From contig KL197715.1 in the NCBI GenBank assembly GCA_000697665.1, positions 255,427 to 319,426 of the forward strand: DNA of 64,000 bases. The letters are read 5' to 3'. Under the pieces are notes generated by a model. That model ran no database searches and was not told where the DNA came from. It saw nothing but the letters and a program-made list of their open reading frames with translations. The stretch is from Jaapia argillacea MUCL 33604 (taxonomy: Eukaryota > Basidiomycota > Agaricomycetes > Jaapiales > Jaapiaceae). Within the stretch, counting starts at the first letter, position 1. Each line of letters starts with the position of its first letter. The position numbers were made by a program, and so were the translations under genes. This document shows positions 1 through 64,000 of this stretch, one piece after another.

Positions 1-563
1 TTGGTAACTGGTTCCGAAATCGACAGCATCTGAATCGGATAGCCTCCTATACCTGTAGATTGGAGAGAAACTGACTGACTGAGTGGTGTGTAACTGACCC
101 GTGGAGGATGCGAGGGGACAGCAGGGACAACACGCTATAAACTGAAGACGAGCGGGGGATTCGAACTGGCAGCTCGCGAGCCAATCGGCAAACATTCACA
201 TCCTACCAAGAATTCAAATATTCATGCTCCACTGTCTTCACTTTCACAATGTCTATAAACTGGTGTTCATACATAGATACTTCGTTCATCACATCTTGTA
301 CTCAGCAGAAAAATGTAATAAAAGGAACTCCTGAGACTAAAAGTACAAAGAAACGTAGCCATCATGAATGAGATGAACAACGAAATGTGAACTGCACGGG
401 GAATACGGGATTAATGGAACGAGAAGGAAGAACACTGAACCAAGGAGAAGACGATGGAAAGTGAGGAGATGGGTGGAACCTCTACTGTATATGCGTCCAA
501 GAACAAGTCCGTTCATTCCCTCACAATCGATCCACACTCAGACCCAAGCATGGCTGGAGGCGA
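1..563. other. Intergenic / ATG8 3' flank
   Basis: No gene is supported here. Short open frames exist on both strands but lack splice-consistent extension or recognisable motifs. The stretch just above position 400 probably holds the ATG8 3' UTR. A T-loop-like string near 145-160 does not fold into a tRNA (see rejected items). Confidence 0.5.
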
Positions 564-1200
<637 letters not shown>

Positions 1201-1818
1201 AATGAATTGGCGAGGGTGTTGGTAGGGTGGAAACGGTAGAGATCAAGGGGGTTGAGAGGGTAAACGGGAGTGGAGAATGTGGTGGCGACGACAGACAATG
1301 GTGATCGTGCAGTTGGAACGAGGCGCGAGGCTTGAAGCGCTATGAACCGATGCGGAAATAATAAGTGTCAACAACGCCAGCCACCCCCTATGCCCTTTCG
1401 CCCGGGGATGACCAAAAAAGAGAACTCGGGTTGCGCAATCGCGCAGCAAACAGTCAGAACTAGTCCTAACAAGTGTCGGACTGTCATACTGCGGCGGAAC
1501 AGCGTGAATATGTCTGGCTGAATGGGAATGTTGCGGGACTCATCCAGAATCATTGGGCGCGGAGCCTCGGGCTTCAGCCCTCGTGTTTCTGCGAGTTTCC
1601 GGCAGGAATCTGAATCATGCTGAGTCGTAGTTGTCGGTGTTCCTTTCACTGCCGGATATCGACGATTCGAAATTGTTGCTGGGATACGAGGCTCAGCCGA
1701 AGCTCTTGCGGAAAGTCAGTGATCGAAGTCACAAACACGTGATGCAGTATAATTCCCTGCCACGTCCCGCCAGCTTTCCAAATCCCAAGCGTCCTCTACA
1801 GGTCCTGGTATCACCGGG
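1201..1818. promoter_or_regulatory. Divergent promoter region ATG8 / CWH41
   Basis: This 618-bp gap separates the start codons of two divergently transcribed genes, so it should carry both promoters and 5' UTRs. Open frames inside it on either strand show no recognisable protein and are taken as chance. I do not see a clear TATA box or named operator. Confidence 0.5.
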
Positions 1819-4800
1819 ATGCGGTCCCAACTGCTTGAGCTCTTGCTCTGGCCTCTACTACTTTTAGCTGTCCCAGTTCTCTCCCTGCCTTCCAATAACT
1901 CGGATCCTTCACTGCTATGGGGCGCGTACAGACCAAACCTGTACTTCGGTCTGAGACCGAGACTGCCTCAGTCTTTGATGACGGGTCTAATCTGGTTTAA
2001 CACAATCGATTATATGTCTATTAGGAGTTCGTGCACTCTTTCCTGCTCTGGTCGAATCACGGGTCTAATGGTGTGCTTTGTGTGATAGGCGCGAGACATG
2101 CTTGTGACCAGGGAGATGGCATCGAAGGTTATTCCTGGACCGAGTTTGATCCTAGAAAGGGTGGTGTACAAGTCCTCAAAGACACCCCTAACAACGTCAA
2201 AATCACCACCGAGTTCTTGAAAGTGCCAGGAGGGAGCAATGGAGGGAGTTGGGCTGCTCGTATTCGAGGGGAACCAATCAACCCAGGTTCCATTTATTTT
2301 TTCACTCGGAAATAGTTGAACTGCATTTGCTAAAAGTGTGCACACACAGCCATGCCAAGTCGCACTTCCTTCATTTGGTACCATGGATTGGAAGGTCTCG
2401 GAGGTATCGACATGGAAACAGACGAAGACGAAAATGTTTGCACTCCCGTATCGCATCTTCTCTGGTTCCTCACATGTCCATTGATTCCACAGGGCTTAGA
2501 AGGAGATATCAATTTCTCAGGTTCCTCGCCTGACCTCGACGACTTCACCATCCGCATCGTCGACGGCAAGTCCTCACCTCTCCCTACACACACACCTAGC
2601 TCACCAATAATACTTAGACCCCAAAAATCAAGCATTGACTAGCGGTCCTCACGCTCACATATTCGAAGACCGGATTGGCAAAACTCATTTTGCTGGTTTC
2701 CGTATCGCACCAGGACAAATGTGGCAAGCCAAAGGTACCTCCCCAATCCTTAATATTGTTGGGTGAATGAGACTAATGTCATGTCTTCCAGATTGGATAA
2801 CACAAAATATCCTCAAACGAGCTCAAGGAATCCTAGAACCTTACAGGGATCCCTCAGCAGGCGCCCCAGACCCTTCTTTCACTCTCCAGCTAAGCGACGA
2901 AACTCTGACCGGGAGTAATTTGTTCGCAATTCAAAAGATGTTTGACGGGGAGTTCTCGTTTGACGTATTTTTCGAGAGTGCAAGTGCCGGCCATAAACTC
3001 GATTGTACGTTTTCCATCTTTCACTCGCTCCAAACCCAAATGCTAATTAAAACGTCATGGCATAGCATCTACATTAGACGAAGGCATTCCAGCCCTCCTC
3101 TCCTCCTTCAATACCCATTTCAGTACTACTTTCCCCCTCCCCGCATCTTACTCCTCCCTCCCTACAATCCAATCCTTCTCCAAAGCCATTACTTCAAACT
3201 TGATGGGCGGTATCGGTTACTTTTACGGTACCTCCATTGTCGATCGTGGTTTTGCATATGAGTGGGATCAGGATGACGAGGCGGACGATGATGAGGAAGA
3301 GGGTGGGGGGAAAGTGGGTGGAGCGAGGTTGACTGAGCCGAGGGAGTTGTTGAGTGCTACTCCAAGTAGGAGTTTCTTCCCAAGAGGGTTTTATTGGTGA
3401 GTTTCAGTGCGGGATTTAGGTGTTTGTGGCTGACGTGGGTTTTGTTTAGGGATGAGGGCTTCCATTTGTTACATATTGGTGCATGGGACAATGATTTGAG
3501 GTAAACGTCTACCGAGCTTCATAGCGATCTTTGCCCCTGACTTTTCTATAGTCTCGAAATTTTGAAAGATTGGATCAATCTCATCGACGAGGATGGTTGG
3601 GTCGCCAGGGAACAAATTCTTGGCGAGGAAGCTAGAAGCAGGGTAAGTTCACAGAACCGCCACTTATTATTCCTTACATTGAACGCATATGCCACCCCTC
3701 TAGGTCCCCGCAGAATTCCAAACCCAAATCCCAACCAACGCAAACCCACCAACCCTAACAATGGCCGTCACAGCATTCATCGCCCGTCTCAAGGCATTCC
3801 AACGTACTTCCTCTACCGGCCCCTCCGACGCAGAACTAGGGATGGACCACGGGATGCAAATCCCCATCCACCCACCCTCCTCTGACCCTCTATCCCAATT
3901 CGCAGGCAACGAATACATCACAAACCCCGAGCTCGCCCAAACTTACCTCCGGTCCATTTACACACCCCTCAAACGCCACTACGACTGGTTCCGTCGTACC
4001 CAACGTGGTCAAATCAAACAATACGGTAGACGTGCGCGTTCGCGGACTGAGGGTTATCGTTGGCGTGGACGTTCGCAGACGCATGTGTTGACTAGTGGGA
4101 TGGATGATTATCCTAGAGGTTCGCCTAGCGCTGGAGAGTTGCATTTGGATTTGATTTCTTGGATGGGGTTCTTTTCGAGGACTATGAGAGAGATTGCTGG
4201 GTTTGTTGGGGAGAGGGAAGATGAGGTTTCGTTTGGGGAGATTGAAAAGGCGATTTTGGGGAATATTGATGGTGAGGATTTATTCTTATGTTCGTGGGTT
4301 TGGGGTCTCATTTTTTTCGTTGGGCAGATTTGCATTGGAGCGAAGAAAATCAGATGTATTGCGATGTAGGGGTTAATGACGAAGGTAAACCATGGTCACT
4401 CGGTACTTCTCTGTCCAATACTCACTGCTCACATCCAGACGAGTCCGCTCATGTTTGTCACAAGGGTTACTTGTCTATTTTTCCCTTCCTCCTCTCCCTC
4501 CTTCCCCCATCATCCCCACACTTGGGTCCAATTCTCGATATGGTCCGTGATCCCGACCATCTCTGGTCTCCGTACGGGTTACGCAGTCTCTCTGCCTCAC
4601 ATCCGGAATTCGGACAAGGGGAGAATTATTGGAAAGGACCTATCTGGATACAGATGAATTATTTGGCTTTGAAAGCGCTTCACGATGTTCGTCCTGTGCC
4701 CTCAACATTTCAACTGCTCTGTAGTCTGATGAAACTTGTGCTTTTAGACCTATGCGGCTGAGCCAGGACCTTACCAGGAGCGCGCACGCGAAATCTATGA

Positions 4801-5135
4801 GGAATTGAGGAAGAACGTTGTCGATAATGTCTTCAAAGTGAGTCCTCTAGAGCCTGGTTCCTTCTTCCTTCAGGTTTTGATCGTTGTTCATAGGAATATA
4901 CCCGAACTGGTTACGTTTGGGAGCAATACGACTCGATCACCGGAGAGGGAAGACGAAGGTCAGTCTTTGTGGTTACCCTCATGTCAAAATTCCCAACTAA
5001 TATCCGTTTTCTCACCAGCCATCCTTTCACCGGGTGGACATCGCTCGTCAGTTTGAGTGAGTGATTTCTTTTATTCGTATTTGTTCGTCGAATTGACATC
5101 CTGTCTCCTTGCAAGTCCTGGCCGAAAAGTACTGA
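1819..5135 (+). CDS. CWH41: Mannosyl-oligosaccharide glucosidase I (GH63)
   Basis: ER processing glucosidase I, which trims the terminal alpha-1,2-glucose from the Glc3Man9GlcNAc2 N-glycan just after transfer to protein. Sixteen exons (1819-2026, 2089-2286, 2350-2435, 2493-2569, 2643-2734, 2792-3004, 3066-3396, 3450-3500, 3552-3642, 3704-4271, 4328-4384, 4439-4686, 4748-4837, 4894-4958, 5019-5056, 5116-5135) sum to 2,433 nt, or 810 aa, close to the yeast enzyme. A hydrophobic leader (LLLWPLLLLAVPVLSLP) supports ER targeting. GH63 signatures follow: LLWGAYRPNLYFGLRPRLP, FIWYHGLEGLGGIDMETDE, GGIGYFYGTSIVDRG, HVCHKGYLSIFPF, LWSPYGLRSLSASHPEFGQG, NYWKGPIWIQMNYLALKAL, YVWEQYD and a last SLILAEKY. 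The start ATG precedes the leader directly. All splice sites are GT-AG. Confidence 0.96.
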
Positions 5136-5493
5136 TCATGTATCACCAACTTCGATTTTACCATTACTTTCGAGAAATGCGCAATCCAACGTGTGATGAT
5201 GCGAATCACGGCTCAGCCGCAGTACTGTCGTATACCAAGAAAGTGCAAAACAAGTATACAGGAGGTGTACTACCTACTGGGCCAAGCCGGAAGAAAATGA
5301 GAGTAGCGTGAATGGTATTGTGTCGGAAATAATCACAATTGTGGGGGATGCAGCCGTGGCTGTATAAATAGCTGAAGCCTATCGAGAGCAACACCGTTAG
5401 GAGAGTGCTACGAAGGATGGATGGATAATGACCGTACCGGTATATTTACGTGAGGAAAACAGCCTTCCCGAGGGTCCATCGAAACCATTATCA
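5136..5493. other. Convergent intergenic spacer
   Basis: This 358-bp spacer lies between the stop codons of two converging genes and presumably holds both 3' UTRs. No further gene is seen. Confidence 0.5.
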
Positions 5494-6924
5494 TCATGAC
5501 AATGAAAGCTGGAATTCGTCTGCATCAAAATGCAGCGAGTCGAAATGAAGAGAGTCCAGTCTCATTTCATCATCTTCGGCCAATGGGTCCCCTCCACCTG
5601 GAAGCTCTCCACCGACGTGCAACCTCGTGACAGTGTCCGTGTCCATACTGTCGTGGTCCGTCAAAATGACATCTGGTGGTAGAAGAGAGAACGAAGCAGA
5701 TGAAGTGGGTAGAGGTGGTAATGTGGGCGAAGATATTTGGGTTATAGCAAACGGATCTCCTCCCATGGGCGAATCCTGCGCCTCTGAGGTGATGCTTGGA
5801 GAATACTGAATGGAGGGAGCATCGGGTGTGGGAGGTGGAGGTATCGAATAGGGAACGGGTACGGGACGAGATATCGAGCTCGCGGGTTCGGGTTCTGCGA
5901 GAGAGAAAGAGAAGACACGATGGAGGTTGAGAACCGACAGTCTCTTTCGGAATGTGCCTGAACGTTTCATGGAAGGGCTTGGGGATACGGGTCGCTCCAT
6001 GCCCTCTGGCGGAACTAGTGTAGGACTTCTCATTTCTTCTCCCATTGACGAAACCATGGCCGACTCCTCGAAATTGCTGGAGTAGGACGGCCTGGAGGCG
6101 AGAGATCCCGCAGCTCCAAAAGATGGAAGAGACGTGGATGAAGGGATAGGGAAGGTATGTGCTGAGCTGGTGGAGGATCGTCCCGGAGAAAAGGTGAAGA
6201 AATTGGCGAGTTGGCGAGATTTGCGTCGAAGCAACTTTGGTTGTCGCTGTTCCGGCGAGACCGCAGAAATAAAGCCATTCTCCACATCAACACCACTATC
6301 GTGTGACGTGGATTCCCCACTACTCCGGTTCCCTGAGCCTGGAGAAAATACGTCCTTTACACCGGGTCTACGGTTTCCCCTCCCGACGTTCTTGATAGAC
6401 CTGAATGCCTGCGAAGCTCGTGCCTTCAAGCTCGAGTTCTTCTGCTTCTTCAGCGTATCAGATTTGCCCTCACTGACGTCCTTCATGCCCTCATTCCTCC
6501 TAACCTTAATGATTTCCACAACGTCCGAATCATCACAGGGGTCATGCCTTTTCACCTCCCTCACCGCCGCCTCCCACTCCGAATCAACACTGGAAGTCCC
6601 TTGATAGATGACACTTGACCTCCGAGGCATGGCGACAGTTTCCATTGACTCCTCGCTCGGCCTATGAAAGAGCGGAGGAGGGTTCTGGGACTGGTGCAGA
6701 ACCTGCAATGCGTAGTCCAAGGAATCGACGGTAGGCAGGTGGTGGGTTTCCGAGGCAGGCGCTGAAGATGCATCAAAGTAACAAAAAGGTGGACTGTGCA
6801 TTTGTTCTTCCTCCGGAGGAATCACATAGACATCTGGCACTCTGAGCACAGCTGAGGTGCTCCTGGAAGGTGCTGGTGTTGGATTTGTAAAATTGTCGTG
6901 ATATGTAGCGAGTGTGAGTGCCAT
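5494..6924 (-). CDS. Ser/Pro-rich hypothetical protein
   Basis: Uninterrupted 476-aa frame. The chosen start is the ATG at 6924 (MALTLATYHDNFTNP); the frame stays open further upstream but without an ATG there. The product is rich in Ser, Pro and Thr and looks largely disordered. Notable parts are an acidic/aromatic N-terminus (VYVIPPEEEQ), a basic middle (KARASQAFRSIKNVGRGNRR), a second basic Ser-rich patch (KLLRRKSRQLANFFTFSPG), a later one (GTFRKRLSVLNLHRVFSF) and an acidic C-terminus with a small repeat (LDSLHFDSLHFDADEF). No domain is recognised. Such basic patches in a disordered acidic protein often mark a signalling or scaffold phosphoprotein, but that is a guess. It is probably real because a long frame persists in one phase with no stops. 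Confidence 0.7.
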   Translation of the reverse strand: MALTLATYHDNFTNPTPAPSRSTSAVLRVPDVYVIPPEEEQMHSPPFCYFDASSAPASETHHLPTVDSLDYALQVLHQSQNPPPLFHRPSEESMETVAMPRRSSVIYQGTSSVDSEWEAAVREVKRHDPCDDSDVVEIIKVRRNEGMKDVSEGKSDTLKKQKNSSLKARASQAFRSIKNVGRGNRRPGVKDVFSPGSGNRSSGESTSHDSGVDVENGFISAVSPEQRQPKLLRRKSRQLANFFTFSPGRSSTSSAHTFPIPSSTSLPSFGAAGSLASRPSYSSNFEESAMVSSMGEEMRSPTLVPPEGMERPVSPSPSMKRSGTFRKRLSVLNLHRVFSFSLAEPEPASSISRPVPVPYSIPPPPTPDAPSIQYSPSITSEAQDSPMGGDPFAITQISSPTLPPLPTSSASFSLLPPDVILTDHDSMDTDTVTRLHVGGELPGGGDPLAEDDEMRLDSLHFDSLHFDADEFQLSLS

Positions 6925-7357
6925 GATGGGCGGTGAACTGATAGACCTTTGCCAGGTAAACAAGAAAAGAGCCAAAGAATGTTTGCTGCCCAGTCAGCCA
7001 ACCGGTCGAACCTGCAAAACGGCGTCGAGCCGGAAACAGTTTCATGAACAAGCTTAGTCAGCTCGCCCTCGTCATCATTCAGAAATTCGAATTTCTGCCC
7101 TTCTTCTCCAAACCTTGAACAACTTGTGCCAGCGCTTGGGTTCGAAATATACGATCTATTTTATAAGAAATCCAACCAATTTTCTGTGATTTATTCTTGC
7201 AAGGTGCCCAAGGTCGCGATGCGACGCGTTTGTCACGTGCTGGGGCAGCCTTCCTCAAGGTAAGTAGGCTTCGCTGTCAAGCCAAAAGTCTATCCAAGTC
7301 TATATTCCGAGCGTAAAACTTCTACAAAGGTCTGCATGCCTTGACAGAGCAACAATG
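6925..7357. promoter_or_regulatory. Promoter gap with a CACGTG box
   Basis: This 433-bp gap lies upstream of the Ser-rich gene and downstream of the transporter gene. A palindromic E-box/CACGTG occurs at 7234-7239, a core bound by fungal bHLH factors. Its use here is inference only. Confidence 0.3.
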
Positions 7358-9695
7358 TTAGCAATTCTGGGCCACTTCAATCCGTTTTTCTCCCCCCTTC
7401 TCAAGTGAGGTATCAGCGACAGTCTCTGCTGGCGACTTTAACCCAACACCGATCGGATCCCCAGTCTTTTCCTTGTACGCGAACCTGGATTTCCCTCGGA
7501 TAAACCGTCCATATCTCTGTTTAAAAACCCATCAGAAACTCGCCTCGTATCACTGGCTCAACCGATCAAGCCTACTCACATAAAAGAGCAATGGCATAGG
7601 TGTACAAGCCAGCGCCAAAAATCCAAAAACACTGATCGCCCATTGATCTCCTAAAGCCGCAAACATCGCAGGACTGAACAAAGGGAACGCACACGCGCCA
7701 ATCGAGCGGAGCACAATGGTCGCAGCAATGGCACTGGCAAAGTAGATGTGATACGCATCCATCAAGTACGCCGTTAGACCTTGCATCACTTGGGCGACTC
7801 CAGTTCCGAAGGGAACTCCCGCCAGAATTGGAAAGATCCAATGTACGGAAGGCTGACTTGTCCTGCAGTTTACCGGAAATGGGTAAATTCGTATGAGGTG
7901 GTGAGGAAATGCGCCTACCATGCAAACCAGAACAGGCCTATGGGTATCAAGAAGCCAGCAGCCATGGCCATATACAACCGTCTACCTCGAGCCGTCAGCA
8001 ATCCCGTCATCCATCTATAATCAAGCAGACTCACGCTTCCGGAGGCGCTCTGCCAGTTTCACTCCTATCCATCGCTCGCCAATAAAGTCGATTTTGCACC
8101 GGCGTCATACAAGTCCCAATAATCGTCCCAAGACCGACACCAAGGAAAGCAAGTCCCCCATTCCCAGGATCGAAATGTCGATGTTGTTGGAACACAATGG
8201 GGAATGCGGCAAAGAAAGCATAGAGAGTAGAATAAGCGATGCAGATGTATATAGCCAAGAGGGTCACTATGGGCTCGGTGAAGAGGAATCCTGGTGTGTG
8301 ACGTTGTCAGGACGGGGGTATCGCAAAGGGAAAGGTGAATGTGACATACTAAAAGGTCTGCTCAGGTTTATCCACATGATCTCTTTGAAAGAGGTTGAGC
8401 GAGTAAGGTCATATCTTGAAATATACTGAACGGATCGCCCAGATTCTTCATAAAGCCGTTTCGCTCGCCGTCGTAAAAGTACCGGGGCATACTACATAAA
8501 ATCAGGGTTAGAAATGTAATTTACTTCGAATACATGTAAAGACGGCTGGTTATTAATCCTGTCCACTAGCTTCGCCGAGTGGGACGCACCGTTTCAGGGG
8601 TAACAAAGAAACCAAAAATCAGGGTAAACGCGGAGGCGATAAACATAAGCCAGAAAGACAGTCGCCAGCGTAAATGCGGTATATTCGCTTGCGAGACAAA
8701 TCCGCCCACAATGGGGCCAGTCACTGCCGGACATCCCAAATCAGGGTTCACATTTCAGGAAATCCAACACGATTAAACAGCCAAACCTGGACCCAACCAT
8801 GGAGCAGTAGAGTATAAGGCAGTTGCCAAACCACGCTCCCGGGCATTCCAAATGTCCGTGATAGCACCGCCGGCGTTGGTCAGGGCTGAAAGTTTTGTGG
8901 AATGAGGTGATCGACAATGAGGTTAGGGAAGGACAGGGACAAAGAAAAGAAGACTAACGAGAAGAACCGAAGATTCCTGATAACAAACGGCAGGCGAGGA
9001 GGGTCGCGATGTTAGGGCTCAGTGCACCGCCAATGTGCAGAAGAGTAAAGATGGACAGCGTTACAAGAAATATTGGCCGCTAAGTGCGAGTGTTAGTCAA
9101 TGCCAAGTATTGGGAGATAATTTTCAACACAACTTACGCGGCCATACATCTATTCACGAAAGGGGAAACGAGGTAAACGAACAGATACGATAGAATGCCG
9201 ATGCATTCACCTCACTCATCGGAGCAAATAACAAAGGGCTAGATATGAACAAGGTGAGGGAAAATAACATAATGTCCGTCTATAAAATACGTACCCCAGA
9301 CCGAAGCCGAGCACGTATAGCGATATGCCCAGTACGGCAACTTCCTCAGAGACATGCAGGTCCTGCTGGGTATAGTTCAAACCCCCCGAGTACGCGCTAC
9401 TACTGAAAGACACGGTCCATGTCCCAATGGCGAGCTTCATGGTATCAAAAGAGGGATCATCTTCACAAAAATCACGTTCCACACTTACCTGCGATGTGAT
9501 CAGCCACTTCCGGCGTTTTGACCAGTTATATGGGTTGTGTGGATCCCCTGAGCTCCAATCCACAATGTATGGGTCCTCGCACGTCCCCTCACCCTGATAA
9601 GGGTCATTTCGGGTGGTAGAGGGGTGCGTGGGGCTATTTGGGAACGATCCATTCAGCTCCTCGACGTCAAGTGCTGCTCCGACCTCTTGTTGCAT
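7358..9695 (-). CDS. MFS transporter, DHA1 drug/polyamine-H+ antiporter type
   Basis: Multi-exon major-facilitator transporter, probably a plasma-membrane proton antiporter for drugs or polyamines (Flr1/Tpo-like). The ATG at 9695 opens MQQEVGAALDVEELNG. A cytoplasmic N-tail leads to DPHNPYNWSKRRKWL, the usual entry to helix 1. Segments then follow in order: SFSSSAYSGGL, VAVLGISLYVLGFGLG, GPIVGGFVSQANIPHLRWR, FWLMFIASAFTLIFGFF, RYFYDGERNGF, the central loop with LGDPFSIFQ, VTLLAIYICIAYSTLYAFF, FLGVGLGTIIG, WIFPILAGVPFGTGVAQVM and a last helix around FGFLALACTPMPLLFY. The final exon runs from RYGRFIRGKSRFAYKEKTG to the stop. At least seven short introns interrupt it; exact exon ends were checked only at the first and last joins. 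Substrate cannot be told from sequence. Confidence 0.88.
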
Positions 9696-10219
9696 GGGTG
9701 GGCTTCAAAACTCGGGAAGTTAGCCAGGGAAAAGCGAAAAGCATCGGAAACACTCACCCTTGGTATGGGCTATCGTTTGGCACATCCTGGGGGCCCGCCA
9801 GAACCCATACTCCTTATAATACTCAACGGCAGACTGTCTGTCTTCGTCCGGCATTGGAGAGTACATGCCGTCCTGCCGAGTATTCCCACACCCCAAACAC
9901 ACAATGATCACGTGCCGATCCAACCCTCAATAGGAGAAAATAAATACTTGCACAATGGCATGTGCATTGATGACGATTTCATTCACAACAGCTACTGAGC
10001 ACAACTGGCACATACGCCTGTAACGTACGCTATCGAGGAGCAACACAGCGGCGCGGTGTATACAATGTATGATGGAACGCGACGATCCTTCGATGTATTG
10101 ATTCAAAAAGATAAAAAAAACAGAGTCGGATAGAAATAGTAAAGTGGGCGCAGGAGAAGAAGAAAAGCAAGCCGCTCCCCAGGTGCGGCAAGAAATAGGA
10201 CGCATGCCAGCAGTTCAAC
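9696..10219. promoter_or_regulatory. Intergenic: transporter promoter / GSK3 3' flank
   Basis: No gene is supported in these 524 bp. They should carry the transporter promoter and the GSK3 3' UTR. A TCACGTG core sits at 9908-9914, about 213 bp upstream of the transporter start; whether it acts is unknown. Confidence 0.4.
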
Positions 10220-11726
10220 CTACTCCAGATTGATCCTCAGTTGGTCGGCTGGTATGGGCACAAAATTGTTCAAGTCGATTCCCCGAGAGCGCAGCTCTGG
10301 TTCGGCATGTGGGGGGACGAGGCGACGGTTCAAGTCCGGTCGGATAGAGAGTTCTGTGTGACAAACGGTCATCAAAGCCATCCAAAGAAATGAGTCAACA
10401 GGAGACCAACCTTCCCGAGAAAAGTTGAACAGAGGAGGGAATTCCTTGCCATTCGGCATCCTTGCACCCTCGATGCGGAGTTCGTCAAAGAATTGATGGC
10501 ACATAGCCTCGATAGAGCTCAGCCTCGCCTCAGGTGTGTATTCCAACAATTTCGATACCAAATCTATAGCCTCCGTCGGCGTCCGGGGACGGAACACCTA
10601 ATTAAACAATATTTAACACCGGTCAAACGAGGGGGGTGTACAATACTAACCTTTGAGAAGGGATGGGGCTTGATCTGGGGGAACTTGTGCTCCATGTAGT
10701 TGGGGTTCATCGTCTTGATTTGTTCTCGCGAAGGGGTGCCAAGGACTTTGATGATCTCGACCAGCTGGTCAATGCCGCTCTCACCAGGGAACAGGGGTTG
10801 GCCTAACATCAATTCTGCCATCACACATCCCGTTGACCAAATGTCTGACAAACAAACCATCGTCAGCGAGAACGTGGCGCCGGAAGTCCATCCCGCTCAC
10901 CGATATTCGTCGTGTAGTTAGTAGCGCCGAAAATGAGCTCCGGTGCACGATAGTACCTCGAGCAGATATAACTAACATTCGGCTCTCCCGCAATCAAGAT
11001 CTTTGCCGAACCAAAATCGCACAACTTAAGGATACCAGTAGAGGGGTTGAGCAGCAAGTTCTGGGGCTTGATGTCGCGATGGCATATCCCGACGGAGTGG
11101 ATGTAAGCGAGTGAACGTAAGAGCTGGTACATGTAGAGTTTGATTTGCAGCATGGGCATGGGCTGCTTCAGCTTGGCGTAGTGGCGACTGGCTCGGTAGA
11201 CGGTTTCCGGGATGTACTCCAACACGAGATTGAGATACACTTCATCTTTCTGAAATGGGCGATGTCAAGTCATCGCCACACGTGTTGACGTTGGGAGGAC
11301 GTTACCTTGTCACCATTGGAATAGAAGAATGCCCTGAGGTCGACGACGTTTGGATGTTTCACCAACCGCATAATCTGGAGCTCACGATTCTAACACACAA
11401 TCAAGAAATCAGACAAAGTCCGATCTGCCCCATCTCCGCGAGCGATCGCCGCGCGGGAATGCTTAAAGGCTATGAAAAGGATGGTAAAAGCCTACCTTGA
11501 AGCGCTTGTCTTGCAAAACCTTCTTGATGGCGATATCCTCCATATCCTTTGGTGCGCCGATGAGCTTGGCCTGGAAGACCACACCAAACGATCCATTGCC
11601 TGCAACTTTGCAATTGGCGTACGACAGCTCTCTGGTTTCTCCGGTCTTGCCATCGGAGGCAATAACCTTGACGACTTTGTGGGGGTCGTCAATGGCTGCG
11701 CCGTCGGATGGTGGTGAGCAAGACAT
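10220..11726 (-). CDS. GSK3: Glycogen synthase kinase 3 (Shaggy-type Ser/Thr kinase)
   Basis: Cytosolic and nuclear Ser/Thr kinase of the CMGC group, acting on primed substrates in stress, growth and cell-fate signalling. The start ATG at 11726 gives [17 protein letters not shown], then [13 protein letters not shown], typical of fungal GSK3. Kinase motifs are all present: glycine loop [13 protein letters not shown], beta3 lysine in [13 protein letters not shown], hinge [12 protein letters not shown], catalytic loop [18 protein letters not shown], and the GSK3 activation segment with its autophosphorylated tyrosine in [38 protein letters not shown] and [11 protein letters not shown] follow, then the [15 protein letters not shown] region. 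The C-terminus ends [14 protein letters not shown]. Several short introns split the gene. No catalytic residue is missing. Confidence 0.95.
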
Positions 11727-14374
11727 TACGTGGATGGGAAAGGAGGAATTCGGCGTAGTGGAGAGCAAGTGTTAGAAATATGATACAGGGGATTGTGATA
11801 GTGGACGGAATTGGCAGGAGGCAAAAATTAGCACGGGAACCGAGGTATGCAGGCGGAAGGCAGATATGCGTACGAGAGATCTTGACGCCGTTTATTGGTC
11901 CGTGCGTTGCCATATTCAATCAATTGATTCTCCAAGAAGTCGTGTTGATCTCCACAAGGAAAGTGGACCGACAGGTGACTAGTCGGGTTGTTGTTGAAGA
12001 TGGGTTGATGTAGTGAGAAAACGGGACGGAGATGGGGAGATTTGGAGGAAATTCAAGAGAAAAAGACGGGGCTACGTAGAAGAGAAAGGCGATGGGAATA
12101 TAGACGAGATATGTAGGGGGTAAAGGGGAGAAATTTGAGATTGTAGTGGAGGAGAAGGAGCAAGAGGGAAATGCGTCCCATGACCATTGGCCATGCGGGC
12201 AAACACGACCACACAGAAGAATTCATTCCAGCCCAAGCAAGGCAGTGCCCGATACACAACTCCAACGCCTGAAATCTTTTGATCCTCCATGTTTCTAGCT
12301 CTATCATATCACATCCATCGCTTTCTCAGTGTTCACTTATCCTCCAACGACCCCTTGATTACCCAGGAAAATCTGTAGAGGAGGATGGTCAGTAGTGGCC
12401 TGACCGCGCCCATCAAACCACCTGCCATCTAGAGAATGGTCGAGACGTTCTTCTCCAGTCTTTTCCAGACTACGCGTCAGATGTCCCTATGCATCGGATT
12501 TAAGCACGGCTCGTTACGCTGCTCATCTTGCGTCACTCAACTAGTGGAGGAAGCAACCGAATCATGGCGTAGTTGCTCCTCGATAAGTACCCGACCTGAC
12601 CCTCCAACTTCCGAAGTCTCCCTGGTGTTCAGCACAATTGTGAACCTTATCAAGCAGCCTTGTCGACGCAGCTGATCTTCTGCGGCGGTTTCTTGTCCAT
12701 ACATGGGCTCTACCCCCGCAAATTGCCTTGATAGAGCCCGCATCTCAGCCAACCGATCACATCCTAGCTAGCCTCCTCTGCTCCTTTCTGGCTTCATTGT
12801 GAGGGTCTTTAAGCCTATTTTGACTTGTGCCGGGCTTAGATTGTGTCATGCATGTCATGAGAGCCACTTGGCTGATGAAACCAAGGGGGGAATGTAGTCC
12901 GGCGCCTCTCACGTACCTGGTCGACGCATCACATGCGCGCCTCACGCCACCCCCAACTCTATGAAGGTACCATTGCCCTGGTCTCATTCTCTTCAATCTC
13001 TTCAAGGTCAGAGATAACAGTGACGCCGAACCCTGATCTGTCCCTGTCGTCGCTGAGCAGGATCGGCGGGTGTGAAAGTCACGGAGTGAGTGCGCTGAGA
13101 ACCACCACAGCTTTGATCGCTGTTGCAATTCCTGGTTGTCGCCTTCTTCGCATCCACGACTCATTTGGCAGGCGTCCTCTGGGACTATATTCCAAGTGAA
13201 TGTCATCTGCTATCCAGGCTGCTGTCATCCGTGTCCAGCATCCGACAACCGTTCCCACCCATGTACACACTGTCCAGTCTATGTCTGACAAACTCCTGCA
13301 TCTCGAAGGCCATCTTTTCCGAATACATCCAACATCTCCTGCGTGGGTACGTCGTGGGTAGCAAGAACCGATTCTAGAACACCTGAACCCTTACTTAGCT
13401 CTGTTTCTTGCTCCATATTCACCCGACCATCTGACGCAGAGCCAAAGTAGTTATGCCTGCCTCCTACCAACCTTCCCTAGAACTTCGATCTAGGCTTCGA
13501 GACTAACTTGATAGATACTGCCACTCTATTTCTGATGCACGGAGACAAATCTCCTTTGAATCATCGTGCGAGGGATCCGTTTGCTTCCGAGATAGCGAAC
13601 ATCTCTCAAGCCTCGGGTCGACGGGGCTCGGGGATTCCCTCGACGTGTACAAGGTTGAGAAGAATGTCGGACTATGTTCGCGTCATCGTCAACTGTCCCC
13701 GCCGCCGCTTCCACCAGCGCGTTCCTAGTGCCCCCGCCGGGTTCCTCAAGTGGGGAAGAAGCCGACCGAGGAGTGGCATTGGTTCGGTGGTTATTTCTAG
13801 CCATTCACAGTCGATGGCTGGAACACGACGCGGGGAAGTTGGAGTTCGGGTGCGACATTCCTTAACTGACCCATGGACAATCGATTGCTTGGGAGTTTTG
13901 TAGAAGCAAGCTCTCGCACTTGACCGGATACCCTAGGATACCCTGATATCGCTGATATGAAGGGAGTTGAGCAATGCGTTGTGATAGTTGCGAATACCGC
14001 CCTGTATTTCCGTCTCCAATCATGTCGTTCATTTCACTGTACATTTGGAGACAGCCGTGCAACGTGGTAAGGAAAGGGCGAATCAGATAGGGAGAGATAA
14101 GAACAAGGGGACGAGGAGTGGACGCCAAAGATTCGGGGATATGAGGACATGTCAGAGTTTGCGCATGCGGCGGGTGAAGGCAGTCCGAAAGAGCGATAGG
14201 GAGTTACGTAAGGAAGGCGTGATATGTCGCGCGTGTCTCGCCACAGATGTGCCAATCCTCGTCTGACGCTGGCGGGAGAGTTGGCGAACAACTTTATTAC
14301 AACCTCAGCCGTTCCCCGCATCTCCCAGAATCATTCCTTCCTCCCGACCACCATCATCGCCCTTGATTTACCAG
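11727..14374. other. 2.6-kb gap between GSK3 and the Met30-type gene
   Basis: Divergent spacer between the GSK3 start and the F-box gene start, much longer than other gaps in this gene-dense window. Open frames up to about 150 codons occur on both strands (e.g. 12757-13206 minus, 13508-13903 plus) but show no motif and no consistent splice-linked partner. I can name no gene here. Long 5' UTRs or an unrecognised lineage-specific gene remain possible. Confidence 0.4.
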
Positions 14375-16794
14375 ATGGCTGCCTCCTCTTCGGCAGCCTC
14401 AAAGTCCTATCTTTGCGACACCTTACCCGCACCGAGACTAGCTTCAGCTCAGGATATTCACCCTTCGTCTTCTCCAAACAACAGTCCCCCTCTCACCACT
14501 ACCTTTGACCTTCCCCCAATCGACGATTTAAAGTCAAATCTCGACACCATAAAGTCTGAGATAGCTGAGATCCAAGTCGATGACTCAGAAAGGGATTCCA
14601 CGTCTGGCTTTGCTTCCCAGTCCCAGCCGCCCGCTCGGAAACTGTGTGTTAGACATCAGAGAATGGCTGATGAAGGTATCTCGCTGAAAATGCAGAAGGT
14701 GAGCACGTTCGCCCCCTTGTCAGCCACTTGTCGCTTCTGTCTGTAATTGTAACCCAAACCAAAGGAGGCAGTGCTTATGTGACTCAGCGCTCGAACCTTG
14801 CATTGTCCCTCTCACAGCTTTGCCATCCATATCTCCACCTATTCTGTACACCTGTGCTGACTTCTTCGCTGCAACTGTAGGGGCTTGACGCGCTTCCCGT
14901 GCACGACCGCGAGGCTATCAACACCGTCTGGTCCACCTTTTCGTCTTCTCCCCATCCCCGCCGCGCGCTCATACTACAAGGTCTCCTCTCAATGTGCTGT
15001 TTCTCCCAATTATCATTCTTATCAGAACAACTCGAACACCTTATCCGTCTGGACCCCTTCTCAGTCCTTCCGCGCGAAGTAGCGCTAAAGGTCCTGACTT
15101 ATCTCGATGCCACGTCATTGTGTCGTGCAGCACAAGTGAGCAAACAGTGGCAGGGTCTCGCTGACGACGATATCCTTTGGCGCGGGATCTGCGAACAGCA
15201 CATTGGACAAAAGTGTCACAAGTGCGGGTGGGGTCTTCCGATCTTGGAGAAGAAGAGATTTATGAGGATACATTCCCGCTCACATCCGTCCTCCTTATCA
15301 ATGAACAAACGTGAATTGGAAGAGGATCCATTACTTCCCGACCGCCGTGCGATTAAACGACAACGATCACATCCTCCACCCGATCTCATGGATATCCAAT
15401 CCCCTCCATCATCAGCCATCGGAAGCCGGTGGCCTTCACCTCCTCCCTTCACCTCTCCACCTTTATCCCAGGAACATATGGTGACCCGACCATGGAAGGA
15501 TGTCTACTGCGAGCGTCTTACCATCGAGCGTAACTGGAGACGTGGGCGGTGTACGGTCCGCACACTAAAAGGCCACTCTGACGGAGTCATGTGTTTACAA
15601 TTCAGCGAAACGCTCTCCCATCCTTCATTCCCCATCTTAATCACTGGATCATACGATCGCACCGCGCGTGTGTGGAACCTCGAAACTGGAGTCGAGATCC
15701 GTTGTTTACGAGGTCACACGAGAGCGGTCAGAGCGCTCCAGTTTGATGAGGCGAAACTGATAACGGGGAGTATGGATCACACCATCAAGGTGTGGGACTG
15801 GAGAACTGGGCGGTGTCTTCGGACGCTGGAAGGTCACACTGAAGGCGTCGTGTGCCTGAATTATGATGAAAATGTGTTGGCGAGCGGGAGTGTGGACTCT
15901 ACGATAAAGGTGTGGAATTTTAGGACGAAAGAGAGTTTTACGTTGAGGGGACATAGAGATTGGGTGAATGCAGTGCAGCTCTGGAACTCGGCGCCTCCGG
16001 CTCCCAAGAGCGCTTCTCCCAGTTGTTCCTCGACTAACGGATTCGACTCGATATTCGAAGATACTTCAATGTCTTCTGCACCTTCTCAGTGCATCGATCC
16101 TGGGAAGATGTTATTCTCGGCATCGGATGATGGGACGATCAGGTTGTGGGATCTGTCCTTGCGAACTTGCGTACGACTGTTTAATGGTCACGTGGGTCAA
16201 GTGCAGAGCATGAAGTTACTTCTCGTCGATCCTGATTGTGATGATGAGCAGACTCCGACTCCCTCGTCGTCAGCCAATCTCCCGGCCCTTTCATCGCCTT
16301 CACCGAGGGATCCGAGATCTTTCATGTCGCCTGGCATTTCTGGATTGCCGGCATCATCTCTACCATCATCCCTACTCCCATTCGACCATCCAGGATACTC
16401 GGCACTCACAGCGACGCCTCCACCTGGCTTTGGTCAAAATGGGTTTTCCTCCATGACGCCCCGGGACACGAGACAAGCTTCGAGGCTCCCCAAACCCGTC
16501 CTCATTTCTGGGAGTCTCGATAATACCATCAAAATATGGGATATCGATACCGGCAAGGCTCTGAAAACGATGTTTGGTCATATTGAGGGTGTGTGGGCGG
16601 TGGCGAGTGATAAGTTGCGACTGGTTAGTGGGAGCCATGATCGGACGATCAAGGTTTGGAATCGGGATGAGGGGAGGTGTATGGCGACGCTTGTGGGCCA
16701 TAAAGGCGCTGTTACTTGTTTGGCTCTTGGAGAAGATAAGATTGTTTCGGGGAGCGACGATGGAGATATCAGAATATGGAGCTTTAGTGGTTAA
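14375..16794 (+). CDS. met30: Met30/SconB-type F-box WD40 protein
   Basis: Substrate receptor of an SCF ubiquitin ligase. In yeast and Neurospora/Aspergillus this family represses sulfur assimilation by targeting the Met4/Cys3-type activator. Two exons (14375-14698, 14881-16794) give 745 aa. The start is the ATG in CCAGATGG at 14375 (MAASSSAASK). After a disordered head come RHQRMADEGISLKMQK, then after the intron LDALPVHDREAIN and HPRRALILQG, as in Met30 homologues. The F-box is around residues 160-205 (LPREVALKVLTYLDATSLC). The family segment GICEQHIGQKCHKCGWGLP follows. The C-terminal WD40 propeller has repeats ending in RVWN, KVWD, KVWN, RLWD, KIWD, KVWN and RIWS, with Ser-rich inserts after the fourth and fifth blades. 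A fossil copy of its last codons lies at 21081 in the segmental duplication. Confidence 0.95.
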
Positions 16795-17086
16795 CATTAT
16801 ATTATCTTGTGACGGTTCGTTACCTTGTGTACCGAGATTCGACTTTCAACTTATCTATGTTTATTTTGCGACTTAACACGCCGTGCATTCGTAGCAAATG
16901 CCAGCAACATGTATTGACTAGAAGGAATCCCCTAGGTCCTACAATTGTCCCAAACAATCAAATAAGTACGGTATAGATACACCAAGTGATACTTGAACGA
17001 CATATATAACCACCAAAGCTAGAGCGAAACCGAGATAAAACCAAACTGCCCAGAGAGAGACTATGGGAGGGGAGGGTTACCAGATA

Positions 17087-20000
17087 TCACCGCGGCTTCG
17101 ACGGATACCCCACCGATCTGTGTTTGTCTTCCTCGTGTTCCTTTTCCTCATATGCCTTCCCCATCTTGTCGAGATCGATGGTTTCCCAGTTGCGATTAAG
17201 CCGACTGTCCAAATAATGCATTGTGTCCGGATCATGACCGCCTCGCACGTTAGGGAGGTGGTGTCGATAACGCAGTATGCTCCCCATTGCAGATCGGATT
17301 TCCGCACAGCGTCGATAATCCACCCAACTGAATCCCTCGTCATCGACTTTCTGGATGTGTGATGGCTTGAAGGATGTTGTCCATTCCCGAAGGTATGTGT
17401 CTCCACCCGCAAGTTGAGTTTGGTTTAAGTAAATACAACGAAGAGAACACACCTAGTACGGGTATGCATGGACCATTCCACTTCTCCAGGGCTTTTCGAT
17501 ATGCCGCCAAGGTGTAAAGTTCTTCTAGACGCTTCTGCCCATCAGAACGCCATCGAGCCTGAGGCCGTGTTATGGGTAGACTATTGAAGTAATGGGAATG
17601 AAGAGCACCGGCGATTGCGAAGGCGGAAGAGAAGTTGCCAATCTTGTGGCATCGCTGACAATGGGATGAGAGTGTTAATAAAATCACCCGAAGGCGAGGA
17701 GAGCAGCTCACAAGGGCTATTTGGACGAAGAAGCGATACATCGCCGCTCTCGCAGAACTGGATTCTGTTCCGGAACTGGCATCGCGGGCTTGAAGGACAG
17801 TAATGATGACCCAGTCCTTAATCTTGATACGGGTCTCCAAAATCTCCCGGATGTTGGAAGGTACCGTGGACGGAGAGTCACGTAGGTATGTCATACAATC
17901 CACATACGTGACTCGTGAGAAGAGTTCGGCCTCCAAAGTCGTAAGGGCTGCAGCTAAGCTATCGGAGCTTGGCCGTGAGACCTTCCCACTTCCGAGGGAT
18001 GATCGCGAGAAAGTAGGCGAGGGTTGACTCTAGAGTGTCATCAACAACCTTAGCGAGGAAACGAGAAGGCCCAAGGTTTAAAACTAACCCTGCTGGCCAT
18101 GAAAACCTCAACTTCTTCACTAAATGGAGACCTCGCAGTTCCGGTATGCGATTGTGGGGAGGATCGGATCTGAGCTATGTCTGAGGCATCCAAGACATGC
18201 AACCAATCCTGGCGGAGAGCACGGATCCTACCAGGTTGTCGGTGAGCGCGAACGAGAAATGCAGTCTCTCTTAACTCACCCAATGCGCCGTCCACCGGAT
18301 GAACTTTCAAGCAGTCTGTCGAACAGACTGAAGAGTTCCGGTGCCGTCGTGAAAAGAGGAAAGGACTGGATGAACAAGGTTCTAAAAATGTCTGAGGAAA
18401 GATCAGAATGTGAACTGGCGACACGAACTTCCTGGTGAAAGAAGCACTGACCGTGACGGGTGCTCACCAGAAATCGGATCGAGTCTTCAACGGTCCCGGC
18501 AACAACAGTGCGTCCGTCCAATTCAAAATTGATCCTTAATTCTCGTGGTGGTTCATTTGAAACTACAGGACTTGTCGTCTCCGGAATTTCGGGTAAAGCT
18601 TTATCCGTCATTGGCGTTTTGACCTTGTTGTTCTCTCGGCGCAAAGCTTCATTTGGGTATGGCTCGCTATGGTGACTGGACGGGCGTACGTATTGAGATC
18701 TTACTTCGGATTTTGGTCGGCCCCAATCAAACCACGTGACTCTGGTCGATCCTCCATCTGAAGATGAAGAGGCAGGTGGTCCCTGATTGTCGAAAAGATC
18801 AAGCGACGACAAGGCCGCTCGACTAGATCGAGAGGAGGAAGGAGCCCGAGCCAAAAGCTTTGATGTTGAAAACCGTGACAGAGAACGCGCGAGAGGCGAT
18901 AAATGTGAGGGCGATGGTGGATGTAGATCTTTCTTAATCTTGGAGATGGGTGAACGTCGGCTTGGGTCTATCTCCCAACAGGATTTCATGATGGTCCATA
19001 GTTGATCGGTAAGGCTGGGATCCTCAGGTCGTCTTAGATGACCCCGATTGTTAATGGCGGCGAAGACTTGATCGCTGGTAGCGAGGTTGGGGAACGGCTT
19101 GTCTCCTGTGCAGAGCTCGAGGCACAGCATACCGAAGCTCCAGATGTCAGAGCGTGGGGTCGGAGTCAGATCGTTTCTTGGATCCAGTAGTTCCGGGGCA
19201 AGCCAATTACAGAATTCACGGAAAGTTGTCAACCAAGAACCATGGAACTGCAAAAAAGGTCAGGAACATGTTGCAATATGCAGAGGAGATAACCACCTCT
19301 TGGATCAACCCAGCAAGACCGAAAGCTGACAGTAACGCTCTTCCGCTTGCATCGATCGTGATGGTAGCCTGCTCTGTTTGAGGCGATTCGATTCCATCTG
19401 AGAGGAAATGAAAAACTCACCCCACGAAGGTCTCCATGAACAATACCAATCTGATGCAAGTACTCCAGCCCTAGGGGGACTTTCAGGGCGAGCGCTGAAG
19501 GTTTTGGGACAATCATACCTGACGCTACATCTCGCAGCAGGGAGACAACATCGGCCTCACGCTCAAGAAACTTCGTAATGTCTCGCCTCGTCATCCAGGG
19601 CGTGACCTGCAAGTTTATAGATGTTGAGAGTCAACGGAAAAGAGGTACGTTCAACTCACGAGGAATACCTGATCGTCGATGACAGTAGTACCAAGGAAAT
19701 CAGGGATATTGTCATGCCGAATGGACTTCCAGCGTTCGACTTCCTGGCGGAACCTCTGAGTCGGGAGGGTTTATTAGCATCGCAAAGTCTCCCGTGGGCG
19801 CAGAAGGAGAGGAAGGGGCGAGAAAAACCAAACTAACCTTCTGGGCGGCTGGGGTCCCGTTTAGCATTATCGGGCGATGGAGCGCAACCTGGTGTGAGGC
19901 GGATTTAACAACTTCTAGAGTGACATTAACCAATGACGACTCACTAGGTCGCCATCCAAAGAGCCTTTCAGACGAGGACAATAAGTCCAATGGTCAAGCA

Positions 20001-20153
20001 TTCGTAGGACCTGACACTTGCCTTCGAAACACTCATAGAACCCGGCATTTACCCGACCACCCCTCTTGCGTATGTCGCCAAGGTCTGCGCCGAATCAAAA
20101 CGGTCAGGGTTCCATTCCATCTCAAAGCACGCGAACAGAAGCTGAGGGGGCAT
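17087..20153 (-). CDS. Pseudokinase-RasGEF fusion protein (copy A)
   Basis: Predicted Ras-type GTPase exchange factor with an N-terminal kinase-like domain. Exons read, from the 5' side: a glycine-loop relic (NAGFYECFEGKCQ) spliced to VALHRPIMLNGTP, RFRQEVERWKSIRHDNIP, DFLGTTVIDDQVFLV, LEYLHQIGIVHGDLRG, ATITIDASGRALLSAFGL, WLAPELLDP and SDIWSFGMLCLELCTG. The beta3 Lys is His, the catalytic-loop Asn is Thr and DFG is AFG, so ATP catalysis is unlikely. A Ser-rich linker follows. Then comes a RasGEF N-domain (VVAGTVEDSIRFLV...FRTLFIQSFPLFTT) and a CDC25 catalytic domain (ALTTLEAELFSRVTYVDCM, RIKIKDWVI, CHKIGNFSSAFAIAGALHS, NGPCIPVLG). The stop is at 17087. The first exon and start codon are not resolved; 20153 is an approximate limit. 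Which GTPase it serves is unknown. Confidence 0.75.
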
Positions 20154-20610
20154 GACACGAACATGGAAATGTCGAATCTAAGGTCGACTGTGCGAATGAA
20201 CCCATTATCGGACAAGGCGATTCCGGAAATAGTGGTATTAACAGTGTTCAGTTCAATGAAAGCTGAAGGGAGCGAGGGGTGAGGGGGTATAAAGTGTACA
20301 AGAGTCACTGGTTGTCAGACGACAACTTGAAGCAGAGAGTTCCAGCGTCTGCACAGCTTAGCATTGTCGCCTAAGTTGGTTTGGGCGGCTTTGGGTAGGT
20401 TTGACGGCGATAAGGACCGGAAATAGTCTAAAGCACCCGATTACACGGCCAACGATAACCTGAAACCACTAGACTTTGCAGACTCGAGAGCATACAGGAA
20501 GACACTGTAGTTCGTTGAAGAGGTGAATATTTGTGATCGAATTCGAAGCGAAGTTCAGTAAATCTTCTAATCTTCCGGCGATCTGTGAAAATGTCTCAGC
20601 TCCCACAATT

Positions 20611-20629
20611 GATGAGCCGTAGGCTCATC
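20611..20629. repeat. Short perfect inverted repeat
   Basis: GATGAGCC and GGCTCATC are separated by a GTA loop, an 8-bp perfect hairpin. The copy B counterpart at 23921-23935 keeps only the inner six pairs. It may be a transcript hairpin or chance; no function is claimed. Confidence 0.6.
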
Positions 20630-20809
20630 AAATCTGCTTCCATAGCAATAGCGGGGCTTCACATGGCTGCAGTGCTGTGCATAGTCCCGGCAAAATGTAC
20701 TTATAGAAGGACACGACAATGCTTCAGTCTATGCGCGCAGAGCCCCTCCAGAGTTCCCAAGAAAGCGACCGAAGCGCTGATCTATGCAAACTCTCCTCGG
20801 GAGTCACCC

Positions 20810-20957
20810 CTAAACACCCTCCCAGGGAATCACCCCACCACCCTCCCCCCACTCCTTCGGACTTTGCATCCTATACACACTCCCCTCCCTCCCCCTTCAC
20901 CCCCCCTATCCCCCTCCTTCCCCTCCCCCTCCCCCTCACTCGCATACCCACTATACC
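20810..20957 (-). pseudogene. Fossil 3' end of BRE2
   Basis: Partial duplicate of the last codons of the BRE2 gene (intact copy at 24123-26234). The stop-codon context ACCCCTAAACACC is kept, and a minus-strand reading contains RYSGYASEGEGEG, matching the GYSGYASSEEGEGE tail. It has only the terminal part, no start and no promoter, so it is a by-product of the duplication. Confidence 0.8.
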
Positions 20958-21080
20958 TGTGCTTCCATAGCAAATGGCAGGGCTTCACATGGTCCAGTGC
21001 TATGTTACTTGACGAAGGTGGGAAGGGCCACACGATAACGCTTCAGCGCGCAACACAGCTAATTACCCCCAAAATGTGCG
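20958..21080. repeat. Junction filler, third copy of a flank segment
   Basis: Between the two fossil gene ends sits about 120 bp that resembles 20637-20745. Shared strings include GCTTCCATAGCAA, GGCTTCACATGG, CAGTGCT and the order ...GAAGG...ACGATAACGCTTCAG against ...GAAGG...ACGACAATGCTTCAG. It is a diverged extra piece of the BRE2-side flank placed at the breakpoint. Confidence 0.6.
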
Positions 21081-21140
21081 TGTTTCGGGGAGCGACGATG
21101 AAGATATCAGGATATAGAGCTTTGGCGTTTAACATTATAT
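21081..21140 (+). pseudogene. Fossil 3' end of the Met30-type gene
   Basis: Repeats the final WD40 codons of the intact gene ending at 16794, with several substitutions. The codon for Trp in the terminal RIWS reads as a stop here, and the original stop is altered. Too short to be a gene; it marks the left breakpoint of the duplication. Confidence 0.8.
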
Positions 21141-21394
21141 TATGTTGCGATGGCTCTCTACCTTGCGCACCGAGACTCAACCTTCAAGTTACCTATCTTT
21201 ATTGTGACTTAACACGCCGCACATTCGTAGCAAATGACGACAGCGTACCCCTCGGTGCTACAACTGTCCCACACAATCAAATACACAAAGCGATAGTTGA
21301 ATGACATACTTATATAACCACCAAAAAAAAGAGCAAACCCGAGTAATAATCAAACCGCTTCAGAAAGAGGCTATGGGAGGGGAGGGGTCACCAG

Positions 21395-23395
21395 TTACCG
21401 CCGCGGCTTCACCGTAAACCCCACTGCTCTGAGTTTATCCTCGTCGCGTTCCTTTTCCTCATACTCCCTCCCCAGCTGGTCGAGATCGATGGTTTCCCAG
21501 TTGCGATTAAGCCGACTGTCCAAATAAGACATTGTGTCCAGATCATGACCAACTTTCGCGTCAGGGGGGTGGCTTCGACGACACAGTATGCTCTCCATTG
21601 CAGATCGAATTTCTGCACAGCATCGATAGTCCACCCAGCCGTCATCAACGATGTGTAATGACTGGAACGATGCTGTCCAATCCCAGAGGTGTGTGTCTCC
21701 ACCCGCAAGCTGAGTTTGGCTTTGTTAGATACGACAAAAGGAAACACACCTAGCACTGGTATGCATGGGCCATTCCGCTTCTCCAGGGATTTTCGATACG
21801 CCGTCAAGGTGTAAAGTTCATCCAAACGCTCGAGCTCATCAGAACGCTGTCGAGCCCGAGGCCGTGTTATGGGTAGATTATTGAAGTTACTGGAATGAAG
21901 GGCACCGGCGATTGCGAAGGCGGAAGAGAAGTTGCCAATCTTGTGGCATCGCTGACAATGAGATGAGTGTATTAATAAAATCACTCGAAGGTGGGGACAG
22001 CTCACGAGGGCCATTTGGACGAAATAGCGACACGTCGTCGCTCTCGCAGAACTGGAATCACGCGCTTGAAGGATTGTAAAGATGACCCAGTTCTTGATCT
22101 TTATACGGGTATCCAAAATCACCCGAATGTTGAAAGGTATCATGGACAGAGAAGCACGCAGGTATGTCATACAATCCACATACGTGACTTGTGAGAAGAG
22201 TTTGGCCTCCAAAGTCGTAAGGGCTGCAGCTAAGCTGTCGGAGGCTGGTCTTGAGACGCTTCCACTTGAGAGGGATGATCTCGAGACAGAGGGAGCGGGT
22301 TGGCTCTGGAGGGTCATCAACAACCTTAACGAGGAAACGAGATGGCTAAAGGCTTATAACGAACCTTACTGGCCATGACAACCTCAACATCTTCACGGAG
22401 TGCAGTTCCAGTATGCGATTGCAGGGAGGATCGGATCTGAGCTATGTCTGAGGAATCCAACTCATGCAGCCAATCCTGGCGAAGGGAACGGATCCTGCCA
22501 GGTTGTCCGTGAGCGCGAACCAAGAATGCAGTCCCTCTTAACTCACCCAATGTGTTGTACACTAGACGAACTCTCAAGCAGTCTGTCGAACAGACCCAAG
22601 AGTTCCGGAGCCGTCGTGAAGAGAGGAAAGGATTGGATGAACAAGGTTCTAAAAATGTCTAAAGAAAGATCAGAATGTGACCACGCGACACGAACTTTCC
22701 CGTGAAAGAAACACTGACCATGGTGAGTCTTCACCAGAAATCGGATCGAGTCTTCAACGGTCCCGGCAACAACAGTGCGTTCGTCCAGCTCAAACCTGAT
22801 CCTTAATTCTCGTGGTGGTTCATTTGAAACTGCAGGACTTGTTGTCTCCGGAATTTCAGGTAAGGCTTCACCTCTCATTGACGTTCTAGTATTGCTGTTC
22901 TCTCGGTCCAAAACTTCATTTGGGTATGGCTGGGTATGGTGACTGGACGGGCCTACGTATTGAGATCTTACTTGGGATGTTGATCTGCAGTCCCAATCAA
23001 TCCACGTGACTCTGGACGATCTTCCATCTGAAGACGGAGAATCCAAGGTGGGTGATCCCTGGTTGTCGAAGATCAAGCAGTGACTGGACCGGCGTACGTA
23101 TTGAGATCTTACTTCGGATTGTCGTCTGAAATCCCAATCAACCGACGTGACTCTGGACGACCCTCTATCTGAAGGCAGAGAATCCAAGGCAGGTGGTTCC
23201 TGGCTGTCGAAACCTGAAGAATCAAGCGACGGCGGGGCCGCTCGATTAGACTGAGAGGAGGAAAGCGCCCGAAACCTTGATGTTGAGAAACGTGACAGGG
23301 AGCGTGCGAGAGGCGACGAATGTGAGGGGGATGGCGGATGTAGATCTTTCTTAATTTTGGAGGTGGGTGGACGTCGGGTTGGGTCTATGTTCCAA
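21395..23395 (-). pseudogene. RasGEF paralogue lacking the kinase part (copy B)
   Basis: Duplicate of the 17.1-20.2 kb gene. The RasGEF N-domain (TVVAGTVEDSIRFLV, FRTLFIQSFPLFTTAPELL) and catalytic domain (ALTTLEAKLFSQVTYVDCM, RIKIKNWVIFTIL, CHKIGNFSSAFAIAGALHS, NGPCIPVLG, YLDSRLNRNWETIDLD) stay open with matching introns, ending at a TAA at 21395. The kinase-like domain is deleted from just inside the 5' end to its last helix (CWNIDPTRRPP). A stop lies directly upstream of that join and I find no in-frame ATG before the RasGEF part. The linker has a 141-bp in-frame tandem duplication (units from 22939 and 23080). A 5'-truncated pseudogene is the best reading, though a shorter RasGEF from an unseen first exon cannot be excluded. 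Confidence 0.65.
22939..23220. repeat. 141-bp tandem repeat, two units
   Basis: Two adjacent imperfect units (22939-23079 and 23080-23220) start GTGACTGGAC and include GTATTGAGATCTTACTT and CCCAATCAA. The minus-strand product reads SQYV...VTW/VTS-DWD-type repeats. The unit is 47 codons, so the frame is kept. Copy A has one unit, so this arose after the large duplication. Confidence 0.75.
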
Positions 23396-24122
23396 CATCA
23401 AGGCAGTCATATTCCATTAATCCACCTCAAAACACACAGACAGGAAGTAAAGGGGTATGACACCAACCTGGAAATGATGAACCTGAGCTCGACTGCGCGG
23501 AACTCATCATGGCACGGCGATTCCAGAAATGTTGATATTAACGGCGTTCAGTTCAAAGGAAGTTGGAGGGTCTGAGGGCATATAAAGTGTACAAGAGTCA
23601 CCGGTCGTCAGACGACACCTGAAAGCAGAGAGTTCCAGCGCCTGTACAGCTTAGCATTGTTCACCCAAGTCAGTTTGGGTAGGTTTAACGCCGATAAGAA
23701 CCAGAAATAGCATAAAGCACCCGGTTGCACTGCAACGGTCAACGATAAGCTGAGATTGCCAGACTTTGTAGAGTCAAGAATGTACAGACAGTAACTTACA
23801 GAAAAGCCATGGAAGTTTGTTGAAGAGGTGAGTAGTATTAGTGATCGAATTCGAAGCGGTGGTCAACAAATCTTATTTAATCTTCCGGCGATCTGTCAAG
23901 TGTCTCAGCCCCGCAATTAATGAGCCGTAGGCTCAAATTTGCTTCCATAGCAATGTCGCGGTTTCGCATGGCCGCAGTGCTATGCATAGTCCCAGCAAAA
24001 TGTACTTATAGAAGGACACACGACAATGCTTCAATCTATGCGCGCAGTGCCCCTCCAGAGCTCCCAAGAAAGCGACCAAAACGATGGTCGTTGTAAACTC
24101 TCCTCTGAGTCGGGAATCACCC
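23396..24122. other. Intergenic: copy B upstream flank / BRE2 3' flank
   Basis: These roughly 730 bp repeat 20135-20809 of the left copy and hold no independent gene. The region includes the decayed hairpin at 23921-23935. Confidence 0.6.
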
Positions 24123-26234
24123 CTAAACACCCTCCCAGGGAATCACCCCACCACCTTCCCCCCACTCCTTCGGACTTTGCATCCTATACACACTCCCTTC
24201 CCTCTCCCCTTCACCTCCCCCATCCACTTCCCCCTCCCCCTCCTCCGAACTCGCATACCCACTATACCCACCATAGCCCTGATCCGGAGTCTGCGCACCC
24301 GAAGTCGAGTAATACCCCTCGGTAACCATCAAATGATTAGGATCATTATCCGATTCCGAATAATGCGCGTCGTGGTCTTCGATACCAGGTTCGTCCTCTG
24401 CTGCTTTGATGTCGAATTCGAATTCGAAGTCGGCGCCGGGACCGAACCTATCGTCTTCCTCTACCTCCATCTTCTCTGCTCTCGCACCCTCTCCTTCACC
24501 ACCTTCTTCCTCCTCCTCCATCCTGGCATCCTCCTCTTCCTCCTTCCTCTGCCCAACAACCTCCTCTTCCACTTCCTCCCTCCTAGCCAACTCCCTCCTA
24601 ATCCTTTCCTCCTCTTCCTTCCTAGCCTTCTTCCTCCCCTCCGCAACAGCTCTCTTCTTCTCCCTCCCAGCCTTCTTCGCAGCTTCAGCCTTCTCCTCCT
24701 TCGCCCTAGCCGAGTACTCAGCTTCAGCAGCGATCTCATCAAGTTTATCCAACTCCCATTGTTCCGCCATATATTCAGGATACCGTTCGACGATAGGTCT
24801 CCAAGTCCTTTCCCCCTCGCCTCCCCGATCAGGATCAGACTTGGAATAAAGAGCGTCGATATCAGGAGGAGGAGGAAACTCAAACTCCGGCCCAGGGTTA
24901 ATCGTAACCATCGCATCATTAAAGAGCGATATGAAAACATAATACCCCAAACTCCCATCATCAAACAAATTCTCTTTATGCTCCCTTACCCCTCCCTCAC
25001 CTTTCGCCCCCTTCCTCCTCCCACCTTTCCCTTTCAACCCCCCACCACTAACTCGAAGGGGTAGGTAAGAATAGAGGTCTGAAAACGCGATTCCTTGGTC
25101 CTCGCCATTTATGAAGAAGGATATGTATGAGGTGGAGCCGAGGGTGGGGAGGGGACGGAGGGGGGCTACGGCTGGGAGAGCGTTCTTTGATGAGCGAGAG
25201 GGGAGAGATTTGGGTTTGGAAGGTAGGTTCTTGACCGTGGCGGACTTTTTGGTTGGAGAGGGGTGTGAGAGACCGTTGCTAGGTTTGTTCACGTCGCCAC
25301 CATGGCCACCTGCACCTACACTACCACCCACACCACCCGAGCTAGTTTTCGAAGCGTTCCCATCCATTAGAGCGTTCATCTCCTTTGATTGTGTATACTC
25401 CAACGACTCGAAATGTTCTTGCCCTTTGAAATCTATAGCGATGCGTTCGCGTTTGAGATGTGCTGGGTCGTGTGGGTCGTGTGGATCTGGTTGCCTGCGT
25501 GGTGGTAAGGATATGTACATCCCAATAACGTCTCCAGTCCCAAACTCCTTTGCATAGGGTTTAGTTCTCGAACAATGGATCTTTTCTCCGGTCTTGTCTC
25601 GGATTCCATACGAATAACCATCTAAACCCACTGGGGAGTTTAGAGGTGATTCACGACGACCCCAACCGAGTCTGACGTGTGAACCTTCACGGCGTGTGGA
25701 GGAGGGTGGCTTGTCGCCTCCGCCACGATCTATTTTGATTTCGACGTACCATTTACCTTCGCGGATAGGGGCGTTACACCTGGCACTTCTATATCCTTTG
25801 TCACCAAGTAAACCCAAACCGTCCTTTGTAACTTTGACGAACGGACTCCGATCTTCCCAGCTGACACGAAAACTCGTTGGGTTACTTTCGATTGTACGAA
25901 AGGGGGTGATACCCGATGAGTTTGGGGGAAGGATACCTGCGGGAGTGTATCTGTACCCGACGCGATTTACGGCTGATTGTTCTGTGTTGTGATACGGAGA
26001 CCCTTCGGATATGGGAACGAGGATTGGGAAGCGGGAGATTGTGAGGCGGGGCCGGGATGAAAGGTCATGACGGGCTGGGAGGACCGAGTGTTCGGCGGTG
26101 GCGGGCTCCGGCGTGTCGGCGTGTGCTCCGGCTGTGGCTCCGTGTTTTCGCTTTCTGGAGGGAGGATGAGAGGGAGGGAGGGGGAGGATGGGGAGGGGAG
26201 AGTCGTCGCGGGGAGGAGATGAGCCTGCGAACAT
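24123..26234 (-). CDS. BRE2: Bre2/Ash2-type SPRY protein of the COMPASS complex
   Basis: Subunit of the Set1/COMPASS histone H3K4 methyltransferase, in the nucleus. A single exon of 703 aa starts at the ATG at 26234 (MFAGSSPPRDDSP). The frame remains open upstream, but that ATG sits 99 bp from the divergent E2 start, so the longer form is unlikely. After a basic head (PSRKRKHG) comes GYRYTPAGILPPNSSG, then a split SPRY domain: FRVSWEDRSPFVKVTKDG, GYRSARCNAPIREGKWYVE, GSHVRLGWGRRESPLN, PVGLDGYSYGIRDKTGEK, GTGDVIGMYISLPP. A long insert is followed by ISFFINGEDQGIAFSDLYS and YVFISLFNDAMVTINPGPEFEF. The rest is a long charged, coiled-coil-prone tail rich in Glu, Lys and Arg, ending in Gly/Glu repeats. 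That tail end is the segment copied at 20810. Confidence 0.9.
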   Translation of the reverse strand: MFAGSSPPRDDSPLPILPLPPSHPPSRKRKHGATAGAHADTPEPATAEHSVLPARHDLSSRPRLTISRFPILVPISEGSPYHNTEQSAVNRVGYRYTPAGILPPNSSGITPFRTIESNPTSFRVSWEDRSPFVKVTKDGLGLLGDKGYRSARCNAPIREGKWYVEIKIDRGGGDKPPSSTRREGSHVRLGWGRRESPLNSPVGLDGYSYGIRDKTGEKIHCSRTKPYAKEFGTGDVIGMYISLPPRRQPDPHDPHDPAHLKRERIAIDFKGQEHFESLEYTQSKEMNALMDGNASKTSSGGVGGSVGAGGHGGDVNKPSNGLSHPSPTKKSATVKNLPSKPKSLPSRSSKNALPAVAPLRPLPTLGSTSYISFFINGEDQGIAFSDLYSYLPLRVSGGGLKGKGGRRKGAKGEGGVREHKENLFDDGSLGYYVFISLFNDAMVTINPGPEFEFPPPPDIDALYSKSDPDRGGEGERTWRPIVERYPEYMAEQWELDKLDEIAAEAEYSARAKEEKAEAAKKAGREKKRAVAEGRKKARKEEEERIRRELARREEVEEEVVGQRKEEEEDARMEEEEEGGEGEGARAEKMEVEEDDRFGPGADFEFEFDIKAAEDEPGIEDHDAHYSESDNDPNHLMVTEGYYSTSGAQTPDQGYGGYSGYASSEEGEGEVDGGGEGEREGSVYRMQSPKEWGEGGGVIPWEGV

Positions 26235-26333
26235 GAGGGCAGAAAGAGACCCTAACCTTACGGCAATCCAATTACCCCCTATGTACATCCGTATCCGATC
26301 ACGCGCCGCTACTTTGCCACTCACCTCGTCAAC
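26235..26333. promoter_or_regulatory. 99-bp bidirectional promoter BRE2 / E2
   Basis: Only 99 bp separate the divergent ATG codons of BRE2 and the ubiquitin-conjugating enzyme, so both 5' UTRs and promoters must share or overlap this piece or reach into the neighbouring genes. No consensus TATA box is obvious. Confidence 0.6.
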
Positions 26334-27700
26334 ATGACTGCTCTTCGGTACGTCAATTTGTAGATGCTGTATTACTTTTGCTGATGGTCCTGCAGTCGTA
26401 TTCAGAAGGTGTGCATCCTGCGATCCGTAGTCTAGTGCGAAATTCAATGCATATCATCGCAGGAACTCAAAGACCTGACCGCGAATCCAATCCAAGTCCG
26501 TCTCCAATCGCTCCCCATCTCGCGCGTACAACATCTCCTAACATCTCACACAGGGCCTCACCATCGATCCAAAGGACGATAGCATCTTCGAATGGGCCTG
26601 TGCGATCAAAGCCGCCGTCCGTCTAGCCCCTTTCCTCCTCTCCTCGCATCCCCACTCACCACCGCTCAAAGTTCAGTCAGACAGCCCTTACAAAGGCGGC
26701 ACTTTCCATTTCACACTTAAGATGCCTGACAACTTTCCTTTCAAAGCTCCCAGCGTATGTACTCATCCCTCCTTCCTTTACGTCCCACAATTCGGCTGAT
26801 TCAGCCATTACATACAATCTCCCGATGCGCGTTTGGTCATTGCAGGTCACTTTCACGACAAAGATCTACCATCCGGGTATTAATGAAGAAGGACATATCT
26901 GCGTGCCTATCTTGAGAGATGAGGTGCGTTCACTAATTAGTCCTCCTCGTTCATTACGCGCGGTAGACGCTTGGGTGATGGGCGCGTCCTCACTCTTTCC
27001 GCACCTTGGGCGCTTTAGGGGTGGTTGGTTTGGGCATCGTTTTATGATGGATGTCGGTTTACGTGAGGAGATGAAGATCTGGGGTGCTGAACGAAGGATC
27101 CTTGTTCTCGGGTGTTTCGTTATGATTTTCTGACGATCAGGCGCTGGTTGATTTAATTATCGCCCTTTCCTCCGTGTTTCCGTTCACGTCCATTTCTTAC
27201 CTTCGATCGCCTTGCCTTTCATTTCCTACCGTCGATCAGCTTGCTAAACGTTGGCCTCACTTTTGGGGTTTTAATGCTATAGTGGAAGCCCTCCATCACG
27301 CTATCAACAGGTACGCCCACCTCTTCTTCCTCTTCCCCTTTGAGATTGCTAAACTCGTCCAATGACCCAACTTCGGATCTTGTACCACGCTTATTGTGCA
27401 GTTCTCTCCGTGATCCAAGAGAAACTCAATAACCCAAGCCCGGATGATCCCTTCGAACCTGACATCGCCGCTGTAAGCACCTCTCACCGCCTCCCCTTCC
27501 CCCATTCAAATCCTGACGAGAAAAACGTTGCTTTTGTTAAATCATTGTTGCTCGCGGTGTTTGCGTGGATAGCAATTGAAGAACGACAAGTCAAAGTTCT
27601 TGGCCACCGCAAAGGAATGGACTAAGAAGTCTGTCTTTTCTCCTCCGTCTTTCTTTCCCCCTTTGGTACTGATTATCGTCGGAATAGACACGCTTCTTAA
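26334..27700 (+). CDS. UBE2L-type ubiquitin-conjugating enzyme E2
   Basis: Carries activated ubiquitin on a cysteine and passes it to E3 ligases. Ten exons (26334-26347, 26396-26408, 26463-26495, 26554-26616, 26677-26754, 26846-26923, 27283-27310, 27402-27472, 27573-27628, 27688-27700) sum to 447 nt, or 148 aa. The order is MTALRRIQKELKDLTANP, FEWACAIKAASDSPYKGG, FTLKMPDNFPFKAPSVTF, YHPGINEEGHICVPILRD, EWKPSITLSTVLSVIQEKL and AKEWTKKHAS. The catalytic Cys is residue 86, as in human UBE2L3. The usual HPN motif reads HPG. The ICVPI and WKP context fits the UBE2L class rather than Ubc4. The sixth intron is 359 nt, far longer than the others, and some exons are only 13-14 nt. The last exon is chosen because it restores the KKxA tail and a stop. 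Confidence 0.92.
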
Positions 27701-28909
27701 CTCTGGGCGATGGAGAATTCAGGGCGTGGAGAAGAGAGGCGGGGGCCGCGTAGAAGATGTGGATCTCTACATTTCTTTACGTGCCATCGTATTGTATCAT
27801 CATCAGTCATCTCGAAGCGAATTGTGACGTTCCACCATCCATCGTCGTCTCACTAACTTGGCAAGCGCGAACGGTCTCTGATTCCCATTTGGTATTACTA
27901 CTTTGAGTTTGGGGGTTGTGAGACAACTGAGTTGGGAGGGATGCAAAGTAGTCATAGGAAACAGCTCACCGGGTCTGACTTGAGATAGGTAAGAAAAAGA
28001 TAGTTGATAATCTATGTGTTTCTGCCCTATCTCGAAGCAGTGGGTTGGGAAATACGTACCTCACATTGCTACAATACTTGAAACCCGTGTTGTGGACATA
28101 CATCGTCGGTCTTCGTTGATGAAGAAGTTAAGAACGTGAGGCCTGAGGGGACTGTCTAGTCCAGTGAAACAGAAACCGAGCAAAGCAGAGAATCCCTGTT
28201 CAGAGTGAAATCAGAGCCAGAATGTGCAGTGGTGTGGAACGGCTAGCTCGTACGGACCTAATCGGGGAACAAAAGTGTGAGATATTGGCTACAAACGGCC
28301 TCTCGCATCGTATTAATGTTGAGCTATCCGGAAGTTGTGAGAATGTGGAGGGAAGAAAACATACATCTACGTCCAACTCTGGGCCAGATTTGAGAATAAA
28401 TATTTGGAGTTGGCCCCTCCCGAGTAGTCGAGTTCTAGGGATTATTGAGCACTGTGGCTTATGTATAGTGAAGCTCAGAGTATGATCCAAGCTGGTTGTA
28501 GTCCCGACGGACCAGAAAGTGCTGTAAGGTTCGGCCCACCGGCCGTTCCGAAGCGTTGCCCACAACGCCACGTGGACCCGAACAACGTCTGATCCGAGTC
28601 GTCCCAGATCCCGACAATTAGATGCTTTGATCATCCGTCCACTGTTCCACGACTCGGACGAACCTCCAGTCGGTTCAAGGAGGATACTTCCCCAGCGGCG
28701 CTCGCCTCGTCTCGCCTGGTTTATATGCTGATACCAGCGCCTCCTGGTTTTGGTTGCTATGGCCATTACAAGCATAATGCCTTACCTCACCACTATGCCC
28801 GTTATCGTCAACTACAGCGCTTTCTAACGCAAGCTCACTGGACTTGAGAGTCTCGCAGGTTTGATACAACCACTCGCCACCCTATTTTTGCTTGATACTT
28901 GTCGACCAT
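27701..28909. other. 1.2-kb gap between E2 and RasGEF C
   Basis: No supported gene. A minus-strand open frame of 191 codons spans 28200-28775 but shows no motif or family resemblance and is treated as chance. The E2 3' UTR and the RasGEF C promoter should lie here. Confidence 0.45.
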
Positions 28910-30617
28910 ATGAACTTGCTAGATGAAATAACGGACCGTTTGCAAGCCATGTCCTCATCTAATCCTGATCTTGGTTCGTGTCCTGTTCTCCTCCGGGTAT
29001 ATTTGCCAGCTGAAGCTGAATTGGAGCAGGTCTTCGCGAATACAGGCACTCTGGATTCAGTTTCATATCAGCAACCTCCATTCCTTTTCCACCTTCGAAC
29101 AGGGTGTCCAGCTCCCTTTCTCATCACAGGAGGTCAGGGGATACGGTCACCCAGAGTACTTCGTCGTCTCCAGAACATGAGACGAGGGTGTATTATGTCC
29201 AGCGCGATAGAGGTGGCAGAACTGTTGCTGCAGGGACGTTGCAGGGCTCGATTGAGTACCTTATCGCGAACCCCAACGGTGTGTGCCGCGTCGTGCGTCG
29301 ATCCGAGATTTTTCACTCATTGTCGTGCTAGCCTCTTTCAGATCCACTTTCCTCAACACATATCCACTTTTCACCTCGATCCGAGGACTGTTTGGTATAT
29401 TCAGCCAAATATACGAGGTTTCGGGACGCGATCAGCGCCTCAGGTGAGTGTCTGCGGAAGATTATTACACGATCTCCTCTTGCTCACCGCTTCCGCAGAA
29501 TTTTGTTTCTCTTTAAGGAGTGGCTGCACACGGGGGATGATATTTGTGAGACCTTGCCTGCCCCAGAGGGCACATCTACCTCTGGTTCATCTAGTCGGCT
29601 TATCGAAGAAATTAGCGTTGCCATGGTTGGAAAAGAGGTCCATCTCTCCGTCGGAATCCATGTTTCTATGATCTGATGTGGCCCCATTGTATGTTTTCAC
29701 AGCGGATTTCAGCGGATGCCTGTTCCCTGTCGCCGGACATGAAAACTCCCAAGAGAGCAGATCTGGCTATTGCCTTGACGGCCTTGGAGGGAGAGCTTTT
29801 CTCCAAGGTCACCTGCGCCGATTTGATGATGTACCTCGCTCAGCGTCGCAATCCACGCGAGCACATCATTCCATCCACTATCCGTGCTATCCGCGAGACG
29901 CGCACCAAGATCGGGAATTGGGTCAAATGTACTATTCTATCTTCAACGCCTGAGCAGATGGATCTGAGAAGAGGCCGCTATAATTTATTCATGTCTTTGG
30001 CTGAGGTAAGTATCCGACTGGCCACACGAGTGGAGGAGGTGATAACCGCCTATCGTCAGGATTGCCATAAACTTCGCAACTTCTCCTCCACTTTTGCTAT
30101 TGTCGCGGCGCTACACTCGCAAACCTTCAAGGATTTGCCTTTCACGACGAGCGGCGACCGTGGGATGTGGAGCGGAGATAAGCTAGGAAAGTATGTCGAT
30201 ATCCAAGCCTATGAAAAAGCCTTGCGAAAATGGACTGGTCGAGGTCCATGTGTACCCGTGCTAGGTATGTCCCACCCCAGCCCACATTTTACCCGACCTC
30301 AAATTACCAATGCAGACCACCACCTTGAAGTGTTGACAACTCAGTTCAGCGAACTGGATATACACAGTCGCGATGCTCCGAACATGATTGATTATCGGCG
30401 TTGCGAGGAGATACAAACATGGGTGTTGGAAAACATCCTGCGATATCGGGTAACAACCCCTGACGGATACCGAGCTGATAATTGGGGCGTCATGGACTAC
30501 CTGCAAACGAGGCTCAATCATAATTGGGATAGCTTCAATCCCGAAGCCCTCAGCGCTGAATATGCGAGCCTCGAGAAGAAACATGACCGTCTCCAATCGG
30601 TCGGGGCACGCAAGTGA
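28910..30617 (+). CDS. RasGEF paralogue C (no kinase domain)
   Basis: Third Ras exchange factor of the cluster, in opposite orientation to copies A and B. The ATG at 28910 (MNLLDEITDRLQAMSSSNP) is the likely start. Later exons give RVYYVQRDRGGRTVAAGTL and QGSIEYLIANPN, then SFRSTFLNTYPLFTSIRGL (RasGEF N-domain), EWLHTGDDICETLPAPEG, ALTALEGELFSKVTCADLM, RTKIGNWVKCTIL, CHKLRNFSSTFAIVAALHS, GPCVPVLG, MIDYRRCEEIQTWVLENIL and YLQTRLNHNWDSFNPEAL (CDC25 domain). The stop is at 30615-30617. It is clearly homologous to copies A and B but more diverged, so an older duplicate. No kinase domain is seen upstream. Several introns were inferred but not all exon ends fixed; the exon order in the first 300 bp is tentative. 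Confidence 0.75.
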
Positions 30618-33241
30618 TAGTTTACTGTGTTATTCCAACATCTACGACCTTCATCGTGGGGTTTATGTTAAGAATAGTATTGTTGTTCTGAATGAGCTAC
30701 ATAGGGGTGAATAGCTTGAGAGGTGCAGAAACGAAAGCATCAAAAGGGTGTGAGATTTAGGAGGGGGGCGGAGCCAGAGACGGCGGAGGGTGGGAGGACG
30801 GGGATCAAAGATATGGACAATCTGAAGGTCTACAGAACAGTTCACCCAAGTTGATTCAATTCCGCTGTATTCACTCTCGAGAGGAGAAATCTGATTCGGT
30901 ATGATCCCTCCTGGACAGGGATGTGATTGTTGAAGTCGACCTCGTTGCATTCGTTCAACATCCGGAGATTGAATCAAGACCAGAGAAGGTGGCGCAGCCG
31001 ATGGCATAGGGAACGAGGACCAGGAAACACTCCCAGCGAACCCGTCGGCACGATGGCTGTAGTCTCCAGAGTACCTCCAGCGGTCCGGATACAGCCGTCT
31101 CGCGTAGCCCTTGACAATGTGAGTGATGTGACGAAACGACGAGGTGCGAGTGCAGACGGTTAGTACGGGGATTAGAGCGAGGGTTCAATCGGTAGCAGAT
31201 TGCTGACGGCAGCAGAAGAACAGCGGAAAGGGGAAAGCGGGCAGGGGATTGTGGAAGCGAGAGTTTCGTTCCCCGGTGATCAGGAAATCCGATCAGGCCA
31301 AACTCGCGGGAGAAGTGCAACATTTAGAGGCCAGTTGACGGAAATGGATTTGTGGTAGACGAGTTCGGGTCTGGCCCTTTGGAGCGATCTCTGTCCCAGT
31401 AGAAGCCTCAAGTGACAACGAGGTAGTTTACTTGACGCCAAGTGTGAGTTAGTGAGTGTGTTGGAATAAAGGGAGGGATCGAAAATTGGGCTTACGGTAA
31501 ACTCCACAATGCTGCGTACTGATGAGTTTGATGGATGGCAGGGGTGAGATAACGGATGTGGGATCACCGGCGAAGGTACAAAGGCGGTGAAATGTTGACT
31601 GCGTGATTGACGGGAGAAGGAAGAAAGGCAAGAGCGGAGGCTGGACAAGATAGTGAACGTTGGTGATGCTTCACATAAGGCGTCTGTTCGCTCTCTGATG
31701 CAAGGCAGCCGGACATGGCAGTGGATATTCTCCGACGGGTGCATGAGCGATCGAACGGCGATCGTGTGGGATCACTTGGTTCCTTCAGACTGTGCGGTTT
31801 GGAGTAGCTATATTGGGGACTTACCCAAGAGGACGAAAACACGGTGCAGGGGGCAGACTCGTGGCGTCGTGGAAGATAAAGGTGAACTCAAACGGTGGGA
31901 GCGAGGATGACAGAACTTACATTGCTCACGGAATGTGGGGCTCCGTTCCTCGCAGCATGAGTTAGGATGTTGAGGTGCTGTAGCAGTCCTTGAGGTAGAC
32001 AGGAAAGTAGGCAGCATCATTCGGGGAAGAGATTCCAGAGATATTTGTACCCATGCCGGCGGTAGCAGCTCAATTCCTGTGAATCATAGAGTTCCCGAGC
32101 ATTGTGAATGACGTGGCCACCATCAACCGAAGTGCCAAAGGCCTGGCCGGAGAGGCACAGATGCTGGCTTCCTCGTGGGGGTACTTGATTTACGAAATGA
32201 TTGCCCATGAAAACCGCGATGGGTTTTGCAGGGTAGTCATCTACGTAGATTTAAACCTTAATAAATGGGGCGAGAGTATGCGACAAAACAAAAACGAGGA
32301 AGTTGTTCAATGCTGGACCGACGACATGAGCTCATGAGAACTTCGCCATGTAAACCCGAACAACCGATCGGGTGAACAGCGAACGGAATCCAGGCTGGAA
32401 AAAGGCACGGGTATTTCCTTGCAATGGATGAAAGAGATCGCCCTGCCGTAAAATTCAAAGCTGTTCCTCTCATACTCGTGTACGGGGTGTATTCGGAGGT
32501 TACTCACCTTCTGTGTTCAGCCTTTAGGTTCAAGTTCCACGATGGTGTGAGGTACGGAGCCATTTTCGCTGGGATAGTGGGATATCAGAACCTAGGCTTG
32601 AACATATTGTGGTTGGCTTTTCCCTAATTCCGGGGTAGACAATGGCCATGAGGGATCCTGAGGGAGCCTGGCAGTCTGGAAGAATGGTGTCGCCATCGAA
32701 GAAAAAAGGAGCAGGGACTTTTCGATTCGAGGAATGTCTTGAGGGATATCAGAAACTGATGGTGTACTGCCGCGAACGTCCTTCAATATCCCTGAACAAG
32801 TTATCGCAAGTTACGAATCGAGGTCAAGGATAAGTGATCGGGGGGATTCCATTTCCGGCCCATCAACGACCCACGTGGACTTTGGCGGGTTTGTTGATCC
32901 AATGTATTTCGCAAGTTGCAACGGCCACGGCCAACAGTAGCCAACAGCTCACCCGAACTCCTCTGACGCCCATACACTCGTTTTCTTATTTTCTCGTCTC
33001 TGGGGCCACTGCTGCAAAGATTCGCCTATATCTTGGCTCACCCAATTACAAGGCCTAACATAATTGGGATCTGAGAAGGATCTTGACACCAGCAACTCGT
33101 GTTCAACACGTTGTCTCTTCTTGTTTCCTCTTGCATCTAATCCGGCTCACACCCATACCTGCGTGACATTCGCATAGGCAAGCTGCAGAGATAAACGTGT
33201 TTTAAACGAGGGACCTGAGTTCTCATAGGGAACACGGAAGG
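30618..33241. other. 2.6-kb region without a recognised gene
   Basis: Many short frames on both strands; the longest minus frames are 114 codons (30663-31007, with an ATG, Pro-rich) and 154 codons (31280-31744). None shows a domain or consistent splice pattern. The right part holds the promoter of the Ser-rich giant gene. I see no repeats or transposon ends. Confidence 0.4.
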
Positions 33242-36200
33242 ATGCATCGTTTCCGGTAAGCGGTCTGATTACGCCAACTAGGTTTTCCGCTAATTATCGG
33301 TTTCCCCCTTCTTTCCCAATCTCCTGCCACTCGCGGTCGTCTTTGCTGGGGTCGGCGGATGTTATAGAAAGAAGTCGGATTCGAAACATAGTCAAGTTCC
33401 TGACTTTCTTCGCTCAACTTTGGACTCGTCCACCTTTGAGTTTGACGAGCAACAAGATCCTAATTTCCCTGGTCTACCCCCAGAGAGTGATTTCCGCACA
33501 TCGCTCATCTTACCCGAGTGAGTTTGATTTGCTTATTGCCCATCATTCACTCTGCTCACGATGTATGCCTATATCCAGTCTCACACGTCGTTTCTCGGTT
33601 CTCCGTTCGGCCTCTGGTAGTGCCATCACTTGGGAAGCCCTAAGGAGTCGCCTGGCAGCGCAGAGAGCAAGAGGTTCAGAGAATCAAGTCACAGAGGAAG
33701 AGGAGGACATGCTTTTAGAAACGCTGAGTCGGTTACGAGTTAGGCATACCGCGAAGAACACTCAAGATGCTCCCCAAGATCCTTCTGGATCTACCCCTTC
33801 CACATCCACCGATCAACGACAATCCGCCCACTCCACAAATGTCGAAGAATCCAGCTCCACCACTTTGTCCCCTCGGTCAAGTGGACGTTCTGCCAAACGT
33901 TATAGCAACAATCTCTTCGGGTCCGGGCGCTTTCGCGATTACACCTACCTTAGGAGTGTGTCGTCGCAGAGAAGCGTAAAAAGTAACCGCAGTGGTATGT
34001 CCACGTCTCAAAGCGAATCGTCAGTCGCTCCAAATACCAGCACGAGCTCCAGGGGACAAACAGGGTCGATGTACTCCGACAGCTTGAGGCCGTCCACTCC
34101 AGATGGCAGTAACAGCACGTACACCCCTTCTGGTTCCGTTACGTCCAGCCCGAATGCGAATGAGAAAACCCCCGTAGCGCGCTCTGTCCCATTAGGTTCC
34201 CCAGTGTCCTTTGCCGAGAGCTTGCCCTCGTCTCATCGCAATTCAGATCCACGCGGCTCCAGAGGATTCTCTCATGCTGAGTTAGCTCGGATGTCGGTTG
34301 CCCTGGAAGATGTGATCAAAGAGCTTGAGGAAGAAGCAGAAGATGAGATCGTGCTACCGCGCTCTCGGGCTTCATCTCGTCCGAGCGCCCATCGAGTCAA
34401 TGGTGCATCGTATGATCATGTACGCTTTTGTCCCCGTCCTATCCTGCCTTTGTTCTCGACTGATCTGATATGAAACTTTGTAGAAGAACTACGACTCTGC
34501 TCAATCCCACCCCGTGTCGAGCGACTTCCCATCAGCGACTGCATTATCTTCCGACAAGCGAATATCCTACGTAGAGGATCGCACAGAACGCGGTTCCCCA
34601 ACGCCGCACACTCGGCCCGGCGCTTCTTCACCAAGACTACCTGGCTACATCCCAGGTATGCCCAGGCCGATGACGCCCCACGATACTGCTTTGGATTCCG
34701 ACGATCAGGGGCGTTCCCATTCTACGACACCACGTGCCACATCGCCTTTACAACCACTCAACGAGCGCGCGTTTGCTGCGATCCCCACCAACCTACCTTC
34801 CGTCATGATGAGGAGAGGTTCAAACGCCTCGAATTCTGGGAGGGTTGGTTCTCCATTAGCCTCATCGACCCTATTCACGAGCCGAAGCACGAATGGCAGG
34901 TTTACGCCCGAAAGCCGTCCTCGGAATGGCGAGGAGTCGTTCGTAGATTTTGGTCACCCAGCTGACTCCTCCGTACTTGGTAGTCGAAGAGCCGCTTCGC
35001 CTTACACCAGTGGCTCCTACCAACGGCCTGCAGTCTCCTCTCGACCGACCACTCCGTCCAATATTCGATGGAACACCTCTACTTCCTCGATATCTCAAAC
35101 CCAGAAGGGTCATGGTAGGAACGGCAGTGGTTCGGGGCATAGCAGAAGTGAGAGCTCGACCAGCGCTGCTGATGCAAGCTCCGATTTGCATGGATCTATG
35201 GATCGGGCGAAATCGACGACGAGATCGTTACGTTCGCCGGCTCTCCCTGACTCTCCTCTCATCGACACAACCCATCCTATGAACACCTCCGTGGCTTCAT
35301 CTGGCGCGAATGGTGGTTCCTCGTACGATAACCGACCTTCCTCAACCATCTCGGGTATCGAACTCGGGTCTCCCGTCCTCATATCAAACCGTGTCCTGCG
35401 ATCACCCACACCTACGCAGGCCACAACTAGATCGCCGACATCACCAACTTTCCCTGACCGCGATAGTCCAGCTCCAGTCAACGGTACGAAACGTTCATCT
35501 AAGCAGAGCGGTGTTGGTTCCCCGTATTCCTTCAACTTCACGCAGCCACTAGTATTCTCACCCATCGCCAACTCATCTCGTTCTTCTCTCGAGTCCGTGG
35601 GATCCAGTTATCACTCTTGGGACGAGGAAGGGAAGAAGGATCGAGTCTTCGCTTTATTCAAGGACTTGGAACCACAGCAACCACTCTGGCACGACCTCGT
35701 TTCTGACAAATCCGGATCCGCCACGGCTTCAGGCTCTGTCGAAGAAGAATGGGATACTGACGAGATCATTCGTCGTTATGCGGACTTGACAAAATCAGAC
35801 TTCGTCGCCATCCAGGACAAATTGATGCAGCCACCTGCGACCAAGGGAGCTTCATTTGAGAGTCGTCCGCCATCGTTGAGAAGGAGGCGACCGTCGACAT
35901 CACAGTCTGTTCAACCACCTGAGATTAGGGTACGTCATGTCTACCTGTTTTTCGCAATCCCGCTGACTTCTTCTGCGTCACATAGATCGCCAGTCTTCCA
36001 CTTCAGGTCCAGAGTGCCGTCCCATCTCCCGTCAGGACATCCAACGCAGATAGGGCTACATCGCTCTTGGATTCGATGTTGGATAGTATCCAGTCTGCCC
36101 ACGCGAAGTCGACTGGGGATGTTACTGGTGAAGATTCGCACTCGGTTGGTGCCATTGTCCCCACGGATATTGAGACCACTCCGTCAAGTCCTGGCCAGCG

Positions 36201-38642
36201 CAACCGGGATCTTGCCGAAGCTATCTTTGGTTCTCAGCCCCATAGTCAGAGGTCCCCCGTTTCTCCACAGCCACAGACTACAACAATCGTTGAAGGTTCC
36301 CCTACAATCGTTGAGCCGTCCCTGGAGGACACCCCTGCCGATGAGACGTTGAAAGTTGAACCTGATGTGGTGGCGAGCAATACCCAGACACCTTCACCTA
36401 CTCAAACACCCTCTCCTGCGTCTCTCATTTCCGCATCGCAGCCAAACTTGTTGCCACCCAAAACGCCTACGATATTAAACTCGGAAGAGCTAGCAAAGGA
36501 CGTCCAGCGCCGTGCCGATGAGGCGACTGCCGCACTAAGGAAGATCCCTTCCAACTCCAAGATGAGGGAAACAGCGACGCGGAAGCGAATTAATCCAGCT
36601 CAGATTTCTTCACCACATCTTGTGATGGCCTCGACGAGTGTGGATACCATTCCCCTTCGTAAAACGCCATCTCCTTTGATGACTTCTGCTCATGGGGCGG
36701 GCTCGTTGAAGATTACTGACCGTTTTCGGAAACTTCGGGGTACTCTTCGAGCAAAGCCTCAGCCTACCGGAGAAGAGATAACTCCTTATCCCACTGATGC
36801 GAAATCCCTCTCATTAGCCCCGCCCAATAGTCAGGGGCACCGAAGTCCCGTCATCGCGGCGGCAAGTACCTCACGCCCTATGGATTCTACACAGAACCTG
36901 GGGCCACCATCACTCAATCACCCAGCATCTGCAGGCCCCAGCCGCAAAGGTTTCATGGCTCGCTTCCGGAAGCCGAAGGGCAACGAACCCCATCAGGAAA
37001 GTGAACGACGCCCTCCTGCGCCCCTCCTTTCCTTCACGTCATCATCAACGAACCTTTCTCCATCCAATGAACGAAACTACCCATATCAGAGCCAGTCGGC
37101 CCCTCTAAACGGGAGCTTCCTTGGCAATAATCCCACTTCTCCAGTTCCAGCTGCTGCACCACAACGCTCAGCTTCGCAAAGGGTCGTACCGCCTTCTGCA
37201 ACACAACCTTCTGCTGATGAAGAAGACGAAGCTGCGCTGAAAATGTTATTCGATGCGGCATCGAACCTGGGTCTCGACCAAGACGCTCTGAGTGACCTAC
37301 TTGTACGATCCAAGTCAACATCTTCGCGATCCACTGCGTGGACTGCATTAACTCGTAATAACTCCCAAGCAACCACCTCTCGCACAACCAGGCCCTACAC
37401 TCGTGATGGCACTTCTCTCGATATTGTTCGCTCACCAACGCAATCAGAGGGCCGACCTAGCATGGATGATACATCCTCGCGATTCGGTGAATCTATTGTC
37501 CGGAAGTTGTCGATACGAAAGGCGCCCGAGCAGCTGAAGCCAAGTGATGCAGCTCGGAAGCCTCGGGAAGGGGTTGATGATGCCAATAATTATAACAATA
37601 TTGTTCGTCGCACTATTATCGTCCCCTCGGACACGAGAGCCTCGACAATCGACTTCAATGTCCTGGTGCGGAAGAATTCACAGTCGGCCAAGAAACTTCG
37701 ACCCGTCAGTATTCAATCTGGCCATTCGACACGGTCAGTGCACGATCGCGCTCCGACGCCACCTCCACCTCGATCGCCCACCACCCGTCGGTTCTCTCGT
37801 GAGACGTCCCCGCCCGTTCCTCGCCTCCCAATCTCCTTATCATCGCCTCCTGATCACACTCTTCATGTACCTCAGTCTGCTCCAGCTGCTCCTCTGGAAA
37901 AATCCAGCTCGACCTATGATTCATTGTGAGTCGCTTCCACTACTTGTGCTTCCTGATCCTCATCATCGCATTACAGATACGAAATGTATGCGGGAGAGAG
38001 AGCGTCGGGACCAATCGCCAGTGACTCCCGTGACCTTGGGGGCTTACATGTACCGCAGACCGCAGACGGCCGGACCAGCTCGGAATCCGCTCCTGCAATT
38101 GAAGTGGTCGAAATGGCCAACGGCGAGACGATATGGTTTGTGGTTCAGAATCCACTTAGGTCGGGCCTGCTAACCCGACTCACAGGTCCATTGTGAATGG
38201 TTTACGCGATGACGACGCAGAGTCATATTACCCGAGCCGGGCTAGCTTCCTCTCGGAGTATTCGATGCATGATTCCAGCGAGGGTATGCAGGTATTCTTC
38301 AAAGAACATGGACGGAAGTCGTCCAAGAGCAGTAACACCTCATTCGTCTCTCGGAAGAAATCTCAGGTTGGGCAGCAACGCCCTGAGACGAAGGTAGTCA
38401 TCTCCACGTGCATCGTAAACATCCGTCGCTGATCATATGTTCAGGTATTTTACAGCTCTCCGGCGCAAATCGGACATCTGATAGAAAACCTGTCGCGTGA
38501 AATGGATTCCGGCTCCTTCAATTTCCTTCCCAATACTCCGCGTGAGCAATCCGTTCCTTCCTCCTTTCACTCGGAGGATATGAACTGGACGGTGGAGGAG
38601 AGACTGGAGCATATGCTTGGTTCTATGGGCAGTAGGTCGTAA
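33242..38642 (+). CDS. Giant Ser/Pro-rich basidiomycete protein
   Basis: Function unknown. Eight exons (33242-33255, 33368-33517, 33579-34419, 34484-35929, 35986-37925, 37977-38135, 38186-38393, 38445-38642) sum to 4,956 nt, giving 1,651 aa. The first exon is only 14 nt (MHRFR) and is spliced to KKSDSKHSQVPDFL. Ordered ends frame a disordered body. The N-terminal block FEFDEQQDPNFPGLPPESDF continues with DLTRRFSVLRSASG and EEEEDMLLETLSRLR. The C-terminal block is VFYSSPAQIGHLIENLSRE plus NWTVEERLEHMLGSMGS. Between them lie hundreds of residues of Ser/Thr/Pro with SP and TP sites, basic patches (RKGFMARFRKPKGN, KITDRFRKLRGTLRAKP) and a predicted helix (SHAELARMSVALEDVIKELEEEAEDE). The pattern suits a phosphorylated scaffold or cortex protein, but no domain is named. 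From memory of similar basidiomycete proteins I believe the ends are conserved; that needs a search. Confidence 0.85.
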
Positions 38643-38883
38643 TTTGAATTTGTCTTGCATCATTTAAGCATGTTTTCTGTTTATTCTTCTCGAACTCACT
38701 CTCGTCGGTCATTCATATTGTTTCTTATCGCAATTCAATCCACTTTTACTTTGTACGCATTACTACGGCAATACTTGTGATTACCCATGACATGAAGCAG
38801 CTAATGACACATGGAATACATATTAATGTAACAGCAGACAGACGGGAAGGAACAACGCAGTCCATAAAAAGGTCGTGACAAAA
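38643..38883. other. Convergent spacer
   Basis: These 241 bp between two stop codons hold the 3' ends of converging genes. Nothing else is seen. Confidence 0.5.
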
Positions 38884-39589
38884 TTAAACTGCCTGTGAAT
38901 CCATACAGCGATTCAGTGACAGGGCGAGCAATGAGTACAGCAGCAGTACATCATCATCGAAGGTGTATTGGATGTAGCCATGCGACGGACCAACCGGCGT
39001 TGGTTGAGGACAGCGACGGTAATTGGCTATCCGAGTGCCTGGACCTGCAAACAACTGAGCACGGTGAGCCTCGTGAGCGATCAGCAATGAGGATATTCGG
39101 ACATACTTCGTACGACCCTGGCTCGTTGCTGCACCTTCTCCACTCGTATCTCCTGCCATCTGGTAGAAAGAACATGCGAGCGCTGATTAACACCGAGAGA
39201 AGAGAATGTGTGTGTTCAGAGAAGTCTAGATCAAAACGTGGAGTAAGCTTCACTCACTCGCGTGTCGAACCGGCCATAACTAATCGCGAAAGATGGATCT
39301 GACGACCTCCAATCGAGGCCACCCCTGGAGAACCGTCTATATTCCATTCGAGAGTAGCAAGAATGGTTCTGTTGCCGTGGAAGACCTGTCGCGCAACACG
39401 GATGAGTTAACGAAATCAACGAAAGTAACGAGAGGGAAAAAAGCTTACTGTCGTTCGGGTATGGCCTGCGTAGTCTCTGTATGTATCGAACTGATAGTAT
39501 ATTGGCTTTGTATCTTCACCGATCATGATACAGCCATCTCTTGGGTCGTCTCTGCCGGTGAAGAAGAGATTGAAGTAGGGAGAGTCCAT
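38884..39589 (-). CDS. DUF6593-like small protein
   Basis: Function unknown. Exons read MDSPYFNLFFTGRDDPRD, CIMIGEDTKPIYYQFDT, YRDYAGHTRTT, then after a GTAAGC intron VFHGNRTILATLEWNIDGS, VASIGGRQIHLSRLVM, then FFLPDGRRYEWRRCS, and a last exon FAGPGTRIANYRRCP to YSLLALSLNRCMDSQAV. The order matches the beta-strand domain I know as DUF6593: a DDPR start, 'Y-x-F/V-x-T', 'R-x-x-x-A-x-L-E-W', and a pocket followed by a phi-LPDGR strand. This domain is common and multi-copy in mushroom-forming fungi. The start is set at the ATG at 39589; the frame is open for nine codons further upstream. Family assignment is from motif memory. Confidence 0.7.
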
Positions 39590-40033
39590 GGGAATGGATA
39601 GAAGCAGGTGGACCAAGAGGATGTGCGGGGAGCTGGGGGAAGGTTGAGAAAGCGGTGGCTAGATATGTGAACGAACATCTGGGGGAGAGGCTTTGCTCCC
39701 GTGATGAGGTTCTCTGGCGCATGGGAACCCTAGATATCGATGGGATGAGAGCGCTTACGGGAAGGGCTAGGTCGAAGCATGCATCATCGCTTTTCATGAA
39801 GCGGAGAGAACACGGAGGGAGACATCGTTTGAACCGCAAAAGCAAACGAAGCAAACAAACTCAAGTCAGAAACTGCTAAAGTCTAATCTGGCATTTCCCG
39901 GCAAATCCAGGCATCTCTTCCCTGACACAAATCTTCTCACATTCTCGAAGCTCAAATAAGTTTGCAATGCACAACTAACAACATAATGCCAGCAAGTAGT
40001 AGTATACGTAACAGTATCAGCCAGTCCAGTCAT
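39590..40033. other. Intergenic spacer
   Basis: Promoter side of the DUF6593-like gene and 3' flank of the BTB gene. No further gene is supported. Confidence 0.45.
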
Positions 40034-41453
40034 TCAAGCGGGTGAGTTCACTTTCCACAGCTGTCGCTTCCGCATTTTTCGTGTAACATGCACTGCGCTG
40101 CCTCCCATATTATTCGCGCCAAATGCAAGCACAACCGTCTCTTCGGCTCCTGTTCCCCGTGCAATTCCCCGCTTCCTCAGGTCAATCGCATCTTTTGCAA
40201 ATTTGAACCGCGCCTGGTCGGAACCTAGATATGACACGAAGTGTCAAGATAATGGAAGCAAACCGAAGATGAAATGGCGCACCAATCTGGAATGTCGGTG
40301 ATTCTACCGCAGCCTTGAACAGGTCAAAGGGTACACGGGAGAATACATGGAGAAGCGTTTCTCGACCATCCTGACTAGTCTGGGGTGGCGTCGAAGCAGC
40401 CGCGGTACTGACGCCGAGCATACTTGGGAGAGTAGCCACCAAGAAGTTGAAGACGTCATCGCGTAATCTCTGAGCATACATGCCAAAGATCGAAGTGGGG
40501 GGAGGCATCTCTACGGGCGTGGATACGCCACTAACAGATGGTCTAGGCATCGTGATCGTGTCCACGAAATCCACCCATTCATTGATGGAATCCACGGTGA
40601 TGGATTGGCGGCAAGCTTCATAAGCATAGGCGCACAGATCTTCCATACCGCCCAGTAGGCAGCCAGCTGCCAACACACCCCGAGCGTTCTCCGGAGATAT
40701 GAGGCTCAGAGAAACCGAAGAGTATAGGTAGCCCAGGGCTAAGAGTGGGGTTAGAATATAATCCCGATATTTGATATGCTGAAGCTCGTACCAATGGCAA
40801 AACCCTGTAAGAACCAACACGAAGTAAATCAGTCAACTCAATTGGATGGAATAACGGGTAACTTACGTCTTGTGTCACTTCTGGCTCGTGTTCCAGGTGA
40901 ATGAAGATGGCACGTTGGCCTGATGTTTGTGGTGATGTCGACATTAAGTGGGCTAAGTATGGTGAACGAGATAGGATGATGGCATGAAGGCGGTATACGC
41001 TCCCCAGAACATGCTGCCAAACAGTCATCAGCGCTAACCATGCCCGCTCGTCTGCAAAGAGTACTCACCAGCAGCGTGTCGGCGTAATTCTAAACATATT
41101 TCCCAAATCAGCGCCCATCGAAGGTTCTGATGAGTGAAGGGAACACGCACCCCAGTCTGGAAACCCGAATGGTACAAGTGCCTCACAATGTCCTCGTTGT
41201 GCATTTGGTACGGATTTCTACATGGAAAACATCAGTACGGACTGACCAGAAGCGGAATCAACCCGAGCGAGGAGAATGCGCATCTTCCACGCGGAATGAA
41301 GACTCACTGTGAGTAACCGTTGACAGGTTGAACAGAGAAAGACGTCGAAGTTGGTGTGTCCGCGTGGCCATCAGGATAAGTTCCATTGCCGTTCGTCGAA
41401 CCATTGTGCCCGTTGAGAATGATGGGAGAGGGAGAGGGAGAGTGTGTGTTCAT
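40034..41453 (-). CDS. BTB/POZ-domain protein
   Basis: Likely protein-interaction or cullin-3 adaptor type protein. The ATG at 41453 opens MNTHSPSPSPIILNGHNGS, a Ser/Pro/Asn/Gly-rich head. Further exons give NPYQMHNEDIVRHLYHSGF, NYADTLL, then VLGSVYRLHAIILSRSPYL and AHLMSTSP, which is the BTB core ('Y-x-x-H-x-x-I-L-x-x-x-S-P-Y'). After the fold come ALGYLYSSVSLSLISPENA, GVLAAGCLLGGMEDLCAYA and ACRQSITVDSINEWVDFVD, a BACK-like helical part. An ordered tail has FGMYAQRLRDDVFNFLV, VFSRVPFDLFKAAVESP and SDQARFKFAKDAIDLRKR. The end is KMRKRQLWKVNSPA. Five or more short introns interrupt it, including one of about 60 nt before the last exon. A specific orthologue is not assigned. Confidence 0.8.
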
Positions 41454-43636
41454 GTTGATGGGATATGGACAGTAGACCTAGACGAGGAAAAGTTGCAGAG
41501 ATGGCGATGGCATGGGATGAAAGAACGGCGGTAAAACGTGCAGTGCAAGAGTCACAACCTTCGTCACACTCAACCCGCCGTTTTCTGTGGGCGGTGATGG
41601 CGGCATCGTATGCACCTCACCCGCTAGGATCTAGCGGAGTTCGTGGACATCTCAGGATACCCAAGCGTGTCGCCATGACCTATCCACTGAAACTTCAATA
41701 TATGTTCCATGCGTAAGAGCTCGAGGTCATTTGCTACCATTTGGCACACTATCGAAATTTCGGTTAAAGTCGCTGTGACCGATTTTCGGATCTTTCTTGC
41801 AGACTCCAGGTTCGTTCATTTCTTGCAACACTTATCTGGACCAATCTCCCATTTTTTTTGGACCTTCAGCAACAGCCCGAGCAAGTGCCGCACGGCGAGA
41901 GAATGATCTCCCCTGTCACTTTCGGCTTGCCTCACTTCGTGGAAGCGACCCCAAACTCGACCTGCAGCCTCTGAGCCTCAAGGGGCCGAGATTCGTCTAG
42001 TAAGCATTGCTCCTCGAGTTCCACCTTTCATCGATGGGTGATCTGCTAAGTGGCGTGTTTCTAAATACAGTTTGCAAACAATCCAATCTACTCCCTTATC
42101 TTGCGTGGCCAATGCTCACTGTATTGCGCCGCGAGGCAATTCCTTTACGTTGACAAAGGGTCTGCTTCGCCAGAGTTCACCCGCCAGACTGGCCTCCAAG
42201 GGCCATGGTGGTTTCCCGGTCTCTAGCGCTAGGGTCATTTTTCAAAGATACTATCAATGCCTCTAGAATCGGTGGAGTCTATCCTATCCCCCAGAGCACG
42301 ACACCCGGCATCTCGTTCGTTCTCTCTACGTGGCAACCTCACATGTTGAATTTCAATCCGTGGCGAGTTGGTGGCGGCTATTGCTACCGCTGATGATTCG
42401 GAACTCTGCATCTCCGGTCGACATGTGGAGGGCATCGACCTGACCAAGATTGGTACATCCAAAGGACTTGTGGTCCTCTTGACTCGGTGCAGGACTTACT
42501 TTTTTGAAACACGCTCAGATGCATGGTCTAGTTTGTGGAAATGGATCACTCTTCGCGTACCACTGCTCCGCGAGTCACTTGAGGACCCTTGCAGGGATGC
42601 TTACTTCCATCTTATCACGGAGGTTCCTCCAATCTCATTTGCTGACGGGTAACCCATCTTGTAAGCATCTCATTTTTCGAGGTAACCGTTTAATTTACTC
42701 AAGACTGTTCATTTTCGCTGTTATGGGATTTTCTTATTAATTGCGGTTCCCGAATTTAGCTCCCAACTAATTTCTTCTCTGCCTACACTGTGACTTCGTC
42801 CCGTTCTCCTTTGGTCCAGTCAACTATCATATACTCGCTCCGCTTTCACCTCCTTCGAAAGCGCCTTTCAAACTTCCCACTGCTACGCTGAAGGGTTCGG
42901 CGACATCGGACCGTATCGGCCTCTCTTTCTTTACTCTCCTTCTTGACTAATAGTGAGCGCGATGCTTCTGGAGAAAACCATAGTCATGAGACGGTTGAAG
43001 GAGCAATGGTGTACGTGCATCTGCTTCGCGTTTGACAAACTTATTATTGACCGCCAATGGTCCCACAAGAATGTTCTGGCCGCTTACCCAACAACCCTGG
43101 ATTGGTTTCTATCCAACGGAAAGATCGACCTCTTCTGTGCGAAGTGGAACAACAGTAGTTCCCCTTCGGTATCACCCCAGCCCATTTCGCGACGCGGAGC
43201 GCCCGACCACGACATACTCCCACCTCCAATATCACTGTCCCACAATCCCGTTCTACAGTAAACGGCATCTCGGAAGCCGTACTTGTATACGATTGAAGAC
43301 CTTCGAGCACGGCGGACCGAACGACATGGTTCGAGTTCCGTGCCACCATCGATTCTCGTATCGCATTACGTTCCCCTACGTCGTTCTCGCCACCTGTTGG
43401 AACGCCACACGCTGTCAGTTTACCCCATGCTCACACACGAACTACTTTCCGCTGTCGACTGGTATTCACATTTCAAACGGACTGTTCTCGTCCTGCTGTT
43501 CCCTGCTGGCTTTCCATCTTTCCGCCTTGACATACGGTAGCTCTTCTCGGCACCAGTAATCCGTCGGGCTGAGAAGGCGAAGCTTCTCTAACGCCGATCC
43601 CAGTGTTATTGCACAACGATATTCTACCAGCGGTCC
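41454..43636. other. 2.2-kb gap with scattered coding-like pieces
   Basis: No gene could be assembled. Plus-strand pieces look more protein-like than average, e.g. NNPIYSLILRGQCSLYCAA followed by RQFLYVDKGSASPEFTRQ near 42070-42190, LVAAIATADDSELCISG with GRHVEGIDLTKIGT near 42365-42450, and an open frame of 175 codons at 43032-43559. They are in different frames with stops between. They may be exons of an unrecognised gene or a decayed one. The left end holds the BTB promoter. Confidence 0.35.
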
Positions 43637-44550
43637 TTATTCGTCCGTCAGTGATCCGGAACACCACTCAACAAACGCACTAAGGCCCAACACATTCCCG
43701 AACGTTTCTGTAGAATCTTCCATCGACACGAAACTGGACATCAAATTGGTCAACACCCTTCTCTCCTTGGCTTGGGAGCCGCACAGCACGGGGTATGGAG
43801 GTGGAGGTGAGAGGTACTCCGATGACTCATCGGCGGAGGTCGCTGGCCGAAGCTATGAGAGAAGGTGGTTGGCGCACTTGAAAGGGAGATGGATTCATAC
43901 CCACCATATGGGAACGATCAGATGCGAACTGCTCGAGGACGACCTGCGCGGGGACGATTCTGAAAAGGCTGCCAGGTGGTCAGCGACGCTTGGCTATCGC
44001 AAGGGGTCTACCAACCTGTGATATTTGGGACTGAACTCGTTGCCGAACGGAAAGGTTTGGGAGAAATATTCTGCAAAGAAACGATGAACTCTGAGCTGGC
44101 CGAATCGTCCCACTTGACACGCCACCTTCATACTGGCAAGGAAGGTCTGCCTGGCTGTCAAAGTCATATATCCAAGTTGTAGGTGCTACAATGAGCTCGT
44201 CTTCCTGAGCGTCTTCCTGTATCTTTGGGGGCCGAGGCCGTAGGACAAGAACAACGTGGTAGTCCCAAACGACTAACCCGTCAACCTCAGCGGCCTTTTG
44301 ATTCCATAAAGCGACCTGATCAAATCGAGAGACACAGATCACATCGAAGTCCTTTGTTGATCGTTGGCTGTAGACTGACGCTTTTCGTTGTATTCGATAT
44401 GAAGACGACGAACGGTTCCCATACACTGATGACAACATTACTCTCCAAAAACGATTGAGCGAGGAGGTATATGTTTTCTTCGCAATAGAACGGGGTATAA
44501 ACGGCATCCAGAGGCAAAGGCGGCGGCGAAAGCCAAGATCTGATATACAT
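43637..44550 (-). CDS. NTAQ1: Protein N-terminal glutamine amidohydrolase
   Basis: Converts N-terminal Gln of proteins to Glu in the Arg/N-degron pathway. Five exons (44550-44380, 44315-44126, 44070-44016, 43968-43905, 43852-43637) give 696 nt, or 231 aa, the usual size. The sequence starts MYIRSWLSPPPLPLDAVYT. The catalytic Cys lies in PFYCEENIYLLAQ; the Cys-His-Asp set is completed by the family signature VVWDYHVVLVLRP and by WIYDFDSQADLPC. EYFSQTFPFGNEFSPKYH, FRIVPAQVVLEQFASDRSH and SPPPPYPVL follow as in eukaryotic NTAQ1 proteins, and the end LGLSAFVEWC is typical. Each intron is a clean GT-AG of 37-65 nt. The start ATG at 44550 leaves a short head before the domain. All key residues are present. 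Confidence 0.93.
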
Positions 44551-44947
44551 ATTATCCACAAGATAAAGCAAGCCAGATAGATAGACGAGTGCCAGATAAG
44601 TAAGAGAAAAATGCCGGATGATGATGATGGCGGTTGAGGTTGTGATGATAATAGGTCCCGCGTACCAGTGATCGCCCTTCTGCTTCTTTCCTGCATACCC
44701 CACACCGCGAGATGAAATGGATCCACAACTCCATCTCAACCCTCTTTTTAAAATTTGCTGCAACTCAGGCCTCCACCACTTATCGGTTCTTCATCCCCGG
44801 CCATCAGTGCTGTGCGATATATCCGGAAAGTCTGGGCAAGGTTTCGTTGTTGATCAGCAAACGCAACGGATCCCAAAGGGGCGAGCAGCGGAAACTTACC
44901 GTGTCGTGATCGTAAGGGGGTATCGTCCGTATCATGTGTGAGGGGTA
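44551..44947. other. Intergenic spacer
   Basis: NTAQ1 promoter and 3' flank of the Pro-rich gene, 397 bp. No gene is supported; the longer frames here are shadows of the NTAQ1 reading. Confidence 0.45.
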
Positions 44948-45358
44948 TTAGGCCTTCTGGCCAGCTCGCGCCGCCGCCTCGTCTGCAGATTTTTTGGTGC
45001 TACCCCAGTACGTGACCTTTTTCTTCACAAGGATATCTCCGAGGTCTGGTGACGATCGCTCTGGACGGAACGGAACGAAGATTGCCTTCGGAGGCGAAGT
45101 GGATGACACCTGGGGTGGGCTGTTGGCACGACGTGGTCGTGGTGCGTGGATGGTGGCGGGGGGGATCGGCGAAGATGAGGGTGATACGGGTGGTGATGTC
45201 GGAGCGGTGGAATGAGCTCCTTCGGTGGCGTGTTGTGGAGGAGAGGGTGGGTGGCGAGGAAACTGAGATGGCGGTGGCGGTGGTGCCATGAGACCTGATG
45301 AGTTGGTGAAGGGGTGGACCGCGAAGGGGTCAAAGGAGGCCAGTACTGAGTTGGACAT
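44948..45358 (-). CDS. Small Pro-rich hypothetical protein
   Basis: Single-exon frame of 136 aa from an ATG at 45358 (MSNSVLASFDPFAVHPF). The middle is a Pro/Ser/His-rich disordered stretch. The end is ordered and looks conserved: FVPFRPERSSPDLGDIL then KKKVTYWGSTKKSADEA. A conserved short tail after a disordered head suggests a peptide that docks onto a partner. No domain is known to me. The clean ATG, high codon consistency and lack of stops favour a real gene, but it is short. Confidence 0.55.
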   Translation of the reverse strand: MSNSVLASFDPFAVHPFTNSSGLMAPPPPPSQFPRHPPSPPQHATEGAHSTAPTSPPVSPSSSPIPPATIHAPRPRRANSPPQVSSTSPPKAIFVPFRPERSSPDLGDILVKKKVTYWGSTKKSADEAAARAGQKA

Positions 45359-48330
45359 GATGGGGTATCAGGGTATCGGTGGGTAAGAGACTTGGAGGGG
45401 GGTTATGGAGGAGGGGTTGTATTTTTGACAGGCCTTTATAAAAGGGTGGGCGTCCCCCAGCGGCCCCTCGGCGCGTTATACTTGATGCTTCGGTTCCACA
45501 GCAACCATTGTCCCGATAAACCTGCCGCGGAGTTTTAGTCGAGAACCGAAAACGAGATATCAGGATAACTGGACAAAGGCCATGGCGGATCGAATCGGCG
45601 CCAACCTCAGGTCCATCACATGTCCTTCCGTTGCCTCTTTCCCCACATTCATACACTGCTTAATCTCAAGATCTGCTTCGCTGGCTACTTTTCGTTAGCA
45701 GCCCGGTAGCGTTTCATATACATTCATCCAATCAACGATATCCTCGAGTTGATTGTATGCACGATCGCAAACGGCGAGTAAAGGTCGAGTAAAATCCGAC
45801 CCCCATGTGGACTTGACGATATTTAGCTCAGATTTCCACACTCAAGTTACTATTAGCTCCTCTGAGCAAGGGGAGGACCCTTCAAGCAGGGTGTGTTAGA
45901 CTTGGAACAGCTTCCCTATCTCCAAAGAGTCTCCGAAGTCGTTCATGACCAGCTGCCACCACGGTATGTCCAAGAAATCTGAACAATGATTGGCGTTGCT
46001 TGATCCTTTAGTACATAAACCCGATCGATGAAATGGTAACATATCAAATCTCCAACAACCGGGCGTCTGTCCGTGGAATCTCCGAAGTATATCACTAGTA
46101 AATATGGAGAAAGGGATCAGAAACGCTGGGTGGTGCAACGAAAAGATCTGTCTCGATACGTACAGCGGAACACCGTGAGGACACGAGATGAGGGAAGGGA
46201 TCCGATGGAGGTGGGGATGAGCGGGGTATCACGAACACCGAGGACACATCTTGCCACAAAGGGCTTGCAACGAGGTGAACTTTGAGCTAGAAGGGCACCA
46301 ACGGCGTCGGAAAAGTGACCGAGTCTACGATTTCTGGAGTCGGATGCTGCGTAACGTGAAAGACACTAGATTCCTTCCCGTGTTGTGAAGGAGCAGCGGT
46401 GCACGTGAAGGCCTTCAGCGAGGTCAACTGTTGCAGCCCGTAGGCACAGGTACCTGCAAGGTTCACAGGAGGTATCGTACGAGGATATTGAGAGCCGGCC
46501 TTGGGTCCAGACAAGAAGAGGATAGCCGCCCAGCAAGACTCGGTGCTACAGCACGGCGAACTCACGAGAGCAAGGGACGCCCATCCAGGATCAAAGGGAA
46601 GGCGTAAAAATGATCGACGAGCAACAAGTCATTCCAAGAAAGAGCTGGTGCCCTGTAGCCGCTGTACGTTGATAGAGGTCATGAGACCAAATCGTGGGTA
46701 CGAGATCGTAAGATCGTTGAGGGTAAGGAGGTAAAGTCCCTGTGGGCGGTGAAAATCAGGGTCTCGCAGCCCGGAGTGGAGACGGGAGCAGACGGTTTGG
46801 AACGGAAAAAACAGATGTGCCTTCCCACCCAGAGGAAACGGATCGGAGATGTCAACTATGGACAGACTGGCAGGACCAACAAAATTTCTGGGTCATTTTT
46901 CCCGAATATTTTCTGGGCGCTCGGGCCGCGTTGCAGGAAGGTCGTCCGTGTCATATCGGGCGACGAGCTCGTTGAATCTTGAAATTCAACTGGTCACTCT
47001 TCGGCAACCATGGGCTCGAAGATGTGCCTAGCAATGGCACAACTCTCTTGCCCAACAGTGAAGCGTTCGACGCCTCGAAGCATATGATTGTTGATTGTCA
47101 ATGGTCCGGGAACGTGTGGTGGGTGAGTGTGCAGGTTCTGCCTCGGATAGTGGCACAGGTACTGATTTTGGAGCGGTCGTTCAGTCGTGGACCCAGAGTC
47201 TCCAGTCGGAAATCGTTTCGATCATTTCTCCCAAACTCTCCACTAATTGGTCGTTCAGCCCAAGAGCACCTTCCAGTTACTTCCAGTCTGATTATATGCA
47301 GCAGCCGAAGATCGCTTGAACTGGTCTGGCTTCCAAGCACTCCACAGTAGCATCCTCCTACCTATGAAGCAGCTGATCGAGCCTAGCCACAAACTGTTCG
47401 TGCGTCCGCGCCGTGGACATGTTCGTGACCACCCATTTGACGCAAACCAACGCCTTGGAGCGCAGCATTTGGATTCTGAACCTCTTTTCTGACTTTCCAG
47501 CTAATCCGGTTCCATCACCCGAACCCAAATCGAAATTCGACGAATTTGACTCTTCTCGTTGGAGCCTATGCTCCATCACTGGCGACGTCAACGTGTTCCC
47601 GTTCTGAAGCTTACTACAGGGGGGTGTCAAGGCTTTCCCTACCCCGACCAATCTCCGAGGGGGCTCGTCATTGGTATCATTCCGGCGAATTATCATGGTT
47701 ATCTCACCCGTGCTTACGAGTCTTGCAGTGACAACTTCCATGCTCTCCACCGGCGCTTTGGTATCGTCGAGACGAGCCTGCCGGGTACCGGATACCACGT
47801 ATGCCCATCTTTCAACGATCACCATTTCCTCGGGCGATTTTCGATGGCCCCTGCTATTCTGGCACGCGGCGATCCATCCCAGTCTGACATGGATGCACCT
47901 TGCCAGGGAAGAACACAGTGGGCCAAGCAAATCGCATGAGAACATGCCGGCTCTGGTCTCCACATGCATACTCTCCCGTATGACCTGAGGATGCTGTCCC
48001 GACGGCTTGACCAGTCCTCGTTGCTTCAAAATTTCCATTCTTGATCTCGTCTTCACATCTTATCTCCTCCCACTCGCGATCACGTGACATCGTACGGCAT
48101 AGAATGACTGGTGGACCTCTTCTCCAACGCTTCTCTCTCATTATAGCCTCGTACTCTGGTCGACGATACCTTAAGTCTCGTACAGTAAGGAGATAAGCAA
48201 CTATATTAACGCGATTGAGAGTGTTTCCATCGCTGGGAGCATGCGGGTACTCCTTCTTGTGGCGCTTAAGTAAAGCAGCTTGTCATCGCAAGGTCGACGT
48301 GCGATCACCCCGTACTGTGTCAGGCTCAGG
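45359..48330. other. 3-kb region with unresolved coding-like pieces
   Basis: No gene could be named. A minus-strand open frame of 232 codons (47358-48056) is the longest and lacks motifs. Minus-strand pieces such as LYLLTLNDLTISYPRFGLM (about 46650-46740) and AGSQYPRTIPPVNLAGTCA (46430-46520), and the plus-strand piece SASDSGTGTDFGAVVQSWT (47135-47190), look protein-like but do not join into one model. The last 300 bp are the promoter of amidase 1, also present upstream of amidase 2. Confidence 0.35.
48045..48330 (+). promoter_or_regulatory. Amidase 1 promoter with GATA sites
   Basis: This segment is similar to about 50622-50923 upstream of amidase 2, so it was copied with the gene. It has a reverse GATA site (CTTATC, 48059-48064) and a forward AGATAAG (48191-48197) 134 bp before the start codon. 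Amidase 2 has the same pair. GATAAG is the core of fungal nitrogen regulators of the AreA/Nit2 type, which would fit a nitrogen-scavenging amidase. Regulation is inferred, not shown. A CACGTG at 48081-48086 is not kept in the second copy. Confidence 0.5.
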
Positions 48331-50398
48331 ATGCTCACATCAAAGGCAATTTGGCTTTCGCTGGGTCTCGCTCTTCTTGCTGTTGTCCAGTTGGTGGCTG
48401 CCCAGGAATGGCCATTCGCGACAGAGGAGACTGAGTCATTCCCGGACCTGTACGAAGTGTCCGTGCTGGAGCTACAAGCAGGGCTTGACGCAGGGCAATT
48501 TACGAGCGTGGACCTTGTTAAGGTGGGACATGCACAACTTCTCTCGTGACCCAATCTGACTTGCCAATCGTTTCAATATAGACATATTTCGCCAGAATCG
48601 AAGAAGTCAACTTGCAGGGACCTGGTTTACGCGCGGTGATTGAGATGAACCCATCGGCGCTGGCAGAAGCTGCAGCTCTTGATTTGGAAAGATTGACGTC
48701 CGGTCCTCGTAGTCTACTGCATGGAATCCCGATCCTATTGAAAGACAACATCGGGACGATTGCTTCAGAGGGTAAATGTGATCAGTCTTTTGACGGCGGT
48801 TTTCTGATAGTCTGGTATTTAGGCATGAACACGACTGCTGGATCCTACAGCCTCCTCGGGTCCATCGTTCCAGGGGACGCGGGTGTAGTGAAAAAACTAA
48901 GAGCAGCTGGTGCTATTATCCTCGGTGTGTCGCTTTCACGAGTCTCATGCCTGAATTGTATCTGATTCACTTGAACGTTTCCTCAGGGAAAGCGAATTTG
49001 TCAGAATTTGCGCACTTCAGGGGCAATCTTGCCTCTGGATGGTCAGGTCGTGGTGGTCAATGTACCAACGCGTACTATCCCATGGCTGACCCGTGTGGCT
49101 CGTCCTCCGGCTCCGCTGTGGCGGCTTCTATTGGTCTTGCTGCTGTTACTTTGGGAACAGAAACGGATGGTAGTATTACTTGCCCAGCTGATCACAACAA
49201 CCTTGCGGGTATCAAACCCACCGTCGGATTGACATCGCGCGCTGGAGGTTAGAAGTCTCTTGAATCACTCTGGACGGAACTGACGACGAAGTCTTCAGTC
49301 ATTCCAATATCCGAGCACCAAGATACAGTTGGGCCCTTGACTCGCTCTGTTTCGGACGCAGCAATCGTTCTCTCCGTTATAGCAGGACCTGACCCGAATG
49401 ACAACTTTACACTCGCTCAACCCAGCCCTGTTCCTGACTTCGCTCAGGCTCTCAATAGCAGTGCGCTTTGCGGTGCTCGCATTGGTGTCCCCAGACAAAT
49501 GTTCTTGAACGCCACGATCTCTGGCATTGATCCCAGCGTAATGGTCGCATTTGAGGCGGCTTTGGAGACCATGAAGGCTATGGGCGCCACCATCGTCGAT
49601 CCCGCAGATATGCCGTCTGCAGACGAGATTGCCTTATCTAATAACGAAACCATCGTCCTGGATGTTGACTTCAAGGTGCAGATCAACGCGTGGTACCAAT
49701 CTTTGCTCTATAATCCTTCTGGTGTGGCAAATCTGTCCGGCTTGATTGCTTTCGATGACGCATACCCAAGCTTGGAGGAGCCTACCGGGTATACCGATCA
49801 GTCAATGTGAGCAACGCTACTCATCCTCCGGTCTTCCTTACGATGGCCGCTCACGATATTTGAATCAGTCTTATCGAATCCGAAGCCACCACTGGTTTCA
49901 ATTCGACCTATTACCAGGCACTCGCATTTGACAAGGATCTCGGTGCAACTCGGGGTATCGACGCAGCTCTCAGCATGTATGGTTTAGACGCTCTAGTCCT
50001 ACCAGCCGGCGGGTATACAACTGTGCCTGCAGGTTAGTGTCCACACCTTGATCGTGCTTGGAGCTGGTGCTAAACCTTGTAATAGCTATTGCCGGTTATC
50101 CTATCGTCACCAGTGAGCACATTGATCCCGATGCGCCTCATTTGGATTTGTTGATTGATGCTTTCTTTTAGTTCCTCTAGGGTTTTATCCCTCCAACGTC
50201 ACCATCGGCTCTGCGGGTCCTAACACCGTGTACCCCGCTCCCGGCGTGCCGTTTGGTCTCTCTTTCTTCGCTTCAGCTTTCAGCGAGATGAAGCTTATCA
50301 GCTACGCTTATTCTTACGAGCAGAAGACGATGACGAGGTTGATGAGGAAGGCATACGCCTACCCCAGTACACAGCTGGTTGATATTGTCGGGAAGTAG
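48331..50398 (+). CDS. Secreted amidase (amidase signature family) 1
   Basis: Hydrolase of C-N amide bonds; substrate unknown. Eight exons (48331-48522, 48582-48781, 48833-48924, 48987-49247, 49299-49806, 49869-50032, 50086-50112, 50172-50398) give 1,671 nt, or 556 aa. The start ATG at 48331 leads straight into a signal peptide (MLTSKAIWLSLGLALLAVV). The Ser-cisSer-Lys triad of the family is visible: Lys in LHGIPILLKDNI, cis-Ser in DPCGSSSGSAVAAS, nucleophile Ser in LGTETDGSITCPA. HDTVGPLTRSVSDAA-type segments (EHQDTVGPLTRSVSDAAIV) and GSAGPNTVYPAPGVPFGL near the C-terminus fit fungal secreted amidases. N-glycosylation sites (NNF, NAT, NST) suit an exported protein. It is a tandem paralogue of the next gene. 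Confidence 0.93.
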
Positions 50399-50923
50399 TA
50401 GCGACATGAAGACAATGGATGACCCAAAAGGCACCATGATGTAGGGGGTCGGGCAATCTGTTGCATACCAGTGTCCACGACGGTCGGAATGGAATGGAAT
50501 TTAGTTACTACATACCCTAAAACAGTGGGAGACTCGATAAGTCCTGAGCCTTGGCAGAAGATGCCGTCTGCATCTTACGAACTCGTACCGCAAGCCTGTG
50601 GAGGCCTTGTTACTTCAAATTGCCCTTCTTCACATCTTATCTCTTTACCCTCGCGGTCACATGACGCTGTACGGCAGCGGATGCGTGAATGCAGCTCTTT
50701 TCTCCAGCACTTCCAAGCTCTTCTCTCTCATTATAGCCATCAACTATGCTCCTGGATGCCTCGACTCGGAATCTTGTACGGTATGCAGATAAGACTATAT
50801 CAACACCATCGATAGTTCCTTTGCGACTCCGAAAGTGAAGGGCTTCATGTCTTTTGGTCCTTAAATAATGGGGCAATTTCGCCAGAAGGTCGTGTGAACA
50901 CCCCGCGCGGTTTCAAGATCAGG
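50399..50923 (+). promoter_or_regulatory. Intergenic and amidase 2 promoter with GATA sites
   Basis: The first 200 bp are amidase 1 3' flank. From about 50622 the sequence matches the amidase 1 promoter. CTTATC at 50636-50641 and AGATAAG at 50787-50793 stand as in the first copy, the latter 131 bp before the start codon. Conserved spacing between two diverged paralogue promoters argues that the sites matter. Confidence 0.5.
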
Positions 50924-53113
50924 ATGTTCTCTTCGAGCTCAGGCTTATGGCTTCCTTTCGCTCTCACTCTCCTAGCGTGTATGCGCTTGGTGGCGACGCA
51001 ATGGCCGTTCGCCACTGTCGGAGCCGAAACGTTCCCAGATCTATACGAAGCGACTGTGATGGAACTTCAAACTGGTTTGGATGCTGGTCAGTTCACTAGC
51101 GTAGATCTCATCAAAGTACGTGACCGTCTTCATTATCACGTTAACTCAAAGTTGACTGGACTGGGTCGTACACCTGGCAGGCTTACTTCGCTAGGATTGA
51201 AGAAGTCAATCTGCAAGGACCCGCCTTAAGGGCAGTAATTGAGACGAACCCATCCGCTCTGGAAGAGGCTGCCACCCTTGACTTGGAACGGTTGATATCG
51301 GGCCCACGGAGCCTGCTCCATGGAATTCCTGTGCTCGTAAAGGACAACATTGCCACGATCGCTACGGAAGGTATAGTAAGTCGCTTTGCATACCTGATAC
51401 CGGGCCTGACTCGTCCAAGGCATGAACACAACGGCAGGCTCGTACAGTATGTTAGGATCCATCGTTCCCGCAGATGCCGGTGTAGTCAAGAGATTGCGAG
51501 CTGCAGGGGCTATCATCCTCGGTCTGATGGTTCCCTACACTCTCTCCGTTTCAATCTTCGAATCCATTTTTAGGGAAAGCCAACCTCTCAGAATTTGCTC
51601 ACTACCGGGGCAACCTCGCATCTGGGTGGTCAGGCCGTGGTGGACAATGCACCAATGGTTCGAATAGCACCAATTCTTCCATCCAAATTTAACCCATAAA
51701 TTTACAGCATATTACCCTATGGCCGACCCATGTGGTTCCTCCGCCGGTTCCGCAGTTGCTGCGTCTATTGGCCTCGCCGCCGTAACCCTTGGTACGGAGA
51801 CTGACGGCAGTATAACATGTCCTGCGAATCACAATAATCTTGCTGGTATCAAACCGACTGTTGGCCTCACTTCTCGTGCAGGAGGTTGGTGGCTTGGCTC
51901 ATCGTGGCATCCTTTCCTGACACTTTGCATTTTCTTTGTTTCTCACAACAGTGGTTCCTATATCTGCCCACCAAGACACAATCGGTCCACTCACTCGATC
52001 TGTCTCCGATGCTGCCATTGTGCTCTCAATCATCGCCGGTCCTGATCCCAATGACAACTACACGCTGGCGCAACCCTCGCCTGTTCCCGACTACACTCTA
52101 GCCCTCAACTCCACTGCTCTCGCAGGCGCACGAATCGGTGTCCCTCGGAGGATGTTCTTGAATACCACTACATCAGGAATAAATCCCTATGTCATGGAAA
52201 CGTTTGAGCAAGCGCTGCTGACGTTGAAAGCATTGGGTGCGACTGTCGTTGATCCTGCCGATTTGCCTTCTGCAGACGAAATTGCGACCTCGGGTAATGA
52301 AACTATCGTTTTAAACGTGGACTTTAAGGTGCGAAGTGGAGATGGCTGCTTTGTGAACACGTGCTGATTTCATGCTGCGTGCTTGTAGATCCAATTGAAC
52401 GCTTGGTACCAGTCCCTCCTGTACAATCCATCCGGGGTACAAAACCTGTCAGACCTGATCGCATTTGATAACGCATATCCGAACCTCGAGGAGCCAACGA
52501 ACTATACCTCCCAGTCCATGTTAGCTCACTTTCTGCCACACCTTCTGACGAGGTTTGTTTACCATCACTCACATATTGCAGTCTTATCGCGTCAGAAGCT
52601 ACAACTGGATACAACTCTACCTTCTACGAAGCTTTGGCATTCGACAGGGAACTCGGAGGCAGTCGGGGCATCGACGCTGCAATTAGCATGTACAACCTCG
52701 ATGCCTTGGTCCTTCCAGCGAATGCGCGCGTTACTGTCCCTGCAGGTCAGCATTTACCCCGTCCGCTCAATTACCCTCGACCAATCTACTGATATCTCTG
52801 ATAGCCATCGTCGGGTACCCCATCGTCACTGGTGAGCTCGTTGATCTCGTCCCTCACCCCTATATTTATCTGAGTTTTCTCCCAAGTTCCTCTCGGCTTC
52901 TTCCCTTCGAACGTCACCATCGGTTCTGCAGGCCCTAACACGGTGTACCCCGCGCCGGGCGTACCGTTCGGACTCTCTTTCTTCGCGGGTGCTTTCAGCG
53001 AGATGAAGCTTATCAGCTATGCTTTTTCATATGAACAGAAGACGATGACGAGGTTGATGAGGAAGGCCTATGCTTACCCGACCACGCAGCTGGTAGATGT
53101 CATCGGGAAGTAA
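50924..53113 (+). CDS. Secreted amidase (amidase signature family) 2
   Basis: Tandem paralogue of amidase 1. The ATG at 50924 gives a signal peptide (MFSSSSGLWLPFALTLLAC). The domain order and triad are the same: Lys in LHGIPVLVKDNI, cis-Ser in DPCGSSAGSAVAAS, nucleophile in LGTETDGSITCPA. The C-terminus VPFGLSFFAGAFSEMKLI runs to TTQLVDVIGK and the TAA at 53111. It has two introns that copy 1 lacks. One, about 50 nt in phase 1, falls within the Asn-Ala-Tyr codons just before YPMADPCG (around 51660-51710). The other, about 60 nt in phase 0, follows DFK (52330-52388). Other introns sit at the same places in both. No active-site residue is lost, so both copies should be active. Confidence 0.92.
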
Positions 53114-53500
53114 GGAGATCAGAAGGCGAGTTGCGGTGGCAGAGGTTAAAAAACTGATGTCGCGGGTAGAACGGGGTAGAACGGCCAGGTGTGCTAGGAT
53201 GTCGATCAGGCATAATTTGATCACTCAACGAAAGGAGAGAGAGCCATTTAAGGGAAAGAGAATAGTGTGATTGTATCCTGTTGCGGCAATAGCGAGTCCA
53301 TATGAACCGGTTGAATTATGTAGCTGAATCTACCGTGCGTGTAGTGATGAGGTATGAAATGCACATGCAATGTGAAAGATGGTAGACTGTATGCGTGGAA
53401 AACTGCCAACAGAGTACGAGGAATGAATGGTTCTCATGATATGAATGATGTCGCTTTTGGCAAGAGACGGAAGAACACCTGAGAAAATCGATATGCCCGC
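53114..53500. other. Convergent spacer
   Basis: These 387 bp lie between the amidase 2 stop and the stop of the next gene on the other strand. They should hold both 3' UTRs; no gene is seen. Confidence 0.5.
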
Positions 53501-54398
53501 TCAATCGAAATGCATCCAGTGACCTTTGACCCCGAGCCTGCACTTTTCGCAATCGGCCCTGGGACCCATCGTGAAATGCTGTTTTCTACTGGTCGGTGTA
53601 GGCGAGGATATTTGATCCGTTGAACCACGGGGTGGAGATGATGCATTCCAAGGGCTCCTTAACGGCTCCGGAGATGAGTCAGGTTGCGCAGAGAAGGAAG
53701 GGGGTTGTGAGGCGCTGGCAAATTGTTGTAGGACAGAATATGGAAGAAATGATGGTGAAGGCTCTCGTATGGGTTGTGGTGAATGTAAACTGGGTGGGGT
53801 GTCTATCCGGATCAACGACGACTGTGACTCTGGGGATTGGACACCAGGCTGAATAGGACCGACGTCAAGAAGGTTTCGAATGCAGACTGAGATATTCTCC
53901 TCCGAGTCCATAGTCTGACAAGGAAAGTGGAATTTCCAAGATTTGGTGAATACGGTAGAACAGTGGTCATTAGATGCAAAGCTACTCACCATACTTTCAT
54001 CCGAAATGGTCGCAGAGTTGCTCTCATCATCTCCTGAAGCCTCCTGGACAACCTGTGGCAATATAAAGCCACCAGGTATCAGTGGGCTGTTTAGTCTCAG
54101 TCCACGAGTCTGTGACACCCAGTCTTCGGAGGAATGTCGCGATCCCGGGGCGCTGACGTGAATCGTCGGTAAAAGCGAGGAGGTTAAGCGATCATTGAGC
54201 GCAAGTGAGAGACGTTTCTGAGAGGAATGAAGATGTGTCGGCGTATAGTGAGTGGCTTGAACGCGTCAGCAACCTAGTGTGATGTTGGAGACTCACGGAG
54301 GGACGGTCGCATAGGTTTGAGGGGTCTGGAGACCGAGGTCGCTTGCCCGAGAAGGAGCGCCTTGAAGGAGAGTGCATGTCAATGTCCATCATCACCAT
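53501..54398 (-). CDS. Hypothetical protein with conserved CxxC tail
   Basis: Function unknown. The ATG at 54398 opens MVMMDIDMHSPSRRSFSGK and RPRSPDPSNLCDRPS. This is spliced to KRLSLALNDRLTSSLLPTI, then DWVSQTRGLRLNSPLIPGG and FILPQVVQEASGDDESNSA, and a last exon from TMDSEENISVCIRNLLDVG. The middle is disordered Ser/Pro. The C-terminus is compact: FTMGPRADCEKCRLGVKGH then WMHFD. A Cys-x2-Cys with a nearby His could bind a metal or form a short recognition tail. The ordered ends and splice-consistent exons make a real gene likely. No family name is known to me. A nearby ATG at 54389 could be used instead. Confidence 0.65.
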
Positions 54399-54611
54399 CG
54401 TCGCTCGCAGAATACGTGGCTGTGGCAGGTGGGTCGTAATAAGAAACAGTGGTGGGCGTCGAGACGCGAGCGCTTGTGGACTTTATAGATTTATCACGTG
54501 CCTCATTGAGGCCGACGCGTGACAGGCGCGATGATTTAATTAGACATTTCCTGAACATTTCATCATAATATTGCAACAAATAATTGCAGGATGAGATGGA
54601 CAGCAGTTCCA
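54399..54611. other. Intergenic spacer
   Basis: These 213 bp lie between the start of the CxxC-tail gene and the TEL2 stop on the same strand. Nothing else is seen. Confidence 0.45.
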
Positions 54612-57600
54612 TCAAACAACATCAATCATAGACCGCCTCCAGCGCGATGTTAGCTCGTCCACCTTCAAAACGACACCAGCAGCTGCCCTCCTCAACCTCA
54701 CCTCCAACTCCCCACCTCCCCCTTCAACCTTCACACCCCGATCCAACATCTCAAACACCTTCCCCGCCCACTCTCCCGCACCCAAAACAAGCGCCGTCCG
54801 TTCCAACCCCAAAGACTTCCCACCATCTGACTCCAAACACCCATCCAACACCACAAGAGCAAGTTCCAAAGACGCAGTCAACACAGCAGCTTCCTTGCCC
54901 TTCCCTCCTCCACCCTCCACACCCTCTGTCTCATCCCCTTCATCTTCATCTTCAACCATCGAAATCCTCCTAACCCCACACTCAACAGCAACTTCCAAAG
55001 ATTCAGGTGCGACCACACCCAACCACTCTTTCCCATTCCTCCCAGCGTGCACCAACACAGCCAACGTCCCTAACATCCTCTCCAACACCAACGCATTCAA
55101 AATCATACCAGTTCCAGTTCCTTTGTAACGATGTAGGGGGTCGGAATGGGAAGACGTCATTGATTCGCGCGTGAGCGAGTCTCGAAGGTGAAGCCAGAAA
55201 TGGTTGATCAAGGGCATGACGAAAGACTCGGCTGCTACCTCTGTATAAGTAGTTTCGCGAACCTGGGGTTCTTGTAGAACAGATCGAGAAGACGAAGGTG
55301 TAGGAGATAGTTCAGTGATCTTGGTTGATTTTCTGATGCGTAATTGTCGTTCGCGAACTAGCTGAGGGACTTTATCAGCCGTCGATTCTTTCGACTTCTC
55401 AACAGCTTCTTTGCTGATATCCATCACTAGCTTCCGCACCGGATTGTTTGCGCTCGACGAGGTGAGGTATTTGTTATGTAGAGCAGGTGGGAGGCGTTTG
55501 CTCGGGAACAACGGCTTGGTATTCGGGATTGGTTGCAGCGCTGCCGAGTAAGAAGAAGTCGGCGGTATTGAAAGGGAAGCGAGTTCACGAGCACCGAGAG
55601 CTAGTGCGTTCAACATGACGAATCGTTGATCCGTCGAGTACTGATTCTTGAAGAATTCTTGGATAACCGTGCTGCGGGAGTAGGCGGTCAATTTAAGATT
55701 GGTTGAAAGAAGATCATGTAGAGCTCACGGAGCAGCTTTACGAGGACAGCAAACAACAAGAGCATTCAACGCTCTCTGTCTCTTGACATCAAACCCATCC
55801 AACTCGAATGTATCTTGAAGTCCCACCAGTCCGTACACCAAATTCACAGCATTCTCATCTGGAATCCCAAGTAAGCGACGATAAGAAAAAATCAGAGTCG
55901 GAGAGGAATAGAACATATAGGGAGCAGAACGGAGCGTGTTGGGGGTGAATGGCGCATATATAGAGAAGGGACAGAAAACAAGACGACCTACCAAGCTCCG
56001 ACCCAAAATCCCTTTTCCTCCTAATCAACTCCTCAGCACAACCAAGCGCAACCTCCATCCTCCCAGCCTCTTCCTCACCTCCCCCATCACCACCACCACC
56101 CCGCTCACCCTCACCCTCACCCATCCAAGCACCTCCCACTCCACCACCCCCACCCCCACCCTCCCGCAACATCCTACCCAACTGCGCCAAATACACCGGC
56201 CTAGGTATCTTTCGCCTGCCAATATTCAAAGTCGGATCTTTCTCGAGTTCGGCTAGGAATGATGGTGTGGGAGAGGGGGAACGGGAGGAGGAGGAGGAGG
56301 GTGGGTAGGCTGTTAGGGAGTCGTCTGAGTCGTAAGCGACTTCTGGGTTTGAGGTTTGGGATGTTTCGGGGGATGGGATCGAGGTTTCAGGTTCGTTAGG
56401 ATGGGCATGGTTCGCCTCTTCTGCGACGTCTTGAGCATCATCTTCGTCATCCAATATCTCAGCGTCGACGTCCCGAGCAACGATCAAAGCTCTCACACCC
56501 TCCTCCCATCCTTCTTTCACCTTTTCACCAAAATTGAGTTCTCGACCTGCTCGAGTAGCTACGATCTCTGCTACCACCATCCCGCACTTCCTCACATCCT
56601 TGTCTAGGTGACCGATGTATAGTGATATGGATTTGATAAATGAAGAATTGAGGACTAGGTTTTGTGCGGTTTTGTGTTTGGGGGGGAAGGAGGTGAGGGT
56701 TAGGAGGAGGAGGGTGGTTAGGTCTTCAAAGAAGGGAGTACATTGAGGCGAGGGAGACGGAGGAACGATGCAGAAACGTACAGCGATGTTGGGAGAGAAG
56801 AGAATGTTTGATGTGTTGTGGCGAAGCCCATACATCGACAATCTTCATCAGGAAAATCTCGAGTGCTACTCAATTTCTATCATCAACCAGACTCACCCCA
56901 TCACAAAAACGGAGAACTCACCATCTTCATCAACCTTCCCATGATTCGCCTCAGCACCAGCAACCCAAGCAACATATATTCTAGCCCTACCCACTCCCCA
57001 CTCCCTCCCAAGTACAACACTCTCCAAAACCTCCCACAACTCCCCTCCTCCATCCCCACCCACATCGCCAACCACACCCCTCACGACTTTCGCCTCCCTC
57101 TTCACTCTCCCCCTCGATCTACCTGCAGTACTCATCCCTACATCCTCGAGACAAGAGAAGAGCGAGATAAGGAGGGCGCGCAGGTGGAGTGAGGATAGGG
57201 AAGCTGTTAGGTTTTGCCAGATTCTCGAGTATGCATTGGAGGAGAGGGAAGAACGTATTTTTGAAAGTGTAGAAGTGAAGAAAGATGCTTGTGAGGGGGA
57301 GGTTGGGGGAGAAGGGGGGAATATGCCTAGGGTGATGAGTTTTGAGAGGAGGAAGGTTATTGAGGATATAGTGTCTGCAGAAGGGAGTTACTCGTCAGCC
57401 TCGTTCAAAAGCAGGAGTATTTAGCATAAACTCGCCTTGAGAAGGAGAGCCATCTCTAGATAAAGACAGCTCGTGTACCAATACTTCAACGCGCACACAA
57501 AGGTCATCGAAATACCTTCCCTGCACGAGAGCATCCGGTATACCCTTTCCGCCCAAGGCATTCGCAACTTTCGAGGGAACAGCACAAAGGCTCTTCACAC

Positions 57601-58132
57601 AATCTTCCCAGCTTATCGCCCCTCTCCCTCTAACCCTCCCTTTCTGACCACGAAAGACCACGAACAACCTATCAACCGGGTACACCTTGATCAACCTCTC
57701 CAGTATGCCAATCCCAAACCCACCCAAGCCGAACTTTGAGCTTAGGAGACTTTCATATGCACATACCGCAACCTCGCCGGCTTCGACCTTCCCGCTCAAT
57801 ATCGTATCTGGACAAAAGTATTGCTCCACGAGAGGTAAATAGCCTTGTTCCTTGAGCTCAGCCTCCCAAGTGGGTAAGACGTGCTCGAGGAGTGCACGTT
57901 GCAGTGGTGGTAGGTGCTTGTGGAGATTGAAAGCATGTTTTGGGAGAGGAGAAGAGTTGTATTGGTGATAAGCTGGTGGAAGGAGGTTGAGGGAAGCGAG
58001 GTGTGGTGCGAGGAGGGACAGTAGCGTCGCCGAGTCTGGGATGGTCGATTGCAGCCGCGTGATTGTTTCTCGTGCTTGGTTCAGCGTCGCGTCAACATAT
58101 TCTGCAGACATTCCGTCAAGCGTCAAGTTCAT
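54612..58132 (-). CDS. TEL2: Tel2/Telo2 telomere-length and PIKK-stability factor
   Basis: Scaffold of the TTT (Tel2-Tti1-Tti2) complex, which with Hsp90 matures the PIKK kinases TOR, ATM/Tel1 and ATR/Mec1. The ATG at 58132 opens MNLTLDGMSAEYVDATLNQ. Helical N-terminal repeats follow: LPPLQRALLEHVLPTWEAE, FGLGGFGIGILERLIKVYP, VDRLFVVFRGQKGRVRGRG. The conserved Telomere_reg-2 block is at about 56850-55600: SIPSPETSQTSNPEV linker, DSDDSLTAYPP, RPVYLAQLGRMLRE, then FELDGFDVKRQRALNALVV with CCPRKAAP, spliced to STVIQEFFKNQYSTDQRFV and MLNALALGARELASL. The last exon has ESFVMPLINHFWLHLRDSL and LNALVLERMLGTLAVLVHA. Several short introns; not all ends were fixed. Acidic Asp/Glu and Gly-rich inserts are typical loops. 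Confidence 0.88.
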
Positions 58133-58242
58133 CGTTGATGGATACTCGAAATTCAGTCGCAGCCCTAATTAGTAACCCTAACCACTCCATTTTGAAGACG
58201 ACCCAGAAAATCACGCAAATCTTTAACCCATCAACAAAATGC

Positions 58243-60053
58243 TCATTGCAAACCCGGCTCAAGTACCTGGCCATCAAAGGCAGGATGTCTGAGAGAACCT
58301 GGGGGAAAGTATGTAAAACCCCCAGGAATGAGCACCGCTCCAGCGGATGAACCCATATAACTGCTCAGACTTCCATACGAGAGGTGCGGGGTAACGAAGC
58401 CAATACAACACGCGATACAACATGACAGGTATGAGGGGTGCGGAGGGAAGGGAATGGTGTGAACGGCGTATTCTTGGTGCACTCTGGTCTTCACGCACGC
58501 GATAGTCTCTTACAGGCCGTTTGGTCTTGAGGGTAGACAACAACTTGGCCCAAGCCGACATTGGTTCGTCAACAGTGTGATTGATGGTCGACAGTGAGAT
58601 AGGTGATGAGCAACGAAAGTGGTGGTCGACAGTGAGTATGGCGTCTGACAATTGTGTCGCGATCTAAACAGAAGGAGTTATCAGCAACGACTTGTCTTCG
58701 AGAAATAATGAAACTCACAGTCTATGACAAACCCAGAACCCGAGCCGGTAAAAGAGAAGATCGGCAGCGCGCGACAACGAAAGAGATACAAGATGTGATA
58801 CAACATAACAAGTATGAGGAGGGGTGGGGAGGAAAGGAGATGATGCAAGCGGGTCATCTTGAGGCGGTCTGATCTTCGCCCACGCGATTGGCGTCTCTTG
58901 CGGGCCGTTTGGTCTTGGAAGGTCGACAGTAACTTGGCAATTGACAGTGAGTTGGAACCAATACACGAGACGATGCAACATGACAGTGCATGAGGAGGGT
59001 GTGGATGAAAGGGAATGAGATGAGGAAGGATCATGAGCACTCTTATCTTCGCCGACGCAATTGGCGTCTCTTGCGGGCGGTGTGGTCTTGGAAGGTCGAC
59101 AGTAACTTCGTAGTTGACAGTGAGTTTGTGGTTGACATTGAGGTTTGTGGCTGACAGTGAGATTGATGGTTGACAAGCGTTCGGTGGCTGACAGCGGTGG
59201 TCTGAAGTGAGACGATATCAGCAATGACCCGCGCTCGATGGAGAAGATACTCACAATCATGACAACTAAGCGGCAACATTACACGAGAGGTGGGAGATAG
59301 AAGCGATACATGAGGCGATACAACATAACAAATATGAGGAGGGGTGTGGAGGAAAGGAGATGATGCAAACGGGTCAGCTTGAGCCACTCTGGTCTTCGCC
59401 CACGCGATTGGCGTCTCTTGAAGGCCATTGGGTCTAGAGTGTCGACAATATCTTGGATGTCGATAGTGAGATCATTGGTTGGCCGGTGGGTAGAAATCTA
59501 AGGGGAGGCAACGATCAGAGATAACTTGTGGAAAGGGGGGCAGGATACTCACCGTCGACAACAGGGAACATTCCGAAGTGAGAACGCGTGCCAACCGAGA
59601 GAATAAGAAGAAAGTCACAGAAGGCAAGGTGTGTGAGGAAGTTGGGGACTTTCGAGCCCAGTCAGCCGACGTTTTATAGAGAAAAGCAGTGCTCGCCACA
59701 TACCACAAAGCAAATGTCAGCCACAGCCCAACACGAGGCAGACAAAGCAGCAATACGACAAAGCAACCAGAGGAACAAAAGAGGACGAACAGATTAGGAT
59801 TGCCTTGGTTCGTCGAGTGGCCAAGTCGCGTGGTGCTTGCTTGGATGAAGGATACCCGGACAAGGAGGCGTTGATGTGTAGAGAACGTAACGTTGAGCTT
59901 GTCTGTATCACGTCGGTGTTGTTCCTTTCTAGGAGAGTCGACGGTAGTCAGCGCGGAGAGGAAAGAGGGAATGGTGGTCAACCAGGCTGTGAGCGCGTTT
60001 AAAAGGCGTCGGGGTGGCTGAAACACGGTCACGGGACCCAGCGGAAGTATCAT
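58243..60053 (-). CDS. Hypothetical protein built of repeated exon modules
   Basis: Not recognised. The ATG at 60053 opens MILPLGPVTVFQPPRRLLN, with a hydrophobic stretch FVLFCSSGCFVVLLLCLPR. Downstream come repeated modules, each with a basic patch (ARKRRQSRGRR or close) followed by LHHLLSSxPLLIxVMLYR. Donor-like GTGAGTATC/GTGAGTTTC sites near 59550, 59252 and 58714 recur at matching module positions, each followed by an AG acceptor. This pattern suggests a gene that grew by duplicating an exon-intron unit. Coding status is uncertain because frames differ between units and no final stop can be fixed. A decayed or noncoding array is the alternative. Confidence 0.35.
58422..59475. repeat. Imperfect tandem array, about 150-bp core
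   Basis: Four diverged units begin near 58422, 58803, 58978 and 59325. Each reads roughly CATRACA..TATGAGGAGGGG, then TCTTCGCCCACGCGATTGG, CGTCTCTTGCGGGCCGTT and GGTCTTGGAAGGTCGACA, and ends in GACAGTGAG. Spacing alternates between about 175 and 350-380 bp, so some units carry an extra intron-like part. A minor 20-bp sub-repeat (TGGTTGACAGTGAGTTTG type) lies at 59115-59205. Confidence 0.75.
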
Positions 60054-60341
60054 GTGAATATAAACGCTACACCATCACGACCAAACATCCCAGTGGCTGA
60101 AGGTGGCTGAGCGCCGAGGCCCTGAACCGTCGTGCTAGAGACTGAGTTGAAGCTTTAAAATGGTTTCCCATCCAAGCTTCAAGACGAGTCGCCCTCTCCC
60201 TCCCTTCCCACATTCAGTTATGGACGGGAAGAGGAACTAAACCACTGGATAATGCTCATCGAACAACAAACCATCCATCCACGAGAACCCCACCCAAACG
60301 TTGAGGTTGACTGAAAGGGTTACCCGTATCCAAGAGATAAC

Positions 60342-60530
60342 CTAGATCAACTTCAACTCCAGCATTTGCGCCCCAAATCTCATAAATTCTGCAGCATAAC
60401 TCTCAACTTGGTTGTCGTTGGTCTGTGATCGAGGCTCGTAGCTTTGCTCGCCGATGCAATGGAGAAAACATAGGCAGGCAATGATTAATGAGGCCTTGAG
60501 GGCACAAGGGAGCGCGGAAGGGGTGTTCAT
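60342..60530 (-). CDS. Candidate small secreted peptide
   Basis: A 62-aa frame from an ATG at 60530. It begins MNTPSALPCALKASLIIAC then LCFLHCIGEQS, a good signal-peptide profile with a likely cut near CIGEQ. The mature part (SYEPRSQTNDNQVESYAAE and on to MLELKLI) is short and has no Cys pair. Small secreted proteins are common in plant-associated and wood-decay basidiomycetes. It may be a chance frame; introns could extend it. Confidence 0.3.
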   Translation of the reverse strand: MNTPSALPCALKASLIIACLCFLHCIGEQSYEPRSQTNDNQVESYAAEFMRFGAQMLELKLI

Positions 60531-60620
60531 ACGTTCACCTCATGCATATTACCGCAGTGGTAGTGGGTGAAACCGTAGGACACTGTAGTTGAACAGAAAC
60601 ATGAAGCAGGTGACATTGAT

Positions 60621-61230
60621 GGTGGATGAAAACAAAGAAAACGCACCTTCGGATAACGGGGTCCAAGCTCTTCTCGCCGAACTACACATATCTGCACCCT
60701 TCTGATGACTTCTGTCTGAACTATTGCTGTGAACCGGGCAATAGGGGACGAATTAGTTCAGTGTCAAGGTGACAGTGTATGTCGCATAATCAAAAGACTC
60801 ACAAGGGTGGTCTTGAAGCTGGGCAGGTTTCCTTATACCTAGAAGCTTGAGTCGAGAGACCAACATGTTAACTAAGGTTTTGATATAAGTCTGTACAAAT
60901 ACCTCATCGGGGCTTGATTACCCTGGAACAGAATGGGCAGCACCATTAGCATTCTTATCGTCGGCGTCGGTGTAGTACTGCAAGACAGATCAGCGCTCCT
61001 GGACTCGTAGCGTTGTCAGTGGCGATAAGCTACGAGTGGCGTTCTGACCCATCCGAACAAGTGAAACGAATCGGCGGTGAAGCTTTGGAGTCGCATAGGA
61101 CGCGATAGGTGCGGAGAACAATGTGATATTTGTTGGGATGCTACCGTACTGTGGGCGCATTGCTAATCAGCACGCGAATGGCGGATGAAAACAAAGAAAA
61201 TGGACCTTCGAATAAAGGGATCCAAGGTCG
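60621..61230. repeat. Pair of about 50-bp direct repeats
   Basis: GGATGAAAACAAAGAAAA followed by CCTTCG.ATAA.GGG.TCCAAG occurs near 60624 and again near 61183, about 560 bp apart and roughly three-quarters identical by eye. It may be the remains of a local duplication. Confidence 0.5.
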
Positions 61231-61397
61231 CCGCCAGCATCGGAGAATGTGCGTCCCATCTTACTCAACAGGTCCCTGACCATCGGGGTTCCGAGGGAGA
61301 CTGCGCGTTAAGTTCTTAGCAAGCGGTCGGTCGGCTCGAAACTGGCGGCGGCGGCGTTTTGACGAGAAAACCTGGCAATATATCGGTGGATTAATAT

Positions 61398-61742
61398 TCA
61401 TCGATGCAAGCGCTTGGGACGGCGCGACTTGGGAATGACCGTAGGAGGCAAACCGGGGGAAGGATCCAAGTCAGAATTTGGGCAGGTGGAAGCGATTCTG
61501 TCGCAGCGCTGCTCTGGTAATTCAGCTCGGTCCACTGGAGAGGCTGGAGAAGTTAGAACCTGAATATCGAGGATAGTGAGAGTTCTGGAATATTTCCAGC
61601 GGTCCTCCGCCGCCTCGCGGACTTTCGAAGCGTGTTGCGGAGTTCCCGATAGGGCAGGGTCCGTGCATCCTCTTCTCCAACCTCGGCAGGCTGGCACTCC
61701 TTCATCTCCATGAGAATGAAATACTGGAGCTGATGGCTCCAT
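61398..61742 (-). CDS. Low-confidence hypothetical ORF
   Basis: A 114-aa frame from an ATG at 61742 (MEPSAPVFHSHGDEGVPAC), with RRGCTDPALSGTP, ASKVREAAEDRWKYSRTL and a basic end (PKSRRPKRLHR). No family is recognised and no introns are implied. It may be chance. Confidence 0.2.
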   Translation of the reverse strand: MEPSAPVFHSHGDEGVPACRGWRRGCTDPALSGTPQHASKVREAAEDRWKYSRTLTILDIQVLTSPASPVDRAELPEQRCDRIASTCPNSDLDPSPGLPPTVIPKSRRPKRLHR

Positions 61743-62248
61743 GTCTATGTCGCTTTTGAACGACACACTTTGGGCACACGACGAGTTGGAGATTGGCGGG
61801 CTCCGTCAGAGCGTCAATCCTCCATATTTTCAGCGACTAGGCATCCCAATCACACCCGTACCCACAAACCCTCGACGGCTTTTTTTGCTCTTGTTACCCT
61901 GTCATTGTCTTTGTCTAGGCTCTTTTTGACAGCGTATCTCTGGCGGTGTCGGTGTCCAACAGGATTGCAGCCAAATTAAATGATTCGCTCGAGGCCGCAC
62001 ATTCCATCTTGACTGGGGCACAGTGGGGGGGCCGCGAATTATTGGATCGGAAACAAAGCATACAACGGTGAGTCCCTCCCAAATCGTTTTGAATAGACGT
62101 TGTTGGGAATCTTGCACCGATGGGATATGTTGGAAAATTGGCTGAGGGAGCATCTTTGATGATTGCCTTTGGGGTCCACCACACTCGAGCGAGCTGTCCC
62201 TCTGGTCTGGGATGACTTTGTGTCGCAAAATAGGCTTGATCACACTAG

Positions 62249-62524
62249 ATGTCGAGTCTTGATCTTGCGCTGGACGATTTGACCGGTTCAGTCGAATTCA
62301 TGGATGATTTGTTTGGAACGAGACTCGCCTGCCAGGTTTTATGTGACATATCGTCACGTATGTCACACAACGTGACATTGTTGGGCGAAGAAGGGCAAAG
62401 ATGGCTTCATTCACGGAGGATATTGCTGAAGGAATACATACTGATGTTTGGTGGCTTTTCTGTTGCATATAGGGAAAGAAGCTGGTCTTTCTCAAGGTCC
62501 GAACATTTCCCAGCATTCGTGTAG
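62249..62524 (+). CDS. Low-confidence hypothetical ORF
   Basis: A 91-aa frame from an ATG at 62249 (MSSLDLALDDLTGSVEFMD). It has an amphipathic middle (LLGEEGQRWLHSRRILLKE) and no recognised domain. Retained only because it has a proper ATG and balanced composition. Confidence 0.2.
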   Translation: MSSLDLALDDLTGSVEFMDDLFGTRLACQVLCDISSRMSHNVTLLGEEGQRWLHSRRILLKEYILMFGGFSVAYRERSWSFSRSEHFPAFV

Positions 62525-63175
62525 GTCCAGACGACACGGAAGCAAACCTACATTTGGGCGCAAAGCATTGAAGACTTGAATTTGACGGGCCTAATCTCTC
62601 GGGACGCCTTCAAGATATCACCCCACCAATTTCCAAGGTTCACGAGCGCGGAAGATGGAAGATGGAGTGATTGGAGCTCGTCCTCACTCTGAACCTGTAA
62701 CTTGGACTTGGGCAGTCGATTCCCAAGCCACGCCTCACTCCAGTCTCACTCTCATCAAGTAACGCCATCTGTTGCTTTTCATCCTCCTGTTGGCGACGGC
62801 AATATTCGAGGCTATGTCCCTTCATCAGAACGGGCAGAGGCTAAGACTCTCACCAGTTACTGCGACGGCCTGCCCTATTTTCCTTTTCGCATTCATGGTC
62901 CGCAAAAGCCGATGGGAGACCGCGCTCGCAGTCGTTTCCAAAGCAAATTAAGAACAAGCAGGATATGATGACCAGTTTGTTGCCTAGGTTCAATAGTTCT
63001 CTCTCGCGGCCGTGGAGAATACAGAAGTCAAAGGTCGCATTTTCGCTTCCCTATTGGCTATTCAGCGTCTCCAAAACGGGCAACACTCTTTCCTCCCAAA
63101 CAAAAAACGCGCTTCCGAACCCTGAACGCCGTCGGATGAAATTTCTAAAATGCTTGTAGTCTATTTAGCCGAGGC

Positions 63176-64000
63176 ATGTGGTCCTCTGCATCCCTTGCCT
63201 TCCCTTTCGACTTTCGTATCTTCTTGATCTCCTTTCTCTCTCTCTCAATTTTTGTCCCTTGCTGTTCTGTCGCCAAAGTTATCACCGCCAGCACCTGCCC
63301 GGGAGCGACCTTACCCCTCTTTCACCCTCGTCGTCAGCCAAGCCGACACAGCCCACCTGAGGTTATCGATCGCGATTCCCATACCCATCCATACACAAGG
63401 TTGTTCTCATTCAGGCCCAACGATCCGTTAATGGTAGGATTCCTCTTCCCCTTTCTTTTCGCTTCATGCCGACGATCTAATCCTTCGCGAGTAGGTGACT
63501 GTGGACTATCGCTACGATGATCCCATGTTCTTTCCAAGTCTGTCGTGGGTGTGTTGGGCGCGTTATCCTATACCGTGTTGTTTATTGACTTCTATGCCCT
63601 CGACAGCCTGACATCACACCAGAGACGGAAGATGGGGAAGATGCTGTCAACCTGCAAGCCGCCCTGGACAACCATGATGTGGAGGATGGAACTGGGTCTC
63701 CTCCAAGTCTGCGCAGAAGCCGTAAACCATTCTCAACCCTGGTCATTGTTCGTTCCCATTTGATAGCCATCGTCCTCGCTAGTCGTTCTAACTCTTCCCA
63801 TAGGATTTGGCTCTCATGATCAAGAGGAAATGCCAGGGAGCGTTGACAGGGAGCAAGGCGACTTAAAAGCCCTTTCCCCCGCGTCTACCGTGGATGTGGT
63901 GGCATAAAATTGGTGTTCTCTGTTCGCGTTCACATGGTCAATGCTCCTGTTGCTCAGGTCTACTGTCCACACAACTGATCCTCCAATGTATCTATACGGA
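63176..64000 (+). CDS. Putative secreted or membrane protein, may run off the right end
   Basis: The ATG at 63176 opens a strong hydrophobic leader (FLISFLSLSIFVPCCSVAK). Then come ATLPLFHPRRQPSRHSPPE and HPYTRLFSFRPNDPLM. A GTAGGA...GAGTAG intron joins to VTVDYRYDDPMFFPSLSW, and a GTGTGT...CGACAG intron joins to PDITPETEDGEDAVNLQAA, DVEDGTGSPPSLRRSRKPF and STLVIVRSHLIAIVLASR. The reading frame stays sensible across both joins. The function is unknown, and the end lies at or beyond the window edge. Confidence 0.4.

Follow-up and report, generated by a model that had tools for sequence, protein, structure and literature searches.

We analysed a 64,000-nucleotide stretch (the window) of the Jaapia argillacea MUCL 33604 genome, contig KL197715.1, in which a RasGEF locus lies in two copies between a Met30-type gene and BRE2. 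The copies and their flanking genes are:

14992..16794, + strand: intact Met30-type F-box/WD40 gene, left flank (600-codon open reading frame; F-box-like and WD40 domains)
16743..20957, no strand: copy A of the duplicated segment, from self-comparison
21081..24268, no strand: copy B of the duplicated segment, from self-comparison
24123..26288, - strand: intact BRE2/ASH2 gene, right flank (SPRY, 1e-7; structure-chain matches)

Solved chains of F-box/WD repeat proteins 7 and 1A and of CDC4 were among the best 60 of 446 matches to the Met30-type gene, and the BRE2/ASH2 gene matched solved chains of ASH2 (about 2e-23) and BRE2 (5e-13 to 1e-10). In DNA searches of the genome each flanking gene was found once, together with one 3' fossil; the BRE2 search also gave a further weak 70% match on contig C47.

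Self-comparison of 15.0-26.5 kb revealed that A and B are tandem, head-to-tail copies of one segment. The left diagonal joined 16743-18804 to 21081-23078 (81.9% identity, offset +4338, E = 0.0) and the right diagonal joined 20110-20957 to 23412-24268 (79.1% identity, offset +3302, E = 0.0), with an extra match of 18672-18980 to 23080-23397. These offsets agree with the approximately 4.3 kb on the left and 3.3 kb on the right expected in a preliminary description of the locus, and the end points it had proposed, 16743 and 24268, were both reproduced. The tandem segmental duplication at 16743-24268 is confirmed, and genome searches of the 43.7-Mb assembly found such a duplication at this place only. 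That description had the RasGEF locus doubled, which holds for the two copies but leaves out the later kinase loss in B and a third RasGEF beyond BRE2.

With the kinase gap left out, the copies differed at 399 of 2789 aligned sites (14% divergence). There was no strong C-to-T bias at one dinucleotide between A and B of the sort that RIP-mutated duplicates would show: transitions were spread over the contexts CpA (60), CpC (66), CpG (73) and CpT (72), and RIP-type mutation of the copies was dropped for this reason. The ratio (CpA+TpG)/(ApC+GpT) was 1.13 in copy A and 1.14 in copy B. The 90-site interval of lowest divergence (A 20788-20877, 2 differences) covered the BRE2 fossil and its 3' edge, and an interval as low was reached in 64 of 2000 permutations. 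Gene conversion of the BRE2 tail was set aside, since low divergence is anyway expected where a fossil is compared with a live copy under constraint.

Both ends of the duplication fell in the terminal codons of the flanking genes, as previously described: on the left the segment takes in 52 bases of the F-box/WD40 gene, with its final 16 codons and stop, and on the right 146 bases of the BRE2/ASH2 gene, with its final 47 codons and stop. One full copy of each gene does survive outside. Met30 is essential in yeast and Bre2 is not known to be. The suggestion that the locus doubled without harming essential neighbours is correct in that both neighbours are whole, but Bre2 would not fit the word essential, and a tandem duplication of X-Y always keeps the left gene whole beside the first copy and the right gene whole beside the second, irrespective of breakpoint position. 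Unharmed neighbours are therefore no special feature of this locus.

A single new junction joins segment end to segment start, with single flanks and a 123-bp insert inside:

20810..20957, - strand: BRE2 3' fossil, stop codon retained (91% match at the DNA level to the final 143 bases of the BRE2 query)
20958..21080, no strand: junction insert (partial third copy at 20960-21053; 21054-21080 without clear source)
21081..21132, + strand: Met30-type 3' fossil with in-frame TAG (88% over 52 bases)

Both fossils were found within the joint predicted at about 20810-21140. The BRE2 fossil has a frame change, after which EGSVYRMQSPKEWGEGGGVIPWEGV and the stop are kept, and the Met30-type fossil translates as VSGSDDEDIRI*SFGV*, compared to VSGSDDGDIRIWSFSG* in the live gene. 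The two fossils had been described as directly adjoining, and this did not hold, as the 123 bp of the insert lie between them. The junction does join the BRE2 3' end to the Met30-type 3' end, but it is not a simple two-ended one, with a third partial copy inside. A genome search with the junction sequence, which scored only the best candidates and skipped very common words, gave matches at the joint, in copy B and at the 3' end of the live Met30-type gene and nowhere else, unlike a dispersed repeat. A transposon or dispersed repeat at the junction was rejected on the basis of this search.

An assembly artefact, or two haplotypes placed in series, is a highly improbable source of this structure. 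The copies differ at 14% of sites and in structure, the fossils are decayed, with an in-frame stop and a frame change, and the window spans 255-319 kb of its contig rather than the contig start. With 399 differences in 2789 sites a misjoin is very unlikely, and serial haplotypes would leave both BRE2 and the Met30-type gene complete at the joint, where clipped genes were found.

The insert at 20960-21053 is a third, degraded partial copy of A at about 20635-20741, the sequence 3' of BRE2, in the same orientation (E 1.2e-7). Its local alignment to A scored 89, compared to 53 for the best of 1000 dinucleotide shuffles (0/1000), and none of 1000 shuffles reached the score against copy B. The second half alone is strongly degraded and needs gaps to align; its score was reached by 2/1000 shuffles against A and 1/1000 against B. 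In the first block the insert was identical to A at 40/44 positions and to B at 38/44, with A and B identical at 38/45; in the second block the values were 31/38 to A, 32/40 to B and 50/52 between A and B. The insert is as far from A and B as they are from each other, or farther, and thus looks no younger than the duplication. In block 2 the insert is clearly farther from either copy than A is from B, and this also fits an older third copy.

This last point bears on a triplication followed by collapse, in which three tandem units once existed and two deletions left only the 95-bp fragment 20960-21053 of the middle one. A same-orientation third copy whose second half is more diverged from A and B than A is from B would be in keeping with such a history, as would the nearby third RasGEF, which shows more than one duplication at this locus. 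The two additional deletions would, however, have to end immediately next to the fossils of BRE2 and the Met30-type gene, and the junction search of the genome (joint, copy B and live Met30-type 3' end only) found nothing else of a middle unit. We consider triplication unlikely. Less likely still is a simple junction made by one unequal crossover or end joining, to which a separate local tandem duplication of 325-bp period afterwards added the 95-bp insert. The spacing from 20635 to 20960 is 325 bp, as expected of such an event, but where the insert meets the Met30-type fossil it lacks the remainder of the 325-bp unit, and its apparent age argues against a later arrival.

The ancestral break sites shared only a 14-column match, the score of which was reached by 427 of 1000 mononucleotide shuffles. 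Homology-driven unequal crossing over between these sites was rejected because the match is at chance level. No exact microhomology was seen at either switch point; a shared word, CCATAGC (20965 and 24271), lies near, not at, the left switch. The genome's one DNA polymerase A family match was polymerase gamma. Polymerase theta was not found in this family search, which a gene split by many introns could escape, and a polymerase-theta route is not favoured because polymerase gamma was the sole match.

We favour one old event in which the RasGEF locus was tandemly duplicated through replication-type template switching with two backward jumps, at a probability of about 0.72, a value that covers the duplication history and not the use of both copies. 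We infer the jumps and their order from the copies, the fossils, the third partial copy and the single flanking genes. Synthesis in the + direction would have run through the RasGEF locus into the last BRE2 codons (equivalent to 24268). A first backward jump, of about 325 bp, would have landed immediately beyond the 3' end of BRE2, where about 100 bp would have been copied, and a second, of about 4 kb, would have landed among the final codons of the Met30-type gene (equivalent to 16743). The whole unit would then have been copied again, onward into BRE2, to give the order Met30 (whole), A, BRE2 tail, short third copy, Met30 tail, B, BRE2 (whole). Afterwards B would have lost about 1.1 kb of kinase sequence and acquired the 141-bp repeat in frame, with the RasGEF frames of both copies staying open.

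The genes and coding differences of the two copies, and the related gene beyond BRE2, are:

17087..20079, - strand: copy A gene, kinase then RasGEF (model of 11 exons, the start of the first placed arbitrarily within an open frame)
18981..20109, - strand: kinase-coding stretch in A, absent from B (1129 bp; the gap between the diagonals)
21395..23391, - strand: copy B gene, a kinase-free RasGEF (five exons common with A; start codon provisional)
22939..23220, - strand: 141-bp in-frame tandem repeat, B only (units 22939-23079 and 23080-23220)
29741..30617, + strand: catalytic part of the third RasGEF, C

Spliced, copy A has no stop before the terminal one (813 letters, that stop counted) and matched PK_Tyr_Ser-Thr (7.8e-37) and RasGEF (1.5e-19; 71.0 bits, above the curated PF00617 cut-off of 23.1). 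By motif rules, active kinases carry the catalytic-loop Asn and the DFG Asp. Both are absent from copy A, where HGDLRGAT and SAFG aligned to HRDLRAAN and ADFG of a Src chain. In the beta-3 lysine region VALH stands at the likely site, judged by eye; the two kinase alignments begin after it. Copy A encodes a predicted kinase-RasGEF protein with a degenerate kinase. The kinase class, the short introns and the presence of BRE2 and Met30-type genes suggest a fungal sequence, probably from a basidiomycete. Copy B has 594 open codons, its frame open through both units of the 141-bp repeat, and passed the same RasGEF cut-off (6e-20; 72.3 bits against 23.1). A candidate upstream exon for B, joining in phase, was spotted by eye. 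RasGEF C, which also passed the PF00617 cut-off, was, at 44% identity, the closest other relative of A and B found in the genome; it sits on the other side of BRE2 and is a more distant paralogue. All three thus carry the RasGEF (CDC25) domain, joined in A to a kinase. By domain score A, B and C are members of the RasGEF family, with putative exchange activity on a Ras GTPase. A profile search of these RasGEF proteins, taken as far as E = 0.1, did not detect RasGEF_N.

Over the five shared exons the RasGEF frames of A and B are both open (557 and 594 codons), at a synonymous divergence of about 0.25 substitutions per site. The dN/dS between them was 0.515 (bootstrap 0.39-0.68), and 0.585 in the catalytic part; values near 0.5 are also expected from one constrained and one released copy, so that only the rate test and the indel pattern favour constraint on both. 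Coding indels were multiples of three in 6/6 cases, compared to 9/25 elsewhere (p 0.007), when one 2-bp gap at 18793, where the alignment enters the B-only repeat, was dropped, and in 6/7 cases (p 0.027) when it was restored. Relative-rate counts against C showed no asymmetry (13 vs 10, p 0.68; 23 informative columns).

Judged apart from the duplication, copy B may be a pseudogene still without a stop codon, a doubtful reading with which the deleted kinase, the unsettled start codon and the dN/dS values are compatible. Its 594 open codons and the GT/AG ends at four modelled introns have, however, persisted through the synonymous divergence given above, its indels, the 141-bp repeat included, are in frame, and its branch has no excess of changes. 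Most likely each copy yields a protein that is in use, a pseudokinase-RasGEF from A and a RasGEF lacking the kinase from B, as the coding sequences suggest.

Among the literature matches listed, by title and abstract opening, no paper appeared to describe this locus. A Drosophila survey (PMC4503668) reports tandem segmental duplications with breakpoints inside genes. The present locus is similar in its tandem copies, breakpoints within genes and partial genes at the junction; unlike those cases it is old and diverged (399/2789), with clipped 3' ends only and no evident chimeric protein. Work in C. elegans (PMC7368036, PMC8654963) describes polymerase theta end joining as a source of templated insertions, mainly at deletion junctions, and of tandem duplications, which measure about 0.1-10 kb in HELQ mutants. 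The insert here is likewise templated by nearby flank, but it is near 100 bp and old, and the genome search gave polymerase gamma only. The kinase of copy A resembles the FslK group, fungi-specific TK-like kinases expanded in Agaricomycetes (PMC3937382), in being of the PK_Tyr_Ser-Thr class, fungal and locally duplicated, a likeness by domain class. FslK members are called likely active there, whereas copy A has AFG for DFG and HGDLRGAT for HRDLRAAN; RasGEF is absent from the main text of that paper.

The event is of a known, ordinary kind, and its record is clear and well preserved. The junction is old enough for the copies to have diverged, yet it keeps both clipped tails and the templated insert, so that a single site records both how the duplication arose and what followed. 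More tentatively, two successive backward switches in a genome without polymerase theta might have divided a pseudokinase-RasGEF fusion between two genes that are both maintained, the fusion itself (A) and a RasGEF that has no kinase but a new upstream exon (B), the kinase loss being a change of function and not decay. The two copies test whether a kinase-RasGEF protein tolerates losing its degenerate kinase or whether such a loss is favoured.

Self-comparison of 15.0-26.5 kb revealed the two parallel diagonals foretold by the preliminary description. One paired 16743-18804 with 21081-23078 (81.9% over 2079 columns) and the other 20110-20957 with 23412-24268 (79.1% over 887 columns). The two head-to-tail copies of the RasGEF segment, A and B, were also recovered piecewise by a repeat finder and base by base in a full alignment, confirming the tandem duplication. 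Mismatches were seen at 399 of 2789 aligned sites when 18981-20109 of copy A, the kinase stretch absent from B, was left out. The assembly (43.7 Mb, 95 contigs) contains the 7.5-kb stretch a single time, on contig C7 at 272-280 kb.

Features of the duplicated locus
14992-16794, left flanking gene, Met30-type (F-box and WD40 repeats)
16743-20957, copy A
20810-20957, BRE2 fossil (clipped 3' gene tail)
20958-21080, insert between the fossils
21081-21132, Met30-type fossil (clipped 3' gene tail)
21081-24268, copy B
24123-26288, minus strand, right flanking gene, BRE2/ASH2 protein (matches to structure relatives)
29741-30617, plus strand, catalytic part of C, a third RasGEF

Among solved structures, the left gene is related to CDC4 and to F-box/WD repeat proteins 7 and 1A, among others, although designed propellers and a WD-40 repeat protein ranked higher; "Met30-type" is the earlier label and is used here without distinction from other F-box/WD40 subfamilies. 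DNA searches of the genome found each flanking gene once, plus one fossil of each at the joint: 91% identity over 143 query bases for BRE2 and 88% over 52 bases for the Met30-type gene. A third BRE2 match, on contig C47, was weak (70%). The Met30-type fossil contains an in-frame TAG; the BRE2 fossil has a frame change yet keeps its final 25 codons and stop. The survival of both neighbours, presented earlier as notable, needs no explanation: every tandem duplication leaves the left gene whole by its first copy and the right gene whole by its second, and the outcome is therefore automatic. Tandem duplications breaking inside genes are a class described in PMC4503668, and the A-B duplication is a good example of this known type of event. 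Among the open-licence papers listed by literature searches, none appeared to describe the locus.

While the outline of the preliminary description held, its fossils were not directly joined: 123 bp separate them. The first ~95 bp of this insert match, in the same orientation, the stretch just 3' of BRE2 in A and B, and the insert starts 325 bp after its source in A. Its first 46 columns gave E values of 1.2e-7 against A and 6e-5 against B. A longer gapped alignment scored 89 (A) and 84.5 (B), and none of the 1000 dinucleotide shuffles run for each copy came as high (best 53 and 61.5); the second part alone was weaker, with 2 (A) and 1 (B) of 1000 shuffles equalling its score. Over ungapped columns, the insert's distance to A and to B was about equal to the A-B distance in block 1 and exceeded it in block 2. 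In an automatic three-way alignment, the insert alone stood apart at 25 of 91 columns, versus 9 A-B differences, an excess due in part to misplaced gaps. By these distances, the insert looks at least as old as the duplication.

The joint would be reached most simply if the template switched backward twice, by 325 bp and by ~4 kb. We infer that replication-type switching may be favoured over polymerase theta, because the sole polymerase A family match found in the genome was polymerase gamma. Templated insertions at polymerase-theta junctions are known, mainly on deletions in the portions consulted (PMC7368036, PMC8654963). The ancestral break sites shared only a 14-column match, reached by 427 of 1000 shuffles. 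The switch points showed no exact microhomology; near the left one, both sides carry the word CCATAGC (20965, 24271).

Divergence between A and B by region
Intergenic, 3' side: 0.176
Introns: 0.150
Coding: 0.142
Upstream, distal: 0.186
Upstream, proximal: 0.109
BRE2 fossil: 0.063
Met30-type fossil: 0.115

The least diverged stretch covers the BRE2 fossil with its edge (20788-20877; 2 of 90 sites). Equally low values arose in 64 of 2000 permutations, so this minimum is at most suggestive. No RIP-like context bias was found between A and B.

Elsewhere in the window, a more diverged tandem duplication pairs 48050-50397 with 50627-53112 (65% DNA identity over 2536 columns), the frames resembling, by eye, two amidase-signature genes. 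A tandem array of ~150-180 bp units (71-84% identity) occupies 58377-59470.

Copy A, read on the minus strand, encodes a protein whose kinase (PK_Tyr_Ser-Thr, E 7.8e-37) is joined by a linker to a following RasGEF domain (E 1.5e-19). Its reading is open across 11 modelled exons, exon 1 being cut at an arbitrary point in the open frame, with a single, terminal stop. Kinases usually carry a catalytic Asn, a DFG Asp and a beta-3 Lys. In the A kinase (19297-19888), HGDLRGAT aligned to HRDLRAAN and SAFG to ADFG of a Src chain, leaving the Asn and Asp absent; VALH, without the Lys, stands at the likely beta-3 lysine site, judged by eye outside the aligned stretch. The product is probably a pseudokinase fused to RasGEF.

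Copy B lacks 18981-20109 of A yet retains the kinase's final residues (NIDPTRRPPTSKIKKDL against EIDPSRRSPISKIKKDL), suggesting loss by B rather than gain by A. The copies share five exons, whose frames stay open over 557 codons in A and 594 in B (first coding exon of each gene provisional), and a 141-bp repeat in B spans 47 codons in frame. Coding identity was 76.7% over 541 aligned codons, with dN 0.127, dS 0.247 and dN/dS 0.515 (bootstrap 0.39-0.68; linker 0.454, catalytic part 0.585). Seven coding indels were listed up to 18800, short of the coding sequence in the kinase-gap part of the alignment. With a 2-bp gap at 18793 dropped, where the alignment enters the B-only repeat, 6 of 6 were multiples of three, versus 9 of 25 outside (Fisher 0.007); the proportion was 7 of 7 counting the 141-bp repeat (Fisher 0.003) and 6 of 7 with the 18793 gap restored (p 0.027). 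With C as outgroup, 13 changes fell on B and 10 on A, with 34 undecided, among 240 columns (p 0.68). On these results both copies look maintained, though B could have been released from constraint.

A RasGEF family search of the genome gave 16 matching pieces, which positional grouping reduces to 11 loci, with A, B and C among them. The catalytic part of A matched itself, then B (two pieces, 78% and 68%), then C at 29.7-30.6 kb (44%, E 1.9e-36); beyond these there was only a 31% match (E 0.014). Of the other loci found in the genome, C is the nearest to A and B; it lies beyond BRE2 in the opposite orientation, and two of its introns fall at points corresponding to those of A. The frame upstream of C (28865-29668) had no Pfam match. 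Between BRE2 and C, frames at 26542-27660 resemble, by eye, a ubiquitin-conjugating enzyme. The RasGEF locus has therefore probably gone through two or more local duplications, of which A-B is the younger.
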